Position numbers and translations under genes: made by a program. The notes under the pieces are model-generated. The model was not told the DNA's origin and did no database searches. It saw only the letters and a list, made by a program, of their open reading frames with translations. A stretch of DNA of 64,000 bases from Rhizobacter koreensis (GTDB lineage Bacteria > Pseudomonadota > Gammaproteobacteria > Burkholderiales > Burkholderiaceae_C): positions 1 to 64,000 of the forward strand of contig NZ_JABWMJ010000010.1 of NCBI RefSeq assembly GCF_013366375.1, in the 5' to 3' direction. Shown here one piece after another: positions 1 to 64,000 of this stretch (positions within the stretch are counted from its first letter, which is position 1; the number at the start of each line of letters is the position of its first letter).

Positions 1-88
1 CCTCGGGCATGAACAACTGTAGGTCGTGGCGTCGAGCGAGCCAACTCTGTTGACACTCGCGAATGCAACCTAACATCCCTACCTGACC

Positions 89-2410
89 ATGCCGTCGCGG
101 GCGGCGCAGGCCGGGCCGGGCGGCTTCTCGTACTACGACCAGGTCTGTCTGGCCGAGAACGAGAAGGACCTGCACTGGGCGCACGCCGGGCGCTGCTACC
201 GCTCGCAGGTGGTCATCCGCATGAACGGCCGCACCGCGAGCCGCCGCAGGACCGAGGCCTATCTGCTGATGCTGGATGACGCCAGCACGTGGTCTCCCGC
301 CGCGCTGCCCGACGGCACCGTCTCCGATGGCAAGGTCGAGACCTATGCGCGATGCGTCGAGGCCATCTGCGGGCCGGCGGACACCTTCTTCACGTCGGTC
401 TTCTCGGCACAGGGGAAGCGGCAACTCAGCACCTACCGCAATGGCGAGATCAAGGCCCTGCTGGCCGATCTACTGGGGCAGGAGGACATCCGAGCGCTCG
501 GTCAGAAGGCGGGCGAGACGGCGCGGCAGTTGAAGGCGGCGCTGGCGGCGTTGCGCGCTGAAGCGACCACGTTCGATGCCGAGCGCCAGCGGTTGGAGGA
601 TGACGCCCGTCGATGGCAGGGCGCGGATGAGAGGGTCAAGGCGGCGCAAGCCAGCCGGCAGGCGGCCCATGAACAACGGGAAGCTGCGCGAACGCAAGAG
701 GCGTCGTTGATGGCCCTGCAGGAGCAGGCCAAGGCTGCCGAGAGCCGGCGAGCGCAGTTGGTGGAGGAACTGGCGGGCGCCCGTGCCGAACGTGATCGCA
801 CCCTGCAGGACCTGCGCGCGCAGGATCGGGAGGCAGCGGATCGGCTCGCACGGCTCGACAGCCGTGTGGCGCAGCGTGTCGCGCAGGCCAGGGCGCAGCG
901 CGAACGACTGGAGGTCCGCATCCGGTCCCTGCAGCGGGTGCTGGCGGACGAGGGCGCGGTGGCTCGAGCCAGCCGCCGTCTGCCGCTCGCTACAGAGGTG
1001 GTGCGTCGCCGCGAGGACCGAGTGCTCGCGCTTCGGGATGCCGTCCAGGACCTTGCGCGTCGTCGCGATGCCGTCGCAGGGCTCGGGCAGCGGCTGGCAT
1101 CGCTCGAGCGCGAGGCGGGGCAGGCCGCGCTCCAAGCGGAGGACCTGAGTCGCCGCCTGGCCCTGAGCGACCGGGTGCCCTGCAGCGGCATGACCATGCA
1201 GGGGCAATGCTCCCTGCTGTCGGACGCGCGCGAAGCGGCCGCGCTGGCGCCGAGCGCCCAGCAGCGCATCCGTCAACTCGCTGCGGAGCGGGACAGTCTT
1301 CGGCTTGAACTGCAAGCCCTGCAAGAGGCGGTGGGCCTCAACGTCGACGCACCGCAGGGCCTGAGCCGGGCCGAGTGCCAGTCGAGGCGAGCCCTGGCCC
1401 GTCAGACGGCCTATGCTGCCTGGGCCGCGCGAGGGCCGGAGATGCGCCAGGCGCGCGCGGGTCTTGTCGAAGCGGAGGACGAACTGGCCTTGCTGCCGCC
1501 AGCCCCAGCGACTGACGTGTCGGCCAAGTCGTGCATCGCGATCGACTCCGACTCCGAAGCGGCCGAGCGCCAGCAGATCATCGCCAGCCGGATGCGCGTT
1601 GCCGAGCGTGTCTCGCTGCTGGACGCTCAGACCCAGACGGCCATCCAGCGACTCCAGACGGCGATCGACGCACTGCCGTCGCCGCTGGACGCCGCGCGGC
1701 TCGCACAAGCCCGAGCCCAGGTGGAGCGCTGGCAAGGTGTCCTGGACGAGGCGGAGCGCTCGCATCTGGCCGCTGTCCGCGACGCGCAGGCGCTTGCCGC
1801 CCTGTCGGACCAGTTGAAGGAGCACGGCCGGCGGCGCGACGCAGCCGCGGCTCGCACGGCACGGGTGGAGCAGGAACTCGCCAACTGGCTGCTGTTCGCC
1901 CGCTGCATGGGCAACGATGGCCTGATCGCGCTGGCCATCGACGATGCGGGGCCGACCTTGTCCGGACTGGTGAACGACCTGCTGCTGGCCTGCTATGGCC
2001 CGCGCTTCACGGTGGCCATCGAGACCTTGCAGGAGACGGCCAAGGGCGAGCAGCGCGAGGGCTTCGACATCCGCGTCTACGACGCAGAGTCGAGCGAGGA
2101 CAAGAGCGTCACGGCGATGAGCGGCGGCGAAAGGGTCTGGATCAACGAGTGCCTTGTGCGGGCCGTGGCGCTGTACCTGGCGCAGAACACCGGCCGGCGC
2201 TACGACACCCTGTTCTCCGACGAGACCGACGGGCCGCTGGACCCTGATCGCAAGCGCATGTTCATGGCGATGAAGCGGCGGGTGCTGGAACTGGGTGGCT
2301 ACGCGCGGGAGTACTTCGTGTCGCAGACGCCGGAGCTGACAGCGATGGCGGATGCGGTGATCGATCTGGACGCGATGGCGGCGTTGCACTCAACCTCGAC
2401 GGTCGAGTAG
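89..2410 (+). CDS. 5'-truncated SbcC/Rad50-like ATPase
   Basis: This is the distal part of an SMC-like DNA-repair ATPase. Residues about 130-560 are long coiled coil rich in Arg, Ala, Gln and Glu. A Cys pair spaced C-x8-C (CSGMTMQGQC, about residue 367) sits mid-coil where SbcC/Rad50 carries its zinc hook. The ABC signature (SGGERVW, about 677) and Walker B/D-loop (DTLFSDETDGPLD, about 708) are present. The N-terminal Walker A lobe is absent. The protein starts at a point that in relatives lies some 60 residues after the P-loop. All three forward frames of positions 1-88 contain stops, so the missing part does not continue visibly upstream, and no ribosome binding site precedes the ATG. Without the P-loop it should not hydrolyse ATP by itself. 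It is likely a remnant, or has lost its 5' end at a junction. No sbcD partner is visible. Confidence 0.75.
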   Translation: MPSRAAQAGPGGFSYYDQVCLAENEKDLHWAHAGRCYRSQVVIRMNGRTASRRRTEAYLLMLDDASTWSPAALPDGTVSDGKVETYARCVEAICGPADTFFTSVFSAQGKRQLSTYRNGEIKALLADLLGQEDIRALGQKAGETARQLKAALAALRAEATTFDAERQRLEDDARRWQGADERVKAAQASRQAAHEQREAARTQEASLMALQEQAKAAESRRAQLVEELAGARAERDRTLQDLRAQDREAADRLARLDSRVAQRVAQARAQRERLEVRIRSLQRVLADEGAVARASRRLPLATEVVRRREDRVLALRDAVQDLARRRDAVAGLGQRLASLEREAGQAALQAEDLSRRLALSDRVPCSGMTMQGQCSLLSDAREAAALAPSAQQRIRQLAAERDSLRLELQALQEAVGLNVDAPQGLSRAECQSRRALARQTAYAAWAARGPEMRQARAGLVEAEDELALLPPAPATDVSAKSCIAIDSDSEAAERQQIIASRMRVAERVSLLDAQTQTAIQRLQTAIDALPSPLDAARLAQARAQVERWQGVLDEAERSHLAAVRDAQALAALSDQLKEHGRRRDAAAARTARVEQELANWLLFARCMGNDGLIALAIDDAGPTLSGLVNDLLLACYGPRFTVAIETLQETAKGEQREGFDIRVYDAESSEDKSVTAMSGGERVWINECLVRAVALYLAQNTGRRYDTLFSDETDGPLDPDRKRMFMAMKRRVLELGGYAREYFVSQTPELTAMADAVIDLDAMAALHSTSTVE

Positions 2411-2465
2411 AGCAACGTACGCGGGCGGAATGGCGCGGTTTCGGCATCTCTGGTGAACACGGCCG

Positions 2466-2505
2466 GGTACCTGAAGCGCCAGCGCAACTCACGGCTTCAG
2501 GTACC
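2466..2505. other. Perfect 12-bp inverted repeat
   Basis: GGTACCTGAAGC (2466-2477) and its exact complement (2494-2505) flank a 16-nt loop, between the SbcC-like gene and the next gene. There is no T-run. It could be a hairpin terminator-like structure or a dimeric regulator site for the gene at 2558. Confidence 0.5.
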
Positions 2506-2557
2506 GACGGCTCGCGGCACCACGAGTACTCTTTCGGACACCGAACGAGGATTCACG

Positions 2558-3379
2558 ATGACGACGCATCCGATCACACCCAAGCAGGCCCGCCACGCCT
2601 GCGAGCAGCTGTTGAAGGCCGACCGTGCCGACAAGACAGAGAAGTCGATCCTGCCCAGCGAAGTCAGGGTGATCGACCGACTGCTTGAACGAGGCCTCGA
2701 GCTGGAGGACGCCTATGCCGAGATCCATGGCAAGCTCGACCAGCATCCGCAGGCCCTGAAGGTCTTCTTCGATCTGGTGCAAAGCACGGCGGCGTTCTGG
2801 AGTCCTGAGTCGAATCAGGAGGCTCGCAGAGGAAGGGCCAGGCTGGTCGAGGTCAACCAGGAGATCGGAAGTGTTGCGGCTCACCTGGCCGAGCTGCTGG
2901 ACGAGCGCACCGAGTTGAAGAACCATTCCGGGTTCTCTTGTGACACGCTCTACCACCCGGTGGACGCGATTCACGCTGCGGCCGCACGGAACTACAGCTA
3001 CGAACAGTGGGTGAAGGCGAGACTCGAAGCCCTGACAGGACAGTTCGATCTCAAGTACTGGCCGCCGTTGAGCGCGGTGGTCCAGGCCATTGCCGATGAT
3101 GCCGCGCGAGCGGCCCCTCTTCCGCACGATGCGCTCACCGCCGCCGGTACCGAAGGGCCGCGTGCGAGCCTGGCGGACACGTTCAGGGCGTTCTTCGTCG
3201 CTATCGACGAGCAGAGCAGTCGGAACTTCGGGTTCCTGCCGCGTTCCTTCGAACTCAGTGATCGCTGCGTCGCCAGCTTGCTGAGCTGCGCTCTGGGCCT
3301 GGGGCCGGACGAGGCGGTTGATGCGCCGTACGTGAAGCGCCTCCGCCAGCGTCAACGCGAACGAGCGGTGCAGTCGTGA
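2558..3379 (+). CDS. Hypothetical protein, island-associated
   Basis: A 273-aa soluble protein with no recognised domain. The ATG at 2558 is chosen over upstream in-frame codons because ACGAGG lies 7 nt before it and the upstream stretch contains an inverted repeat. The N-terminal half is helical and acidic/basic mixed (residues about 1-130). A Cys-Asp-Thr-Leu-Tyr-His segment occurs near residue 127. No signal peptide or membrane segment is seen. It follows the SbcC-like remnant in the same direction and is convergent with the next unit. Function unknown. Confidence 0.7.
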   Translation: MTTHPITPKQARHACEQLLKADRADKTEKSILPSEVRVIDRLLERGLELEDAYAEIHGKLDQHPQALKVFFDLVQSTAAFWSPESNQEARRGRARLVEVNQEIGSVAAHLAELLDERTELKNHSGFSCDTLYHPVDAIHAAAARNYSYEQWVKARLEALTGQFDLKYWPPLSAVVQAIADDAARAAPLPHDALTAAGTEGPRASLADTFRAFFVAIDEQSSRNFGFLPRSFELSDRCVASLLSCALGLGPDEAVDAPYVKRLRQRQRERAVQS

Positions 3380-3402
3380 TCTGGTTTGGCAGAAAGAGAA
3401 AG

Positions 3403-3442
3403 GGCGCCGGCCCCATCCCTGCCGGAATGGGCGCGCGGCGCC
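3403..3442. terminator. Candidate bidirectional terminator hairpin
   Basis: GGCGCC arms (3403-3408 and 3437-3442) and CCCAT/ATGGG inner arms (3412-3416 and 3427-3431) form a GC-rich hairpin between convergent genes ending at 3379 and 3464. No clear T-tract, so this is inferred from position and pairing. Confidence 0.45.
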
Positions 3443-3463
3443 GGGGTCGATCAGTGGGCAGGG

Positions 3464-3775
3464 TCAGCCCGCCAGCAGCGTGACCGGCGGCCCGTCTGCC
3501 AGGTGACGGACGATGCGGTTGCCCGCGTGCCGGCGGCCATCGCCCTCGACCTCGTCGACCAGCTGCGCGGGAAGTCGAAGGCCGAGCTCGGCGACCTTGG
3601 CGCGCAAGGTCGCGATGTCCGTCCAGTCCAGCAGGGGCTCCTGCAGGCTGGTGTAGAGCATGTCGCTGCGCTCGTCGAGGACCTGGAGAAAGTAGTCCCC
3701 CAGGCGTCGATCGAAGCCGGCGACGATTTCGACGGGCCGTCCGTCGAGCGTCGCCGTCGCGAGGTGCTGGCTCAT
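3464..3775 (-). CDS. Small hypothetical protein
   Basis: A 103-aa soluble protein of unknown function with no signal peptide or Cys. Its ATG overlaps the stop of the upstream gene by ATGA (3772-3775), so the two are probably translationally coupled. The sequence suggests a beta-rich N-terminus followed by an amphipathic helix. Confidence 0.65.
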   Translation of the reverse strand: MSQHLATATLDGRPVEIVAGFDRRLGDYFLQVLDERSDMLYTSLQEPLLDWTDIATLRAKVAELGLRLPAQLVDEVEGDGRRHAGNRIVRHLADGPPVTLLAG

Positions 3776-4080
3776 GGTCCGGGCTCCGCGCTGTCGAATA
3801 CGGGCAGCCCGTCGATGACGGCCGCCTCGCGGTCGAACATCAGCCAGGCCACGCCGGCGGACTCGGCCACCTCGAACAGCATGGCCAGATCGGGCTCCGA
3901 GGGCACGCGGTACTTCGGTGCCCCGACATAGACGAACCCGCCGCAGTCGGTCGGGTAGGCGTTCACGGACAGGTCGTCATCGGCGAGCTTGTTGCGCGTT
4001 GCCGAACTCAGATGCTTCAGGGACAGGCTGGCCAGCATCTCGGCCTGCTGTCGCAGGCCGGTGGCGGGCAGGGTGTGCAT
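3772..4080 (-). CDS. Small hypothetical protein (possibly DUF5983-like)
   Basis: A 102-aa protein with a good ribosome binding site (GAGGAGG about 9 nt before the ATG). The C-terminal half reads like a small alpha/beta domain (AWLMFDREAAVIDGLPVF). It resembles short proteins found beside radC-like genes in integrative elements, but I am not certain of the family. It forms a pair with the downstream gene through an ATGA overlap. Confidence 0.6.
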   Translation of the reverse strand: MHTLPATGLRQQAEMLASLSLKHLSSATRNKLADDDLSVNAYPTDCGGFVYVGAPKYRVPSEPDLAMLFEVAESAGVAWLMFDREAAVIDGLPVFDSAEPGP

Positions 4081-4294
4081 CGTGGCTTCCTCCTCGGGAT
4101 GAACTGGGAGATGTGGGGGATTCAGCCGCTGGCTTTCTGGTCGAGAGCGTACGGGGCGTGCGCTTCGAACGTCCGGCGCGGGCGAACGTCATGCCGCAGT
4201 CGCGGCAGCGGAACCAGTGCAGGCGACCGAGCGCGCCCAGAGGCACGCCGTGGCCGGCACAGCAGGGGCAGGTCGGGGGTCTTCTCTCCGACAT
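3977..4294 (-). CDS. Putative small zinc-ribbon protein
   Basis: The first 35 residues carry a convincing zinc ribbon: CPCC, then HWFRCRDCGMTF about 20 residues later. A start at 4294 gives about 105 aa; the in-frame ATG two codons upstream is equally possible. The reading frame then runs across the start region of the next gene, a 104-nt overlap. That is suspicious: the true gene may end near 4122 after a frameshift, where the adjacent frame stops. DNA- or RNA-binding would be typical of such ribbons, but no function can be assigned. Confidence 0.45.
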   Translation of the reverse strand: MSERRPPTCPCCAGHGVPLGALGRLHWFRCRDCGMTFARAGRSKRTPRTLSTRKPAAESPTSPSSSRGGSHDAHPARHRPATAGRDAGQPVPEASEFGNAQQARR

Positions 4295-4393
4295 GGGCAT
4301 CCTTGGTTGGGGTGGGATCGGCGGGAGGGGCACCGCCTCGGCGGCGCCCTTCTCGCGGCTGGGTCGTGCAGAGCGTGACGGCCGCGCATGGCG

Positions 4394-5026
4394 TCAAAGC
4401 AGTCCGCGCTCCGCGAAGCTGACGCACTGGTCGCCGGCGACGACGAAGTGGTCGATCAGGCGGATGTCCACCAGCGCCAGCGCCGACTTCAGCGTCTGCG
4501 TCAGGAACTCGTCCGCGCGGCTCGGCTCGGCCTGGCCGCTCGGGTGGTTGTGGGCCACCGCGATCGCGGCGGCGTTGCGGGCCAGGGCGCTCTTGACCAG
4601 TTCCCGCGGGTACACCGAGGTCTGGGTGAGCGTGCCGCGGAACACCTCCTCGTGGGCGATCAGCCGGTGGTTGGCATCCAGGTAGAGCGCGAGGAAGACC
4701 TCGTGCTGCAGGCCTGCGCAGCGCAGGCGCAGCCAGTCCCGAAGGACCTGGGGCGACGACATCACCGGCCCCTGCGCCATCTGGTCACGCAGCTCGCGCA
4801 TCAGCAGCTCGCGGGCGACACCGAGTCGGCGCGTCAGGAGCTGCTGCGTGGCCGGGTCCTCGTGGGGCGTCTCCCGGTCGCTGACGCGCAGCGCAGCCGG
4901 CGTCGGGCCTGGCAATGGGTGGGCCTGCAGGCCCAGCATCTCTGCCACCAGGTCCTCCCGAGACGCATGGGCGGCATCGGGCAGGTCCGGCAGATTTTGA
5001 AGACCCTGGAAAGGGTGGAAGTTCAT
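4394..5026 (-). CDS. radC: RadC/JAB-domain protein
   Basis: A 210-aa RadC-family protein. The JAB/MPN metalloprotease-like fold carries the diagnostic AHNHPSG motif with a downstream Asp (HNHPSG-x5-S-x2-D), near residues 165-176, and IDHFVVAG near the C-terminus. The start at 5026 has GAGGAG upstream; the longer frame reaching 5116 lies in the leader. Cellular RadC proteins are poorly understood. Copies on plasmids and integrative elements lack the HhH region, as here, and are usual accessory genes. It heads a minus-strand unit with the three genes downstream and is preceded by the hairpin leader and a copy of the 23-bp repeat. Confidence 0.9.
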
Positions 5027-5098
5027 GGCGTTCTCCTCTCGTGGCGAAAAGGGAGACGGGAACGCCGTTCCCGGTGGGGACTGGTGTCCCCGCAAGGG
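5027..5098 (-). promoter_or_regulatory. Two-hairpin GC-rich leader upstream of radC
   Basis: On the minus strand the leader folds as GGGGAC-ACCA-GTCCCC (5076-5091) followed by a 7-bp stem CGGGAAC/GTTCCCG (5057-5073), then the ribosome binding site. The same two-hairpin arrangement with different paired bases precedes the genes starting at 6593, 7398 and 8043. Inferred to be a structured RNA element controlling translation or stability. Confidence 0.55.
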
Positions 5099-5156
5099 AA
5101 GGATGTGCAGACACACGACGGAACGTGGCCGGCACGGTGGCTCAGATGATCATCCG

Positions 5157-5179
5157 AGGCAGGTAACGACTGCGACGCC
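5157..5179. repeat. 23-bp repeat, copy 1
   Basis: Core GGTAACGACTGCGACG, identical over 23 bp to copies at 8392 and 29530 and in the same orientation. It lies 131 bp upstream of the radC start. Confidence 0.85.
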
Positions 5180-5576
5180 GCTGCCGCCGGTTCGGTCGGC
5201 ATCGGAAACACTCCTGTCGGGAGTGGGTGTGAGCCCGGCAAGTCTGCGCCATCGGCGCCGTGGATTCAACCGGGGTGGTGCCAGCGACAGAGCCTTTGCC
5301 GCGCTTGCCCGCGCAAAGGGCGCCAGGGTCCGTGCCTTGGTCGGGCATCGGTACGCGGGGAGGTGGCACGGTTCGCGTGACCGCACTGCGCGTGGCCGCG
5401 CCGTTGTGGCTGGGCCACGGCCTGCGCGGATGTCTTGGCGGGCAGACTGCAAAAGTGACACCGCAGAGGCACTACGCTGTCACTGCAGAAATTTCTTCGT
5501 CGCGGGCCGCAGTGGATGTGCACAGACCTGCGCGGGCACGCGAAGATGCGCGGCTTCCCGACAAGGCCGACCCGAC
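5180..5576. other. Non-coding stretch
   Basis: No convincing gene. One short hairpin (CACTCC/GGAGTG around 5212-5228) is visible. The open frames here have Arg/Ala/Gly-rich shadow composition. Confidence 0.4.
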
Positions 5577-5789
5577 ATGCTGCGCACCGGAAACCAGCTT
5601 CGACTGACCCGACCCGAACGGACGCGGCTGGCCCGCATCACCGCCATCGAGCCGGGGTCCATCCGCAGCGTCGCGGACCTGCAGGCCTACGTCCGCCGGT
5701 GCAAGGCCCATTACTGGGGCCACTCCGATGACACCCGCTTCCTGCACTGGCTGATCGAGCGTGAGGTGCAGTCCCTGACCGGACGCTGA
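5577..5789 (+). CDS. Small hypothetical protein
   Basis: A 70-aa basic, helical protein beginning MLRTGNQLRL, with no Cys pairs or membrane segment. The start is the most internal ATG; upstream frame extension has non-coding composition. The ribosome binding site is weak. Composition (balanced Asp, His, Trp, Tyr) is protein-like and the frame ends just before a strong hairpin. Function unknown. Confidence 0.5.
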   Translation: MLRTGNQLRLTRPERTRLARITAIEPGSIRSVADLQAYVRRCKAHYWGHSDDTRFLHWLIEREVQSLTGR

Positions 5790-5825
5790 GCGCCCGTCGC
5801 CCCGTTCGCAGTTGCGGAAACAGGA

Positions 5826-5852
5826 ACGCCCCCGGTGCTGGACCGGGGGCGT
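5826..5852. terminator. Bidirectional terminator hairpin
   Basis: A perfect 10-bp stem (ACGCCCCCGG, 5826-5835, with its complement 5843-5852) and a 7-nt loop lie between convergent genes ending at 5789 and 5922. Confidence 0.65.
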
Positions 5853-5921
5853 GCTGGGTGACGGCCTGGAGTGGATCTGGATCGCGCCGACTGAAGGGTC
5901 TCGAACGTTCGACCGGACGGC

Positions 5922-6593
5922 TCAGCGGAACACGCGCGGCTCGACGCTTGCCCCGCGCATGAACGCGAGGTACGCACCGGCCTTGCCGATGTCGTCGAAG
6001 GTCGCCACGGGCTGCTCGTGCAGCACGACGGCCCAGGGACGGACATCGTCATCACTGGCGCGGATGCGCAGTTCCGGCGGCTGCCAGCGCGGGTGGCGGT
6101 ACAGGGGCAGGCCGGTGTCCCAGGCCATCAGTGCCAGCACATGCGCACAGAGGATGGCTGTACCGGCCGCCTCGCCCGGCTCGACGAGCAGGGGCACCTT
6201 CAGCAGGCCGGTCGAGCGGCCGACCGTGCCGACCACGTCGAACTCGTCGAGCCAGCTCGCGCCGGTGCCGGTGTCGCCCAGCACCAGCCGCACCTTGCGG
6301 CCGTCCCGGCGGCAGGTCTCCAGCACCCTCGCCAGGCGAGGGTCCGTGCCGGGGTCGAAGTAGGTGCTGTGACCCTGGGCGGATTCGCCCCAGGCACGCA
6401 CGGCAGCGAGGTACTTTTCGTAGCCGGTGAGGCTCCCCGCGTCATCGGCGGTCGGCATCAGGTCGGGACGATCGAGCCGCTGTGCGATCTGCCGTGCATG
6501 ATCGCGGGCGTTGTCGAAGCCGAAGCAGGTCACGCCACCTTCGGTGGCGATCACATACAGGCGTTGCTCGGGATTCAGGGTGATGTCTCGCAT
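5922..6593 (-). CDS. Hypothetical protein, island-associated
   Basis: A 223-aa soluble protein of unknown function. It opens MRDITLNPEQRLYVIATEGGVTCFGFDNARDHARQI-like, a beta-rich start followed by helices. A segment rich in Val and Gly (LVLGDTGTGASWLDEFDVVG, about 103-122) precedes a central hydrophobic helix (AILCAHVLALMAW, about 146-158) that seems too polar at its borders to be a membrane anchor. The start has GAGAG plus a CCCC spacer like its neighbours. Same strand and leader style as the genes at 7398 and 8043, suggesting shared control. Confidence 0.7.
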   Translation of the reverse strand: MRDITLNPEQRLYVIATEGGVTCFGFDNARDHARQIAQRLDRPDLMPTADDAGSLTGYEKYLAAVRAWGESAQGHSTYFDPGTDPRLARVLETCRRDGRKVRLVLGDTGTGASWLDEFDVVGTVGRSTGLLKVPLLVEPGEAAGTAILCAHVLALMAWDTGLPLYRHPRWQPPELRIRASDDDVRPWAVVLHEQPVATFDDIGKAGAYLAFMRGASVEPRVFR

Positions 6594-6650
6594 GGGGAAC
6601 TCTCGAAGTTGGGAGGGCGGACACCGGCCCTGGCGGGACGGGCCCGCGGG
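6594..6650 (-). promoter_or_regulatory. GC-rich leader, weaker two-hairpin form
   Basis: Minus-strand GCGGG/CCCGC (6633-6647) followed by GGGC/GCCC (6615-6630), then the start codon region. This is the weakest of the four leaders but keeps the order and spacing. Confidence 0.4.
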
Positions 6651-6765
6651 CGGTTGGATGGGGTGCCGGTGAGCCCAGGCCGCTGGACGTCAGTCCTTGG
6701 CCGAGTCACGTCAGCGATCGAACCCGGTGCAGCCGATGGGGCTGCGCCGGGGTTCGGTTTTCGGA

Positions 6766-7398
6766 TCAGCGCCGGCTGATCTGCACGGCGGGTGCGGGGC
6801 CGTCGACGGGAGGTTCCGGGGCACGCTCGGAGCGGCCTTCGGAGCCACTGACCGGCGACGCCGGGGACATGCCGGCCTGGTGCTGGAAGCGGGCGTGCGC
6901 GTCGGCGAACTCGGCATCGCCCAGCAGCTGACGAACCTGCGCGGCGGCCGGTTCGGGCCTGCTGTCGGCGTCACGGGCCGCGGCTGGGCGCGCGCCCCGC
7001 TTCGATGTTGCCGGCGAGGCCGGCGGTGCGGCGGCAATGGCCTCGTCGAGGACGTCCGCAGTGCGGTGGTACGCCTTCTGCGTGATTCCGCCGACGAAGG
7101 CTGCGGGTCGCTGCAGCGTCCACTGGACCAGCAGGCGCAGCCATTGCCCGATGCGCTTGTCGCGGGCCTGGCGCGCCTTGTGGACGCGCAGCGACTGCTT
7201 GCAGGACAGGTACAGCGCCAGGTGGCGGCGCTTCATGTCGGCGTCGCCGTCGAGCTGCGCCATCACCTCGGCGGCGAGGGCGACGTCACGGCCGACGCGT
7301 CTGTAGAAGCCGACCCAGGCGCGCTGCTCCTCGATGTCGATGGTGCTGCGGCGCGGTGACGGGCTCTGGAAGGATCTGTCTGGGAAAGCATGACTCAT
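6766..7398 (-). CDS. Hypothetical protein with helical core and disordered C-terminus
   Basis: A 210-aa protein. Residues about 15-110 are a conserved-looking helical region (WVGFYRRVGRDVALAAEVM, then KQSLRVHKARQARDKRIGQWLRLLVQW) rich in Arg and Lys. Residues about 125-210 are Pro/Ala-rich and likely disordered. The start at 7398 is supported by TTGGAGAACCCC directly upstream. The longer frame reaching 7671 crosses the leader. Nucleic-acid binding is possible from charge, but no family is recognised. Confidence 0.65.
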   Translation of the reverse strand: MSHAFPDRSFQSPSPRRSTIDIEEQRAWVGFYRRVGRDVALAAEVMAQLDGDADMKRRHLALYLSCKQSLRVHKARQARDKRIGQWLRLLVQWTLQRPAAFVGGITQKAYHRTADVLDEAIAAAPPASPATSKRGARPAAARDADSRPEPAAAQVRQLLGDAEFADAHARFQHQAGMSPASPVSGSEGRSERAPEPPVDGPAPAVQISRR

Positions 7399-7462
7399 GG
7401 GGTTCTCCAAGAATGCGAGGGAACCCCGGCCCCGACGGGAGACGGTGACTCCCGGAGGGTGG
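7399..7462 (-). promoter_or_regulatory. Two-hairpin GC-rich leader
   Basis: Minus-strand CGGGAG/CTCCCG stem (7436-7454, 7-nt loop) followed by a shorter GGGG/UCCC pairing, then TTGGAGAA. The paired bases differ from those of the radC leader while pairing is kept. Confidence 0.5.
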
Positions 7463-7624
7463 ATGGCGAGGACGGCTGAAAGCCGAGGGAAACGGGGTGT
7501 CGGGTGATGGCGTCCCGATGCCATCGCTGGCGGTCGGTTCACCATCCCCGAGACCCGAGGACTCGATCGGCACGAGGTCGAGCCGCCGGCGGTGCCGTGA
7601 CGGACGACTCGATGCCCGCGACCA

Positions 7625-7837
7625 TCAGGTCGTGAGCACGCGAGCGGCGCCTCGGCGCAGGCCCTCGGCAATGCCGATCCAGCGGTCGGCGATCCGGTCC
7701 AGGTAGACCAGGTCGTCGGCCGCGATCTCGCCCGAGGCGCGGAGCCGGGCGATGACTTCCTTGACCAGGAGGGGATCCTCCCGGGCCAGCACGATGGCCG
7801 TCGAGGCGATGCGCCTGCGGTAGGTGTCGACCGTCAT
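7625..7837 (-). CDS. Small hypothetical protein
   Basis: A 70-aa helical protein (MTVDTYRRRIASTAIVLARE start). ATG at 7837 follows the upstream gene's TGA by two nucleotides, so it is the second gene of a two-gene unit. Balanced composition with few rare residues supports a real gene. No signal peptide, membrane segment or Cys is present. Function unknown. Confidence 0.6.
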   Translation of the reverse strand: MTVDTYRRRIASTAIVLAREDPLLVKEVIARLRASGEIAADDLVYLDRIADRWIGIAEGLRRGAARVLTT

Positions 7838-7839
7838 GG

Positions 7840-8043
7840 TCAGCACACCGTCGTGCAGCGCTCGGACGCCAGAGGGTCCGCGGTCTCGCACACCATGCGC
7901 ATGGACGCGTGGGGCGTGCAGGGCCGGGACCGGAGCAGCGCCGGCAGGGTGACAGGCCGCCGGGCGGGCACACGGGCAAGCCCGGTACCACCCAGCAGTG
8001 CACACACCGGCGCGACAGCGCGGTTCCAGGGAACGGGACTCAT
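7840..8043 (-). CDS. Small hypothetical protein, first gene of a pair
   Basis: A 67-aa Arg/Pro-rich frame with four Cys and a mildly hydrophobic N-terminus (APVCALLGGTGLA). Its start at 8043 is precisely placed behind GAAGGAGAACCCCC and the conserved hairpin leader, which is the main argument for it being translated. Composition alone is not persuasive. It may act mainly as a leader peptide coupling translation of the 70-aa gene that follows. Confidence 0.45.
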   Translation of the reverse strand: MSPVPWNRAVAPVCALLGGTGLARVPARRPVTLPALLRSRPCTPHASMRMVCETADPLASERCTTVC

Positions 8044-8112
8044 GGGGGTTCTCCTTCAGGGGTGAAGGGGAACGCCCATCCCTGGCGGGGAACTGGGGTT
8101 CCCCGTCTGGGA
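8044..8112 (-). promoter_or_regulatory. Two-hairpin GC-rich leader
   Basis: Minus-strand GGGGAAC/GTTCCCC-like 7-bp stem (8087-8104) followed by a GGGA/UCCC stem (8068-8082) and GAAGGAGAA. Same order as the radC leader; the changed base pairs are compensated. Confidence 0.55.
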
Positions 8113-8714
8113 TGCCTTGCCGGGAAGGCAAGGCGCTTCGTCGCGCACCGGTGCGTGCGCGAGCTGCAGAGGTCCGCGTCCGAGAGGACGGGGCCAGGGC
8201 AGATGCGTGCGTCAGGCCAGGCTTCTGATCGAGATCAGGCCGGGCTGGTGAACGCAGGGCGCGTCACGACGCAGAGGTCGTGGTCGGCGCATGCGAGGAG
8301 GGGCCACGACACAGGGTCATGGCCGGCTCCTGGTTTCGGATCCGGATGGATCTGAATCGGCCCGGCACACGGATGTGCCGGACGGGCCACAAGGCAGGTA
8401 ACGACTGCGACGCCAGCTGGGCTGGACTTCAGGGCGACCAAAGCCACCGATGAAGGCTGAGCAGACGCGATGTCCGCAGGAAGCCACATCAGTATCGGAC
8501 GGGGTCCCTCGGTCGGCAACGGACCCGAGGTCTCATCGCGGCAATGCCCGCCCAAGCGACCGGCTCGGCCGACGCTTGGGCGGGCAATCGATTCCGAGTC
8601 CTCCACGACGGTGGCCGGGAATACGGCGCCGCACGGTTGCAGGGCGTGCGGGCCGGCTGACGGTTCGTATAGTGGGCGGATCAAATTCTCCAGCAGACCG
8701 GTTCCGCGCTATCC
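8113..8714. other. Non-coding stretch with a strong hairpin
   Basis: No gene is supported. It holds a perfect 8-bp hairpin CCGGCACA-CGGA-TGTGCCGG (8362-8381) directly beside the second copy of the 23-bp repeat. The 8715 gene begins at its right end. Confidence 0.5.
8392..8414. repeat. 23-bp repeat, copy 2
   Basis: Core GGTAACGACTGCGACG, identical to the copies at 5157 and 29530 and in the same orientation. It lies 349 bp upstream of the minus-strand gene starting at 8043. Confidence 0.85.
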
Positions 8715-8960
8715 ATGACCGTCGAACGCTATGCCTTCAATGACTGCGAAGCCACCACCGCGGCAGGGGTGCCGCTGCGCATTCCTGCTGGCGTTCACCA
8801 CGTCGAGCGGCGATCGCTGGTGTTTCGCGTGCGCCTCGGGGGACGCGAGCTCGATCTGACCCTGGCCGAGTGGGAACGCCTGCTGCACGCGGGCGGTGTC
8901 GGGCCGATCTCCGTCGTGGTCGCGGATCCGCAGGGGACCGGCGACACCCATCCTCGCTGA
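8715..8960 (+). CDS. Small hypothetical protein upstream of CoiA-like gene
   Basis: An 81-aa protein with a compact beta-rich sequence (RSLVFRVRLGGRELDLTLAEWERLL). The next gene starts 10 nt after its stop, so the two probably form an operon. No recognised domain, signal or metal site. Confidence 0.6.
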   Translation: MTVERYAFNDCEATTAAGVPLRIPAGVHHVERRSLVFRVRLGGRELDLTLAEWERLLHAGGVGPISVVVADPQGTGDTHPR

Positions 8961-8970
8961 GGCGCGCACC

Positions 8971-10584
8971 GTGGCGAAGGCAGAGTGGACCGTCCGTGCC
9001 GGGAACTCAGATCGCCAGATCCCGGCGACCCCCGGACCCGTGCCGCTCAAGTGGGCCAGCGACGCGGCGACGGGTGCTCCCCGGTACATCCACGACCCGG
9101 ACATCGTCTCGGCAGCCGCGAGTGCTGTATGTCCCGGCTGTGGCAGCAAGTTGTGGACGGTCCTGGCGGGTCAGCCGCAGCGCGTTCGACCGACGGCGCA
9201 TTTCCGCCACGTGGCCGGCACGCCGCGCACCGCGTGCGTTGTCGTCGCAGCGCGTCTTGCCGCCTCGCACCGCCTGGTGTCGCTGGGCTACATCGACCTG
9301 CCGCGACGGCGGGTGACCGCCGTCTCGACGGGTTTCAGCGGTGAAGGTTACGAGGGATGGGGGGAGGAGCCGGCGCAGCGTGTTCGGATCAGCGATGTTC
9401 GGATGGTCGATCCGGCCGCGGCGGAGCTGACGCTGGACGATGGCAGGACCATCCTGGTGGACCTGACCGGCGAGCGCGTCGAAGGCGAGGCGGGCCGCGC
9501 GGTCATCACGATCAATCTTTCGGACCCGGCGCTGGCGGAGTTGGACGTGGACGAGCTGCGTGCGCGACTTCGGCTGCTGCCTCCCGCGAGTTGGTGCTCC
9601 CACTGGCGTGATCGCGAGTTGACGTCGCAGGCGCGGAGCCGGGCCGCGGACCAAGCGCGCCAGGCGCTTGACGCATGGACCGACGAGGACGAGGCGGGGT
9701 TCCAGGCGCAACTGCCGCCGGGCACGGACCCGGAGGCGACCGCGACGATGCGTCGCGAGACCTTGCTGCACCGAACCGTCAAGTCGATCCTCGAAGACGC
9801 GAGGCGCATCCGAGCACCGGGCCTGCATGTCGCCATGCAGCGTGACGCACCTGATGGCTACGGCGACGGCTGGGACGACCATCGCGTCGAGATCCTGTGG
9901 TGGAGCGCGCCCGCCGAACTGAGCTTCGAGGCGGTGGAGCTGGAACGGCGCCTCGGCCACATCGTTCCGGATGTTGTCGGGCGTCTGGCGGAGCCTCGAC
10001 CGCGCATCCTCGGCGGCATGGCCACCCGGGTTCAACGGGGCGACGACGAGGACGAGGACGAGCAGCACGATGAGTTCCCGGCGCACTGGTCGGAGGCGGT
10101 GCTGATCGAAGTGGCGGTCACGCACAAGGTGGATGAGGAGAAGCTGCGGAAGATCCGGCAAATCGATCTGCCGACACTCGAGATCGACCTCGGTTCGATG
10201 GGCGGACGCCTGACGCTCGACGGTCTGCGCAAGCTGGTCGTGGATGGAACGGACGGGAAGCAGTGGCTGCACCACCCTGCGCTGAGAACCCGCCGTGCCG
10301 TGCTGCGCTACAAGCTCCGTGAACATGCCGAGGTACTGGCCTACCAGGCCCACATCCGGGCACACCGTCTTGAGCGGTTGCTCGAAACGCCCTCATCACA
10401 GTGGGCGCAGCGGTACCTGCTGGCACTCAGGGCGTTCTGCGATGGCAACATCAGGATCGAGCGGCTTCGAAAGAAGGAAGGTCGGCTTCGCCGTCGACGC
10501 CATCACCGCCCGGAGGTCGCAGCCGGCTGGGATCTGACGACCGGTGGCGGCCGTGCCGATCCGATGACTCGGGCGTGCGTCTGA
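8971..10584 (+). CDS. CoiA-like nuclease-domain protein
   Basis: A 537-aa protein starting at GTG 8971 behind TGAGG. An N-terminal Cys/His site (VCPGCGSKL, then TAHFRHVAGTPRTAC) matches the zinc-finger-like region of competence protein CoiA and its relatives. A helical segment ETLLHRTVKSILEDA follows at about 265. A PD-(D/E)XK-type core is readable as IVPDVVGRL (about 330) and LIEVAVTHKVDEEKLRKI (about 376). The acidic insert between them (DDEDEDEQHDE) is low complexity. CoiA-like proteins are predicted nucleases acting on incoming or recombining DNA; in integrative elements their role is unproven. Likely cytoplasmic, and paired with the 81-aa gene before it. Confidence 0.7.
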   Translation: MAKAEWTVRAGNSDRQIPATPGPVPLKWASDAATGAPRYIHDPDIVSAAASAVCPGCGSKLWTVLAGQPQRVRPTAHFRHVAGTPRTACVVVAARLAASHRLVSLGYIDLPRRRVTAVSTGFSGEGYEGWGEEPAQRVRISDVRMVDPAAAELTLDDGRTILVDLTGERVEGEAGRAVITINLSDPALAELDVDELRARLRLLPPASWCSHWRDRELTSQARSRAADQARQALDAWTDEDEAGFQAQLPPGTDPEATATMRRETLLHRTVKSILEDARRIRAPGLHVAMQRDAPDGYGDGWDDHRVEILWWSAPAELSFEAVELERRLGHIVPDVVGRLAEPRPRILGGMATRVQRGDDEDEDEQHDEFPAHWSEAVLIEVAVTHKVDEEKLRKIRQIDLPTLEIDLGSMGGRLTLDGLRKLVVDGTDGKQWLHHPALRTRRAVLRYKLREHAEVLAYQAHIRAHRLERLLETPSSQWAQRYLLALRAFCDGNIRIERLRKKEGRLRRRRHHRPEVAAGWDLTTGGGRADPMTRACV

Positions 10585-10592
10585 CAGCCTTT

Positions 10593-10985
10593 CTACAGCG
10601 CCGCCATCACCCGCTCAAGGCGCTGTCGCACTTCGCCGGCAAGCTGCGCGATCTCTGGCCGATCTACCAGGTCGAGCACGGCGCTGGGATCCATGAACTC
10701 GACTCGGACGCTTCCGGACGGGTCTTCGCGCACCACCACATTGCATGGCAGCAACACCCCGATCGAGGGCTCTGCCGTCAGCGCGCGGTGGGCCAGCGCC
10801 GGGTTGCACGCCCCGAGGATCCGGTAGGGCGGCATGTCCGCACCGAGCTTCTTCTTCAGCGTCGCCTGTACATCGATCTCGGTGAGCACGCCGAAGCCCT
10901 CTGCCTGCAGCGCCAGCGTGACACGAGCCAGCGCGTCCGCGAACGACAGCCCGACGGTCTTGCCGAAGCCGTACTTGGCGTCCAT
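10593..10985 (-). CDS. DUF302-domain protein
   Basis: A 130-aa protein of the DUF302 family: FGKTVGLSFADALARVTLALQAEGFGVLTEIDVQATLKKKLG is the typical opening, followed by YRILGACNPALAHRAL and the IGVLLPCNVVV core. DUF302 proteins are common next to copper and other metal-handling genes; their activity is unknown. The start lies 8 nt after the upstream Met-rich gene's stop, so they form an operon. The plus-strand neighbour ends only 8 nt away on the other side. Confidence 0.9.
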   Translation of the reverse strand: MDAKYGFGKTVGLSFADALARVTLALQAEGFGVLTEIDVQATLKKKLGADMPPYRILGACNPALAHRALTAEPSIGVLLPCNVVVREDPSGSVRVEFMDPSAVLDLVDRPEIAQLAGEVRQRLERVMAAL

Positions 10986-10993
10986 GCCTGCCC

Positions 10994-11509
10994 TCACTTG
11001 GTTGGCGCCGGCGTCGGGTTCATCCACTGCTGATGCCACATCATGTGGTTCATCATCATCTGCTGCATCGGCAGGTACTGGTCCATCATGTACTGGCGCT
11101 GCTTGAGCTGCTCGGGCGTGAGGTTCGAGTAGTAGCCGCGCATGTGGCCCCAGCCCATCATCGGGCCGCCCATCATCATGCCCGGGCCGCCCATGCAGCA
11201 GCCCATGCCGCCGCCGGGTCCCCACATGCCGTGCATCGCCGTCATCGCCGACTGCATGCTCGTCCAGTGCTCCTGCAGCAGCTTCTGTCGCTCCTGGGGA
11301 TCCTGCGTCGCGCGCATCCGTTCCATCTGGGCCTGCATCAGCTTCATGTGCTCCTGCACCTGCGCCAGCTGCTTGTCGAACTCGGCGGTGTTCGGGGCGG
11401 CCACCTTCGACGCTGCGGCCTTGTCGGCCGCAGGGCCCTGCTGGGCGGCGACGGGCATTGAGAACGGGACGGCCAGCGCGACAGCCAGCGCGATAAAGGT
11501 CTTTGTCAT
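10994..11509 (-). CDS. Periplasmic Met/His-rich metal-binding protein
   Basis: A 171-aa protein with a clear signal peptide (MTKTFIALAVALAVPFSMPVAAQ). A helical charged segment (about 45-95) is followed by a Met-Gly-rich stretch (about 98-120) containing a vicinal Cys pair (MGCCMGG) and MMMGGPMMGW. The tail holds MMMNHMMWHQQW. Clustered Met, His and Cys ligands are typical of periplasmic Cu(I)/Ag(I) binding proteins. The helical part recalls Spy/CpxP-like proteins but I cannot assign it firmly. GGAG precedes the ATG. It leads an operon with DUF302 and belongs to the metal-resistance cargo. Confidence 0.75.
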   Translation of the reverse strand: MTKTFIALAVALAVPFSMPVAAQQGPAADKAAASKVAAPNTAEFDKQLAQVQEHMKLMQAQMERMRATQDPQERQKLLQEHWTSMQSAMTAMHGMWGPGGGMGCCMGGPGMMMGGPMMGWGHMRGYYSNLTPEQLKQRQYMMDQYLPMQQMMMNHMMWHQQWMNPTPAPTK

Positions 11510-11941
11510 GTCTTGGCTCCTGAGTGGCGTGCCGTACCGACACCGTGGGTCATGGTGCACGCGGCGGCCGCTTCAGGGCTTGCGCAGAATCAAGGCGCTG
11601 ATGCAGGCGGCCGATGGCGGAGCTCCACCCCGCGTGCCGCGATCTCCCCGCGGAGCGGGCACCAGCGTGGCCCGCTCGGCGTCCCGTCAGCATCGAGTCG
11701 TTTGGAAGGCGTCTACCCGCGCGACACCGGCCGCACCTATCTGCGGCGCAGCGCCGCTCCCGGTTAGGCTCTACGACCGCCCGTCCAGGCCCGGATCGAG
11801 TTTGCGCACCCGTCCCTACGCTGTGATGGCCCAGACATAAGTGCTGTTGCCACAACATCTCGATGACCCCTGCGAATGGGTAAAGCCTGTAGCGGATGTA
11901 AAGTATTGGGCACTTTCCCAACCGCAACCCGTCAGAGTGCC
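11510..11941. other. Divergent intergenic region
   Basis: Promoter region between the minus-strand Met-rich gene and the plus-strand pbrR-like gene. No gene is supported. I could not identify a convincing MerR-type operator in it. Confidence 0.4.
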
Positions 11942-12385
11942 ATGAAGATCGGAGCCTTGGCCGAAGCCACCGGAACCCCCGTCGAGACGATTCGCTTCTA
12001 CGAGCGCGAAGGTCTTCTGCCACCGCCGGCGCGGGCGGACAACAACTACCGCATGTACCTGCCGGAGCACGCCGAGCGGCTTGCCTTCATTCGGCAGTGC
12101 CGGAACCTGGACATGACGCTCGACGAGATCCGGGCCCTCATCATGTTGCGGGATGCGCCAGCAAAGGATTGCGGCGAGGTCAACGCGCTGCTGGACGAGC
12201 ACATCGGCCACGTGGTGCACCGCATCCGCGAACTCCGGCAGCTCGAAAGGGACCTGAAGGCGCTGCGCGCGCGCTGCGCGGGAGCACGAGCGCTGGCGGA
12301 GTGCGGCATCCTCAGTCGCCTGGACGGCGCGCCCGCCGTACCGGCCACGCGGGCGAAGCGGCGGCACGTGCCAGGTGCACATTGA
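11942..12385 (+). CDS. pbrR: MerR-family Pb/Cd-responsive regulator
   Basis: A 147-aa MerR-family activator/repressor. The N-terminal winged helix (MKIGALAEATGTPVETIRFYEREGLLPPPARADNNYRMY-like) is followed by the dimerisation helix. Metal-ligand cysteines match the PbrR/CadR pattern: Cys in KDCGEVNALLDEHI (about residue 78) and the C-terminal pair in RCAGARALAECGIL (about 112 and 121). Such proteins bind Pb(II), Cd(II) or Zn(II) and activate promoters with 19-bp spacers; two of these occur in this window at 19188 and 19917. The gene is not directly divergent from the ATPase, unlike in Cupriavidus pbr. Confidence 0.85.
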   Translation: MKIGALAEATGTPVETIRFYEREGLLPPPARADNNYRMYLPEHAERLAFIRQCRNLDMTLDEIRALIMLRDAPAKDCGEVNALLDEHIGHVVHRIRELRQLERDLKALRARCAGARALAECGILSRLDGAPAVPATRAKRRHVPGAH

Positions 12386-12730
12386 GGCGGGACCATGGGC
12401 AACAAGGCTTTGCCGGCGGTGACGGTGAACGGCACGCCTGCCACGACGCTTGCGCGTGAGACTTAACGCGCTGCGACGGGCGCCAGGCTCGGTCGACATG
12501 GCGCTTCATGCAGCCTGATCGGAAAGTGCACCGGATGCCGGAACGGGTCCGGCTTGACCGCCCCGCCTTGCAAGTTGCCGCCGTGGACCCTTGCTTCGAT
12601 GGATTCAGCACTGCCGGCATCCACCGCGCTGCTGCGCGTGCCCGAGGCGCTTTGCCAGCCGAGTAGGGGCTTGACTCTGAACGGACTTCATGCCTGAGCA
12701 TTCGCAGCCCGTCGATAGCCTGTTGTTGAG
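12386..12730. other. Intergenic stretch before dsbA-like gene
   Basis: No gene is supported. A TTGACTCTG string (12671-12679) matches the left half of the two MerR-type promoters in the window, but the dyad on its right is not preserved, so it may be a decayed operator. Confidence 0.35.
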
Positions 12731-13369
12731 ATGAACCGTCGCAGCTTCTCCAAGATCGCCTCCGTATCCCTTGCCGGCGCCTCGGTATCTGTTCTAGCCG
12801 AACCGTGGCCTGTGGAAGGCAAGCACTACGTGGCCGTGTCGCCCCGCCAGCCCACACTGGACCCCAACCAAGTCGAGGTTCTGGAGTTCTTCGCGTACGG
12901 CTGCGAGCACTGTCATGCGTTCGAGCCGACCATCGATGCCTGGCAGAAGAAGCTGCCCAGCGACGTGCGATTCAGGCGCATTCCCGTCGCCTTTCGAGCA
13001 GGCCCCATGGTGTTGCACCAGAGGCTGTACTTCGCGATCGAATCTTTGGGGCTCGTGGAGCAACTGCATCGCAAAGTGTTCACCACCCTGCACGAGGAGC
13101 GCAGGCGCATCGACACGGTCGAGCACGTTGCGGATTTTGCAACCAGGAACGGCGTCGATGCCGGCCGTCTGGTCAGCACGGTGAACTCTTTCTCGGTTGC
13201 TTCCAAGGTGACGCAGGCCACCACCCTGGCCAACGGTTACCGCTTCCAGGGAACGCCGTCGATAGGCGTCGACGGCCGCTGGCTCACCTCGGGCTCGATG
13301 GCGGGCTCGAACCCCAAGTCGTTGGAGGTGGCCGAGCATCTGATGCGCCTGGCAAAGCGGCGCACCTGA
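12731..13369 (+). CDS. dsbA: DsbA-like thiol:disulfide oxidoreductase
   Basis: A 212-aa periplasmic protein with a signal peptide (MNRRSFSKIASVSLAGASVSVLA, twin-Arg-like start). The CxxC active site CEHC is near residue 58 in the FFAYGCEHCHAFEP context, and the cis-Pro loop GTPSIGVDG is near 175. DsbA oxidises cysteines in exported proteins. Here it sits between the metal regulator and the pbr operon, where many neighbours are Cys-rich, so a role in maintaining exported metal proteins is plausible. The island location suggests an accessory copy in addition to a housekeeping dsbA. Confidence 0.88.
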   Translation: MNRRSFSKIASVSLAGASVSVLAEPWPVEGKHYVAVSPRQPTLDPNQVEVLEFFAYGCEHCHAFEPTIDAWQKKLPSDVRFRRIPVAFRAGPMVLHQRLYFAIESLGLVEQLHRKVFTTLHEERRRIDTVEHVADFATRNGVDAGRLVSTVNSFSVASKVTQATTLANGYRFQGTPSIGVDGRWLTSGSMAGSNPKSLEVAEHLMRLAKRRT

Positions 13370-13471
13370 AAGCGGGTATGGGTCCCCCTGTCAACGGAGT
13401 TCCGGCAGGCACGGTTGCCGCCGACAGTTGACGGCCTCGGCAGCGCCGTGCAAGGTCGTCGCCGCTTCCAC

Positions 13472-13971
13472 TTACTTGCGAGCGACACCGAGAGCCGCCC
13501 GAATCTCCTTCTCGATCTTCTCTCGATCGTCCAAGCGGAAGCCGACGTGAACGGCGCGCACCTTGCCGTCCGTGCCGATCAGGTAGGAGGTCGGCATGCC
13601 CTTCGGCTGGTACAGGTCCCGACCTTCATTTCCGCGTCGTATGCGATGACGAACCTGGCGGGCGTTGCGCGTAGGAACCTGTCTGCATCCTCGCGTTTGC
13701 GGTCGACCGAGATGGCGACGATCGTCAAGCCCAGCGGCCCGTACTTGGCGTGCATGTCGTTCATGAACGGAAACGACAATTTGCACGGAACGCACCACGA
13801 GGCCCAGAAGTCGACGTACACGACTTGACCCTTCAGATCGGCCAGACGAACCGGCTTGTCGGCGGTGGGAAGCTCGAATGCAGGCGCGCTGCTTCCGACT
13901 GCCTGCGCCTCGGCGCCGGAGGAAGCCATCAGCGCCCAAAAGCCAAGTGCAATTGCAAGCGTGCGAGTCAC
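13472..13971 (-). pseudogene. Frameshifted TlpA-like thioredoxin
   Basis: Two frames together make one TlpA/ResA-type protein. The first (from 13971) has a signal peptide (MTRTLAIALGFWALMASSGAEA), the ADLKGQVVYVDFWASWCVPC active site and continues to YDAEMKVG. The second picks up at LYQPKGMPTSYLIGTDGK and ends at 13472. They join if one G is restored to the GGG run at 13618-13620. As written the protein is truncated after about 130 aa. A sequencing slip is the main alternative. It is the last gene of the pbr operon, 34 bp after uppP. Confidence 0.8.
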
Positions 13972-14005
13972 TGACGTTCGGCCCCCTGTGCGGTGAAAGA
14001 GTTAA

Positions 14006-14854
14006 TCACGACCCCGGCCAAGACATCCAGCCCGCGGCCGAGCTCAACAAGATCAGTGCACCGAAGGCGATCCTGTACCAGCCGAACGGGCTGAAGTCGT
14101 GCGTTGAGACATAACGGATGAGCCAGCGGATGCACGTGAGCGCACTGACGAATGCCACCATGGTCCCCGTGGCGAACAGCGGGACGTCGTCGAGGCGCAG
14201 CGCGTGGCGGTGCTGCCACGTCGAGTAGGCAGCCGCCGCGAAGAGGGTAGGGATGCCGAGGTAGAAGCTGAACTCGGTGGCCACCTGTCTCGGCAGCCCG
14301 AGCAGCATCGAACCGATGATCGTCGCCCCGGATCGGCTGGTGCCCGGGATCAGTGCCGCGCATTGCACGAGACCGATGCGCAATGCGTCTCTCGGAGTTA
14401 GATCGTCCACGGTGCCGATGTCCGCGCGTCGCGAGGTGCCGCGAGGACGCCTTCGCTGCGAACGCTCCACCAGCAGGATGACCACTCCGCCAAGCACAAA
14501 CGCGATGGCGACCGTGGTCGGGTTGAACAGGTGGCCCTTGATGAACGAACCGAACAGCAGGCCCAGGACGGCCGCCGGAACGAAGGCGACCAACAGATTC
14601 AGCGCCAACCGCCGACGCGCAGGATCGGAAGTCAGGCCGAAAGCGGTGGCCGCCAACGGCGCCCGGTAGTGCCAGACCACGGCGAGCATCGCGCCGGCCT
14701 GGATCGTGATCTCGAACACCTGCGCGGCATGGTGATCAAAGCGCAGCAACGACGACGCGAGGATCAGATGACCGGTCGAAGAGATAGGAAGGAACTCGGT
14801 CAGACCTTCCACGATGCCCAGCGCGATCGCCTTGGCCAGCAGCATCAAGTCCAT
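14006..14854 (-). CDS. uppP: Undecaprenyl-diphosphate phosphatase (PbrB-type)
   Basis: A 282-aa polytopic membrane protein of the UppP/BacA family. Both signature regions are intact: GIVEGLTEFLPISSTGHL (about 13-30) and PGTSRSGATI (about 171-180). It removes a phosphate from undecaprenyl diphosphate at the membrane. In Cupriavidus lead resistance the equivalent (PbrB) supplies phosphate that precipitates exported Pb(II). Its place in the operon behind a P-type ATPase and LspA supports that role over a housekeeping one. Confidence 0.92.
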   Translation of the reverse strand: MDLMLLAKAIALGIVEGLTEFLPISSTGHLILASSLLRFDHHAAQVFEITIQAGAMLAVVWHYRAPLAATAFGLTSDPARRRLALNLLVAFVPAAVLGLLFGSFIKGHLFNPTTVAIAFVLGGVVILLVERSQRRRPRGTSRRADIGTVDDLTPRDALRIGLVQCAALIPGTSRSGATIIGSMLLGLPRQVATEFSFYLGIPTLFAAAAYSTWQHRHALRLDDVPLFATGTMVAFVSALTCIRWLIRYVSTHDFSPFGWYRIAFGALILLSSAAGWMSWPGS

Positions 14855-14872
14855 GTTCAGTTCGAGCGATGC

Positions 14873-15655
14873 TCAGGACGTTTCGACAAGTGCCAGCCCG
14901 TGCGGCGTGAGCGGCGGCGTGACGTGGTCCGCGCAAACGATGCGTGCCCCGCGCAATGGCGCCGGGCGCACGCCAAACGTGGCGACGAAGGTGCGTGTCA
15001 GATGGGCGCTGTCGGCGAAGCCGGCCAAGTGCGCTGCTTCGGTGAGTGTTGACCCATCGGAGAGGGTGCGCACGGCACGTTGCAGGCGCAGCCAACGTAT
15101 GTAGGCGCGAAACGTGAGGCCGGAGGCTTCGGCGAACCAGTGCATGAAGCGCGAGGACGACAGGCCCACCGCTTCGGCTGCGTCCTCGACGCGCACCGAC
15201 GTTTCGAGCGCCTGCTCGAGCCAAGCGAGGACGGCCTCCCAGCGCGGATCGTTGTCGGTGCGAGAGTCCGGCGGGTGGTGCACGCCGGCCAAGTCCTCGC
15301 CTCGCAACCAGCGGTCAAGCTCGTCTTCCAGAACGTCGACCTGCAGGGCGGTCAGCGCCGCCGCGCCCGCGGGGAGGTTCCGCGCAGGCTCGTGCCCCAG
15401 CACGGTCGGATCGAGGAACACCATGCGCAAGGGCTGGGCGGCCACGAGCCGATGCGGTACGGGGGCGGGCAGAAAGTGCCCCGGAGTGTCCATCACGCCC
15501 CACGCGCCTTCCAGTTGCAAGGTGCCGTGCGAACACCATGCCAGCTGCGTCGCCTGGTGCCGGTGCAGCCGGCCGGGCTCCACTGGACCGGCGTAGACGG
15601 CCCAACCTCGGCCCATGACCAACAACGGCCGGCCGGATGCGCCGAGTTCATCCAT
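14873..15655 (-). CDS. AraC-family regulator
   Basis: A 260-aa regulator with an N-terminal cupin-like sensor (about 1-110; GRLHRHQATQLAWCSHGTL) and a C-terminal two-HTH AraC domain (about 150-245; AAEAVGLSSSRFMHWFAEASGLTFRAYIRWLRLQRAV, then TEAAHLAGFADSAHLTRTFVATFGVRP). Its start overlaps the lspA stop by 8 nt and uppP follows 18 nt after its stop, so it is transcribed within the pbr operon. That is an unusual gene for such an operon. Its ligand is unknown. Confidence 0.88.
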   Translation of the reverse strand: MDELGASGRPLLVMGRGWAVYAGPVEPGRLHRHQATQLAWCSHGTLQLEGAWGVMDTPGHFLPAPVPHRLVAAQPLRMVFLDPTVLGHEPARNLPAGAAALTALQVDVLEDELDRWLRGEDLAGVHHPPDSRTDNDPRWEAVLAWLEQALETSVRVEDAAEAVGLSSSRFMHWFAEASGLTFRAYIRWLRLQRAVRTLSDGSTLTEAAHLAGFADSAHLTRTFVATFGVRPAPLRGARIVCADHVTPPLTPHGLALVETS

Positions 15656-16151
15656 TCGCTTCGCGCAGCCGCTTCCTGCCGAATACCTCGTGGACCACGA
15701 GCAGCACCGCGCCGATGCTGATGCTGACGTCCGCCATGTTGAACGCCGGCCAATGGTGCGGGCCCCAATGGAAGTCGATCCAGTCCACCACGGCGCCGCG
15801 CACGAGCCGGTCGACCATGTTCGCCAAGGCGCCCCCGAGGATCAGTCCGAAGCTCGTGCGCTCCATGATCGACGTACCGGGCCGCCGGATCATCCAGATC
15901 AGGAAGACCGACGCCGCTATTGCGATCACGATGAAGAAGTAGCGCTGCCAGCCGCCCGCATCGTGCAGGAAGCTGAAGGCCGCGCCGCGGTTGAGCACGT
16001 GCACGATGTTGAGAATCGGCAGCCACTCGTGGACCGCGCCGTACTCGACCCACGCGACGATCGCGGCCTTCGTCGCCACGTCGGCGGCCAGCACCAGGCC
16101 TGCCAGCGCGAAGCCCAGGCGCACGCCGCGCTCAGCCGGCAGCACGGCCAT
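15648..16151 (-). CDS. lspA: Lipoprotein signal peptidase (PbrC-type)
   Basis: A 167-aa membrane aspartyl protease. Four membrane segments and the conserved boxes are visible: VLNRGAAFSFLHDAGG (about 65), GGALANMVDRLVRGAVVDWIDFHW with catalytic Asp (about 118-141) and FNMADVSISIG with the second Asp (about 148). It cleaves prolipoprotein signal peptides. Pb operons carry such a gene as pbrC. The start at 16151 overlaps the ATPase end by 20 nt; the longer frame upstream is read inside the ATPase gene. Confidence 0.92.
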   Translation of the reverse strand: MAVLPAERGVRLGFALAGLVLAADVATKAAIVAWVEYGAVHEWLPILNIVHVLNRGAAFSFLHDAGGWQRYFFIVIAIAASVFLIWMIRRPGTSIMERTSFGLILGGALANMVDRLVRGAVVDWIDFHWGPHHWPAFNMADVSISIGAVLLVVHEVFGRKRLREANG

Positions 16152-19100
16152 CGGTGGGTGCCGAACGGCCCAACAGGCGCAGTCCGTTGAAGACGACGAG
16201 CAGACTCGCGCCCATGTCCGCGAGTATTGCCAGCCACAGGCTGGCATGGCCGGTGAAGGCGAGCACCATGAAGACCGCCTTGGTGCCGATCGCGAACGTG
16301 ATGTTGGCCTTCAGGATGCCGCCGACCCTGCGGGACAGCGCGATGAACTCGGGCAGCTTGCGCAGGTCGTCCTGCATCAGCGCCACGTCCGCGGTCTCGA
16401 TCGCGGTGTCGGTGCCGGCGGCGCCCATGGCGAACCCGATGCTCGACTTCGCCAGCGCAGGCGCGTCGTTGACGCCGTCGCCGACCATGCCCACGGGGCC
16501 CTGGGCCGCCAGCTTCTCGATGGCCTCCAGCTTGTCGTGCGGCAGCAGCTCGCCGCGTGCATCGGTGATGCCGACCTGCGCCGCCACGGCCTGGGCCGTC
16601 TTGCTGTTGTCGCCGGTGAGCATCACCGGCTCCACGCCGAGCCGCTTCAACTCGGCGACCGCCTGCTTGCTGCTGTTGCGCACGGTGTCAGCCACCGCCA
16701 GTACGGCCAGCGCTTGCTGGGCCGTGGCAAGGACCACGGCGGTCTTGGCCTGGGCTTCGAACTGCTCCAGCAGCGTGCGCACCGGCTCGGTCGCGACTCC
16801 CAGCTCGGTGGCCAGCCGCTGGTTGCCGATGTAGTAGGTCTGGCCGTCGATGTCTCCTTTGACGCCGCGACCGGCCAAGGCCTCGAAGCGCTGCACGGTG
16901 GCGTGCGGCCGGTCCCCATACCCATTGACGATCGCGGTGGCAACCGGGTGCTCGGACAAGGCGTCGAGGCTCGCCGCGACGCGCAACACTTCTTCGCGCG
17001 GCATCGAGGCCACCGGCACCGTCTCGGTCAGTGACGGCCGGCCGTGCGTCAAGGTGCCGGTCTTGTCCAGCGCCACGGAGCGCAGCATGCGACCCTGTTC
17101 CAGGTACAGGCCGCCCTTGACGAGGATGCCGCGCCTTGCCGCCGCCGCCAGGCCACTGACCACGGTGACCGGCGTCGAGATGACCAGCGCGCAGGGGCAC
17201 GCGATCACCAGCATCACCAGCGCCTTGTAGACCCAGTCGAACCAGCCGCCGCCGAAAAACAGCGGCGGGATCACGGCGATGGCGATCGCGAGCGCAAAGA
17301 CCACCGGTGTGTAGACGCTCGCGAAGCGGTCGACGAAGCGCTGTGTCGGCGCGCGCTGGCCCTGCGCGTCTTGCACCGAGCGGGCGATGCGGTCGAGCGT
17401 GGTTTCGCCCTTGCGCGAGCGCACTTCGAACTCGAGCGTGCCGCGCTCGTTGATCGTGCCGGCAAAGACGGTGTCGCCGGGGTTCTTCTCCACCGGCATG
17501 CTCTCGCCGGTGATGGGCGCCTGGTTGACCGCCGAGGCGCCCGAGACGACCACGCCGTCGAGCGCGATGCGCTCGCCGGGGCGCACGCGGACCAGTGCGC
17601 TGAGCGGCACGGTCTCGGCCTTGACCTCTTCCCAGCGGCCGTCGGGCTGCTTCACGAGCGCCGTTTCGGGAGCCAGGTCCATCAGCTTGCGGATCGCGTT
17701 GCGGGCGCGGTCCAGGCTCAGCGCCTCGATCATCTCGGCGATGCCAAACAGCCAGATCACGACCGCGGCTTCCGGCCATTGGCCTATCAGCGCGGCGCCG
17801 ATGACGGCCACCGTCATCAGCAGGTTCATGTTGAGCGACCGGGTGCGCAGCGCGATCCAGCCCTTCTTCAGCGTCTCGATCCCGCCCAGGGCGATGGCCG
17901 CGAGCGATGCGCCCACCACCGGCAGCGACGATTCACCCATGCCGGAGAACGCCATTACTTCGGCACCGATCGCCAGCACGCCGGCGGCGGCCATGCGCAG
18001 CCATTGGCTCTTCGAGATGCCGCTGCCGAACTCGCTTGTCACCGCCGGCGCGGGCCGGCTGCTGTCGCGCAGGACCGGCGCCATGCCCAGGCGCTCGATG
18101 GCCGCCGTGATGGGCGACGCGTCGTCGAGCGAGTGGCTGACGGTCAGCGTGCGGCTCATCAGGTCGAACTGCAGCGCTGCCACGCCAGGCAGGCCTTCGA
18201 GGGCCTTGCGCAGCAGCGCCTCCTCGGTAGGGCAGTCCATCTTCTCGATCAGATAGGTGGCCTGTCCCTGCGGGCTGGCCCCGGCCTCGCGTTCGACGGT
18301 GGCCTGCATGCCGATCTCGCGCAGCGCATCGAGCACGGGTGCGGGATCGCCCAGGCGGTGCTGCACGGCCAGCCGGCGGTTCATCAGGTCGAAGTCGAGC
18401 CGGTCGATCGCGTCGAGCTTGCCCAGGTGCTTGCGGATCAGCGCCTCCTCGGTCGGGCAGTCCATGTTTGTGATCAGGAACTGCGTGGTGTTGCCGCTTG
18501 CCGCAGGCACCGACACCAGCGACGGTTCGGGCTTGCCGCAGGGGCCGCAAGCGGCGTCCGCGTCGGGGCTCGAGGGTGGTGCCACCTCCGTGGTGTTGCC
18601 CAGGTGCGCGCACATGCCTAGCGCCCGCAACTGCTGCAGGATCGGCTCGGCGGAGGGCAAGGTGTGCACCACCGACAGCCGGTGCGCTCGCAGGTCGAAC
18701 TCCAGCAAGTTGACCCCGTCCAGTGGCTCCAGCCGGGCTCGGATCGCCGCTTCCTCGTTGCGGCAGTCCATGTCCGGCACCGTGAAGACATGCGTCGAAG
18801 GCAAGCTCACGACGCTGCCGCCGCAGGCCGCAGAACAAGCGGAGCCGCATGCGTCGCCCCCGGCGACCGTGCCTTCGGCTTCCAACGAAGTGGACATGCC
18901 GATCTCGGTCAAGGCCTGAAGCAGGGGCCGGGGATCGGGCAGCTCATGCTCGACAACGAGCCTGCGGGCAGGCAGGTCGAACGAGAGTGCCCCGACCTGG
19001 GGAAGCTGGGACAACCGGGCCCGGATCGCTGCTTCCTCGTTGCGACAGTCCATGTTGGCAACGCGGAAGGCCGTGGTCCGCAAGCTTGGCGAGGGCACGG

Positions 19101-19158
19101 GATGGCTTTGATCGGAGCGCAGTGGCGCACCTGTGTCTTGAACTTGTTCGGTCTGCAT
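16132..19158 (-). CDS. pbrA: P1B-type Zn/Cd/Pb-exporting ATPase with four HMA-like repeats
   Basis: A 1008-aa inner-membrane P1B ATPase. The N-terminus (1-370) has four HMA-like repeats whose usual CxxC is replaced by MDCRNEE (twice) and MDCPTEE (twice). Two Cys-rich linkers (GSACSAACGG near 115, CGPCG near 205) separate the first three. The membrane part has the CPC motif (about 654) of Zn/Cd/Pb exporters; DKTGT lies near 698 and GDGVNDAPAL near 893. It pumps divalent soft metals to the periplasm. Its promoter at 19188 has the 19-bp spacer of MerR-type control. It is the first gene of an operon with lspA, araC, uppP and tlpA. Pb, Cd and Zn specificity cannot be separated from sequence. Confidence 0.92.
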   Translation of the reverse strand: MQTEQVQDTGAPLRSDQSHPVPSPSLRTTAFRVANMDCRNEEAAIRARLSQLPQVGALSFDLPARRLVVEHELPDPRPLLQALTEIGMSTSLEAEGTVAGGDACGSACSAACGGSVVSLPSTHVFTVPDMDCRNEEAAIRARLEPLDGVNLLEFDLRAHRLSVVHTLPSAEPILQQLRALGMCAHLGNTTEVAPPSSPDADAACGPCGKPEPSLVSVPAASGNTTQFLITNMDCPTEEALIRKHLGKLDAIDRLDFDLMNRRLAVQHRLGDPAPVLDALREIGMQATVEREAGASPQGQATYLIEKMDCPTEEALLRKALEGLPGVAALQFDLMSRTLTVSHSLDDASPITAAIERLGMAPVLRDSSRPAPAVTSEFGSGISKSQWLRMAAAGVLAIGAEVMAFSGMGESSLPVVGASLAAIALGGIETLKKGWIALRTRSLNMNLLMTVAVIGAALIGQWPEAAVVIWLFGIAEMIEALSLDRARNAIRKLMDLAPETALVKQPDGRWEEVKAETVPLSALVRVRPGERIALDGVVVSGASAVNQAPITGESMPVEKNPGDTVFAGTINERGTLEFEVRSRKGETTLDRIARSVQDAQGQRAPTQRFVDRFASVYTPVVFALAIAIAVIPPLFFGGGWFDWVYKALVMLVIACPCALVISTPVTVVSGLAAAARRGILVKGGLYLEQGRMLRSVALDKTGTLTHGRPSLTETVPVASMPREEVLRVAASLDALSEHPVATAIVNGYGDRPHATVQRFEALAGRGVKGDIDGQTYYIGNQRLATELGVATEPVRTLLEQFEAQAKTAVVLATAQQALAVLAVADTVRNSSKQAVAELKRLGVEPVMLTGDNSKTAQAVAAQVGITDARGELLPHDKLEAIEKLAAQGPVGMVGDGVNDAPALAKSSIGFAMGAAGTDTAIETADVALMQDDLRKLPEFIALSRRVGGILKANITFAIGTKAVFMVLAFTGHASLWLAILADMGASLLVVFNGLRLLGRSAPTDGRAAG

Positions 19159-19187
19159 CGCTCGACTTTCACTCGCTTCGGAGTTCG

Positions 19188-19218
19188 ATTTAACCGCCTG
19201 TAGTGACTACAGAGTCAA
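19188..19218 (-). promoter_or_regulatory. MerR-type promoter/operator for pbrA
   Basis: On the minus strand: -35 TTGACT (19213-19218), a 19-nt spacer and -10 TTAAAT (19188-19193). The spacer holds the perfect dyad CTGTAGT-C-ACTACAG. The overlong spacer and dyad are the hallmark of MerR-family activation, consistent with the pbrR-like protein at 11942. Confidence 0.88.
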
Positions 19219-19246
19219 GTGCCCATCCGGCATCGTCTGACGATCG

Positions 19247-19867
19247 TCACGCTTTTTTGGCGTCCGCTCTCTCCGCGGCCTCGCGAGCCTCGGCCAGGAT
19301 CTCCCGGCCGCCGTTGGCGGCGATGGCGGCCACCACCAGGCCGAGCACGACGTCCGGCAGGTTCGATCCCCACCAGATCACGAGCGCGCCCGACAGCACG
19401 ATCGCCAGGTTCACGATCGAATCGTTGCTCGTAAAGATGGCGGACGCCTTGAAGTTGACGTCCTCCCCGCGGTGACGCTTGAGCAGGCGCAAACAGACGA
19501 TGTTCAGCGCGGCGTTGACGGCGGCCATCGCCATCATCGCGGGGCCTATCGGCGCTTCGCCGCCGAAGAAGCGGCGCAGCACTTCTACTGCCAGCATCGC
19601 CGCCAGCCCGATCAACAGCCATCCAGACAAGCGCGCGGCCCGCACCTTGATCGATGCCGCGCGGCCGACCGCGTACAGGCTGACGCCATAGACCGACGCG
19701 TCGGCGAGGTTGTCGAGCGCGGCGCCGATCACCGCCGTGGAGGCCGCCCACAACCCGACGCCCACGCCGGCCACGCATTGGCCGACATTGATCAGCAGCA
19801 CCCACCACAGGATGCGGCGGTCGGCCGCCCGGCTGGCGTCGAGGTCGTGCTCATCGTCGCAGCTCAC
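19247..19867 (-). CDS. CDF-like cation efflux protein
   Basis: A 206-aa membrane protein of the cation diffusion facilitator type, short form without a cytoplasmic C-terminal domain. Six hydrophobic segments are seen; the metal-site pattern ALDNLADASVYG and the later SNDSIVNLAIV carry the paired Asp residues in TM2 and TM5. GTG 19867 is preferred because AAAGGAGA lies just upstream and because the promoter below overlaps the more upstream ATGs. The N-terminus CDDEHDLD could bind metal. It would export Zn, Cd or Pb-like ions from cytoplasm to periplasm alongside the ATPase. Confidence 0.82.
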   Translation of the reverse strand: MSCDDEHDLDASRAADRRILWWVLLINVGQCVAGVGVGLWAASTAVIGAALDNLADASVYGVSLYAVGRAASIKVRAARLSGWLLIGLAAMLAVEVLRRFFGGEAPIGPAMMAMAAVNAALNIVCLRLLKRHRGEDVNFKASAIFTSNDSIVNLAIVLSGALVIWWGSNLPDVVLGLVVAAIAANGGREILAEAREAAERADAKKA

Positions 19868-19916
19868 TCGTCTCCTTTGCGATCCCGCGCACAGCAGGAC
19901 ACCTTCAACGACCCCC

Positions 19917-19947
19917 ATTGGAAACCCTGCAGCAAGTACAGAGTCAA
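19917..19947 (-). promoter_or_regulatory. Second MerR-type promoter, for the CDF gene
   Basis: Minus strand: TTGACT (19942-19947), 19-nt spacer beginning CTGTACTTGCTGCAGGG, then TCCAAT (19917-19922). The -35 and the first five spacer bases match the pbrA promoter; the dyad is imperfect. Confidence 0.65.
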
Positions 19948-20022
19948 GCTGCCCCTCCGTAGCAGGTTTGTTCAAGCGCCCGCACCGGGCCCCCTGGCAA
20001 CACTCCCGGCAACGAACGGGGG

Positions 20023-20886
20023 TTGCGATGGCTTGGTTTAGCGGTCCGGTACGTGGCGTATCCCGCCCTGATGGCGTCGGTCATCGTCGGAGTGGCTTGG
20101 GCGCCGTCCATGGGCAACCCGATTGCATGGCTGATAGCGCTGGTCGTTTGCGGCCTAGCGGCCGTGGCGTTGCTCGAGCGCTGGTTCCCCTTCGAATTGC
20201 AGTGGCAAGTGCGGGACCGCGACTTTCCGGCCGACGTTGCTCACGCCATCGTCAACCTTGCAGTCATGCACGGTGCGGTGATGGGCTTTGTCCTGCTCCG
20301 GGCCTCGGTGGAGCGGGAAGGCGTTCGGTGGCCGACCGAGTGGCCGTATCTGGCACAGGTGTTCCTGGCCGGCCTGCCGCTGGACCTGTCTCTGTACGTC
20401 ATGCACCGCCTAAGCCACCGCTACGGTGTGCTGTGGCGGCTGCACAGCATCCACCACTCACCGCGCCGGCTCTATTGGCTGAACGGTGAGCGTCGGCACC
20501 CAATCCACGCGGCGCTGATGGCCGGCCCGGGGCTGCTGGTGCTGGGCCTGCTCGGCACCCCTGCCGAAGTTCTGGGCGGGTGGTTGGCAATCCTCGCTAT
20601 GCACCTCGCGTTCCAGCATGCCAACTTGGACTACCGCTTGGGGCCGCGCAGCTACCTCGTCGGTGTCGCCGAAGTCCACCGCTGGCACCATCGGGAGCGC
20701 TTCAAGGCCGCCCAGGTCAACTTTGGCGAGTTCTGGCTGGTCTGGGACCACTGCTTCCGAACCTTCTATCGGCCCGACGCGGCGCTTGGTCCGGTCGGCA
20801 TTGAGGGTGATCCGGGTCCCCCACAGTTATGCCGAGCAACTGGCGTATCCGTTCCGCTCCACCCGCCCCGCGCGAACCATGTCTGA
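20023..20886 (+). CDS. Fatty-acid hydroxylase / sterol-desaturase family protein
   Basis: A membrane di-iron enzyme of the fatty-acid hydroxylase superfamily, about 287 aa. The His clusters are all present: HRLSH (about 127), HSIHH (about 141) and HRWHH (about 224), with an additional FQHANLDYR. Membrane segments fill residues 8-50 and 80-120 and 165-195. The substrate is unknown. The start is uncertain: TTG 20023 keeps the longest frame, and GTG 20052 or ATG 20071 are alternatives. It is divergent from the CDF gene, at the edge of the metal module, so a membrane-lipid modification linked to metal stress is possible but only inferred. Confidence 0.8.
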   Translation: MRWLGLAVRYVAYPALMASVIVGVAWAPSMGNPIAWLIALVVCGLAAVALLERWFPFELQWQVRDRDFPADVAHAIVNLAVMHGAVMGFVLLRASVEREGVRWPTEWPYLAQVFLAGLPLDLSLYVMHRLSHRYGVLWRLHSIHHSPRRLYWLNGERRHPIHAALMAGPGLLVLGLLGTPAEVLGGWLAILAMHLAFQHANLDYRLGPRSYLVGVAEVHRWHHRERFKAAQVNFGEFWLVWDHCFRTFYRPDAALGPVGIEGDPGPPQLCRATGVSVPLHPPRANHV

Positions 20887-21330
20887 ACCTTGCGGACTTG
20901 CATGCCGTCCTTCACGCAAACGATCGGCTGGTACCCGACGCAACCGCCGCGCCCGCCATCGCCAGTCGCGTACTTCCTGTTGCGTCGCGCCGGCCCGGAT
21001 GCATGCGCCGGTCGATAACGTCGTGCTCGCGGTCGTCGTCTGCGCCGCGAAAGTGGAGATCGAAAGTGGATCGAGTGAGCATGGATCGCGACCAGGGTGC
21101 CATCGGGAGCCCGCTGGGGCTGCTGCGCCGTGGCTCGCACGATGGGCTCCCGGTGGGTGAGCCGCACGGTCTCAAGCCGCGCTCCGTGCCTCAATGTCCT
21201 TGAGTACGGCCAGCCGGCGTGTTCCCTTGGTCTCGGGGCCTCTTACGGGTGACTGGGAGGTTGCCCGACCGGCAGCTTCAGGGCGGTGAGATCGGGACGG
21301 CCTATGTCTCTTCCGGGTCGTTCAGGGACA
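20887..21330. other. Non-coding stretch before the insertion sequence
   Basis: No supported gene; frames in both directions have shadow-like composition. The IS3-family element inserted at its right end. Confidence 0.4.
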
Positions 21331-21385
21331 GCGATGAACCGCCCCGTCTTTCGAGGAGGCTCCTTCGATTGAGAATGGAGCCAAG

Positions 21386-21709
21386 ATGCGGAAGTCCCCG
21401 AAGTTTTCACCCGAGGTGATCGAGCGCTCGGTGCGCATGGTGTTCGACGCCAAGGACCAGTACCCGTCGCAGTGGGCAGCGATCGAGTCGATCGCCGGCA
21501 AAATCGGCTGCACGGCCGAGACGCTGCGCAAGTGGGTGCGCCAAGGCGAGCGCGACAGCGGCGTGCGGCCGGGCGCCACGACGGCCGAGCAGCAGCGCAT
21601 CAAGGAGCTCGAACGCGAGGTCCGTGAGCTGCGCAAGACCAACGAGATCCTGAAGCTGGCAAGCGCGAATTTGGCCCAGGCGGAGCTCGACCGCCACCAC
21701 AAGAAGTGA
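21386..21709 (+). CDS. IS3-family transposase OrfA
   Basis: A 107-aa DNA-binding subunit. Helix-turn-helix region at about 10-52 ([17 protein letters not shown] to [10 protein letters not shown]) and a leucine-zipper-like coiled coil at about 68-100. It overlaps orfB by 4 nt (GTGA at 21706-21709). Full transposase OrfAB would be made by -1 frameshifting, as in the family. Confidence 0.92.
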
Positions 21710-22641
21710 ACGCCTTCATCGACGAGCATCGCGCTCGCCTGGGGGTCGAGTCGATCTGCCACGCACTGCAGGTCGCCCCGTCGGCGTACCGGCGTCACGT
21801 GGCACGTCAGCGCCAACCTGCGTTGCTGCCCGCGCGGGCGCAGCGCGACGTGGCCCTGATGCCGCAGGTGCAACGCGTGTACGACGCGAACCTGCGCGTC
21901 TACGGCGCCGACAAGGTGTGGCGGCAGTTGCTGCGCGAAGGCGTGGCGGTGGCACGCTGCACCGTGGAGCGGCTGATGCGCAGGCTGGGCCTGCAAGGAG
22001 CCAGGCGCGGCAAGGGCGTGCGCACGACGGTGCGCGATGCCAAGGCCGCCTGCCCGCTGGACCGTGTGAACCGGCAATTCAAGGCGCGGCGGCCGAACCA
22101 GCTGTGGGTGGCGGACTTCACCTACGTCTCGACCTGGCAGGGCTTCGTGTACGTCGCCTTCGTGGTCGACGTCTTCGCACGGCGCATCGTGGGCTGGCGG
22201 GTCAGCAGTTCCATGCAGACCGACTTCGTGCTCGACGCGCTGGAACAGGCGCTGTACGCGCGGCGGGCCGAGCGCGAAGGCGACCTGGTGCACCACAGTG
22301 ACCGCGGCTCGCAGTACGTGTCCATCCGCTACAGCGAACGGCTGGCCGAGGCGGGCATCGAACCGTCCGTAGGCAGCACCGGCGACAGCTACGACAACGC
22401 GCTGGCCGAGACCATCAACGGGCTGTACAAGGCCGAGATCATCCACCGGCGCGGGCCGTGGAAGACACGAGAGGCGGTCGAACTGGCGACGCTGGAGTGG
22501 GTGTCGTGGTTCAACCACCATCGCTTGCTCGAACCCATCGGCTACATCCCGCCGGCCGAAGCCGAGGCAAACTACTGGCGTCGGCAGCAGGCACTGGCCG
22601 CAACAGAACCTGCTTCGACGGCAGCGCCGCAGGAAGGTTGA
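21706..22641 (+). CDS. IS3-family transposase OrfB
   Basis: A 311-aa catalytic subunit with an rve integrase core. DDE residues are readable as VADFTYVST (first Asp, about 132), HHSDRGSQY (second Asp, about 197) and [15 protein letters not shown] (Glu, about 232). An N-terminal HTH_21-type region precedes it ([10 protein letters not shown]). GTG at 21706 overlaps the orfA stop. The frame is complete, consistent with an active element. Confidence 0.93.
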
Positions 22642-22905
22642 ACCACGAATACATGGCCCAACCGGAGGGCCTCCGGCGGCCCCTGCGGGGGGCTGATAGA
22701 GAGAAAGCCTGAACCCAAGAACCGTCAGACCACAGCGGTCTGACTCAAGCCAACAGGCCTCCTCGATTCCCGGTGCGGTTCAGCGACGCCGCTGATTTGA
22801 ACGCCGGAAAGCGGTCGCTCCTTGAAGTGCGACACGGCTCCTGACGGCTTCCACCCGCACAGCGCTGATCCCCGACCTTCCTCGGGCCCTTGGCACAATC
22901 GGCCA

Positions 22906-23364
22906 ATGCCGAACATTGCATCCCTGCTCAAGGCCGAGATCGTTCGTCTGGCTCGCAAGGAATCGCGCGGCGAGGTCGATTCGATCAGAAAGGCGCTCGC
23001 GGCAGCGCGCGCGGAAAGCGCCGCGTTGAAGCGCAGGGTCAGCGAATTGGAGCGGTCCGTGCGGCAGTCCGCGCGCGCCGCCCCCGCTCGGCCGCCATCG
23101 CCACCTCGGGCCGAGGAAGGGGACGGGGCCGACAAATTCCGGTTCCGCGCCTCCGGCATGGCCAGCAATCGCAAGCGCCTGGGCTTGTCGGCTGCGGATT
23201 TCGGGTTGCTCGTCGGCGCATCCGGACAGAGCGTTTATGCCTGGGAGCAGGGCAAGGCACGCCCCAGAGGGAAGAACCTCGCGGCCATCGCTGCCTTGCG
23301 CGGGGTCGGCAAGCGCGAGGTGGTGGAGCGGTTGGCAGCCCTGAAGTCGGGCGAGCAGTCGTAG
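22906..23364 (+). CDS. XRE-like DNA-binding protein with coiled-coil N-terminus
   Basis: A 152-aa protein. Residues about 1-60 are a charged coiled coil (KAEIVRLARKESRGEVDSIRKALAAARAESAALKRR); a Pro-rich linker leads to a C-terminal helix-turn-helix (about 88-140; RKRLGLSAADFGLLVGASGQSVYAWEQGKARPRG) of the XRE/Cro type. Likely a small regulator or nucleoid-like factor of the element. It lies between the IS and the ParB-family gene in the same direction; no ligand domain is present. Confidence 0.75.
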   Translation: MPNIASLLKAEIVRLARKESRGEVDSIRKALAAARAESAALKRRVSELERSVRQSARAAPARPPSPPRAEEGDGADKFRFRASGMASNRKRLGLSAADFGLLVGASGQSVYAWEQGKARPRGKNLAAIAALRGVGKREVVERLAALKSGEQS

Positions 23365-23502
23365 GCGAGCCAGCGCCCGGTCTGGCGCCCTGACCGGACC
23401 ATCGGCGAGCGCGCCTCGCCACCCTTGAAGTGCACGGGCTCGATGGGATCCTGACTGCATGGTGGGCCGCCGGCCTGCCATGCAACCGATCAGGAGTCCC
23501 TC

Positions 23503-25644
23503 ATGAAATTCTCCAAAGCCGAGGTCGACGCCATCATCGAGGCGTCCCCACGCACCTTCGTTCCCTTCAACAAGCTGGTGCTGTCCGAGGACCACCAGGC
23601 CCGCAGCGCCACGGCGCCCGTGATGTCGCTGCCGGAACTGGCCGCGTCGATCAAGGACAGCGGCGTGCTGCAGAACCTCGTCGTGGTCCAGGCGGCGCGC
23701 GGGCGCTACGAGGTCTGCGCAGGCGGACGGCGGCTCGCCGCGCTCACGCTGCTCGTGCAGCAGGGCGACATCGCCGACAACTACCCCGTGCCGGTGCTCG
23801 TCGTGCCGGCCGACAAGGCGCTCATCGCGAGCCTTGCCGAGAACTGCTTCCACGTGCCGATGCACCCGGCCGACGAGTTCGCCGCCTTCGCCAGGCTGCT
23901 CGCGCAGGGCAAATCCGTCGACGACGTGGCCGCAGCCTTCGGCGTGACGCCGCTCGTCGTCAAGCGACGCATGAAGCTCGCCACCGTCTCGCCCCGGCTG
24001 ATGGCCCTGTACCGCGAAGGCGGCATCGGCCTGGACTGCCTCATGGTGCTGGCCTCGGTCGACGATCACCAGCGCCAGGAGCAGGCCTGGGCTGGTCTGC
24101 CGAGCTGGAACCAGCGCCCGGAGCATCTGCGGCAGTTGCTGACCCGGGGCGAGATCGAATCGGACGCCGACCCGCTGGCCCGCTTCGTCACCGTCAAAGC
24201 CTACGAGAAGGCCGGCGGACCACTGCGCCGCGACCTGTTCAGCGACGACGACCGCAAGGCCTACCTGCTGGCCCCGGCCCTGCTGGAGCGCCTCGCCGCC
24301 GACAAGCTGGGCAAGCGCGCGAAGCAACTGCTGTCTGAAGGCTGGAAGTGGGTCGACATCCGTCCGCGCTTCGCCTACGACGAGTACGTCAAGCACGGCG
24401 AACTGCGCAAGCCCCGCCGCGCTCCGACGCCCGAGGAAGCCGAGACGCTGAAGGCGCTGGACACGCGCATCGCTGCCCTGCATGAGCAGATGGAAGCGCT
24501 GGTGGACCGCGACGGCGATGGCGATGCCGGCGAGGGCGTCAGCGGCGCCAGCGAGGCGAACGACGCCGCCGACGAGGACGACGCGTCGCGCGACCGTGCC
24601 TTCCTCGCCCTGGAGTCCGAGGCCGAGGGGCTGGAGGAAGAGCGCAAGGCCAGGCTTGAAGCGCTGACCGAATGGCCCGCGGCCTGGATGGCGCTGGCCG
24701 GGTGCGTGCTGCATGTGGGCGCGGACGGCCGTGCCGCGATCAAGGCAGGGCTCATCCGTCCCGAGGATCGGGCCGATCTGGCGCAGGCCATCACCAAGGC
24801 TGCCGAACAGAAGTCGGCCGGTGGAGGCGGCTCGGAAGACGACGCGGATCCTGCGCGCGGCTCGGGGCTCCCGGCCCTGCAGTCGCTTCCATCGGCAGCC
24901 GGCGCCACGACACGGCCCGTGCACTCCGAGAAGCTCATGCGCCGCCTCACGGCCCACCGCGTCGCCGCGATCCAGGCCGAGCTGCTGGACCGACCCGAGG
25001 TTGCGCTGGCGGCACTGACGACCCACCTGACACTGAAGCTGCTGGCCGACCCGCTCCATGGCGCCTACCGACTGCCGAACCTGCTGGCGATCAGCGCGAC
25101 CGGCAACCAGCACGAGCTGCGGGGCGCGGCCGAGGACATCGAGGCGAGCCCGGCGGCCCAGCGCATCGAAGCCGACCGCATCGCCTGGATCGAGCACCTG
25201 CCCAAGGAACCCGACGCGGTGTTCGATTGGATGCTGCGGCAGCCGCCGCAGACGGTGCAGCGGCTGCTGACCTTCCTGGTCGCGTCCACCGTGAACGGCA
25301 TCACCGGCACCGACGCCGGCCGACCGGTCAATGATGGTCTGGCTCTCGCTCTCGGCCTGGACATGACGCGATGGTGGTCGGCGACGGGGAAGGCCTACCT
25401 TCAGCACGTGTCCAAGGCGAGGGTGGTCGAGGTGGTGCACACCGTGGCCGGCGCCAAGGCGGCAGGTCCGCTCGCGGCGCTGAAGAAGGATGCCGCGGTG
25501 GCGCAGGCCGAACAATTGCTCGCCGGGCGTGGCTGGTTGCCCGACTGCCTGCGCGCGCAGCCGCACGCCGATGCCCCGGCGACGGGTGGCGAGGAGGGCG
25601 ACGCCAACGATCCAGCACGGACCGAGGCGCCCGCCTGCGCCTGA
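23503..25644 (+). CDS. ParB/RepB/Spo0J-family partition-like protein, long form
   Basis: A 713-aa cytoplasmic protein. The N-terminal ParB-N fold (about 30-125) has the expected SIKDSGVLQNLVVV, GGRRLAAL and ENCFHVPMHPADEF boxes. A HTH region follows (about 140-165; KSVDDVAAAFGVTPLVVKRRM). The remainder (about 200-713) is a long helical extension with an acidic patch (about 340-360, DRDGDGDAGEG then DAADEDDASRD) not found in chromosomal ParB. Such long ParB proteins are typical of integrative elements and plasmids and probably bind element DNA. A ParM-like gene is encoded at 30098 rather than a ParA. Confidence 0.85.
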   Translation: MKFSKAEVDAIIEASPRTFVPFNKLVLSEDHQARSATAPVMSLPELAASIKDSGVLQNLVVVQAARGRYEVCAGGRRLAALTLLVQQGDIADNYPVPVLVVPADKALIASLAENCFHVPMHPADEFAAFARLLAQGKSVDDVAAAFGVTPLVVKRRMKLATVSPRLMALYREGGIGLDCLMVLASVDDHQRQEQAWAGLPSWNQRPEHLRQLLTRGEIESDADPLARFVTVKAYEKAGGPLRRDLFSDDDRKAYLLAPALLERLAADKLGKRAKQLLSEGWKWVDIRPRFAYDEYVKHGELRKPRRAPTPEEAETLKALDTRIAALHEQMEALVDRDGDGDAGEGVSGASEANDAADEDDASRDRAFLALESEAEGLEEERKARLEALTEWPAAWMALAGCVLHVGADGRAAIKAGLIRPEDRADLAQAITKAAEQKSAGGGGSEDDADPARGSGLPALQSLPSAAGATTRPVHSEKLMRRLTAHRVAAIQAELLDRPEVALAALTTHLTLKLLADPLHGAYRLPNLLAISATGNQHELRGAAEDIEASPAAQRIEADRIAWIEHLPKEPDAVFDWMLRQPPQTVQRLLTFLVASTVNGITGTDAGRPVNDGLALALGLDMTRWWSATGKAYLQHVSKARVVEVVHTVAGAKAAGPLAALKKDAAVAQAEQLLAGRGWLPDCLRAQPHADAPATGGEEGDANDPARTEAPACA

Positions 25645-25790
25645 ACGCAGGGCCGGCCCGGTCCCGGCCGGCTCATGCGACTGGGACAGACGTGTCACCG
25701 TCGTCCCCGATGCTCCGCGGCCCGGGCTTGCCGGTCTCGCCCTGGGCCGGGTCGCGGCTCCCTGCGGGCGAGCGCCGGATCGCACCGATG

Positions 25791-25822
25791 TACGCGATAT
25801 GTGCAGCTACACATATTGCGTA
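25791..25822. repeat. Palindrome with 13-bp arms and 6-bp centre
   Basis: Arms TACGCGATATGTG (25791-25803) and CACATATTGCGTA (25810-25822) pair at 12 of 13 positions around CAGCTA. It is far more AT-rich than its surroundings. The arm-centre-arm layout is like the core sites used by tyrosine recombinases. Confidence 0.6.
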
Positions 25823-25849
25823 TTTAGGTCAGTCCGCCGTTATGCGCAG
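25821..25849 (+). repeat. 29-bp inverted repeat, left copy
   Basis: Starts TATTTAGGT and ends GTTATGCGCAG; 26 of 29 bases match the complement of 27570-27598. The pair encloses the mer module. Confidence 0.75.
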
Positions 25850-26046
25850 AAAGCCCGCTGCGCGCACGTCCGACGTGAGAGAGGTCGCGCCTGACTCAAC
25901 ATAACTCTGCTGATCGGCGCGCGAGGCGCCCCGGCTGTCGGAGCAGTCCGAACGCAGTGAGTCGGCTCAGCGAAACGTTGGCCGGCTGATGTCGAACGCG
26001 CAGGTGCGCCGCCGCGAGTGAAGTACTGCCGCGCGGCTCTTGGCCT

Positions 26047-26271
26047 TCAGGCGCTACAGCTCGGGCACCCGCGCTGCATCTGCACCGGCGGGCACTTGAC
26101 CGAGCCGTACGAACAGAACACGCAACAGTCGCCCGCCTTGGGCCGCAGCACCGTCTTGCAGCGCTCGCACTCGTAGAAGAACTGGCACGCGTCGGTCGGC
26201 ATGACCTCAGGCTTGATGTGACCGCACTCCGGGCATGTCAGCACCGATTGCAGTTCTGGTGCGGCCGTCAT
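26047..26271 (-). CDS. GDCCVxC-family small Cys-rich protein
   Basis: A 74-aa Cys-rich protein with the family motif GDCCVFCSYGSVKCPP at about 46-61. A zinc-ribbon-like N-terminus (LTCPECGHIKPE, then YECERC) precedes it. Relatives are annotated as GDCCVxC-domain (seleno)proteins and are found with mercury genes; all positions here are Cys codons, with no in-frame TGA. ATG 26271 overlaps the merP stop by one base. Probably binds Hg(II) or another soft metal in the cytoplasm, but its activity is unknown. Confidence 0.82.
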   Translation of the reverse strand: MTAAPELQSVLTCPECGHIKPEVMPTDACQFFYECERCKTVLRPKAGDCCVFCSYGSVKCPPVQMQRGCPSCSA

Positions 26272-26549
26272 CACTTCCTCACCGTCGAGGGGAAGCCTGC
26301 ATCCGTCGTGGCCTTCGCCAGTGCCGTTGCGTTTGTCTTATCGGCGTCAAACGTGACGGTTGCTGTCTTCTTTGCGAAGTCGACCTGAGCCTGGCTCACA
26401 CCGGCCACCTTCTCCAGCGACTTCTTTACCGTGACGGGGCACAGCCCGCAGGTCATGTTCTGCACGTCGAGCACGGCGGTATGCGGCGGCGCAGCCAGCG
26501 AAGCCAAGGGCATCAGCGCGACGAGCGCAGCGGCAATCAAGTTGCGCAT
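26271..26549 (-). CDS. merP: Periplasmic mercuric-ion-binding protein
   Basis: A 92-aa protein: signal peptide (MRNLIAAALVALMPLASLA), then one HMA domain with MTCGLCPVTVKKSLEKVAGV. The Cys pair (about 34 and 37) binds Hg(II) in the periplasm and hands it to MerT. It lies 11 nt after merT. Confidence 0.93.
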   Translation of the reverse strand: MRNLIAAALVALMPLASLAAPPHTAVLDVQNMTCGLCPVTVKKSLEKVAGVSQAQVDFAKKTATVTFDADKTNATALAKATTDAGFPSTVRK

Positions 26550-26560
26550 GGGTAGGTCCT

Positions 26561-26908
26561 TCAAAGAAAGAATGGCGCCAACCAGGGCACCGACAACAAC
26601 GCGAGCAGCCCCAGCGCGACAAGCCAGAAGATCAGCCGCTGACGCTTGAGGACGATCGGCTCGGCGCACGCCGCGCCGGGCTCGCAGACTTGTGGCTGAA
26701 GGTAAAGACGCCGGAACGCCAGACCCAGAAACAGCAGTGTCGCAGCGATGAACCAGGGCCTCAAAGGCTCCAGCGCGGTCAAGTTGGAGATCCAGGCGCC
26801 GCCGATGCCCAGCGTCAGTAGCACGAGCGGACCGACGCAACACACCGACGCGCCGACGGCAGCCAACGCGCCGGCGAGCAGTGAACCTCTTGCTTTGAAC
26901 GTGGCCAT
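26561..26908 (-). CDS. merT: Mercuric-ion transporter
   Basis: A 115-aa inner-membrane protein, the usual MerT length. Three membrane helices; the vicinal Cys pair in TM1 (GASVCCVGPLVLLTLG) and the cytoplasmic pair in VCEPGAACAEP are both present. It imports Hg(II) received from MerP. The start at 26908 is preferred over 26956, which falls in the promoter region. It is the first gene of the mer transcript. Confidence 0.93.
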   Translation of the reverse strand: MATFKARGSLLAGALAAVGASVCCVGPLVLLTLGIGGAWISNLTALEPLRPWFIAATLLFLGLAFRRLYLQPQVCEPGAACAEPIVLKRQRLIFWLVALGLLALLSVPWLAPFFL

Positions 26909-26938
26909 ACACCAGGTGAACTTGTTCGATCGCAGAAA

Positions 26939-26969
26939 GTCTAGAGTCCGTACCATGGTACGGAGTCAA
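26939..26969 (-). promoter_or_regulatory. MerR operator and merT promoter
   Basis: Minus strand: -35 TTGACT (26964-26969), 19-nt spacer, -10 CTAGAC (26939-26944). The spacer contains the perfect palindrome CCGTACCATGGTACGG (26948-26963), closely similar to mer operators of known transposons. Confidence 0.9.
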
Positions 26970-26978
26970 GGGATCCAG

Positions 26979-27377
26979 ATGACAAGCGAGCTGACGATAG
27001 GGCGATTGGCCGACGAGGCCGGCGTGAACGTCGAGACGATCCGGTACTACCAGCGCCGCGGCTTGATGGCTGAACCGGACAAACCGGCGAGCGGACATCG
27101 CCGCTATGGCCCGGCGGCGATCAAGCGTGTACGGTTCATCAAGCGCGCGCAGGTGCTGGGCTTCACGCTGGAGGAAGTCGCCAGCATGCTGGAGCTCGAC
27201 GAGGCCTGCGCCTGTGCCGAAACGCGTGAGTTGGCCGGGCACAAATTGCAGGTCATCGAAGAGAAGCTCGCCGACCTGAAGGCGATGCGCAAGGCCTTGT
27301 TGGCGCTGCTGCGCCAATGCGATACGGGGGCGGCCACGGGCAGTTGCCCGATCCTCCATGCCCTGGCCGCCGACTGA
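26979..27377 (+). CDS. merR: Mercury-responsive regulator
   Basis: A 132-aa MerR. Winged-helix region LTIGRLADEAGVNVETIRYYQRRGL; the Hg ligands correspond to Cys in CACAE (about 76-78) and the pair in LRQCDTGAATGSCPIL (about 112 and 121). It is divergent from merT over the shared operator. ATG 26979 is chosen; the in-frame GTG/ATG codons upstream lie in the operator. Confidence 0.93.
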   Translation: MTSELTIGRLADEAGVNVETIRYYQRRGLMAEPDKPASGHRRYGPAAIKRVRFIKRAQVLGFTLEEVASMLELDEACACAETRELAGHKLQVIEEKLADLKAMRKALLALLRQCDTGAATGSCPILHALAAD

Positions 27378-27394
27378 CAAGCTACTCAGCGCGG

Positions 27395-27532
27395 CTACAG
27401 CGAGCGAAGCCAGTCCAGCAGCCACTTACTCTGCTGCCAGGAGGGCAACGCCGCCGAAGGAGACTCGCCGGCCACCCTCTCCAATGCGCGCCGCTTCATC
27501 TCCAGGTTCGCCCGGGCGTAGATCTGCGTCGT
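27395..27532 (-). pseudogene. C-terminal fragment of a second tyrosine recombinase
   Basis: Forty-five codons reading TTQIYARANLEMKRRALERVAG and ending WLLDWLRSL at a TAG (27395-27397). TTxxYA is the catalytic-tyrosine box of an integrase family different from the one next to it. The fragment is in frame with the integrase at 27533 but separated from it by that gene's stop codon. It ends 17 nt from the convergent merR stop. Confidence 0.75.
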
Positions 27533-28786
27533 CTACGTCATAGGTGGTTCGCTCGGCTTGAGGGCCTGGCTGCGCATAACCGCGGACGAACCTAAATAGG
27601 CGCCGGCCGAGCGCACGCGGGCATGGCCCGCGATACGGGCCACACGCAGCCGCGCCTGGCGGTCGAGGTCCTGATCGACAGGCCCACCGCCACGCACCGG
27701 CGCGGCCGTGCCCGTCGTGTCCTGGTACTGGCCTTGAAGGTGGTCGTGCCGCGCCCCGTGCCCGGTGGTGCCGCTCTCGCGCTTTGTGAGGCCGAACTTG
27801 CGCAGCGCATAGTCCAGGCGACGGAGGTTGGACTTCAGGTCCCGATCCGGCGCTCCCATGTGTGCGTCATGGCCGCTGACCACGCTGCGGGCATGCGCGA
27901 TGGCCGACTGCTGCTCCTCGGTGGCCAGCGGCAGCCAGCGCGCACGGCCTCCCTTGCCCTTTGTCCACAGATACCGATCCGCCTCCCGTTGTTCGTCGGG
28001 CAGACCCGTCTCCTCGAAGGGGTGGACGTGAGCGTAGGGGCGGCACATCACCGACTCCTTGCGCCGCAGGCCGACCTTCACCATCAGGCGCATCGACGCG
28101 CCGATGCGGGCATCGTAGGCAGAGACCTGGGCCAGCAAGGCCTCCACGTCGATGCCGTTGCCGCTCCAGCTCTTGTCGCGCTGGGCGTTCTCGTGGCGCT
28201 CGTACTCGTCAGGCGTCAGGCCGTAGTGCTCGGGCCTGCGGATGAAGCCAGGCTTGTTGAGCCACATCGCCAGGCCACGCAGAAAGCTCAGGTAGGTCTG
28301 GATCGTCCCCGGCGAGAGCTTGCGGCGCTGCCAGACCTTCACCATCGACTGGACATGCCGCTGGCCCAGGTTGCGCGGATCGGGCGCCAGCTTGAAGCCG
28401 GCGTCCGTGTGCAGCTCGCGGAAGAAGCGCCGCAGGAAGTGCGCGCGCTCGTAGCGCGTCTTGTGCGACACGGTCTTCTCCAGCGCGGTGTGCAGCGGGT
28501 TGAACAGCTCGATCAGCACGTCCACCACCCGGTTCACGGGCGTCCTGCCCGGCGGGTACATGTCCAGCACCTGCTGGGGCGACTTGCCGGCCCAGTTCTG
28601 GCGGCGTGGCGAGTCCTGGCCATGCAGTCGGCCTGGGCTGGCCGAGGTCATCGAGGAGTTCCTGGAAGGGCGGGTGGATGAGGAGGGCAGGGTGGAGCCC
28701 TTGCGCGGGTCGTTCCGGCGATCGTTGAGGGAGAGCGGTGCCTGCCGGCGGCGGCGCGAGGGTTCTTCACGGCGGATACGGGACAT
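27533..28786 (-). CDS. int: Tyrosine-recombinase integrase
   Basis: A 417-aa integrase of the type found in integrative elements. The N-terminal region (1-45) is basic; an SAM-like core-binding domain lies at about 70-200. The catalytic domain shows VGLRRKESV (Arg, about 256), TTGHGARHDHL (His-x-x-Arg region; the expected Arg here is part of GARHDHL, about 341), GHARVRSAGAYLG (His and Tyr, about 386-397). It would integrate and excise the element. The 3' end overlaps the right 29-bp inverted repeat. Start 28786 gives MSRIRREEP. Some catalytic assignments are approximate. Confidence 0.85.
   Translation of the reverse strand: MSRIRREEPSRRRRQAPLSLNDRRNDPRKGSTLPSSSTRPSRNSSMTSASPGRLHGQDSPRRQNWAGKSPQQVLDMYPPGRTPVNRVVDVLIELFNPLHTALEKTVSHKTRYERAHFLRRFFRELHTDAGFKLAPDPRNLGQRHVQSMVKVWQRRKLSPGTIQTYLSFLRGLAMWLNKPGFIRRPEHYGLTPDEYERHENAQRDKSWSGNGIDVEALLAQVSAYDARIGASMRLMVKVGLRRKESVMCRPYAHVHPFEETGLPDEQREADRYLWTKGKGGRARWLPLATEEQQSAIAHARSVVSGHDAHMGAPDRDLKSNLRRLDYALRKFGLTKRESGTTGHGARHDHLQGQYQDTTGTAAPVRGGGPVDQDLDRQARLRVARIAGHARVRSAGAYLGSSAVMRSQALKPSEPPMT
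27570..27598 (-). repeat. 29-bp inverted repeat, right copy
   Basis: Complement of the left copy at 25821-25849 with three mismatches. It overlaps the integrase codons for YLGSSAVMR, including a TTA Leu codon that is otherwise rare in this GC-rich DNA. Confidence 0.75.
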
Positions 28787-30097
28787 GGTGGGCTTTCTGT
28801 GAGGTGGCGGACTGCCCGAACAGCACGCCGGTGGATGAACGGTCCGGGGGACCGGAGTTGGAGGAATCCATCTGGACATCCCCGGGGCCGATTCCTGGCA
28901 AGCCCACGGCGATGAAGATCGTGTGCAACGTCGGTGCGGCGGTCGATCTCTGCAGCGCCACACCCACCCATGGCTTTGCTGTCCGGGCTCCTCGTGGTCT
29001 TTGTCGAGGGGCCTGGGACAGCTCGGTCAGACTTAAAAATGGAACACGTTGATCCAGGCCGTCTGCGCATTTCTGCGACGCGACGACAGGGGTGATGTCC
29101 ACCCCGCTCGGGGCTGGGTGCGACATCGACGCCAGGGTCGAGCCCTGGGTCATTCGGTGGATCAGGCCTGGTGTGCAGCGCCGGCCGCTCGCATGGGTCC
29201 ACCCCTGACCGAGAGTCCAGGGCGGTGTCGAGTTGATGAGCGAGGGTCGTGCGGGGAGCCTCAAGGAGGCCATCACGCCGCGCGATGCGCGTCATGCGCG
29301 CGTGCTCATGGGCTGGCGGGAACGGTGCGCGGCATCAGGTGCCGCCACGGGGTTCTGGTGCGCCGGTGCGCTTCAGGAGCGCCCTGCCGTCATCGCGGGG
29401 ATGCGGAAGGCAAGGACCGGGCAGATCACTGCTGGTGAGATGACTCGGCACGCTCGCGGCGTCGATCCTTCTGGAGGTCGAGGCCGGTCGCGCCACCCGT
29501 TCGGGACGGGAACTTCGGTTGAAGGCACGAGGCAGGTAACGACTGCGACGCCTGCAATGCTCGTCTTCTTCGAGAGGACGGAGCGGGCCAGGAGCCCTCG
29601 GGAGCCCACAGTGGAAACCGCGACGCCATCCGCGGTCAAGGCCGCGTGCGCAGCGCCTGCCGCAAGACCCCTGATCGGCGGGCCCTTGGGGCAGGCAGTT
29701 GACGGCAGGAGATTCGGCGGCAGGGCCCATCTAGCGTCGCAATGGCCCGGATCGCCAGCATCGGCGCGGGGTTGACAGGCAAGGCTGCCGCCTCAGGTAC
29801 CTCGCGCGGCCGTCGGTCTGGCTGGCGCGTCCGCAGCCTGTCCGCGCGCGCCGAACTGGACAGGGGTTGAAAGGCCCGCGCGAGGTGAGACCGTGGTGAC
29901 AGAAGTGCGCCCTGCGAACAGGCTCATGGCGAGCCGCGGGGCGCCTTCTGTCGCTGCGATGCAGTTCCGCTGATCCTGCATTGGCACTGAAGTCGAAAGA
30001 CGCGCCGATTCGAGGCCATTGAGCGTGGAGAACGCGGCCTGGTGCGGCGACGCTGATCAGCCTTTCAAGGCAGTCAACTGCGCCAAGGAGCAACTGC
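28787..30097. other. 1.3-kb stretch without a convincing gene
   Basis: Upstream region of the integrase. Frames on both strands were read and have shadow-type composition; the best, 29233-29775 on the plus strand, has no ribosome binding site or domain. Contains the third 23-bp repeat and a short AT-rich spot near 29034-29040. Confidence 0.4.
29530..29552. repeat. 23-bp repeat, copy 3
   Basis: Identical to the copies at 5157 and 8392, same orientation, about 745 bp upstream of the integrase start. Confidence 0.85.
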
Positions 30098-31135
30098 ATG
30101 GAATTCATCGTCAGAGCCGTGGATGTCGGATCGGGCAACACGAAATTCGTCACCGGCATCTCGGGAGCCGACATCCGATGTGCCAGCTTCCCCTCGGTCG
30201 CCTATCCGTCGAGCGCCGACACGTCGGCCGTGCCTGCAGCGGAGAAGCGCAAGACGGTCTGCATCCCTGTCGGCTCCCTGTTTTATGAGGTGGGTCCTGA
30301 CATTCACCTGGCCGCGGACACGTTCCGCGCGAAGCAGCTGCACGACGAGTACACCGAGTCGCCGGAGTACATGGCGCTGCTGCGCGGGGCGCTGTCGATG
30401 ATGAAGGTGCCGCACATCGACCTGCTCGTCGTCGGGCTGCCCGTCGCGCTGCTGGCACTGAAGAAGGCGGCACTCGAGAAGGCGATGACGGGCAGCCACG
30501 AGATTGGGGCGGGACGGACCATCACGGTCCGCAAGGCATTGGCGGTGGCGCAGCCGCAGGGTGCGCTCGTCCACTACGCGGCCGAGCACGAGAAGATGGC
30601 CTCGATCGGCACGGAGCAGAGCCTGGTCATCGATCCGGGATCGAGGACCTTCGACTGGCTGGTCTGCCGCGGCATGCGGCTGGTCCAGAAGCAGTCGCAC
30701 TCGATCAACCGGGGAATGTCCGATGTGCTGCGGCTGATGGCGGCCGAGATCTCGAAGGACATCGGGACACCCTACCGCGACTACGACGCCATCGACCTCG
30801 CCCTGCGGACCGGCAAGGCGCCGGTCATCTTCCAGAAACCCTACGACATGAAGCGACACCTGCCCATCGCCGAGAGCGTGGCACAGCAGGCCGTGTCGAC
30901 GATGCGCCAGTGGATCGAGACGCCCGAGAGCCTGCAGAACATCATCCTCGTCGGCGGCGGCGCGTTCCTCTTCAAGAAGGCCGTCAAGGCAGCCTTCCCC
31001 AAGCACCGGATCCACGAGGTGAAGGAGCCCCTGTACGCGAACGTGAGGGGCTTCCAGCTGGCCGGGCAGAACTACGCGATGACGTCGCTCGCGACGCCGG
31101 CGCCTTCGGATCGTGCACCAGGGGGTGGTGCATGA
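30098..31135 (+). CDS. ParM/StbA-like actin-family segregation protein
   Basis: A 345-aa actin-like ATPase. Phosphate-1 loop VRAVDVGSGNTKFV (about 5-18), phosphate-2 region SLVIDPGSRTFDWLV (about 170-184) and adenosine loop NIILVGGGAFLF (about 284-295) are readable in order. The opening also resembles PRTRC-system protein D. Such proteins form filaments that segregate plasmids or element circles. AAGGAG precedes the ATG. It starts a plus-strand operon whose next three genes each overlap the previous one by ATGA. Confidence 0.88.
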   Translation: MEFIVRAVDVGSGNTKFVTGISGADIRCASFPSVAYPSSADTSAVPAAEKRKTVCIPVGSLFYEVGPDIHLAADTFRAKQLHDEYTESPEYMALLRGALSMMKVPHIDLLVVGLPVALLALKKAALEKAMTGSHEIGAGRTITVRKALAVAQPQGALVHYAAEHEKMASIGTEQSLVIDPGSRTFDWLVCRGMRLVQKQSHSINRGMSDVLRLMAAEISKDIGTPYRDYDAIDLALRTGKAPVIFQKPYDMKRHLPIAESVAQQAVSTMRQWIETPESLQNIILVGGGAFLFKKAVKAAFPKHRIHEVKEPLYANVRGFQLAGQNYAMTSLATPAPSDRAPGGGA

Positions 31136-31416
31136 GCGCGCAGGAACGCGGAGCCCTTCGACCGATCCGGCTGGTGTTCGAGCTCTCGCGCGAGGAGAAC
31201 CCCCGCCTGTTCGATGAACTGAGCCAGTTTCGGCAGGGGCGCAAGCGGGTCAACCGTCTGCGACTGCTGGCCTACGACGGTCTGCTGGCGCAGCACGGCG
31301 TGTTTGCGATGGCTAGCCTGAAGACGCCCGACACGATCAAGGTCCCGAAGGAGCCTGACGTGCAGCAGGCCGCTGCGGTGACGAACGGCGTGTTCCAGCC
31401 GGCGATCACGGAATGA
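31132..31416 (+). CDS. Small partner of ParM-like protein
   Basis: A 94-aa protein. ATG overlaps the ParM-like stop (ATGA, 31132-31135). Basic helical N-terminus (RPIRLVFELSREENPRLFDELSQFRQGRKRVNRLRLLA) and a polar C-terminus. Position and size suit a ParR/StbB-type adaptor binding centromere DNA, but I recognise no family, so the role is inferred from context. Confidence 0.7.
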   Translation: MSAQERGALRPIRLVFELSREENPRLFDELSQFRQGRKRVNRLRLLAYDGLLAQHGVFAMASLKTPDTIKVPKEPDVQQAAAVTNGVFQPAITE

Positions 31417-31883
31417 AGACCGGGAAGGCACGGCGCGGTGACGGCGCTGTTGGGGCGTCCGAGCTGGCGAAGATGGGACGGTGTGAACGCCTGGTGGTTC
31501 TCGAATCCGCCCACGGGCCGCGTCGAAGCCCATCGCAGGAAGAGGCCCGCCGCAGGGGTATCGCTGCCCATGCGCGTTTCGAAGTGCAGGGGCGGCGCGC
31601 CTCAGCGCCAGGTGGCGGTTCGGCTCGACGATCAGGGGAGCGGTGCTTCATCGCAACGATGGTCTTCGGGTACGCATGGCAGACCGATGCGCTGCGCGAC
31701 TTCAGGGACACGGTCCTGCGGCCGCGGCCTTGGGGGCGCCGCCTGGTGGCGGCCTACTATGCGGCCGGGCCCCGACTTTGCACAGTTCTGCAGCACTGTC
31801 CGCCACTGCTAGGGTTGACCAGGTGGATCCTGGGTTTCGTGGCGCATGGCTGGCGGCGATGGTCGGCAAGGCGTCGACCATGA
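31413..31883 (+). CDS. CFI-box protein with Cas4-like N-terminal motif
   Basis: A 156-aa protein. The C-terminal half carries the CFI box: CFIATMVFGYAWQTDALRDFRD (about 79-100), then GRRLVAAYYAAGPRLC and a hydrophobic helix, typical of CFI-box C-terminal domains. The N-terminal half reads ASELAKMGRCERLVVLESAHGPRRS with a downstream AARFEVQG-type region, similar to the first motif of Cas4/RecB-like nucleases (single Cys plus later His). It is linked by ATGA overlaps on both sides. Function unknown; possibly acts together with the nuclease encoded next. Confidence 0.65.
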   Translation: MKTGKARRGDGAVGASELAKMGRCERLVVLESAHGPRRSPSQEEARRRGIAAHARFEVQGRRASAPGGGSARRSGERCFIATMVFGYAWQTDALRDFRDTVLRPRPWGRRLVAAYYAAGPRLCTVLQHCPPLLGLTRWILGFVAHGWRRWSARRRP

Positions 31884-32452
31884 GGTTCGAGCCGATGTGG
31901 CCGTGGGTGCTGCTCCTGGCTGTCGCCTTGGCAGTCGTGTGGCATCTGTTTCGGCGTCACCACGCACGCGTTGCAGAGTGGAGGGACCGACCGGCCGCTC
32001 TGCGGGATGCCGAATTGATCTGCGTGGAGGCGCAGTTCAGGTCGAAGAGCCGCTGGCCCATCGTGGCGAGGGTAGACAGGGCTTATCGGCTGCCGACCGG
32101 TCTGGTCGTGCTGGTCGAACTGAAGACGCGGTCGGCCCCAGCGGTGAAGACGTCGGATGTCATCCAGCTCTCGGCGCAGCGGGTGGCCGTGGAGGACGAA
32201 CTCCGTGTTTGTGTGTCTGACGAGGCGTTCGTGATCTTCCCCGGCCGGCACTCAGCGCCACCGACCTCACGAGCGGTCCGCTTGATGTCGCGGGAGCAAG
32301 TCGAAGCCGTTGTAGCGCGACACCGTCGACTGATCGATGGACTCGATCGCCCGCAGTGGCCCGACAGCGAGCGCATATGTCACGGCTGTGGGCAGCGAGA
32401 GGCCTGCGGCGCCGCTGGCGAGCGCCTGGCGGGTGTGGCCCGGAGGCGCTAG
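31880..32452 (+). CDS. Membrane-anchored Cas4-like PD-(D/E)XK nuclease
   Basis: A 190-aa protein. One N-terminal membrane helix (WPWVLLLAVALAVVWHLF). The nuclease core shows ELICVEAQF, IVARVDRAYRL (Asp), GLVVLVELKTR (Glu-x-Lys) and DVIQLSAQRVAVE (Gln motif). A C-terminal cluster CHGCGQREAC matches the three C-terminal iron-sulfur cysteines of Cas4; the usual N-terminal fourth Cys is missing here but a candidate occurs in the preceding gene's product. There is no cas1 or repeat array, so a CRISPR role is unlikely. It is the last gene of the ATGA-coupled operon. Confidence 0.75.
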   Translation: MRFEPMWPWVLLLAVALAVVWHLFRRHHARVAEWRDRPAALRDAELICVEAQFRSKSRWPIVARVDRAYRLPTGLVVLVELKTRSAPAVKTSDVIQLSAQRVAVEDELRVCVSDEAFVIFPGRHSAPPTSRAVRLMSREQVEAVVARHRRLIDGLDRPQWPDSERICHGCGQREACGAAGERLAGVARRR

Positions 32453-32453
32453 A

Positions 32454-32981
32454 ATGTCCAAAATATTCGACAATTCTTCAGGCCAAGCTGTGGACCTCTC
32501 CAACCTGGGCACCATCATCCGCGAGCGGCGCGAGGCGCTGGGACTGACGCAGTCCCGGCTTGCGCAACTGAGCGGGCTTTCGCGGCAGACGCTGGTCGGC
32601 CTGGAAGCGGGCGCCCTGAGCGATCTGGGATTCAACCGGGTGGCCCAGGTGCTGGCCGTGCTGGGGCTGGACCTAGATCCGCCCAGCCAGGCAGCGCGCG
32701 CCCGGAAGCGGGGCCTGTGGATGGCGGCGAAGAACGCCAGCGTGAGCTACGTCCAGGAGGTGCCGCCTGACACGCTCGGTCACGCGCTGGTCAGCGGCAG
32801 CGTACCGAAGGGCTACGCGGCCCACCTGACGCACCTGCTCGACGAGGCGCCGGTGCCCTTGGTGGTGATGGCCGTGGAGGAAGCCGCCGCGAACGAGGGC
32901 GTGGCCCCCAAGGCTGTGTGGCGCAACGTCGCGAAGCTCGCCAGGTCACTGGCGGTGCACCGGCAGGGCCTGTGGGCGTGA
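32454..32981 (+). CDS. XRE-family regulator, putative antitoxin
   Basis: A 175-aa protein. HTH at about 17-70 (LGTIIRERREALGLTQSRLAQLSGLSRQTLVGLEAGALSDLGF). The C-terminal part (about 85-175) is a helical domain of unknown type, similar in position to antitoxins of AbiEii-type pairs. ATG follows the upstream TAG by one nucleotide. Next gene starts 10 nt after its stop; together they form a putative type IV toxin-antitoxin module. Confidence 0.8.
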   Translation: MSKIFDNSSGQAVDLSNLGTIIRERREALGLTQSRLAQLSGLSRQTLVGLEAGALSDLGFNRVAQVLAVLGLDLDPPSQAARARKRGLWMAAKNASVSYVQEVPPDTLGHALVSGSVPKGYAAHLTHLLDEAPVPLVVMAVEEAAANEGVAPKAVWRNVAKLARSLAVHRQGLWA

Positions 32982-32991
32982 TGAGAGCGTG

Positions 32992-33651
32992 ATGAAGTCG
33001 CTGCCATCCGGCCCCTGGGAAGTGCTGTTCCAGCGAGCGCTGCGGCTGGTCGACGACATCCAGCGCCATGGCGGGCTTGCGGACCCGTTCTGGACCTTCG
33101 GAGGCGGAACCGTCCTGATGTTCAGGTACGGACACCGCCTCAGCAAGGACATCGACATCTTCGTGCCGGACCCGCAATACCTCGGCTATGTGACGCCCCG
33201 ACTCAGCGACACGGCTGCATCACTGACCGAGGAGTACACGGAGATGCCGGGCTCGTTCGTCAAGCTGCAGTTCGAGGAAGGCGAGATCGACTTCGTGGCC
33301 GCACCGAACCTCACCGACGGGGCCTGGGAGCAGTGGGACATCCAGGGTCGGCCAGTGCGCGTCGAGACGGCCGCGGAGGTGATCGCCAAGAAGATGTACC
33401 ACCGCGGGGACCGTGCGACGGCGCGTGATCTGTTCGACCTCGCGATGGTGGTCGAGCGGGAGCCGGATGCGCTGGCGGCAGCCGGGCCATTCCTCATGCG
33501 GCACCGGAACCGGTTCCTCGAGCAGATCGGACGACCCGGGCCAGGGTTTGTGGCGACCTTCGAGGCGATCGCTGCGACCGGGTATCAGCCGAGCCTGGAG
33601 CACTGCGTCGAGGTTGCCACCGCCTACCTTTCCGCGTTGAAGGACCGATGA
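32992..33651 (+). CDS. AbiEii/AbiGii-type nucleotidyltransferase toxin
   Basis: A 219-aa protein of the nucleotidyltransferase AbiEii toxin family. Signature FGGGTVLMFRYGHRLSKDIDIFV (about 34-56), with GG and the DID catalytic pair, then ETAAEVIAKKMYHRGDRATARDLFDLAMV (about 124-152). The family blocks growth by transferring nucleotides to tRNA or other targets. GTG directly before the ATG is an alternative start. Paired with the XRE antitoxin; such modules stabilise mobile elements. Confidence 0.85.
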   Translation: MKSLPSGPWEVLFQRALRLVDDIQRHGGLADPFWTFGGGTVLMFRYGHRLSKDIDIFVPDPQYLGYVTPRLSDTAASLTEEYTEMPGSFVKLQFEEGEIDFVAAPNLTDGAWEQWDIQGRPVRVETAAEVIAKKMYHRGDRATARDLFDLAMVVEREPDALAAAGPFLMRHRNRFLEQIGRPGPGFVATFEAIAATGYQPSLEHCVEVATAYLSALKDR

Positions 33652-34639
33652 GCACCGCGACGTTGCGGGCGACGGGCAGGACCGCCAGAATGTCGTGGCT
33701 GACGGTCTCAAGACGTCCCATGCGGACAAGGGGAACAGACGGGGGAACAGATCAGTTTTTCCCGGCGCTTTTCCCAATGAGATCAACAGCTTAGGTCGCC
33801 GTTTTGTATCCCATCAGCCACCCCACCTAACGCCCTTTGCAGACGGCCCTTCGGGGCCGTTGATGTTTGGGCGGTTCGTGCGACTCGTTCCGCCTTGTTC
33901 CTGATGCGTACCGCCGACGTCGCCAGGCTCGGTAGCGGGGTGGTAGGTCGTCACAGAGGGCCCGTGAGGCTGCCTGAGTGGCCCCCGTCGTCACGTTGCT
34001 GCCGCCCCGCGAATACAAGCACCGTCGAGGCGCGTCCGTCTCACACAAGGCGATGCATCCCGGAGCCCCGGAGGTAAGCGATCCACTCGCGGCGATCGCG
34101 CTTCGACCATCGTCCGCCCTCCGGTCGCTCGCTGCGATACGGCCGGCGTGACGGCGTGGCGTGCTGCAGCCGCCCGATGAGCTGCTCTGCATTGGCAAGA
34201 TCGTCGGCGGTCCTCGCCCGCTCCATCGGTGAAGAGAAAGGCGCAGCGAGTCCGCCTGGCCGGAGGCGGCGAACCTCACGACGAATGTCATACGCCTGCA
34301 GCTCGCTGCGACGAGCACCGAGGCGAGCCTGGAGAAGGGATCACCCAGCCTCGCGGCGGTCGTCTTGACGGCACGCAAGCGCAGATTCAAGTTGCCGCGC
34401 GCAGTTCTGTGCCGAGTGAACCTGCGGATGAGCCGTGTTCATGCGGCAGAGCAGGTCCGTCGGCTTGCGAGCGGATGGGTCCCGACGAGAGCCTTCGCAA
34501 CCTGGCGCTGAGGCCTACTCACCCACGGCTGAGACGGGACCCAGTCACTCGCGTTCGCCGCTCGAATGGCGCTGCGCTCGCAACCGCTTGCTCGACCACC
34601 GCGGCCTGGGTCGACCGCGGCGGCTGGAGCCGAGACCCC
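33652..34639. other. Intergenic region at the probable island edge
   Basis: About 1 kb without a convincing gene. A 61-aa minus-strand frame (34041-34226) is possible but unsupported. Contains one hairpin at 33843. I saw no tRNA or direct repeat that would mark an attachment site. Confidence 0.4.
33843..33860. terminator. Candidate terminator hairpin
   Basis: ACGGCCC-TTCG-GGGCCGT: a 7-bp stem with a stable TTCG tetraloop, followed by TGATGTTT on the plus strand. It could terminate the toxin transcript about 190 bp upstream. Confidence 0.5.
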
Positions 34640-35902
34640 TCAGCGAGCGATTCCGAGCCAGGCCAGGTAGCTGGGTCGGAAATCGAGGTTGGCTCGTCGA
34701 GCGATCTCCAGCGACGACGTGTTGACGACCACGAGCTGTCGGGCGCCCGGATCGGACAGGTAGACCTCGTCGCGCGCCTCGTTGGTGGCGAACGCCGGGA
34801 ACGGCGCGGCGGCGGGCATGGCCGGGATGCTTGCTGCGATGGACTTCCGCGTGGTCCAGCTCGAGCCGCTGCGCTCGAGCACGTGCAGCGCTCCCAGGTC
34901 GTCGAGCACGAAGAAGTAGCGGCCCGCACGGTCGAATCCGTGAGCCCGGCGCAGACGGCCCTCGGTCCATCCGCTGATCGCGATCGGAGTCGCCGTCCCG
35001 GTTGCCGCGTCGATGTCGTAGAAGCGTGTGGTTGAAGGCGTACCGGAGTTGCCGATGCCGACGAAGCGGGGCACGTCGGGATGGCCGGCGATCGTGCTGA
35101 CCCCCGTGGCAGTCGTGATCTTGCGCGCCTGGAAGTCGTTCGCGCCCTGCGGAGAGACCACGAGGACGCCATCCGAGCAGCCGGCAACCGTGACGTTGGC
35201 GCGCGTGAAGCTCCCGTGCATGCCCGGACACTGCGTCTCCAGGCGCTTCACGAACGTGTACTGCGATCCTTGCCGGTTCCAGATTTCCGCCTGGGTCGGC
35301 CCGCTCGCCTCGGTGGCCCGGTACGTCGCCACGAGAGCGTTTCCGTTCGGCTCGGCGAACCCGTGCATCGCGTTCGCGAACGTCGCGCTGGCGGCGAAGC
35401 GCCCGGCCGCCAGATCCGTGTCGCTGAACACGAGAGCGGCTGAAGGTACGCCGGGAGCGCGCCCGTCCATGTAGATGCTGGCTTGACCCGGACGGTCGTC
35501 GTAGTGAGTTGGCTGGGGTCCGTCGATGCGGAACGCGAGCATCTTCGGCGCCTCCTTGTAGTCGTGCAGGTGGTCGCCGTGGTCTTCCTGCCATACGCCG
35601 CCATCGGCGACCTGCACGGTGTCCTGCGCGCGCTGGAACGCGAGCGCATAGCGACGCCCGGGGCTGGCATAGACGGCAGACGGCGAATTGGCCAACGCGA
35701 AGTTCGAGACGACGCTGCCGCTGTCCAGGTCGTAGATGCGCAGCGACGTTGCGGCGTCCTCGCTGATCGCGAGGCGACCTGCGGTGTCGAGGGTCGCGCC
35801 CTCGTCCCGCTCGTCGCCGTCATCACCACCACCCCCGCCGCATGCCGTCAATGCCAACGCAACGGCCAGCGTCAGGCCACCCCAATGAAACGAAGTTCTC
35901 AT
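34640..35902 (-). CDS. AztD-like zinc-binding lipoprotein, beta-propeller
   Basis: A 420-aa exported lipoprotein: signal MRTSFHWGGLTLAVALALTACGGGGG with lipobox Cys. The body is a repeat-rich beta-propeller. A DHGDHLHDYKEAPKMLAFRIDGPQPTHYD segment (about 107-135) matches the His/Asp metal site of AztD, a periplasmic zinc chaperone in actinobacteria and proteobacteria that hands zinc to an ABC-transporter binding protein. No aztABC genes are near. The upstream gene, 64 bp away, is a likely partner. Zinc binding is inferred from that motif. Confidence 0.72.
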   Translation of the reverse strand: MRTSFHWGGLTLAVALALTACGGGGGDDGDERDEGATLDTAGRLAISEDAATSLRIYDLDSGSVVSNFALANSPSAVYASPGRRYALAFQRAQDTVQVADGGVWQEDHGDHLHDYKEAPKMLAFRIDGPQPTHYDDRPGQASIYMDGRAPGVPSAALVFSDTDLAAGRFAASATFANAMHGFAEPNGNALVATYRATEASGPTQAEIWNRQGSQYTFVKRLETQCPGMHGSFTRANVTVAGCSDGVLVVSPQGANDFQARKITTATGVSTIAGHPDVPRFVGIGNSGTPSTTRFYDIDAATGTATPIAISGWTEGRLRRAHGFDRAGRYFFVLDDLGALHVLERSGSSWTTRKSIAASIPAMPAAAPFPAFATNEARDEVYLSDPGARQLVVVNTSSLEIARRANLDFRPSYLAWLGIAR

Positions 35903-35966
35903 GTTGCTTACTCACAGAAGGATCAATACGCCCGGCGCGTCACGCACGGGTCTGCAAACGATGGCT

Positions 35967-36401
35967 TCAGTGAGCTTCGGGCGGCCCCCGCGCGTCGAAA
36001 AGAGCCGCCCAGCGCGCGACGAACGCACCGGCAAGCAGCCGCTGCCGGCCGGCGCAGGGCGCGGGTGCCGCAGGCATGTCGGGAGCAGGCGGCGCGGGCG
36101 ACGCGTGCCCCAGACCGTCGAGAAGCCGGCAGTCATCGGAGTCCTCGTGAGCCGAGAACAAGGCCTCCACCCAACCAGGTTCCGCAGCCGGATAGGCCGC
36201 CTCGTCAACGAGCGCTCGCCCTGGCCCTTCACCAACCGGCTGTGCCTGATGCCTCGCGCGAGATGCCGGGTGCGCCACACCATGCATCAGCCCGAGGACC
36301 TGGGCACAGATCACGGCAAGCAAGAGGGCCACCACGCACCGTACGGCAGCAGCCGAGCGGAACGCGGACCTTCTGCGGCGACGGCGCAGCGACCCCGTCA
36401 T
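35967..36401 (-). CDS. Small DUF2946-like membrane-anchored protein
   Basis: A 144-aa protein. A basic N-terminus, then one membrane helix (CVVALLLAVICAQVLGLMHGVAHP), a periplasmic region ending in a segment GWVEALFSAHEDSDDCRLLDGLGHAS with Asp, His and Cys. Such short anchored proteins occur beside zinc-uptake genes and TonB receptors. The pair with the AztD-like gene downstream suggests a zinc-acquisition operon; control by Zur is expected, but I see only a weak GTTAT-like match near 36611-36617. Confidence 0.6.
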   Translation of the reverse strand: MTGSLRRRRRRSAFRSAAAVRCVVALLLAVICAQVLGLMHGVAHPASRARHQAQPVGEGPGRALVDEAAYPAAEPGWVEALFSAHEDSDDCRLLDGLGHASPAPPAPDMPAAPAPCAGRQRLLAGAFVARWAALFDARGPPEAH

Positions 36402-36998
36402 CGGTTCTGCCGGTAGGCGACAGCGCTTTCGGGCCGGAGCACATCGCCAGCTGAATGGCCGCCCGGATCACGCGTCGCGCGCCGAGGCGATCGCGGGTTG
36501 CAAAGATCGCCGTCCGGCGCGCCGTCCTTCCAAGACCGCTTCATCTGGATCGCTTCACTCACGGTCGGTCGGGCTTGATGGACGTAGAAGGCAAGAGGAC
36601 GGCACAGATGATAACGCGTTCCCGACATCGAATGAACTTCGATGACGGGTGCCCAGGTGCGGCGCGCCGTGGTTTGCGCTTCGGAGCGCGCTCAAGCGCT
36701 TGCGGCGCCTGTGCAGTCCGAGATCACGGCGGCGACCAGACAAGCCGTGCAGGCCCGGAATGCGGCTCGGGAACCGGCCGTCGCCTTGTGGAGACCGTCA
36801 TGGCAACCACGCATCGCGAGCCGTCGAACAGACGTTTGGGCGCTTCGCCTCACGCTGCAGATGCAGGGCCGTACGCGGGAGCCTGGCGCTGCTCAACCTC
36901 GGCATCGACAGCAAGCTTTGTCGTCCAGAGTCATTGCCGACGGTGCCTTCAGCGATCCGAGTCGACAAAGCGGCCTTCGCGCCGGCGACGCGGACAGG
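36402..36998. other. Intergenic region downstream of kdpE
   Basis: No gene is supported. Promoter of the DUF2946/AztD-like pair should lie in its left part. Confidence 0.4.
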
Positions 36999-37688
36999 TC
37001 AGGGGCGGAAGCGGTAACCGATCCCCGGCTCGGCCAGCAAGTGCCGCGGCATCGACGCGTCGTCCTCGACCTTCTTGCGCAGGTTGGCCATGTGCACGCG
37101 CACGTAATGCGTGTCATCCGCATGCCCCGGACCCCACACCGCTTTCAACAATTGCTCGTGAGTCACGACGCGGTCGGGCTGTGAGGCCAGGAGCGTGAGC
37201 AGCCGGTACTCGATCGGGGTGAGGTGCAGCGGCTCGCCATCGCGCTCCACCAGACGCCTCGCCAGATCCAGCGTCGTGCGGCCGAATCGCAGCACCGCGT
37301 TCGCCGAGGCCGGGGCAAGCGCCTGACGCCGCAGCTGGGCCCGCACCCGCGCCAGCAGCTCTGCCGCGCCGAACGGCTTGACGAGGTAGTCGTCGGCCCC
37401 TGCGTCGAGCGCAGCGACCTTCTCCGCCTCGCCGCTGCGGGCCGACAGCACGATGACAGGCGCCTGCGACCAACCACGCAGGTCGCGGATCAGGTCGACC
37501 CCATCGCCGTCCGGCAGACCGAGGTCCACGACGGCCAGGTCCGGGCGCCGGCTGCCTGCCTCGATGAGCCCACGCTGCAGAGTCGACGCCTCGTAGACGT
37601 CGTGGCCTTCCGATTCGAGCGTCATCCGCACGAAGCGTCGGATCTGGGGCTCGTCTTCGACGACAAGGATGCGGGCGCGCAGTTCCAT
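36999..37688 (-). CDS. kdpE: Potassium-operon response regulator KdpE
   Basis: A 229-aa OmpR-type regulator. Receiver domain 1-120 with the phosphoacceptor Asp in DLAVVDLGLPDGDG (about 55), the acidic pair near the N-terminus and the Lys in LVKPFG (about 106). Winged-helix domain at about 130-225 (HLTPIEYRLLTLLASQPDRVVTHEQLLKAVWG). KdpD phosphorylates it under potassium limitation. Directly follows kdpD with a 9-nt gap. Confidence 0.95.
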   Translation of the reverse strand: MELRARILVVEDEPQIRRFVRMTLESEGHDVYEASTLQRGLIEAGSRRPDLAVVDLGLPDGDGVDLIRDLRGWSQAPVIVLSARSGEAEKVAALDAGADDYLVKPFGAAELLARVRAQLRRQALAPASANAVLRFGRTTLDLARRLVERDGEPLHLTPIEYRLLTLLASQPDRVVTHEQLLKAVWGPGHADDTHYVRVHMANLRKKVEDDASMPRHLLAEPGIGYRFRP

Positions 37689-37697
37689 GGCGGCATC

Positions 37698-40406
37698 CTA
37701 GACCGCGCCGGTGGCTGTCGTGCTGCCGTCGTCGGCGGGCGGCTCGCCGCGCGGCAGCTCGATCACGAAGCGCGCGCCTTCGATGCCTGCGGGGCCCGAA
37801 CGGTTCTCGCCACGGATCGTGCCGCCATGGGCCTGCACGATGGCGCGCGAGATCGCCAACCCGAGGCCGACGCCCGGCGTCGCGCTCTCCTTGCTGCCGC
37901 GCTCGAACTTGTCGAACAGCGCTTCCTCGCGCCCCTGTGGCAGGCCGGGGCCGTGATCGTCGATGGCGATCGTCACGGTCGAAGACGAGGCTGATGCGGT
38001 CAGCTCGATCGGACTGCCCGACGGTGTGTACTTGGCGGCGTTCTCGAGCAGGTTGACGAGCACGCGCTCCAGGAGGACCGCGTCCACCTGGACCAGCGGC
38101 AGGTCGTCGGCAAGAGCCACCCGCACGGGGCGAGCCTGCAGCGCCGGAGCGCAGGCGGCGAGCGCGCTGCCGACCACCTCTTCCAGCGGCTGCCACTCGC
38201 GACGCATCGGCACTGCACCCGCCTCGAGCCGGGCCATGTCGAGAAGATTGCCGACCATCTCGTTCATGCGCATCGCCGAATCGCGAATGGCACGGACGAC
38301 CTCGGCTTGTGGTGCCGGCAACGTCGGCGCCGTCATCGTCAGCGCGTCGGCGAGCCCGACCATCGCCGCGAGCGGTGTGCGCAGGTCATGCGAGATCGCC
38401 GACAGCAGCGAATTGCGCAGCCGCTCCGATTCGATCTGCACCGTGCTCTCTTGCGCCACGTCGATGTAGTGGATGCGTTCCAGCGAGATCGCGAGCAGCG
38501 AGGCGCACGTGTCGAGCAGCCGGCGCTGGTCGGGTCCCAAGGTGGCGCGATTCTCCGGCTCCACGGCCAGCACGCCGCGCACCCGCATGGGCGCCTTCAG
38601 CGGCAGCACCAGGCAGGCGCTTGCCGCGAGGGTGTCGGTGCCGAAGCCGGCCGGCTCGCCGCGGTCGAACGACCACTGCGCCACCGCGTTGTCCACCGCC
38701 GCGCTGCCGCCGGGCAGAGCAACCAGCCGATCGTGCTCGTCGGCCGCGAGCAAGGTGGCGCGTGCCTTGAACTCGGCCGCGAGGAAGCGGGCGCCGATCT
38801 CGGCCACCTGCGCGGGCAGCAGCGCGGCCGAAAGGTCACGCGACATCTCGTACAGGCCGCGCATGCGGTGCTCGCGCTGCGTTGCCGCCTGGGCCTGTAC
38901 CTTGAGCCCGGCGGTGAGCTGGCCGATGGCCAGTGCCACGACCAGCATCACCGCGAAGGTGACCAGGTACTGCACGTCGCTCACCGCGAACGAGAAACGT
39001 GGCTGCACGAAGAACCAGTCGAACAGCCCGACGCCGAGGAACGCCGCCACCACCGCCGGTCCGCGCCCATGGACCCACCCGACGCCGACCACGGCGAGCA
39101 GGAAGATCATCACGATGTTGGTCAACTCCAGCCGGCCGAGCAGCGGCGTCGCCAGGAGGGCGGTGGCACCGCAGGCGAGCACCGCGGTGGCGTACCCGCG
39201 CCACGGGAAGTCGCCGGTGGCGGCGGCCGTGGCGGCAAGCGGTGCACGGTCGCGGGCGCCGGCCGGTGGGGCCACCTGCACCACGTCGAGGTCCTCGGCA
39301 AGCGCGCCGATGCGATCCGACGTCGAGCGCTGCCATGGCCAGCGCCGGGTGGTACGACCGATCACGAGCCTCGCGAGATTGTGCTCGCGGGCATAGCGCA
39401 CCAGCGCGGCGGGCGCCTCGGGGCCGGACGGAGTCGCCACGCTCGCCCCCAGTTCCTCGGCCAGTTTGAGCACGCGCAAGGCCTGCTCGCGACGCGCGGT
39501 AGGGAGACGTTGGACAGCGGGTGTCTCGACATGCACGGCATGCCATGGCACGTCGAGCTGCGCCGCCAGCCGGGCACAGGCGCGCACCACCTTCTCGCCG
39601 CTCTCGCCCACGCCCACGCAGGCCAGCAGCGCCTCGCGGTTGGGCCACACCGCCTGGACCGAGCTGCGGCGGCGCCAGGCCTGCATCTGGTCGTCCACCC
39701 GGTCGGCGGTGCGGCGCAGGGCCAGCTCGCGCAAGGCCAGCAGGTTGCCCTTGCGGAAGAAGTTGGCCGAGGCGCGCTCGGCCTGCTGCGGGATGTAGAC
39801 CTTGCCGGCCTTGAGCCGCGCGAGCAGCTCGTCGGGCGGCAGATCGACCACCACCACTTCGTCGGCCTCGTCGAACAGCCGGTCGGGTACCGTCTCCCAG
39901 ACGCGGATTCCGGTGATGCCGCTGACGATGTCGTTCAGGCTCTCCAGGTGCTGGACGTTCATCGTCGACCAGACGTCGACGCCGGAGGCCAGCAGTTCCT
40001 CCACGTCCTGCCAGCGCTTGCGGTGCCGCGATCCGGGCGCGTTGTGGTGCGCGAGTTCGTCGAGCAGCACCAGCGGATCGGCCTCGGCGCGCGCCCATGC
40101 CAGCGCTGCATCGAGGTCGAACTCCTGCAGCGTGCGGTCGCGGTAGGTCACGCTCTTCAGGGGCAAGCGCGGCAGGTCGCGCGCCATCGCCTCGGTCTCA
40201 GCGCGGCCGTGGGTCTCGACCAGCCCGACGATCAGCGTGGCGCCCTGGCTCCGGGCGGCGCGCGCCGCAGCGAGCATCGCGTAGGTCTTGCCGACGCCCG
40301 CCGACGCGCCGAAGAAGATCTTCAGCCGGCCGCGCCGCTCGCGGGCCTCGTCTCGCTGGACCTGCTGCAGGAGCTGGTCGGGGTCGGGGCGGTCGTCGCC
40401 GGTCAT
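37698..40406 (-). CDS. kdpD: Potassium sensor kinase KdpD
   Basis: A 902-aa sensor histidine kinase. N-terminal KdpD domain with Walker A GASAGVGKT (about 33-41), then a Usp-like domain (about 250-370), four membrane helices with DUF4118 (about 400-495), a GAF-like region, the H-box SHDLRTPLAAMVGLADAL (about 670) and the ATPase domain (about 775-885; NAAKYTP, DHGPGLP). It senses low potassium or osmotic stress. ATG 40406 gives the family-typical start; CorA ends 2 nt before. Confidence 0.95.
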   Translation of the reverse strand: MTGDDRPDPDQLLQQVQRDEARERRGRLKIFFGASAGVGKTYAMLAAARAARSQGATLIVGLVETHGRAETEAMARDLPRLPLKSVTYRDRTLQEFDLDAALAWARAEADPLVLLDELAHHNAPGSRHRKRWQDVEELLASGVDVWSTMNVQHLESLNDIVSGITGIRVWETVPDRLFDEADEVVVVDLPPDELLARLKAGKVYIPQQAERASANFFRKGNLLALRELALRRTADRVDDQMQAWRRRSSVQAVWPNREALLACVGVGESGEKVVRACARLAAQLDVPWHAVHVETPAVQRLPTARREQALRVLKLAEELGASVATPSGPEAPAALVRYAREHNLARLVIGRTTRRWPWQRSTSDRIGALAEDLDVVQVAPPAGARDRAPLAATAAATGDFPWRGYATAVLACGATALLATPLLGRLELTNIVMIFLLAVVGVGWVHGRGPAVVAAFLGVGLFDWFFVQPRFSFAVSDVQYLVTFAVMLVVALAIGQLTAGLKVQAQAATQREHRMRGLYEMSRDLSAALLPAQVAEIGARFLAAEFKARATLLAADEHDRLVALPGGSAAVDNAVAQWSFDRGEPAGFGTDTLAASACLVLPLKAPMRVRGVLAVEPENRATLGPDQRRLLDTCASLLAISLERIHYIDVAQESTVQIESERLRNSLLSAISHDLRTPLAAMVGLADALTMTAPTLPAPQAEVVRAIRDSAMRMNEMVGNLLDMARLEAGAVPMRREWQPLEEVVGSALAACAPALQARPVRVALADDLPLVQVDAVLLERVLVNLLENAAKYTPSGSPIELTASASSSTVTIAIDDHGPGLPQGREEALFDKFERGSKESATPGVGLGLAISRAIVQAHGGTIRGENRSGPAGIEGARFVIELPRGEPPADDGSTTATGAV

Positions 40407-40408
40407 TC

Positions 40409-41374
40409 CTACAGCCAACCCGCGCGCTTGAAGCGCCAGAACAGGAAGCCCGCGGCGCCGCCGATCGCGTTCAGCGCCATCGGATAGCCCCAGGCCCACT
40501 TCAGCTCGGGCATGTGCTCGAAGTTCATGCCCCAGATGCCGGCCAGGGCGGTCGAAATCGCGAAGATCGCTGCCCAGGCCGCCAGCCGCTTGGTGGTCTC
40601 CGACTCCTCGATCGTCACCATCGACAGGTTCACCTGGATGGCGGTGGCGATGGTGTCGCGGATCGCGTCGACCGCCGTGTTGATGCGCGCAAGGTGGTCC
40701 TCGATGTCGCGGAAGAACTCCTGGCTGTGCGCGCAGACCGCGGGCACACGGCCGCCGTGCAGCTTGCCCGTCACCTCCAGCAGCGGCGCCACCGCATGGC
40801 GCAGCACCGTCGCGCGCCGTTTCAGCGCGTACAGCCGCTGGATGTTCCAGCGCGCCGCTCCACGATCGAAGATGGCGCCCTCGATCTCCTCGAGGTCGCT
40901 ATCCATCGCATCGATGAGCGGAAAGTAGCGGTCGATCACGGAGTCCATCAGCGCATAAAGCACGAAGCCGGAGCCCTGCTTCAGGTGCTCCGGCTCGCGC
41001 TCGCAGCGCTCGCGTACGCCGAGGAAGCCGTGGGCGCTGTGATTGCGCACCGAGAGCACGAAGTTGGCGCCGACGAAGATGGCCACCTCGCCCATCTCCA
41101 GGCCATCGGACCGAGCCTCGCGCAGCTTCATCACGACGAAGAGCGTGTCGCCGTACTCCTCGATCTTGGGCCGCTGATGTCCGTGCCGCGCATCCTCGAT
41201 CGCGAGCTCGTGCAGGTCGAACTCGTGCCGCAGCTGGCGCAGCTCGTCATCGGTGGCATCGCGCAGTGCGACCCAGACGAAGCAGCGCGGCCTCGCCACC
41301 CACTCCTCGATGTCGTCGATGGGGATGTCGGCCAACTTGCGGCCGTCCTCGTAGGCGACGCAGTTGATCAGCAT
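40409..41374 (-). CDS. corA: CorA-family Mg2+/Co2+ transporter within the kdp operon
   Basis: A 321-aa CorA. Soluble N-terminal funnel domain (1-260) and two C-terminal membrane helices; the signature is WGMNFEHMPEL (about 279-288) with Trp replacing the usual Tyr before GMN. It conducts magnesium inward. ATG 41374 ([11 protein letters not shown]) matches the usual family start; ATG 41425 with a GGAG site is an alternative. It lies between kdpC and kdpD, coupled to kdpD by a 2-nt gap, so it is co-expressed with the potassium pump. Confidence 0.92.
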   Translation of the reverse strand: MLINCVAYEDGRKLADIPIDDIEEWVARPRCFVWVALRDATDDELRQLRHEFDLHELAIEDARHGHQRPKIEEYGDTLFVVMKLREARSDGLEMGEVAIFVGANFVLSVRNHSAHGFLGVRERCEREPEHLKQGSGFVLYALMDSVIDRYFPLIDAMDSDLEEIEGAIFDRGAARWNIQRLYALKRRATVLRHAVAPLLEVTGKLHGGRVPAVCAHSQEFFRDIEDHLARINTAVDAIRDTIATAIQVNLSMVTIEESETTKRLAAWAAIFAISTALAGIWGMNFEHMPELKWAWGYPMALNAIGGAAGFLFWRFKRAGWL

Positions 41375-41664
41375 GCGCAAGGGGCCAAGTGGTGAGCCGA
41401 AGCGGAACGCGCGGCATCTTCCCATGGCCGCTCCGGCGCCGGCAGGACCAACGGCGCCGACTTGACGCGTTCTTGATCGTCTGGCGACGGCTCCGCCGTC
41501 GCCGCGTTTGGAGGGGCGCGAGCGCCGTGCGTTTCAAGAAGCATCGTGCGTACCGCGAGTGCCATGGCGGCGGCCGGCGTCGTGGGCCTGCCGCTCGCGC
41601 GCGCCATGTGCAGCGGTGCCGAGGTTGCCGGCAGCGACAGCAGGACGCCGATCCAGTCGTTCAT
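41368..41664 (-). CDS. Possible small ORF bridging kdpC and corA
   Basis: A 98-aa frame whose ATG overlaps the kdpC stop (ATGA, 41661-41664) and whose stop overlaps the corA start by 7 nt. That exact fit is the only support. Composition is Ala/Pro/Ser-rich with no hydrophobic or domain pattern. It could be a translational bridge or chance. Confidence 0.3.
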
Positions 41665-42344
41665 GGTGCGGGCGTACGGGCGCTCGATGCGGCCGGTCCG
41701 CGGGCCGTGCCGCGCACGCTGTCGAGCGCGAGGTTGAGCTTCAACACGTGCACGCGCGGCTCGCCGATGAAACCGAGCAGCGGCCGCTCGGTGTGCTGCT
41801 CCACGAGCGCGCGCACGCGTGCGGCGGGCAGAACGCGTACGCGCGCCACGCGGGAGACCTGGTAATCCGCCGCGGCACGGCTGATGTGCGGATCGAGCCC
41901 GCTGGCGGAGGCGGTGACCAGGTCCACAGGCACCGGCGCGGCGTTGCCCGGATCGGCCGCACGCAGCGCCTCGACGCGCGCCCTGACCGCATCGGCCAGC
42001 GCCGGATTGCTCGGGCCGAGGTTCGAGCCGCTGGAGTTGGCGGCGTTGTACGGCATCGGCCCCGTGGCCGACGGGCGGCTCCAGAAGAATCCCGGGTCGT
42101 TGAACGCTTGGCCGATCAGTTCCGAACCGACGGCCTTGCCGTCGCGGACGATCAGGCTGCCGTTGGCCGCGTGGGGAAACACGAGTTGCGCGACGCCGGT
42201 GGTCACGAGCGGGTACAGCAATCCGGTCACGGCCGAGAGCACGACGAACAGCGTGAGCGCTGGCCGCAGCAGTGCGGAGCGGCGTTCGGCCGGTTCGGCA
42301 GCGGTCGCCGCCGCGGGGGAAGGGGTTGCGAGAGTGGTGTTCAT
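41661..42344 (-). CDS. kdpC: Potassium-transporting ATPase subunit C
   Basis: A 227-aa KdpC with one N-terminal membrane helix ([25 protein letters not shown], about 26-50) and the periplasmic domain [37 protein letters not shown] (about 78-114) followed by [21 protein letters not shown]. It assists K+ binding by the KdpFABC complex. AAGGAGG precedes the start. The 83-bp gap to kdpB holds a gene scar. Confidence 0.95.
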
Positions 42345-42360
42345 GGCTGGAGCCTCCTTG

Positions 42361-42427
42361 GGTCGATCAGAACGTGACCTTGACGCCGATCACGACGCCG
42401 AACCTGGGTCGAGCGGGGAGCGCGCCG
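42361..42427 (-). pseudogene. Scar of an outer-membrane-protein gene between kdpB and kdpC
   Basis: Immediately after the kdpB stop, the frame [12 protein letters not shown] then TGA (42369-42371) reads as the last strand of an outer-membrane beta-barrel with C-terminal Phe. Only this tail remains. Putative porin genes occur within kdp operons of related bacteria, so a deletion has probably removed one here. Confidence 0.5.
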
Positions 42428-44506
42428 TCACGACAGGCCGAGTGCGGCGAGCACGAGGTCGATCAGCTTGATTCCGATGAACGGCACGATCACGCCACCG
42501 AGTCCGTAGACCAGCAGATTGCGGCGCAGGAGCGTGGCCGCGCCGACCGCGCGATAGGCCACTCCTTTCAGGGCGAGCGGGATCAGCACGACGATGATCA
42601 GCGCGTTGAAGATCACCGCCGACAGGATCGCCGACGTCGGGCTCGCGAGCTGCATCACATTGAGCGCGCCGAGCTGCGGGTACGTGGCGACGAAGGCTGC
42701 CGGGATGATGGCGAAATACTTCGCAAGGTCGTTCGCGATCGAGAACGTCGTCAGCGAGCCGCGCGTCATCAGCATCTGCTTGCCGGTTTCGACGATCTCG
42801 ATCAGCTTGGTGGGGTTGCTGTCGAGGTCGACCATGTTGCCGGCCTCCTTGGCGGCCTGGGTGCCGGTGTTCATCGCCACCGCGACGTCGGCCTGCGCCA
42901 GCGCCGGGGCGTCGTTGGTGCCGTCACCGGTCATCGCGACCAGCCGGCCAGCGGCCTGATGCTCGCGGATCAGCTTGAGCTTGGCCTCGGGCGTGGCTTC
43001 GGCGAGGAAGTCGTCGACGCCGGCCTCGGCCGCGATCGCCGCGGCCGTGAGACGGTTGTCGCCGGTCACCATCACGGTCTTGATGCCCATGCGGCGCAGC
43101 TCGGCGAAGCGCTCCTTGATGCCGCCTTTCACGATGTCCTTGAGCTCGACCACGCCGAGCACGCGCGCATCGTCGGCCACGACGAGCGGCGTGCTGCCGC
43201 GGCGCGAGACGTCGTCGACGGTGGCCTGCAGCGCCGGCGGAAAGCTGCCGCCGAGCGATTCCACGTGCTTGCGGATCGCGTCGGCCGCGCCCTTGCGCAG
43301 CAGGCGCGCGCGGCCGGCCGGGTCCTGCAGGTCCGCACCGCTCATGCGCGTCTGTGCGGTGAAGTGGACGAAGCTCGCGCCGAGTGCGGCGACGTCGCGC
43401 TCGCGCAGCTCGAACTTCTGCTTGGCCAGCACGACGATGCTGCGACCCTCGGGAGTTTCGTCGGCCAGCGACGCGAGCTGCGCCGCGTCGGCAAGGGCCG
43501 CTTCCTTGACGCCTGCGGCGGGGATGAACGCGCTGGCCTGGCGGTTGCCGAGCGTGATGGTGCCGGTCTTGTCGAGCAGCAGCACGTCGACGTCGCCGGC
43601 GGCTTCGACCGCGCGGCCCGACGTGGCGACGACGTTGGCCTGCATCATCCGGCTCATGCCGGCCACGCCGACGGCGCTCAGCAGCCCGGCGATCGTCGTG
43701 GGGATCAGGCAGACCAGCAGGGCGACGAGAATCACGAGGCTGACCGGCTGGCCGGCGCCGACGGCCTGCACGCCGAACGCCGAGAACGGCAGCAGCGTCA
43801 CGACGACCCCGAGGAAGACGATGGTCAGCGCGACCAGCAGAATGGTCAGCGCGATCTCGTTGGGCGTCTTCTGTCGCTTCGCGTTCTCGACCATCGCGAT
43901 CATGCGGTCGACGAAGGTTTCGCCCGGGTTGACGGCGACCCGTACGACGATCCAGTCCGACAGCACCCGGGTGCCGCCGGTCACCGCCGAGAAGTCGCCG
44001 CCCGATTCGCGGATCACCGGCGCCGACTCACCGGTGATCGCGCTTTCGTCGACCGAGGCGACGCCGTCGATCACTTCGCCGTCGGCGGGAATGGTGTCGC
44101 CGGCCTCGATGAGCACGATGTGGCCCTTGCGCAGGCTGTCGGCCTCGGTCGGGTGCCAGTGCATCGAGGTGCGCGGCTCGCCGCGGCGGTACTCGCCTTC
44201 GAGCTTCTTCGCCCAGGTCTGCTTCTTCAAGCCGCGCAGCGACGAGGCCTGCGCTTTGCTGCGGCCCTCCGCCAGCGCCTCGGCGAAGTTGGCGAAGAGC
44301 ACGGTGAACCACAGCCACACCGCCACGCCGATCGTGAAGACGTCGGGCCTGGCCGCGGCCAGCGCCGTGGTGAAGGCGCTGCCGACATAGACGACGAACA
44401 TCACGGGGTTGCGCAACTGCACGCGCGGGTCGAGCTTCTTGAAGGCGTCGGCGACGGCCGGGGCCATCAGCGCCGGGTCGAACAGGGTCAGGGTCTTGCG
44501 GGTCAT
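42428..44506 (-). CDS. kdpB: Potassium-transporting ATPase subunit B
   Basis: A 692-aa P-type ATPase subunit. Phosphorylation site DKTGTIT (about 312), TGES in the actuator domain, [20 protein letters not shown] (about 525) and seven membrane helices are present. Uses ATP to drive K+ transport by KdpA. Follows kdpA by 10 nt. Confidence 0.97.
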
Positions 44507-44516
44507 GGCGCGTGTC

Positions 44517-46295
44517 TCACTTGGCGGCGTGCAGCATCAGGTGCTCGACGACGGGTCCCAGGGCCAGGGCCGGCACGTAGTTCAGGAGGCCGACCAGCAG
44601 CACCGTGCCGACGAGCAGCAGCACGAACAAGGGGCCGTGCGTCGGCAACGTGCCGCCGGTCACCTCGAGTCGCTTCTTGGCGGCGAGCGCACCGGCGATC
44701 GCGAGCACCGGTACGATCACGCCGAAGCGGCCGAACCACATCGCGACGGCGAGCAGCATGTTGTAGAACGGGGTGTTGGCGGACAGGCCGGCGAACGCGC
44801 TGCCGTTGTTGTTGGCCGCCGACGAGAGGGCGTACAGGACCTCGGAGAAGCCGTGCGGCCCCGGATCCTGGATGCTGGCGCGGCCGGGATCGGCGATGAC
44901 CGCGACTGCGGTGCCCACCAGCACGAGCAGCGGCGTGACCAGTATCGCGATCGAGACCATCTTCATCTCGTACGTCTCGATCTTCTTGCCGAGGTACTCG
45001 GGCGTGCGGCCGATCATCAGGCCGGCGATGAACACCGCCAGCATGGCGAACACCAGCATGCCGTAGAGGCCCGCGCCGACACCGCCGAAGATCACTTCGC
45101 CGAGCTGGATCAGCGCCATCGGCACGAGGCCGCCGAGCGGCGTGTAGCTGTCGTGCATCGAGTTCACCGCGCCGCAGCTCGCGGCGGTGGTGATGACGGC
45201 GAACAGCGTCGAGGCGTTGGTGCCGAAGCGCACCTCCTTGCCTTCCATGTTGCCGGCCGAGGCGTCGACCCCGAGCGCGGCGAGGGCCGGGTTGCCCTGC
45301 TGCTCGGCCATGGTGGTGGCGACCACGGCGGCGACGAAGACCAGCGTCATCGCCGCCAGCACCGCGAAGCCCTGGCGCGGATCACCCACCACGCGCCCGA
45401 ACACGAACACCAGCGCCGCCGGGATCAGGAAGATCGACAGCATCTGCAGGAAGTTGCTGACCGCGGTCGGGTTCTCGTACGGGTGCGCGGAGTTGGCGTT
45501 GAAGAAGCCGCCGCCGTTGGTGCCCAGCATCTTGATGGCCAATTGCGACGCGACCGGCCCCATCGCGAGCGTCTGCGTCTGTCCCGCCTTGTTCTCCATC
45601 GCTGGCTGGCCCGCGGCGTCCTTCATCGGCTGGCTGTCGGCGCCGAGCCTCGGCTCTTGCCACGCCTGCACCGCGATCGTCTGCACGGTCTCGTAGGGCT
45701 TGAAGTTCTGGATCACGCCTTGACCGGCGAGGACGAGCGCGAAAACGAACGAGAGCGGCAGCAGGATCCACAGCGTGGCGCGCGTCAGATCGACCCAGAC
45801 ATTGCCGATGGCCCGCGCCGAGTGGCGCGCGAAGCCGCGGATCAGGACGACGACGACGACGATGCCAGTCGCCGCGGACAGGAAGTTCTGCACCGTCAGC
45901 GCCAGCATCTGCGTCAGATAGCTCATCGTCGACTCGCCGCCGTAGCCCTGCCAGTTGGTGTTGGTGACGAAGCTGATCGCGGTGTTGAAGGCCAAGTCCG
46001 GCGACACCCCGGCCATGCCTTGGGGGTTCAGGGGCAGCACGGCCTGCAGACGCTGCAGCGCATAGACCGCGAACACGCCGATGCCGTTGAACACGAGCAG
46101 CCCGATGGCATAGGAAAGCCACGGCTGCTCGCGCTCGGCGTCGACACCGCCCACACGGAACAGCGGGGCCTCGATGCGCCGGCCCCAGGCGAAGCGGCCT
46201 TGCATCACCGCTTCGATCAGCCGGGCAAGCGGCCAGGCCAGCAGCAGCAGGATCGCCAGATAGACGATCAACTGAATCCAGGCGGGCGCGTTCAC
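44517..46295 (-). CDS. kdpA: Potassium-transporting ATPase subunit A
   Basis: A 592-aa polytopic channel-like subunit with the four K+ filter repeats (for example [12 protein letters not shown] and [14 protein letters not shown]). Ten membrane segments. Binds and conducts K+ in the KdpFABC complex. ATG overlaps the kdpF stop by ATGA. Confidence 0.97.
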
Positions 46296-46384
46296 GAAAA
46301 GTCCTCCGGCCGCAGCAACACGGCGAGCAGGTAGATCAGCAGGCCGATGGCGATCAGGCCACCCGCGACATCCCAGCCGGTCAT
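46292..46384 (-). CDS. kdpF: Potassium-transporting ATPase subunit F
   Basis: A 30-aa single-helix peptide ([20 protein letters not shown] and a PEDF tail typical of KdpF). It stabilises the KdpFABC complex. Overlaps its neighbours on both sides by ATGA; too short for routine gene calling. Confidence 0.92.
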
Positions 46385-46482
46385 GCTGCCCCCTTGCGGC
46401 TCCGCAGGCGCTCGCAACCCCTTGCGAGGGCGACGATGGCCGCCCAGAAGGCGCCTGCAGCGATGAGATAAGCGATGTCCAT
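46381..46482 (-). CDS. Small membrane peptide leading the kdp operon
   Basis: A 33-aa peptide ([20 protein letters not shown] then [12 protein letters not shown]): one hydrophobic helix with a basic end. GGAGGG lies at the right distance upstream and its stop overlaps the kdpF start by ATGA. Similar short peptides precede kdpF in other proteobacteria. Function unknown; perhaps a complex accessory or translational starter. Confidence 0.7.
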
Positions 46483-47000
46483 GCACCCTCCGATTCGTAC
46501 GTTCGAATGCTCGGGCGTACGGCGTCAAGAGGTTGCCAAGATTGGCGGCGCCGCCATCAAGATCTCGTCAAGATGAGGCATCGAAGAGGCCGTCCGCAGC
46601 AACACGTCATGTGCCGTCGACGTTGGCCTTTCGCTCAGAACGAGGGCCGCGAGGGAGGACAGCCTTCATGAGCCTTTACGAAGAATGCGAGGGCAGCACG
46701 GAACGGCGCCCTCGCTTGCGCCTTCACGTGGCTCGCTTCGCTCCTGCGGCTCTGTCAGGTAGCCGCGCCCTCCTTGAACGATGGGACGCGAGGCCAACCG
46801 AAGTTGGGCAACCCACGACGATTGCCTCAGCCTGTGGCCAGATTTGCTCGCGTGAACACGACGTGCAATCAAGACGAACGAGGCGACGACATGCAGTGGC
46901 TGCCGCACCGTCCTCAATCAGAGGGATTGGGTAACGCCACGCGAAGGGGACGATCCATGCTTCCACGCCGCTTGACGCGACACGATGGAAGGAGATCACC
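46483..47000. other. Divergent promoter region of kdp
   Basis: No gene is supported. Near the kdp start are two CGTACG strings (46496-46501 and 46516-46521, approximate) that could be part of a KdpE site. Confidence 0.4.
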
Positions 47001-48788
47001 ATGGCCACCCAGAGACCCGCTACCCTGACCCCTAGCCGATCCTTGTCGGACGGGCACCCCACGCTGACGACCATCAGTCCCGGCGCCCGCGAGCTCATCC
47101 AGTTGAACGTGAAGCGGCGGCTCGAGTTCCAGAGAACGCCCGAGATTTTCTACCCGTGGTGGCGCCGCTGTACCGTCAAGACGCTGATCGTGGCCGACGG
47201 CTCCCTCAACTTCGGCGAGGGCGACTTTGGGCTCTCGACCTTCGTACGGGCGCTCAAGAACGAGGCGCCCGGACGGGTCGCGTTTCAGATCACGCTGGCG
47301 CACATCGGAAACGTCGGGGATGCCGCCATGCTGGCGTCCGAGCCGGGCATCGCGAATCGCATTCAAACGTTTCGATTCGACAACACCGCCCACTTCACGC
47401 CGGAGATGTACGACCAGATCTGGCTGTTCGGTATTCAAACGACATACCCCGCGACGGCGGGCCGGGGCCCCTTCCTCGCTGCGGCGGAGATCAACGCTAT
47501 CCATGCCCACATGCAACGGGGCGGCGGCGTCTTCGCCACCGGCGACCACGGCTACCTCGGGCAGGCGCTCTGCGGCGGGCTGCCGCGCGTCCGCGGCATG
47601 CGCCATTGGGGCGACTTCCCGAGCGCCGACAACAACCAGAACCAGGTCAGCATGGGTGGCCCCCGCCGCAACGACAGCAACCAGGAAGGGCACGACCCCG
47701 GAAGCTCGTTCAGCGACCAGAGCGACGACGTTCCGCAGCCGCTCGACCTGCTTCTCTACAGCTCCTACGCTGGCTTCCTGCGCAACGCGCGTTATCCGCA
47801 TCCGGTGCTATGCGGCCGCACGGGCCGGATCGACGTCTTTCCCGACCACCCGCACGAGGGCGAGTGCCGGCTGCCGCCTGACGTGACCGGTACCTTTGGA
47901 GGCGCGGACGAGTACCCACCCGATGCCGGCGGCACGCGCGTCGTGCCGGAGGTGATCGCCTGGGGGCGGGTGAGGGCCGGCAACAACGCCCGCGGGACGA
48001 AGTCACCGACCATCGCCCAGACCTTCGGCGTGGTCAGCACCTATGACGGACACCGCGCAGGCGGGAAGGGCCGAGTCGTCTGCGACTCGACCTGGCACCA
48101 CTTCGTCAACGTCAACCTGATCGGCGTGCTCGAGGGCGGCGGCTTCGACGAGTTCGACGTCCCGGGCGAGCACGCGAGCAAGCACGACGGCTTTCTCAGC
48201 TCGGCGGCCGGGCTGACCGTGCTGAGCAAGATCAAGAACTACTACACCAACATCGGCGTCTGGATCTCGCCGCCGGCCAAGCACGAGTGCTTCAACCGCC
48301 TCGCCTGGTGGGAGGTCGTCTTCTCCGAGCGAATCGTCGAGGCGACCTTGACCAGCCCCGAGATCGCCCTCGAGAAGATCCCGGCGCCGGCGCTCATGCA
48401 GATCGGCATCCACGCCCGCGACGTCTTCGACCGCCGGGCAAGCCAGTGCCAGTCGCTTCAATGGCTGATCGACTGGTCGAGGCGGTTTATCGAAGTCGCT
48501 TGGCTCGACCCGTGGGATCCGATCACGCAGGTCCGGCTCCAGAAGGGTGATCCGCCCCTCCCCGTGATCGATCCCATGCCGGTCGTCGACGTCGCTCTCG
48601 GCGCCGCGTTGGTCGCGATGCGGCAGCAGTTCCCGTTCCCTCCTGACAAGGTCTCGGACAGGGACGATGCAGCGGCCCTGAAGGCGATCGACCGAGGCAC
48701 GCAGCTCGGTCTGCAGCTGGCGACGCGGCTGGTCGCTGAGCAAGTGAAGTCGTTCCCGACGCTGCTTCGCGCGCGCGAGCCGGGTTGA
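47001..48788 (+). CDS. Large conserved-looking protein of unknown function
   Basis: A 595-aa protein with no signal peptide or membrane segment. AAGGAG before the ATG. After a short leader, residues about 60-180 look like a class-I glutamine-amidotransferase/ThuA-like fold: TLIVADGSLNFGEGDFGLSTF, then YDQIWLFGIQ, INAIHAHMQRGGGVFATGDHGYLGQALCGGLPRVRGMRHWGDFP. A catalytic Cys nucleophile elbow is not evident, though ALCGG is near. The middle (about 210-400) has PGEC-like and STWHHFVNVNLIGV motifs with conserved-type His and Trp. The C-terminal 180 residues are helical. I recall similar uncharacterised proteins but no function is known. It stands alone, divergent from kdp. Confidence 0.75.
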   Translation: MATQRPATLTPSRSLSDGHPTLTTISPGARELIQLNVKRRLEFQRTPEIFYPWWRRCTVKTLIVADGSLNFGEGDFGLSTFVRALKNEAPGRVAFQITLAHIGNVGDAAMLASEPGIANRIQTFRFDNTAHFTPEMYDQIWLFGIQTTYPATAGRGPFLAAAEINAIHAHMQRGGGVFATGDHGYLGQALCGGLPRVRGMRHWGDFPSADNNQNQVSMGGPRRNDSNQEGHDPGSSFSDQSDDVPQPLDLLLYSSYAGFLRNARYPHPVLCGRTGRIDVFPDHPHEGECRLPPDVTGTFGGADEYPPDAGGTRVVPEVIAWGRVRAGNNARGTKSPTIAQTFGVVSTYDGHRAGGKGRVVCDSTWHHFVNVNLIGVLEGGGFDEFDVPGEHASKHDGFLSSAAGLTVLSKIKNYYTNIGVWISPPAKHECFNRLAWWEVVFSERIVEATLTSPEIALEKIPAPALMQIGIHARDVFDRRASQCQSLQWLIDWSRRFIEVAWLDPWDPITQVRLQKGDPPLPVIDPMPVVDVALGAALVAMRQQFPFPPDKVSDRDDAAALKAIDRGTQLGLQLATRLVAEQVKSFPTLLRAREPG

Positions 48789-48983
48789 CGCGGGCTCGGG
48801 AAGACGGCCGGCGGCTCGCGTGAGCGGGCGACTCGCGCGCCGCTCCACGCGAGCCGCTGGAGGGCTCCCAAGGGCGCTGACTGGCGCGCGGGTCCGTGCC
48901 GAGAGAGTGCTCACGGTCAGCAAGGTCGAGCCTCGGCCCTGCGCCTTCAACGCTGCGCTGTAGCGTCTCCCGGTCCACTTTCG

Positions 48984-49769
48984 TCAGCTCGGAAATAGCA
49001 TCCGAGACAGGCGGTCGCGCGCATTGGTCAGTTGGGGCAGAAGTTCGCTACGGAACGTCTGCATCGACATCCGCTCCGCCCGCACGGCGATGCTCATCGC
49101 TGCAACAGTCGCGCCGGACGGGTGACGCAAGGCGACGGCGAGCGAACGGACTCCGACCTCCAACTCGTTGTCGCATTCCGCATGCCCCGTGCTCCGCGAG
49201 TGATCGACGATCGCGATCACCTGGGCTGCGGAAGTCGGAGTGTCAGGTGTCAGAGCCGCAAGCGACATGGCTCGAACCCGGCTCCACATCGCACCCGGTT
49301 CGAGTCCCGCCAGCAACATGCGACCGAGCGCCGAGGCATGCGCCGGCAGTCGTGACCCGATGCCAAGCCCGGTGCTCAGGGTGCGACGCGCGGTGGCGCG
49401 CGCCACGATGATGGCATCGTCGTCCAGCAGATGGGCGAGCGACGCCGACTCCCGGGTCTGCTCGGCCAGCCGGTCGAGCAGCGGTTGAGCCAGCGCCACC
49501 ATCGGCTGCGAGGCGAGGAAGGCGTGCGCGATCAGCAACGAGCGCGAGGTCATCCAGAACCGCTTCCCGTCGGTTTCAAGGAAGCCCCGCACGACCATGG
49601 TGTGCAAGGAACGGCGCGCCGACGCCGGCGAGGCGCCGGTCAGCCGCGCCACTTCGGAGAGGGTCAGACGGCTGTGCTTCCGGCCGAAGCAGGTGAGGAC
49701 GTCGAGACCCTTGCTCAGGGCTTCGACGAAGTCGCGGTCGGGCCCTGCCAGGTCGTTGCGTGGTGACAT
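48984..49769 (-). CDS. IclR-family regulator of the aromatic cluster
   Basis: A 261-aa IclR-type regulator. Winged helix at about 12-75 (FVEALSKGLDVLTCFGRKHSRLTLSEVARLTGASPASARRSLHTM), then the ligand-binding GAF-like domain (about 85-255; GIGSRLPAHASALGRMLLAGL and GVRSLAVALRHPSGATVAAMSIAV). The PcaR/PobR/TphR branch controls aromatic degradation. ATG 49769 is chosen; the longer frame enters the Bug gene region. It lies downstream of the gene cluster it probably regulates. Confidence 0.9.
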   Translation of the reverse strand: MSPRNDLAGPDRDFVEALSKGLDVLTCFGRKHSRLTLSEVARLTGASPASARRSLHTMVVRGFLETDGKRFWMTSRSLLIAHAFLASQPMVALAQPLLDRLAEQTRESASLAHLLDDDAIIVARATARRTLSTGLGIGSRLPAHASALGRMLLAGLEPGAMWSRVRAMSLAALTPDTPTSAAQVIAIVDHSRSTGHAECDNELEVGVRSLAVALRHPSGATVAAMSIAVRAERMSMQTFRSELLPQLTNARDRLSRMLFPS

Positions 49770-49824
49770 GTGCGGTGCGCCGCTGGCGGTCGGGCGCGGA
49801 TGGAGACCGCGGCCGGCCCTCAGC

Positions 49825-50907
49825 TCACTCGAGCCTGACGTTCGCGCTGCGAATGACCTTGCTCCACTTGTCGCGCTCGCCCTTGAAGAACTGGGCGGTC
49901 TGCTCGGGCGTCCAGCCGCGTGGCTGAGCGCCCTGCTCGCCAAAGCGCTTCTTCACGTCGGCGTCCTGCAGCACCTCGGCGATCTGCCGCTGCAGGGTGG
50001 CCGCCAGGGCGCCGGGCGTCCCGGGCGGCGCGACCACCGCGAAGAAGGTCACCGCCTGCATCGCCGGCAGGCCGGCCTCGGCAAAGGTCGGTACGTTCGG
50101 CAGGGCCGCCGAACGCTGCTCGTCCGCCACGGCGAGGATCCGGATTCGCCCCGAAATATGGTGCGGCGCCGATGAGCTGAGGTTGTCGAAGAACACGTCG
50201 ATCTGACCGCCGAGCAGGTCGTTCAGCGCCGGCGCCGTGCCCTTGTACGGCACGTGCGTCATGCTCGTCTGGGTCAGCGCCATGAAGAGGTTGGCGGTCA
50301 GGTGCGACGTCGACCCGTTGCCCTGCGACGCGAACGCGACCTTGTCCGGACTCGCCTTCAGGTAGGCGACGAACTCCTTCACGTTCTTGACCGGCAGCTT
50401 GGCACTGACCGCCAGCACGTTCGGCACCGTCGCCAGCACCGTGACCGGCACCCACTGGTTCGGATCGAACGAGAGCTTCGGGTAAAGGTACTGGTTGATG
50501 ACCAGGGGACCGGGCGGCGACGCCAGCAGCATGCTGCCGTCGGGCGGGGCCCGGAACACCGCGTCGGCGCCGATGTTGCCGCCGGCGCCGACGCGGTTGT
50601 CGATGATGATGCCGCCCGGGTAATGCGCGTTCAGCTTCTCGGCGACGATGCGCGGCAGCACGTCGGCGGTCCCGCCGGCCGAGAACGGCACGACGAGGCG
50701 CAGTGCCGTGGGCGTCGGTTGCCCGAAGGCCCGCAGCGGCGATGCCACAAGCGCGGTCAGCGCGGCGCCGACCAGCACATCGCGCCGGTGGACGCGGCGC
50801 GTCGCGCGCGCAGGGGCCGTCGACACAGCATCCGCGGCATTGCCGAGATCGGCATCGGCGCCGGACGTGGGGTGGAGCGAAGCGCGGTGACGTGTTGGTT
50901 TCGACAT
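49825..50907 (-). CDS. Bug/TctC-family periplasmic binding protein
   Basis: A 360-aa secreted solute-binding protein with a twin-Arg-like signal (RRVHRRDVLVGAALTALVASPLRAFG). Family boxes: LRLVVPFSAGGTADVLPRIVAEKL, IIIDNRVGAGGNIGAD, PDGSMLLASPPGPLVIN and NGSTSHLTA. The Bug fold binds carboxylated organic acids, for a TctAB or other permease that is not encoded in the window. Neighbouring catabolic genes suggest its ligand is the aromatic acid or a related acid. Start is uncertain within the unusually long leader. Confidence 0.9.
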   Translation of the reverse strand: MSKPTRHRASLHPTSGADADLGNAADAVSTAPARATRRVHRRDVLVGAALTALVASPLRAFGQPTPTALRLVVPFSAGGTADVLPRIVAEKLNAHYPGGIIIDNRVGAGGNIGADAVFRAPPDGSMLLASPPGPLVINQYLYPKLSFDPNQWVPVTVLATVPNVLAVSAKLPVKNVKEFVAYLKASPDKVAFASQGNGSTSHLTANLFMALTQTSMTHVPYKGTAPALNDLLGGQIDVFFDNLSSSAPHHISGRIRILAVADEQRSAALPNVPTFAEAGLPAMQAVTFFAVVAPPGTPGALAATLQRQIAEVLQDADVKKRFGEQGAQPRGWTPEQTAQFFKGERDKWSKVIRSANVRLE

Positions 50908-50994
50908 GTTCTTCCTTCAGACAGGTGGGTTGCTTCGCACGCGGGTGGCGCCTCTGGTGACTCGTACGCGATGCGGCGTCGGCTCCGTGCCGAC

Positions 50995-51978
50995 TCAGTC
51001 CAGCGTCACCTTGGCACTGTCGATCACCTTTTTCCAGCGGCTGCGCTCGGCGAGCAGGAACTTCGCCATGTCGGCGGGCGAGCCGCCGACCACCTCGGCG
51101 CCCTGCTGGGCGAACTTCTGGATCACCTCGGGAGACTTCATCGCTTCGGCGACCGCAGCGTTCAGCTTGCGCGCCATCGAAGCGGGCGTGCCCGGCGGCG
51201 CGGCCAGTGCGAACCAGGCCGAGGCGATGAAGTCGGGCAGCCCGCCTTCGGTCGCACTCGGAACGTCGGGCGCCATGCTGCCGCGCTGCGGCGACGCCAG
51301 CGCCAGCAGCTTGACCTGCTTGGCCTGCTGGAACTTCAGCACCGCCGAGACGTTGCCGAAGAACAGGTCGATGCGGCCGCTCAGCAACTCGTTCAAGGCC
51401 GGGCCTTCGCCCTTGAACGGCACGTGCAGCATGTCGCCGCCGATCATGCTCGCGAACATCTGGCCGGTAAGGTGCGACGTCGAGCCGTTGCCTTGCGAGC
51501 CGTAGCTCACCTTGCCGGGGTTGGCCTTGACATAGGCGATCAGGTCCTTCAGCGAGTTGGCCGGGAAGTCGGCGCGTGCGGTGACCGCGTTCGGCACGCT
51601 GGCGAGCATGATCACCGGCGTCAGCCGCGACGGGTCGAACGGCAGGCTCTTGTAGAGGTTCTCGTTGATCGTCAGCGGCCCCGGCGGCGACGCCAGCAGC
51701 GTGTAGCCGTCCGGTTCGGCAACCGCCACCGCCTGTGCGCCGATGTTGCCGCCGGCGCCGGCCCGGTTGTCGACGATCACCGGCTGCCCGAACTTGTCGT
51801 TGAGCTTTTGCCCGACGATGCGGGCCAGCGTGTCGACGGTCCCGCCCGGCGGGAAGTTGACGATGATGCGGATCGGCTTCGAGGGATAGCTCGCGGCGGG
51901 GTCCTGCGCCAGGGCGGAGAGGCTGGACGCGCCAAGACCGGCCAGCAGCAGGGTGGCGAAGAGGCGACGGCGGATCAT
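50995..51978 (-). CDS. Bug/TctC-family periplasmic binding protein
   Basis: A 327-aa secreted protein: signal MIRRRLFATLLLAGLGASSLSALA, then IRIIVNFPPGGTVDTLARIVGQKL, VIVDNRAGAGGNIGAQ and GNGSTSHLTGQMF. Similar to, but distinct from, the adjacent paralogue. Its start overlaps the ThDP enzyme's stop (ATGA), so it belongs to the catabolic operon. Ligand unknown; a tricarboxylate-type or aromatic acid is typical. Confidence 0.92.
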   Translation of the reverse strand: MIRRRLFATLLLAGLGASSLSALAQDPAASYPSKPIRIIVNFPPGGTVDTLARIVGQKLNDKFGQPVIVDNRAGAGGNIGAQAVAVAEPDGYTLLASPPGPLTINENLYKSLPFDPSRLTPVIMLASVPNAVTARADFPANSLKDLIAYVKANPGKVSYGSQGNGSTSHLTGQMFASMIGGDMLHVPFKGEGPALNELLSGRIDLFFGNVSAVLKFQQAKQVKLLALASPQRGSMAPDVPSATEGGLPDFIASAWFALAAPPGTPASMARKLNAAVAEAMKSPEVIQKFAQQGAEVVGGSPADMAKFLLAERSRWKKVIDSAKVTLD

Positions 51979-53774
51979 GCGGGGGTCCTTGATGCGTGGG
52001 TCGGAGAGGGGTCGTGGCCGACGCGGCGCGCGCTCGATTGGGCCTCGCCGAGCACCTGGGCCGAGATCGGCAGCGTGACGACGTCGACCACCGCGCTGCG
52101 GCCGGCGCGCACGCAGGCGAGCGCCTCGGCAAGCGTGGCGGCGAGCTCGCTGGCGCGCTCGACGCGGAACGCGGCCGCGCCGCCGGCTGCGGCCGCGATG
52201 TCGGCGAGCCGCGCCCTCGCGCTGGTCGTGATCCAGTAGCGGTCGTTGCGCTTGGCGGTGCCGTCCGGGTGCACCAGCAGGGTCGACGCCTTCGGCGCGT
52301 TCCAGCCGCCGTTGTTGAAGACGATCGTGAGCTGGGGCGTGCGATAGGTTTCGGTCACCCAGTAGGTGCTGCTCGGCACGCCGAACACGTAGCTGCCGTC
52401 GCCAACCAGCGTGATCACCTCGGCATCGGGGCACGCGAGCTTCAGACCGATCGCCGCGTTGATGCTCCAGCCGAGGCCGCTGCCGCCGTTCGCGAAGTAG
52501 CTGCCCGGGCGCCGCATGCGCAGCGTGTACAGCACGCGGTCGGTCGCGGTCGGCTCCTCGAACACCACGATGCTGCGTTCGTTCAGCAGCGCGGCGATGG
52601 CTTCGCTCAGCTGCTGGATGTTGATCGCGTCGTTGGCGGGCGTCGGCATGTCGGGCATGACGAGACGGCGCCGTGCATCGGCGATCCACGCGGTGCGCGC
52701 GCCGCGGGCCTGCCCGGCCTCTGCAGGCGATGGCAGCGCCAGCAACTGGCGCAGCGCCGCCAGGCTGTCGGCCTGCCAGCTCGCCTCGGCGGGGAAGTGC
52801 CAGAAGCCCATGCTCGCTTTCAGCACGTCGCAATCGATGTGGAACAGGCGCGCGTCGGCGCGCGGCTGCACGCGTGCGACGATCCACGGCACGTCGACGT
52901 CGATCATCAGGATCAGGTCGGCCTCGTCGACCAGGCTGTTGCGGCGGTAGCCGACGTGGTGCGGGTGGTCGCCCGGGCAGTTGACGTATTGCGGGTTGAC
53001 CTCGCAGACCGCGATGCCGATGCGCTCGGCGAGCTCGGCGAGCGCGTCGACGGCCTCCGGCTGGCGCCCGAGGTAGCTGGTGATCAGCAGCGGCCGCTCG
53101 GCCGCCCACAGCGCGGCGTGCAGCGTCCGCACCGCATCGTCCGGCAGGCAGGTGCTTCCCGGCGGACGCCAATGCTCGGGCGCCTGTGGCGCGGCGCCCG
53201 CCGGCTCCTCCCACACCTCGCGCGCGCCGGTGAGGTAGACCGGACCTGCGGGCACGCTGGTCGCGATCTGCAGGCCGCGCAGCAGCACCTGGTCGATCAT
53301 CTCGGCCGCCCGCACCTCGTACGACCACTTCATGTACTGGCCGCCGATCTCGTGCTGGCGCGTGCTGTCCTGCGTGTAGTGGATGAACTCGGTGCGTGCC
53401 CCGGTGCGCTCGCCACTGGTCGAGACCGGCGACAGGCCGGCGACGACGATCGCCGGCACGCGGCCGCGCGCGGCGTTGTGGATGCTGCAGCCGAGGTTCT
53501 GGGTGCCGACGTCGACGTGCACCAGCACCATCTGCGCGCGCCCGGTCGCCATCGCGTAACCGTGCGCGGCGCTCAGCGCGGTCATCTCGTGCGGGCACAC
53601 GATGATCTCCGGCATCGTTCCGCCGCGCGCCTCGATCGCGGCGAACGCCTCGATGAAGGCCGGGTGATCGCTGCCGAGGTTGGTGAAGATGGTCGCGACG
53701 CCGAGCCGGCCGGCTTCCTCGAGCAGGCGGCGGGCAGCGGTCGGCGGGGCGGGCAGTGGGTCCTGCGGGTTCAT
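51975..53774 (-). CDS. ThDP-dependent enzyme of the acetolactate synthase superfamily
   Basis: A 599-aa enzyme. N-terminal Pyr domain with the Glu in CPHEMTALSAAHGYAMATG (about 60) and the C-terminal PP domain with GDGSYVFGVPSSTYWVTETYRTPQLTIVFNNGGW (about 459-490), the ThDP-Mg site. The sequence is between benzoylformate decarboxylase and acetolactate synthase types; the exact reaction is unknown. An aldehyde dehydrogenase in the same operon suggests a 2-oxo-acid decarboxylation giving an aldehyde that is then oxidised. It is one of several steps not present in a terephthalate cluster. Confidence 0.85.
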   Translation of the reverse strand: MNPQDPLPAPPTAARRLLEEAGRLGVATIFTNLGSDHPAFIEAFAAIEARGGTMPEIIVCPHEMTALSAAHGYAMATGRAQMVLVHVDVGTQNLGCSIHNAARGRVPAIVVAGLSPVSTSGERTGARTEFIHYTQDSTRQHEIGGQYMKWSYEVRAAEMIDQVLLRGLQIATSVPAGPVYLTGAREVWEEPAGAAPQAPEHWRPPGSTCLPDDAVRTLHAALWAAERPLLITSYLGRQPEAVDALAELAERIGIAVCEVNPQYVNCPGDHPHHVGYRRNSLVDEADLILMIDVDVPWIVARVQPRADARLFHIDCDVLKASMGFWHFPAEASWQADSLAALRQLLALPSPAEAGQARGARTAWIADARRRLVMPDMPTPANDAINIQQLSEAIAALLNERSIVVFEEPTATDRVLYTLRMRRPGSYFANGGSGLGWSINAAIGLKLACPDAEVITLVGDGSYVFGVPSSTYWVTETYRTPQLTIVFNNGGWNAPKASTLLVHPDGTAKRNDRYWITTSARARLADIAAAAGGAAAFRVERASELAATLAEALACVRAGRSAVVDVVTLPISAQVLGEAQSSARRVGHDPSPTHASRTPA

Positions 53775-53826
53775 GGGAATCCTTGTTCGGACGGAGCGGC
53801 CGCCGCGGTGCTCGAGGTCGCGCGGT

Positions 53827-54876
53827 TCAGATGGCATGGCTGGCGATCGCCGCCAGCTCGGCGCTCGGCGTGCCGGACGGACCGGGCACGAACACGTCGG
53901 CATGGAAGTCGGCGTGCGCCAGCCCCTTGGCGAGTGCCGCCTCGCGCACCGCCGCGACCATCGGCGGGGAACCGCAGCAGTACACCTCATGGCCCGCCAG
54001 TTCGCCGCACGACGCCGCCAGGGCCTCGTCGACGCGGCCGCAGAACGCGTCGCCGGCGTCCTCGGCCGGCACGTCGCTCAGCGCCGGGATGAAGCGGAAG
54101 CTTTGCGGCCACTGCTTCTTCCAGCGCTCGACCGCCGCGGCCAGGTAGATACCGTCGGGCGTGCGGGCGCCCCAGATCAGCGTGATCGGCCGCACCAGCT
54201 TGCGCCTGGCCATGTCGTCGATGATCGACTTCACCGGCGCGAAACCGGTCCCGCCCGCGACGAAGACGATCGGCCGCTCGCTGTCCTGCAGCGCGACGCT
54301 GCCGAACGGCAGCTCGACGCGCAGCGTGTCGCCCGGTGCGAGCTGGCCGACCTGCGTGCTGAAGCGGCCGCCTGCGACGTGGCGGATGTGCAGCGTGACG
54401 GCATCGCTTTCCTGCGGCGGATTGGCCATCGAATAGCAGCGCGCGCTGCCGTCGTCGAGCAGCACCTGAAGGTATTGGCCGGCCCTGAACTTGGCGCGCT
54501 GGCCGGCCGGCAGGCGCAGCTGCAGCAGCGACACGTCGTGCGCTACCCGCTGGTTCTTGTAGACCCTGCCGGTGAAGGCCTTGCGGGCCGACGGGTCGGC
54601 CCGCTTCCATTCGGTCGGCTGCAGCACCACGTCGGTGACCGGCGCGCACATGCAGTACAGCACCTGATCGGGCGTGCAGGTCTCGTTGCGGATCGACGCA
54701 CCGCCGACGCCGGCGACCTCGCCCGACGCGACGCCGCCAGCGCAATTGCCGCACACGCCCTTGCGGCACGAGTACGGCAGCTCGATGCCGGCGCGCAGCG
54801 CGGCGTCGAGCACGCTCTGGTCGGGCGCGCAGTCGAAGGCGATTTCGCTGCCGGCGAGAAAAACGCGGTGATTCAT
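53827..54876 (-). CDS. Reductase component of an aromatic-ring dioxygenase
   Basis: A 349-aa iron-sulfur flavoprotein. N-terminal plant-type [2Fe-2S] ferredoxin domain: CRKGVCGNC (about 37-45) and CMC region near 75. FAD domain with RCYSMANPP (about 146) and NAD domain [15 protein letters not shown] (about 209-223) and the C-terminal CCGSPPM. It passes electrons from NAD(P)H to the Rieske oxygenase. The start overlaps the PdxA-like stop by ATGA. Confidence 0.93.
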
Positions 54877-55859
54877 GCAGTCGGTCCCTGGACTTGGCGC
54901 ACGCCCGAGAGCAGCGCGATGGTGCGCAGCAGCGCGGTCGGGTCGGCGATGCCGCGCCCGGCGATGTCCATCGCACTGCCGTGGCCGACGCTCGACAGCA
55001 GCACGTCGGCGCCGATGCTCAGCGCGCTCGCCGCATGCGGCGCGAGCAGCTTGATCGGAATGTGGCCCTGGTCGTGCAGCATCGCGACGTAGAGGTCGTG
55101 GCTGCGCCGCGCGAGCACGACATCGGCGCCGAACGGCCCGTCGATCGGCTGGCCCTCATCGCGCAGCCGCGCGAGCGCCGGCTCGACGATCGCCGCGTCC
55201 TCGGGACCGAACAGCCCGCCTTCCGACGCGTGCGGGTTGATGCCGAAGGCCGCGATCGACGGCTCTTCGATGCCCAGCATGCGGCAGGCGCGTGCTCCGG
55301 CGCGCACCGCGCGCACGACGAGCTCCGGCGTCAGCCGGTCGAGCGCGCTGCGAACGCTCTCGTGGAGCGTGACGTGGACGATCCGCAGTCCGGCGCCGAT
55401 CAGCAGCATGAACACCTCGCCGTCCGCCACGCCGGTGACCTTCGCGACCAGCGAGGGATAGCCGGAGAACGCGATGCCGGCCTGGTGGATCGCGGTCTCG
55501 TGATGCGGACAGGCGATGACGGCATCGAACTCGCCCGCCTGGCAGGCGTGCAACGCTGCCGTTGCCGAAGCGACCGCGGAGGCGCCGGCCGCCGGATGCA
55601 CGGTGCCGGGCACCGCGGCGTCGGCGGGCAGGGCGCCCGCTTCGCGCACCCGCAGCACGCCCAGCAGCTCGTGCTGCCCCACCGTGGCAGCCGCGCGCAC
55701 CAGCACATCGGCAGGGCCGAACACGGTGATGCGATCACGTTCGGAAGGCGGCAGCGCAGCGAGCGCCTTGAGGGCGATCTCGGGGCCGATGCCGTTGGGG
55801 TCGCCGAGCGCGAGCGCGAGCCGCAGGGGCGCGCCGGCCCGGAGATGCAGTGGCGTCAC
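54873..55859 (-). CDS. PdxA-family dehydrogenase (TphB-like)
   Basis: A 328-aa enzyme of the 4-hydroxythreonine-4-phosphate dehydrogenase family; the paralogue branch includes TphB, which oxidises the cis-dihydrodiol formed from terephthalate. Family boxes: [20 protein letters not shown] (about 15-34), [14 protein letters not shown], the metal-ligand His in [11 protein letters not shown] (about 160) and [11 protein letters not shown] (about 265). In this operon it probably oxidises the diol product of the oxygenase rather than making vitamin B6. Starts at GTG 55859; no ATG is available in the upstream frame. Confidence 0.85.
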
Positions 55860-55899
55860 GATGCGCAGGGGATTGCAGGCATGGCGAAGTCGTCCACGG

Positions 55900-57351
55900 T
55901 CAATCGAGCGCTGCCGGCGCGTACAGCGCCTGCACTTCCATGAAGCCGCGCAGACCTTCGAGCGAATACTGGCGGCCGATGCCCGACTGCTTGGCGCCGC
56001 CGAAGGGCACCAGCACGTCGGTGCCGACATGGTGGTTGATCCACACCGAACCGGCCTCCAGACGCTGCGCGACCGCCTCGGCACGTCCGAGGTCGGCCGA
56101 CCAGACCGAGGCGCCGAGGCCGAAGTCGGTCGCGTTGGCGCGCGCGATCACGTCCTCGGTGTCGGTGAAGCGCAGCACCGGCAGCAACGGGCCGAACTGC
56201 TCCTCGTCGACCAGCCGCGTGCCCTCGGCGAGGTCGGCGACGATCACCGGCTCGATGAAGTAGCCGTCGCCGCTGTCGCGCGTGCCGCCGCTCAGCACGC
56301 GACCGCCGCTCTGCCGGCTGTCGTCGATCAGCTCGCGCACGATGTCGTACTGCGCGCGGTTCTGCAGCGGGCCCATCTGCGTGCCGTCGATCGAGCCATC
56401 GCCGACCTTGCTGGTGCGTGCGATCGCCGCGAGCGCCTCGCACATCGGCTCGTAGATGCGTTCGTGGACATAGAGCCTCTTGATCGCCATGCAGACCTGG
56501 CCCGCATTGACGAAGGCGCCGGCGAACAGCTTCGGGGCCACGCGGACCGGGTCGACGTCGTCGAACACGATGGCGGCGTCGTTGCCGCCAAGCTCGAGCG
56601 TCACCCGCTTGAGCGTTGCGGCGGCGCTCGCCATCACGCGCTTGCCGGTCGCGACCGAGCCGGTGAACGCGATCTTCTGGATGCCCGAATGCTCGGCCAT
56701 CAGGCGGCCGATCTCGTTGCCTCCGGCGATGACGTTGAGCACGCCCGGCGGCAGCAGCGGCGCGACCAGCTCGGCGAGGCGCAGCGTGGTCAGCGGCGTG
56801 TACGGCGAAGGCTTCACCACCACCGTGTTGCCGGTGTAGAGCGCATGCGCGACCTTCGGCACCATCAGCACGACCGGCATGTTCCATGGCGTGATCGCAC
56901 CGACGACGCCGAGCGGACGGTAGTGCAGGCGCACGCGCCGCCCGCTGCTGTCGGTGATCTCCTCGTCGCGCAGCTCGATCGCGAGCAGCAGGGCGAGCTG
57001 GCTCGCGGCGCGGTCGATCTCGCCCAGCGCCGCCGCCATCGGCTTGCCCTGCTCGAGCACCAGCAGCGAGGCCAACTCGCCGCGATGCTGCGTCAGCAGC
57101 GCCGCGATCGCGCGCAGCGCCTCGCGACGTTCGTCGTGGCTCGAACGGGCCCAGCCCGGCTGCGCGCGGCGCGCGGCGGCGACGGCGTGATCGAGATCGG
57201 CAGGGCTGGCTTCCGGAACGCTGCAGAACACCGCGCCGGTCGCCGGATTGATCACCGACAGGCGGCGTTCGCCGTCGACCGCCCTGCCATCGATGATGTT
57301 GACGAAACGGTGACCGGCGACCTCCGGGTCGAACAATGCGTGCGTCGTCAT
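55900..57351 (-). CDS. NAD(P)+-dependent aldehyde dehydrogenase
   Basis: A 483-aa ALDH. Catalytic Glu in VTLELGGND (about 251) and Cys in [11 protein letters not shown] (about 286); cofactor box [17 protein letters not shown] (about 152) and [11 protein letters not shown] (about 229). The substrate is likely an aromatic or short-chain aldehyde of this pathway. Its start is 4 nt after the beta subunit's stop. Confidence 0.92.
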
Positions 57352-57355
57352 CGGC

Positions 57356-57808
57356 TCACAGCGGCAGCGCCAACAGCGTGTCGGTGACGGTGCTGTCGCA
57401 AACCGCGACGCGTTCGGCCAGCAGCAGCGTGCCGTCGGGCTGCTGCACCAGCCGGTCGACGTATTCGCCGCTCGCGAACAACTCGCTCTGGCCGGTCGCC
57501 ATGATGCGTACGACGATGAAGCCGGTGCGCGCGGTGTCACCGTTCAGCATCGGCACGCCGAGCAGGTGCCGGTAGCGCTGGCGCTCGTAGATGTTGGCTT
57601 CCCGCAAGGCGGCGACGCGGTCTTCCAGCATCGCCCGCGAATCGGCATAGACGATGCCGGCGGCGAGCCCGTCACGCTCGTTTTCGACATGGGTGATGCG
57701 GTAGTGGCAGCGCTCGGTGAAGAAGGCCGGCCATTCCTCGAGCGCATCGTTGTCGATGACATGCGCGTAGCGCGCGTTGAAGGCGCACAGCGCCAGCAGA
57801 TCGATCAT
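57356..57808 (-). CDS. Rieske oxygenase beta (small) subunit
   Basis: A 150-aa protein of the ring-hydroxylating dioxygenase beta-subunit fold. Sequence RYAHVIDNDALEEWPAFFTERCHYRITHVENE is typical of the family's opening, with a later ERQRYRHLLG and the C-terminal beta-sheet pattern. It stabilises the catalytic alpha subunit, 22 nt upstream. Confidence 0.9.
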   Translation of the reverse strand: MIDLLALCAFNARYAHVIDNDALEEWPAFFTERCHYRITHVENERDGLAAGIVYADSRAMLEDRVAALREANIYERQRYRHLLGVPMLNGDTARTGFIVVRIMATGQSELFASGEYVDRLVQQPDGTLLLAERVAVCDSTVTDTLLALPL

Positions 57809-57830
57809 GTCCAGGTCTCTCGTCGGGCGC

Positions 57831-59066
57831 TCACGCGCGCATGTGCTGCCGATAGGCCTTCCAGAAGCCCCGCACCGAAGCCTCGGTGGCGCGGCCTTCG
57901 CTCGACTCGGCACTGTCGCCGCCCATCTCGATGACCGCCTCCATCTCGCGCGCGCCGGCGATGCCGCGCTGCACGAAGCCGCCGACCGCACCGTCCTCCA
58001 TGGAAATGAAACCGGCCGGGCCGATCAGGTTCGACTGCTTCAGGCGCACCATGCGCTGCTCTGGCGTGTCGTCGGCGTAGCCGAGGTAGGTCCAGTTCAG
58101 CTCGGTGCGGTCGACGCCTTTCGGCAGGACCTGGCGCACCGCCAGGCAGTTCTGGATCTGCTGCAGCACGAAGCCGGGGAACACCGAAAGGATCTGCAGC
58201 GTGACGCCGTCGTCGTACTCCTTGAAACCCGCGAGCACGCTCGGGTCCTTCAGGCGGTAGCGATCGTTCTGCGAGCGCAACGCCTGCGCCTTGTACGACG
58301 CGTCCTTTTCGCCTTCCGCGTCGATCATCGAGTAGCTGACGTGGTGCCCGCCGCTCTCGTCGACGATGACCCCGCCCTTCTGCGACAGCCGGTTGAGCTC
58401 GAAGGTGGTGAAGAACATGTGCAGCAGGCTGGCGTGGTAGCTGTCCTTCACGTTCTCGACGTACAGCTTCCAGTTGTTCGGCAGGGCCTGTGTGAAGCGG
58501 CCGATGACCTCGATCGGCTTGTGCAGCACGCGCTCGATGCGTGCGCAGATCTCCTCGCCCAGGTAGTCCTCGATGGACGGGACGTCCTCGCTGAAGCTGC
58601 CGAAAATCAGGCCGCAGAAGACGGCGACGCGCAGCTTGCGCGGGCCATGCTCCTCCTTGCAGAACGAGGCCGGCATGCCGCCGACGCCCTTGACGCCCTT
58701 CTCGAACGCGACCCCCGTCAGGTCGCCCTGGCGGTTGTAGCTCCACGCGTGATAGACGCACTGGAAGTTCTCGCTGGCAACGCCCGACTTCTCGAGTGCG
58801 ATCAACGCGCCGCGATGCGCGCAGCGGTTCTCGAACGCGTAGAACTCGCCATCGTCGTCGCGCACCACGACGACGGGGGTCTCGCCGGCAAAGGTGGTGC
58901 GGAAGCTGCCCGCCTCGGGCAGTTCGGCGTCCAGGCAGAGGTAGTTCCAGGTCTCGCCATGGAAGATGCGGGCCTGCTCGTCGCCCGCCGTGACCGGGTC
59001 GCTGTAGACGTCGAACGGAACACGGGTCAAGCCCGGGCTTCGCCAGTGGACGGTGCTTTCCTGCAT
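57831..59066 (-). CDS. Rieske-type aromatic-ring oxygenase alpha subunit
   Basis: A 411-aa oxygenase. Rieske [2Fe-2S] site CAHRG (about 82-86) and CVYHAW (about 102-107). The mononuclear iron site DSYHASLLH (about 207-215) has the bridging Asp and two His ligands. Probably acts on a carboxylated aromatic compound, judged by the TphA2-like cluster. It is the first gene of the catabolic operon. Confidence 0.93.
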
Positions 59067-59598
59067 GGTTAGTCTCGGACGGGCCGGTAGGAGGGTGCTG
59101 TCCGGACGCCGTGCGCGTGGTCATATACGCGCGAAGTCACTCCGGTCAAGAGGCGGAAGTGTCCGCCGACGCCTCGGCCGCTGCAAGCGCAATCTTGCGC
59201 ACAGCGCAAGAAGCGTTCAGTGCCGACGCCGGTTCGCGTGTGGCGGGCCCGCGTACGTGGTGGGACGGAGCTTGGCCGGTCCTGCACCCGTCGCCGACCG
59301 CTGATGAGTGGCAATCGCGGCGCCGTCAGGATCAGAGCCGCCCAAAGGCTGCTTCGTCGGCCGCGAACCGGCAATCTCCACCCCGAGCAGACCTCCGCGT
59401 TAGGTGAGCCCGGCAATCTGGCGAACGCGTTGGCACGATGCCTCGTCTCATGAGGCGAGCGAGCCGTTCGAGGCGCTCCGTCGTATCTCAGTTCAGGTCG
59501 CCGTCATGTCGAACACCTTGTTCACGAGCGATGGTCCTCGAGAACGAACGTGGTGCTCGTGCCGTCGTTCGGGCCGGCAGCGGAGGTCGCCTCGACGA
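59067..59598. other. Upstream regulatory region of the catabolic operon
   Basis: No gene is supported. A perfect 14-bp palindrome GCGCAATCTTGCGC-type dyad (GCGCAA, TC, TTGCGC at 59188-59201) lies about 120 bp upstream of the oxygenase start, followed by another GCGCAAG at 59205; candidate operator for the IclR regulator. Confidence 0.5.
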
Positions 59599-60585
59599 TC
59601 AATCCAATTTGACGTGCGCCTCTCGCACGACCTTCTTCCATGACGTGATCTCTTCCTCCAGCCTTCGCGTGAATTCGGCAGGTCCAAGCGCCTCGGGCTC
59701 GACGCCGAGCACCGCGAACTGCGCTTGAACTGCCTTGTCCCTCAGCACGTTCATCAGGTCCGCTTGCAGCTTGGTCAGCAACGACTGTGGCAAGCCTGCC
59801 GGGGCAACGAAGCCGTTCCAGTTCTTCATCACGTAGCCAGGAACTCCGGCCTCGGCAGCCGTAGGAACGTCAGGAAGCAAGGGTGAGCGTTGGTCGCCGG
59901 ACACGGCAAGTGCCCGAAGTTGTCCCGTCTTGATGAAGGGGAGCAACGCGGAGACTGAGGTCGACATGATCGTGACGCGCCCGCCGACTAGATCCGTGAT
60001 GGCGGCTCCGTTCGATCGATAGGGGATATGAGCCAGCTGGATCTGGGCCATCGAGGCCAGTTTGGCCATGGCGAGGTGCGGCGAGCCACCATTGCCGCTC
60101 GACGAATAGTTGAGCTCACCCGGATGGGCGCGTGCATACGCAACGAACTCCTGCAGGGTCCTCGCCGGAACGGCCGAGTGCACGCAGAACGCGAACTGGT
60201 TGAACGAGATGTGCAGGACCGCCTGGAAGTCCTTGACCGGGTCATAGGGGAGCTGCGGATAGAGAGCGGCATTCATCGCGTGATTGCTCGCCAGCATGCC
60301 CAGGGTGTAGCCGTCAGGCGCGGCCTTGGCGATGGCCTGCGTCCCGATGACGCCGCCGGCACCCGTCACGTTCTCGACGAGAAGGCTCTGGCCCCAGACG
60401 GCGGCCAACTTGTCGGCGAAGAGCCTCGCGGTCCCGTCACTGACGGTGCCGACGCCGTAAGGGACGATCAGGCGCACCGGTCGAGTCGGGAACGTTTGCC
60501 CGATGGCCATCCGCACGGGGAGCAGGCCTGCGCCGCCTGCTGCAGTCAGCAGCAGCAAGCGGCGCCGTTGGCGAGAGTCGATCAT
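59599..60585 (-). CDS. Bug/TctC-family periplasmic binding protein
   Basis: A 328-aa secreted protein: signal QRRRLLLLTAAGGAGLLPVRMAIGQ, PVRLIVPYGVGTVSDGTARLFADKL and LLVENVTGAGGVIGTQ. A third paralogue, differing from the two before it. It lies 52 bp downstream of the CoA-transferase genes and may capture the substrate activated by them. Confidence 0.92.
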   Translation of the reverse strand: MIDSRQRRRLLLLTAAGGAGLLPVRMAIGQTFPTRPVRLIVPYGVGTVSDGTARLFADKLAAVWGQSLLVENVTGAGGVIGTQAIAKAAPDGYTLGMLASNHAMNAALYPQLPYDPVKDFQAVLHISFNQFAFCVHSAVPARTLQEFVAYARAHPGELNYSSSGNGGSPHLAMAKLASMAQIQLAHIPYRSNGAAITDLVGGRVTIMSTSVSALLPFIKTGQLRALAVSGDQRSPLLPDVPTAAEAGVPGYVMKNWNGFVAPAGLPQSLLTKLQADLMNVLRDKAVQAQFAVLGVEPEALGPAEFTRRLEEEITSWKKVVREAHVKLD

Positions 60586-60637
60586 GCTTGTCTCCTCGTG
60601 CGCCGCGACGGCGCTGGTTCTTAGAAGTCAGGGCGAG

Positions 60638-61837
60638 TCACTCGATCACATGAGCGTTTCGAAGGTTTTCGATCACGTCAGCGGGTAGCCCAAGTGCGCG
60701 CAGAACCTCGACCGTGTGTTCGCCGGGCAGCGGGGCCGCGTGGGGGATCCGCGCGGGCGTGGCGCTCAGGCGAACGGCGGATGCGAACTGCGTCACGGGG
60801 CCGACGGAGGGATGTTCGATCGTGGTGATAAGGCCTCGGTGCACGACTTGCGGGTCCCGCCTCATCTCGTCTAGCTTCGCGACAGGAGCGACGCAGACGT
60901 CGGCGTCGGCGAAGATCCCCTCCCAGTGCGACAGCTCATGCGCGACCAGCACGCGCTGCACCGCGGCGCGCGCTTTCGACTCGTCCGGATCGGCTGTGCG
61001 GCCGTAGTGGCTCGCCTGACGTGCGAACGGCGCCAACTCTGGCGTGCCAATCGCGTCGCAGAAGTTGCGCCACAGGTGCGGCTCGGAGCAGGCGACCGAT
61101 AGCCACCGCTGGTCGGCCGTTGCATAGAGCCCGTAGTAGGGGTAGGTGCCGGAGAACACCCCCTCGTCAGCCCGAGGAGGTCGGGCCTCGTCGAATCGAC
61201 GCTGGTTGGGCGTCGCTGCGAGCAGCGCGACCGTGGCATCGAGGTACGAGAGGTCGATGTGTTGGCCAAGTCCGCTTTTCTCCCGAGCAAACAGGGCCGC
61301 CATGATGGCGAAGGCGGCGTGCATCGCTGCTCCGCCCAGATCCGCCACCAGGTTCAGCGGGATGTCGGGCGCAGCGCCCGGCTTTCCCCACAGGCTCAAC
61401 GCGCCCGACAGTGCGAGAAAGTTGAGGTCGTGCGCGGCCCGGTTGCGCGAGGGTCCGGTCTGTCCAAAGCCTGACATGGAGCACATGATCAGGCGGGGGT
61501 TGCCTGCGGCGAGCTCCGCATAGCCGGCACCGAGACGGTCCATCACCCCAGGCCGAAACCCTTCGATGACGACATCGGCTTTGGCGGCGAGCTGCCGGAA
61601 GATCGAGCGGCCCTCGGGCCTTTTCATGTCGAGAGCGATCGAACGCTTGTTGCGGTTGGTGTGGGCGCTCACGATGTGCCGCTCTTCTTCGGGCGACCGG
61701 GCGGCCGCTCCGGGTTGTGGCGTCTCGACCCGGAGCACGTCAGCACCCAGGTCCGCCAACATCATTCCCGGAAGTTCGGCCGGCGACACCCGGCAGAGCT
61801 CGAGCATGGTGATGCCTTCCAGTGCGCCCGGCATCAT
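60638..61837 (-). CDS. CaiB/BaiF-type CoA transferase
   Basis: A 399-aa family III CoA transferase. MLELCRVSPAELPGMMLADLGADVLRVETP (about 10-40), NRNKRSIALDMKRPEGR and the SGFGQTGP box (about 125) are present. The nucleophilic Asp appears in NRAAHDLNFLALSGAL (about 138). It moves CoA between organic acids. The start overlaps the preceding gene's stop by ATGA. Confidence 0.92.
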   Translation of the reverse strand: MMPGALEGITMLELCRVSPAELPGMMLADLGADVLRVETPQPGAAARSPEEERHIVSAHTNRNKRSIALDMKRPEGRSIFRQLAAKADVVIEGFRPGVMDRLGAGYAELAAGNPRLIMCSMSGFGQTGPSRNRAAHDLNFLALSGALSLWGKPGAAPDIPLNLVADLGGAAMHAAFAIMAALFAREKSGLGQHIDLSYLDATVALLAATPNQRRFDEARPPRADEGVFSGTYPYYGLYATADQRWLSVACSEPHLWRNFCDAIGTPELAPFARQASHYGRTADPDESKARAAVQRVLVAHELSHWEGIFADADVCVAPVAKLDEMRRDPQVVHRGLITTIEHPSVGPVTQFASAVRLSATPARIPHAAPLPGEHTVEVLRALGLPADVIENLRNAHVIE

Positions 61838-63042
61838 CGCTTCGCGATGCGCCACGCGCCGCCCGCATCCCTGGACCCGCCGCTTCCGATGTGTTCGAGC
61901 ACGGCCGAGGTGTCTTCACCGAGTCTCGGCGGCATCGTCGGCTCCGCGCGCCAGCCATCGAATCGAATCGGATTCGTCGGGAACACCAACGTTCCCATGC
62001 GGGCATCCAAGACCCGGGCGAAGTGATCTCCGGCTTGCAGTTGAGGATCGACAAGCAGGTCCGGCAACTGGTTCATGCGTTCGGCCGGGACGTCGCAGCG
62101 CCTGCATACGGCGAGCCACTCGTCGGTGCAGCGCGACGCAATATGACGGGAGAGGCGCTCGTAGAGCTCGCCGATATGTCGGGTACGCGACGCCATGCCA
62201 GCGAAGCGCGGGTCGGCAAGAGCCGCCTCGTCACCGGCTTCGCGCAGAAGTGCGCGCCAGTGCGCGTCGCTGTACGGCATGACGCAGAGGTGACCATCCA
62301 GGGTGGGGAAGGGACGGCGGAATGGCATCAGGGCCCGCTCGTAGCCGACCGAGCCGAGCGGTGGCTCGAAGTGGGCACCCTGCATGTGCTCGACCAGACC
62401 GAAGGAGACCAGTGCCTCGAACATCGGCACCTCGAGGCAGACGCCTGCTCCCGTCTTCTCGCGCTCGAAAAGCGCAGCCATGATGGCCTGGACCGCGAAG
62501 AGCGAGCCCACCTTGTCCGCGATGGTGGTCGGCAGATAGCGCGCCGTCCCGGTCTGCGCTTGCATGAGCGCCGCCATGCCAGATAGACCCTGGATCACGT
62601 CGTCGTATGCGGGTCTGCCCTCGTAAGGGCCGCCGGAGGCGAATCCAAGCAGCGCGGCGAACACCAGGCGGGGGTTGACCGCGCGCAGCTCGGCGGCGCC
62701 GATGCCTAGCGCTTCGAGCTTTGCCGGCCGCATGTTGTGCATGAAGACGTCCGCCGACGCCACGAGCTCGAGCAGCGCCGCTGTTCCGGCCTGGCTCTTG
62801 AGGTCCAGCACGATGCTGCGCTTGTTGCGATTGACGCCGAGGAAGAGGGCTGCCATGCCTTCCTCGGCGGCGGGGCCGATCTGGCGCGTGCTGTCGCCCC
62901 CGGGGGCTTCCACCTTGATGACGTCAGCCCCGTATTCACCCAGGAGCTGGCTCGCGTAGGGGCCGAGCACGACGGTGGTGAGGTCAACGACGCGAATGCC
63001 GTGGAGGGGCGCGGCACGGCGCGCGGAACGAGGCGTCGTCAA
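61834..63042 (-). CDS. CaiB/BaiF-type CoA transferase
   Basis: A 402-aa family III CoA transferase. IRVVDLTTVVLGPYASQLLGEYGADVIKVEAPGGD, NRNKRSIVLDLKSQAG and GRPAYDDVIQGLSGM with its catalytic Asp. I choose the TTG at 63042 because it overlaps the upstream gene's TGA (TTGA). The longer frame starting at 63162 would lie within that gene. Confidence 0.88.
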   Translation of the reverse strand: MTTPRSARRAAPLHGIRVVDLTTVVLGPYASQLLGEYGADVIKVEAPGGDSTRQIGPAAEEGMAALFLGVNRNKRSIVLDLKSQAGTAALLELVASADVFMHNMRPAKLEALGIGAAELRAVNPRLVFAALLGFASGGPYEGRPAYDDVIQGLSGMAALMQAQTGTARYLPTTIADKVGSLFAVQAIMAALFEREKTGAGVCLEVPMFEALVSFGLVEHMQGAHFEPPLGSVGYERALMPFRRPFPTLDGHLCVMPYSDAHWRALLREAGDEAALADPRFAGMASRTRHIGELYERLSRHIASRCTDEWLAVCRRCDVPAERMNQLPDLLVDPQLQAGDHFARVLDARMGTLVFPTNPIRFDGWRAEPTMPPRLGEDTSAVLEHIGSGGSRDAGGAWRIAKR

Positions 63043-64000
63043 GGTTTGCTCGCGGCCGGCTCGGTTCCGGCGGGGCTGAGGCCGAACTCGGCCAGCACCT
63101 CTTCCGTATGCTCTCCCAGGCGCGGTGCGTGGCGACGCATTTGCGGGGGTGAGCGGGACCATTCGGTGGGAACCGCGGTTTCCAGAATATCGCCTTCAGA
63201 TGGATGGCGGACCTTGCGGAGGAACCCCGTCGCCTGGACATGCTCGTCGGCCACGATGTCCTCGATGCTGTACATCCGGGCGGCGGGGATGTCGGCGCGC
63301 TCGAACAGCTCGAGCCATTCGGAGGTCGTCCGTTGCGCCAGAGTTGCAGCCAGGAAGCCGTAGACATGGCTGATCGCGGCCAAGCGAGCGTTCTGGCTGG
63401 AGAAGCGCGCGTCCGTCTCGAACAGAGCGCCCTGTCCGATCGCGGTCAGGAAACTGCGCCAGTGCTTGTCGTTGTAGACGAGCACGCACACGTAGCCGTC
63501 GCTCGTCGGATAGGGCCGGCGGTCGTGCGCGAGGCTGCGCTGGTATCCCGCCGCTCCTTCCGCGGGCTCGTAGAGACGGCCGGCGAGGTGTTCGCCGAGC
63601 ACCAGCGACAGCATGCCTTCGAACATCGGCACATCGAGGCGCTGGCCGTGCCCGGTGCGCTCCCGGTAGACCAGAGCGCTGCTGATCGCTGCGCAGAGTT
63701 GCAGGCCGACGATCCGGTCGACCAGCACCATCGGCGCGTAGCGCGGCGGCTCGGCGCCAGCCGCACGCGAAAGCCACGGGATTCCGCACATGCCCTGGAT
63801 CAGGTCGTCGTAGGCCGGCCGCGCCGCGTACGGGCCGTGGCGCCCGAAGCCGTAGGCGCCGGCGTAGACGATGCGCGGGGCAGCCGCGCTCACCTCTTCG
63901 TACGAGAGTCCCAGCCGCGCCATCGCCTTCGGACGAATGTTGTAGACCAGGACGTCGGCCTGCTCGGCCATGCGCAGCAGGGCATCACGCTGGTCCGGCT
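63039..64000 (-). CDS. CaiB/BaiF-type CoA transferase, cut by window end
   Basis: At least 320 residues of a third family III CoA transferase. The frame is still open at 64000, so the N-terminal part with the CoA-binding start lies outside. ADVLVYNIRPKAMARLGLSYEEVSAA and RPAYDDLIQGMCGI with the catalytic Asp are in the visible part. All three transferases overlap head to tail, so they may form a heteromeric enzyme or act on successive substrates. Confidence 0.9.
   Translation of the reverse strand, partial: PDQRDALLRMAEQADVLVYNIRPKAMARLGLSYEEVSAAAPRIVYAGAYGFGRHGPYAARPAYDDLIQGMCGIPWLSRAAGAEPPRYAPMVLVDRIVGLQLCAAISSALVYRERTGHGQRLDVPMFEGMLSLVLGEHLAGRLYEPAEGAAGYQRSLAHDRRPYPTSDGYVCVLVYNDKHWRSFLTAIGQGALFETDARFSSQNARLAAISHVYGFLAATLAQRTTSEWLELFERADIPAARMYSIEDIVADEHVQATGFLRKVRHPSEGDILETAVPTEWSRSPPQMRRHAPRLGEHTEEVLAEFGLSPAGTEPAASKP

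Follow-up and report, generated by a model that had tools for sequence, protein, structure and literature searches.

How large conjugative islands are kept silent in most cells and then switched on together is an open question that has been studied mainly at promoters. A structured leader repeated along the genes of an island would bring in a further layer of control, acting post-transcriptionally. The preliminary description of the locus considered here proposed such a layer, with GC-rich leaders of two consecutive hairpins before four minus-strand start codons (5026, 6593, 7398, and 8043). Are these leaders a selected RNA structure, and how might it act? The locus lies in the window, by which we mean the whole 64,000-nt stretch of Rhizobacter koreensis (NZ_JABWMJ010000010.1) that was analysed, and the letters of the leaders at all four starts read as first reported.

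The island and its leaders

The island is identified by homology as PRTRC-type, its type marker being an actin-like gene whose counterpart in locus L173 of genome G159 is PRTRC_D (TIGR03739, E 8e-153). The genes of interest are:

4397–5026, minus strand: radC gene (PF04002, E 2.1e-42)
6766–7398, minus strand: 210-aa gene without a Pfam family; same leader in homologues
7840–8043, minus strand: 67-aa gene without a Pfam family; same leader in homologues
30098–31135, plus strand: actin-like gene, PRTRC protein D by its homologue (ALP_N, E 1.1e-26)

In the supported structure, a first hairpin (P1) is followed by a second (P2). The 3′ arm of P2, GAACNCC, directly precedes the start codon, and the base of this hairpin extends to the Shine-Dalgarno (SD) sequence. 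The leaders were scored with model R2, which was built from relatives of the PRTRC-type island and whose training set holds copies of the 5026 and 8043 leaders (L001 and L002) and a near-copy of the 7398 leader (L117):

5024–5102, minus strand: P1-P2 leader of radC (61.4 bits, E 3.5e-12)
7396–7463, minus strand: P1-P2 leader before start codon 7398 of the 210-aa gene (56.8 bits, E 4.5e-11)
8041–8115, minus strand: P1-P2 leader before start codon 8043 of the 67-aa gene (62.5 bits, E 1.9e-12)
6591–6658, minus strand: leader of a 223-aa gene, unsupported as a member (18.6 bits, E 0.092)

Compared with dinucleotide shuffles, the folds at 5026 (z -4.34) and 8043 (z -7.42) are each more stable than all 200 controls, while the fold at 7398 is weak (z -1.31, 23/200 as stable) and that at 6593 is unremarkable (z -0.24, 76/200). 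Homologues of the 223-aa gene carry, by eye, another kind of leader, and 6593 was dropped from the family. Three of the four first stems originally read as one structure with changing bases (GGGGAC/GTCCCC, GGGGAAC/GTTCCCC, and CGGGAG/CTCCCG) do occupy homologous positions, whereas GCGGG/CCCGC of 6593 lacks support. The breadth of sharing, the P2 pairing, and a conserved 5′ element upstream went unmentioned in the preliminary description.

Covariation in P1 and P2

The second stems as first drawn were misread. The pairing that alignment A2 supports is GG(C/U/G)GUUC with GAAC(G/A/C)CC, the latter immediately 5′ of the AUG; in the radC leader, P1 is GGGGAC/GTCCCC and P2 is GGCGTTC/GAACGCC, ending at the ATG at 5026, and P2 of the 210-aa gene is GGGGTTC/GAACCCC. 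A2 holds 39 of 44 listed leaders, 5 near-duplicates being omitted. An earlier step had set aside 9 of 41 homologues because they nearly duplicated another sequence or because their start was wrong or missing; two of these nine, with starts corrected, are among 12 leaders later added by hand, 11 of which sit in A2. The alignment contains 37 compensatory (two-sided) cells against 16.4 ± 4.5 after shuffling and at most 20 when slid, a count to be read with the fact that 11 of the 39 leaders were hand-added since hairpins had already been noticed in them. At the third P2 pair, C-G occurs 10 times, U-A 21 times, and G-C twice. RNAalifold, run on A2 alone, predicted only 7 pairs.

Alignments from other islands point the same way, with 88 compensatory cells against 33.1 ± 4.5 shuffled in a structure-fitted alignment and 27 against 16.7 ± 2.7 in one made from sequence only. 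Support is weaker or absent at unselected gene starts. P2 was found at 21/62 of these in other-island loci, where flank swapping gave a mean of 13.5 and reached 21 at most in 200 runs; in loci of the PRTRC-type island it was found at 13/54, not a significant excess (swap mean 9.8, highest 18). The outer helix of P1 shows no excess in the A2 leaders (11/39 vs 10.7 expected); in other islands it was found in 23/36 vs 13.5 (maximum 21 in 500 runs). The central proposal of a selected RNA structure common to unrelated genes gains support from covariation in the families of three of the four leaders and in other islands.

Spread of the leader and its link with radC RNA

Model R2 also matches before many genes of other mobile islands; strong matches occur in 10 of the 228 further genomes of this class that were searched, and P1-P2 stands at operon heads or inside operons in several kinds of mobile island. 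Two matches from outside the training set gain from pairing: L211:8093 scores 63.6 bits with it and 45.4 by sequence alone, and L209:6586 scores 47 and 26.7 bits, respectively. Of the 53 matches in 7 loci, the 40 that score best were read: 39 of these finish at a start codon, and an open reading frame of at least 60 aa follows 33; in five other-island loci, matches stand at the start of only 30 of 83 called genes. Alignment A5 comprises 43 matches (37 distinct), of which many are incomplete and some lie on the other strand. R2 found no match at E up to 1 in control stretches (e.g., L157, L158, L163, L165, and L186-L189) or in the window beyond the leaders first described. A shared control device appears likely because the same leader precedes genes of other mobile islands.

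On P1-P2 itself, no Rfam 15 family reached threshold except where the end of one radC RNA (RF01754) overlaps it, and no description of such leaders was found in the open-licence literature; the P1-P2 leader looks like a so far unlisted shared control device. In genome G053, R2 matches after all four radC RNAs (E 6e-6 to 8e-3), in loci L212 and L213, following by 10–25 nt in three and overlapping in one, and one of these composite leaders precedes radC. This succession was observed in the present analysis and lies outside Rfam's definition of radC RNA. As a component of the PRTRC-type island, radC RNA was rejected: RF01754 has no match in window positions 1–14000 at E<=10, in 12 relatives at E<=5, or in the R. 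koreensis genome at E<=0.001 (141 of 986 first-look candidates scored). Ten further genomes with P1-P2 matches also gave no RF01754 match, and neither did the controls.

A conserved 5′ element upstream

Upstream of two P1-P2 leaders and of a third operon lies a 5′ element in which a covarying hairpin, P5, runs into the conserved sequence GGCGTCGC(A/G)GTCGNNACC(T/C)GCC. Its core stem-loop is GC(A/G)G-UCGNNAC-C(U/C)GC. The copies, scored with model R1, and the gene downstream of the third are:

8392–8437, minus strand: P5 hairpin CCAGC-cca-GCTGG into GGCGTCGCAGTCGTTACCTGCC (52.8 bits, E 1.4e-8; this copy, as L002, is within the R1 training set)
5157–5200, minus strand: core upstream of the radC leader (42.8 bits, E 2.2e-6); core intact, P5 stem not found
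29530–29591, minus strand: core upstream of the integrase-like gene and facing it (40.9 bits, E 5.6e-6; exact 18-mer)
27533–28963, minus strand: integrase-like gene (PF12834, E 5.5e-7; PF12835, E 5.2e-5), true start uncertain

Across 74 nonredundant sites, the core stem reads GCAG/CTGC in 64, GCGG/CCGC in 9, and GCAG/CTGT in 1. The A/G with T/C pair is alone informative because the site pattern fixes the other three of the four pairs; the pattern would have admitted A-C and G-T here, and the pair is A-U or G-C, with a mismatch never seen. The full P5 stem is present in 45 of the 74 sites against 15.0 by flank swapping (highest of 2000 swaps, 24); this test was relied on because loop length varies and a fixed-column count fails. 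All 74 sites enter the core-stem and swap counts. Alignment A1 takes 57 of them, the 17 omitted being mostly of the integrase-like class, which lacks P5 at that place and has its upstream hairpin a few nucleotides farther from the core.

The core lies 50–80 nt downstream of promoter-like sequence:

5241–5269, minus strand: TTGAAT-17-CAGACT ahead of the radC leader, its end ~62 nt upstream from the core (pattern search, L001)
8491–8519, minus strand: TTGCCG-17-GATACT before the 67-aa gene leader (by eye, 15 aligned homologous sites)
29610–29639, minus strand: TTGACC-18-TCCACT before the integrase-like gene (by eye, 12 aligned homologous sites)

The pattern search found promoter-like sequence upstream in 15 of 72 core sites against 0.14 expected, the promoter and operator patterns not being independent because both derive from an alignment of the same loci. 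It did not match the second and third sequences above, and a stricter sigma-70 scan gave no promoter in 4900–8900, the first and second sequences included.

The core is found in islands mainly of Burkholderiales and Rhodocyclales, and also precedes alpA and integrase-like genes. Because P1-P2 was not seen there, core and P1-P2 are separable modules. On radC RNA loci, the core model reached E 0.064 at best. When 249 genomes were drawn evenly from the phylum, it matched at E 1e-4 in the R. koreensis genome only (strict filters, 25 candidates scored per genome). Among 72,556 plasmid records, 19 and 2 matched, all short and poor, and viral contigs gave 1 stretch, which lacks the conserved flank. 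A coding leader peptide over the core was rejected, as stops are alike in three frames at 102 sites (63/63/53 upstream and 53/63/62 downstream). To judge by sequence and fold, the P5-core is a newly seen 5′ domain that is distinct from radC RNA.

Proposed translational gating and its alternatives

We favor, with a probability of roughly 0.6, a mobile-element-wide leader that sequesters the ribosome-binding site, carries interchangeable 5′ RNA domains, and gates translation of island genes. Transcription would run through the leader. In P2, an upstream GGNGUUCCC arm pairs with the bases just before the start codon, usually including part of the SD, and initiation would be inefficient while P2 stays closed. 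The P1-P2 module is set before island genes at operon heads or within operons, preceded at some operon heads by a larger 5′ RNA domain, which is radC RNA in the islands of one genome and the P5 hairpin with the core stem-loop in the PRTRC-type island. What opens the gate might be an RNA-binding factor of the host or the element, the 5′ domain itself, or ribosomes coming off the preceding gene. Structure, covariation, position, and sharing are computational results, as is the low SD accessibility predicted for the aligned leaders; transcription through the leader, gating, and any factor go beyond them. A conserved helix with compensatory changes covers the SD or the bases preceding the start codon, and the SD is predicted to be unpaired with a probability of 0.18 in the 39 aligned leaders, compared with 0.36 for 265 control genes (p 6e-8). 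The difference is weaker in other islands (0.30 vs 0.40, p 0.09, also predicted). From this low predicted accessibility, the post-transcriptional control device originally suggested may reasonably be inferred, less firmly so outside the PRTRC-type family. It is possible, although we hold it only tentatively, that the arrangement extends to an element-wide translational regulon across many proteobacteria, in which the P1-P2 gate sits on many genes, operon-internal ones included, and the interchangeable 5′ domain at operon heads (radC RNA or the P5-core) senses or recruits one factor, keeping the island silent and then turning it on together post-transcriptionally. Island-encoded ProQ was rejected as a factor, with one match per genome in 5/5 genomes and none near motif copies.

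Alternatively, the hairpins may set mRNA life and not translation, with 5′ hairpin pairs blocking or guiding RNases and tuning amounts along operons. The recurrence of P1-P2 at consecutive genes where island genes are densely packed, as at starts 7126, 7870, and 8737 of L207, would suit this role, but P2 keeps a set position at the start codon and includes the SD region, neither of which is required of an element acting on stability alone, and we consider this account unlikely.

Less probable again is co-transcriptional control, in which the core would be a put- or ops-like antitermination site and an attenuator would compete with P2. Put and ops are classes of antitermination site, and antitermination of the RfaH/ops type involves a NusG paralogue besides NusG. 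The promoter-like sequence ahead of the core agrees with this proposal, as does the candidate attenuator before radC:

5057–5073, minus strand: alternative hairpin CGGGAAC-GGC-GTTCCCG followed by TCTCCCTTTT (terminator-like scan)

The scan returned 3 sites in 4900–8900 against 1.0 ± 0.9 in shuffles. This 7-bp stem, first described as the second stem of the radC leader, does score as terminator-like; it cannot form together with P2 because both use the same bases. However, its pyrimidine tail is only C/U-rich, without a long U run. A GGGA preceding the P2 arm is common among leaders and would fit a competing stem, but the hairpin GGGA-UUCCC was rejected, flank swapping giving 24/39 vs 21.7 (maximum 26). 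A single NusG (PF02357) match and no paralogue was found in each of 5/5 genomes.

That the structures act as DNA is improbable; in such a role they might serve, in the manner of Frpo or STAXI elements, as single-strand promoters or as sites of recombination on the transferred DNA. Their place in a mobile element adjoining DNA-handling genes is what would be expected of such sites, and an Frpo-like promoter would have all copies on the transferred strand, yet in G183 and G159 the alpA copy points the other way from the remaining copies. P2 is moreover tied to start codons, conventional promoter-like sequence lies upstream, and no match to PF03432, the relaxase family searched, lies near motif copies in 10 genomes.

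Slightly weaker still is the proposal that CsrA/RsmA acts on the leaders; this protein recognizes GGA presented in a hairpin loop across the SD. The SD contains a GGA that is located within P2 or next to it, and in two of the genomes with other islands a CsrA match occurs on the contig of the leaders, ~37 kb (G521 C8) and ~39 kb (G525 C1) away; CsrA genes on mobile elements are described in PMC7366521. Against this, the SD is predicted to be mostly paired in the aligned leaders and not loop-exposed, and no PF02599 match was found in the five searched genomes with the PRTRC-type island (G000, G159, G183, G053, and G015), while 4/4 others have one. CsrA is already an unlikely factor for this island, barring a missed diverged copy. 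Finally, the view that the leaders are merely GC-rich, paired by chance and alike by descent, fits the 6593 leader and the lack of significant excess at unselected starts in PRTRC-type loci, but is the least probable account. A2 and the other-island alignments contain more compensatory changes than their shuffled and slid controls, and R2 is silent in control stretches and the rest of the window.

Relation to known systems

Hairpins over the SD and the bases preceding the start codon are familiar from riboswitch expression platforms and ribosomal-protein leaders. P2 occupies the same place, but P1-P2 recurs ahead of many different genes within a single mobile element and has no known ligand or protein. 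Like radC RNA, it is a structured cis RNA before mobile-element genes with several copies per genome, and here leader and core precede radC, a mobile-element gene. In G053, radC RNA leaders end in the same P1-P2 pair, although Rfam's 149-nt model stops before it in 3/4 copies, and the 5′ core of the present island has another sequence and fold. With P1-P2, radC RNA would gain a partner module on its downstream side; P1-P2 also offers a sequence signature for spotting island genes. The STAXI motif (PMC2864571) is likewise a structured element near DNA-handling and antirestriction genes, but consists of tandem pseudoknots, and it had no Rfam match here. In arrangement, the core may resemble the 27-bp motif of the ICEclc transfer-competence promoters (PMC9286271), likewise one motif set before several operons of one element.

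Structured leaders in the window

The P1-P2 leader is made up of two consecutive hairpins, with the 3' arm of P2 immediately 5' of the start codon. The GC content of the window is high, at 65-72% in each 2-kb step, and all four start codons and stems named in the preliminary description are present in it. Each leader was folded alone and compared with shuffles.

5026, minus strand: radC (PF04002, E 2.1e-42); z -4.34, far more stable than shuffles
6593, minus strand: gene without a Pfam family; z -0.24, stability not above shuffles
7398, minus strand: gene without a Pfam family; z -1.31, weakly above shuffles
8043, minus strand: gene without a Pfam family; z -7.42, far more stable than shuffles

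The shuffle control upholds two of the leaders and, weakly, a third. The leader at 6593 is not supported as a member of a common structure: homologues of its gene carry a leader of another kind and its fold does not stand out. Over the whole stretch between the inferred transcription start and the start codon, z is -4.13 for the radC leader (211 nt) and -8.34 for that of the 67-aa gene at 8043 (444 nt).

Pairing in aligned leaders

Homologues of the downstream genes were gathered by tblastn over fetched loci and 39 leaders were aligned, 11 of which were added by hand, so that the alignment is not selection-free. In P1, GGGNAN pairs with NTNCCC, and in P2, GG(C/U/G)GUUCCC pairs with GG-GAAC(G/A/C)CC, the final base of the latter arm standing directly 5' of the start codon in nearly all leaders. 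The third pair of P2 is U-A in 21 of the 39, C-G in 10, G-C in 2 and U-G in 1, and is unpaired in 5. Over 15 pairs, 87.0% of cells are paired, against 81.9 ± 0.7 in shuffles and no more than 60.8 when slid. Two-sided changes are carried by 37 cells (shuffled 16.4 ± 4.5, 0/500; slid at most 20). Selection on the RNA structure, as originally proposed, is supported by the number of changed cells but not by the number of changed pairs, which at 7 is not above shuffles (121/500). RNAalifold alone, the suggested folding method, recovers 7 pairs only from the gapped alignment, 1 of them with compensatory changes.

P1-P2 leaders in other islands

The covariance model of P1-P2 (R2) was run on sequence outside its training set. 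At E 1e-4 it matches in 11 of 229 genomes drawn from the class, R. koreensis included, several of which have more than one match on a contig. At E 0.05 there are 53 matches in seven loci (genomes G557, G521, G525, G560 and G053, and the 105-kb contig C7 of R. koreensis). Among the best 40 of these, 33 stand before an ORF at least 60 aa long and 39 end in a start codon; the latter count is partly built in, since ATG closes the model. Proteins found in these loci include DUF3577, DUF6094, RadC, SSB, RecT and an SNF2-like helicase, along with the conjugation protein TraL and a TraE match that stays under its cut-off; only in loci L208, L212 and L213 is the type of element established.

A structure-fitted alignment from these other islands shows compensatory changes in 12 of 15 pairs; compensatory cells number 88, where shuffling gives 33.1 ± 4.5 and sliding no more than 24. 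Because such an alignment carries a fitting bias, a sequence-only leader model (R3) was built and searched in 12 loci, and the same pairs were counted. This gave 27 two-sided cells (shuffled 16.7 ± 2.7, 0/500; no more than 17 when slid), and 79.4% of cells were paired (shuffled 75.7 ± 1.1). Searching related elements, as the preliminary description had suggested, favors the structure by its two-sided cells, but the pairs with two-sided changes (6) and the pair types (19) are not above shuffles (276/500 and 235/500). In the two unseen leaders with the highest scores, the gain from pairing is 18 and 20 bits (63.6 against 45.4 by sequence alone at L211:8093; 47 against 26.7 at L209:6586).

In G053, P1-P2 matches (E 6e-6 to 8e-3) follow four Rfam radC RNAs, after a gap of 10-25 nt in three; the fourth overlaps the 3' end of its radC RNA.

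L212, 6013-6161: radC RNA
L212, 7523-7680: radC RNA
L212, 9480-9625: radC RNA
L213, 7745-7895: radC RNA

Three of the four lie within 4 kb on one contig. The island carrying them encodes PFL_4703-type integrating-conjugative-element proteins (TIGR03746, E 4.5e-99; TIGR03752; TIGR03749) and a DUF3577/STY4534 ICE replication protein. Further P1-P2 matches (E 1e-4 to 2e-3) precede an additional gene of core-bearing loci, with no core of their own.

L166, 4573-4647, plus strand: P1-P2 match
L167, 8141-8215, plus strand: P1-P2 match
L168, 9239-9313, plus strand: P1-P2 match

The case for P1-P2 is weakened when gene starts with a Shine-Dalgarno sequence are taken without using the model. Among such starts, P2 is present in five other-island loci at 21 of 62, where flank swapping gives 13.5 on average and no more than 21 in 200 runs. 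Loci of this island type have it at 13 of 54, which is not significant (mean 9.8, highest 18), and chromosomal starts at 7 of 45 (mean 7.5). Since the arms of different genes are alike, swapping them is a conservative control. An early, dirty set had a 6-bp stem at 89 of 315 starts (swap mean 58.5, highest of 50 runs 71). R2 matches at the start of only 30 of the 83 called genes in the five other-island loci.

An upstream core and its hairpin

An exact 18-mer is shared, on the same strand, by the leaders at 5026 and 8043 and by a place at 29530 (3 in the window against 0.04 expected). Allowing up to 3 mismatches, there are 10 copies in the R. koreensis genome (4 for the reversed control); 8 of these, on contigs C2, C40, C14 and C17, have no more than 1 mismatch. 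With up to 2 mismatches it occurs in 13 of 200 genomes of the family, R. koreensis included (reversed pattern 2), and at least 117 core-bearing stretches came from a scan of 84,980 species genomes. Judged by title, 50 of the 80 that were listed belong to Burkholderiales and 8 to Rhodocyclales or Accumulibacter; another 12 titles are proteobacterial without being specific, and the other 10 are of different kinds, some of them plainly chance hits.

The core consensus, GGCGTCGC(A/G)GTCGNNACC(T/C)GCC, contains a 4-bp stem, GC(A/G)G with C(T/C)GC, around a 7-nt loop. The stem is GCAG/CTGC in 64 of 74 nonredundant sites, GCGG/CCGC in 9 and GCAG/CTGT in 1, and at the varying pair A with C or G with T was never seen in these sites. 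The site pattern fixes the other three pairs; the double change was not favored by the searches because their patterns were written with A and T.

Running into the core is P5, a hairpin of changing sequence (CCAGC/GCTGG, CCGAC/GTCGG, CCGGG/CCCGG, CCACCCG/CGGGTGG, CCGTTGC/GCAACGG). Its 3' arm terminates exactly in the GG of GGCGTCGC at 53 of 91 sites (shuffled mean 9.6, highest of 200 runs 19) and at 45 of 74 nonredundant sites (flank-swap mean 15.0, highest of 2000 runs 24).

8392: P5 clear
5157: P5 absent
29530, integrase-like class: P5 farther upstream

A covariance model of P5 and core (R1) has 95 matches at E ≤1 in 728 kb of loci picked for having the core. The core with at most 3 substitutions lies inside 94 of them, the exception being the weakest (window 49607, E 0.84).

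Placement and island gene content

In alignments of three gene classes, a promoter-like TTGANN-16/18-NANACT stops 49-80 nt short of the core on its upstream side, and GCCANNNGCAA or the complement of that sequence stands farther upstream still. The former is found at 15 of 72 core sites (0.14, maximum 2, in 100 shuffles) and the latter at 18 of 72 (1.4, maximum 4, in 100 shuffles), both patterns having been derived from the very loci counted. Given the promoter-like sequence upstream, the core probably lies in 5' untranslated RNA. A stricter sigma-70 scan gave no promoter in 4900-8900. The dyad-like GCCANNNGCAA sites lie about -101 to -156 upstream of the core, with one of 18 at -259, and the dyad is possibly a shared operator.

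On contig C40 and in G159, radC, the 67-aa gene and the integrase-like gene each have a core copy in front, and these copies sit between divergent called genes; G183 is less clear. Another copy precedes an AlpA gene (PF05930; contig C14), and in G183 and G159 this core copy is in opposite orientation to the others. Typed by gene content, the window and G159 both carry actin-like PRTRC protein D, RadC, DUF5983 and DUF1173, and further share a Gp3-like directionality factor, a Toprim primase and a PRTRC-like ParB below the family cut-off. A second, close copy of the window's island lies at about 221-238 kb on C40; it does not have the roughly 13-kb insert between core copies and holds 3 of the genome's 8 near-exact cores. 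Other features were seen in the window.

About 5576-5789, plus strand: small ORF (LRLTRPERTRLARI...), conserved and running divergently from radC; by eye it has look-alikes in G159 and on contig C7
21664-21780, plus strand: Rfam ALIL pseudoknot (100.3 bits; RF01497), which probably serves as frameshift site in an IS3-like element (21386-22641; named by eye)
36999-46295, minus strand: kdp potassium-transport operon-like genes and a sensor pair, by eye

Elsewhere, G183 has three consecutive genes (411, 310 and 333 aa; C1 359074-362236) inside its island that resemble a recombinase-in-trio by eye. Near core-bearing leaders of G015 and G013 there are sub-threshold suhB/mmgR and anti-hemB sRNA-like matches (L018 2499-2585, L019 2605-2689; up to 33.4 and 34.8 bits).

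A possible translational gate

The simplest reading is a translational gate, in which P2 would hold the Shine-Dalgarno region closed until it is opened by an RNA-binding factor, by the 5' domain or by a ribosome. In the 39 aligned leaders the predicted unpaired share of the Shine-Dalgarno sequence is 0.18, compared with 0.36 for 265 controls (p 6e-8); in the other islands the difference is marginal (0.30 in 39 leaders against 0.40 in 32 controls, p 0.09).

Room is left for attenuation at radC. The 7-bp stem described before this gene is present, has a C/U-rich tail and is mutually exclusive with P2, with which it could compete rather than form alongside it, but flank swapping gave no signal for this competing stem.

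Among candidate factors, CsrA was rejected for this island type, having no match in 5 of 5 genomes with this island. For the G521 and G525 islands it stays open as a candidate since CsrA matches share the leader contigs, 37 kb and 39 kb away, respectively, and may be island-carried.

G521 contig C8, 281-424: CsrA-family gene
G525 contig C1, 45701-45847: CsrA-family gene

NusG and ProQ each have one match per genome, away from the motif places. The factor may be the host's ProQ or a protein of the island that belongs to no known family.

Comparison with known RNA families

The proposed comparison with Rfam 15 placed no family at gathering score on the P1-P2 leaders of the loci searched, apart from the one overlapping radC RNA of G053; a Mu-gpT-DE match on 5024-5053 (17.6 bits against a gathering score of 49, with E up to 10) is at chance level. 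No description of such leaders was found in the accessible portions of the literature, including PMC9286271, PMC2864571, PMC7466150 and PMC7366521. In its working, the nearest relative is the Rfam radC RNA, although the leaders here do not fall within that family. Structured cis leaders of mobile elements are a known kind, and the new variant here has a repeated ribosome binding site module joined to an exchangeable 5' domain.
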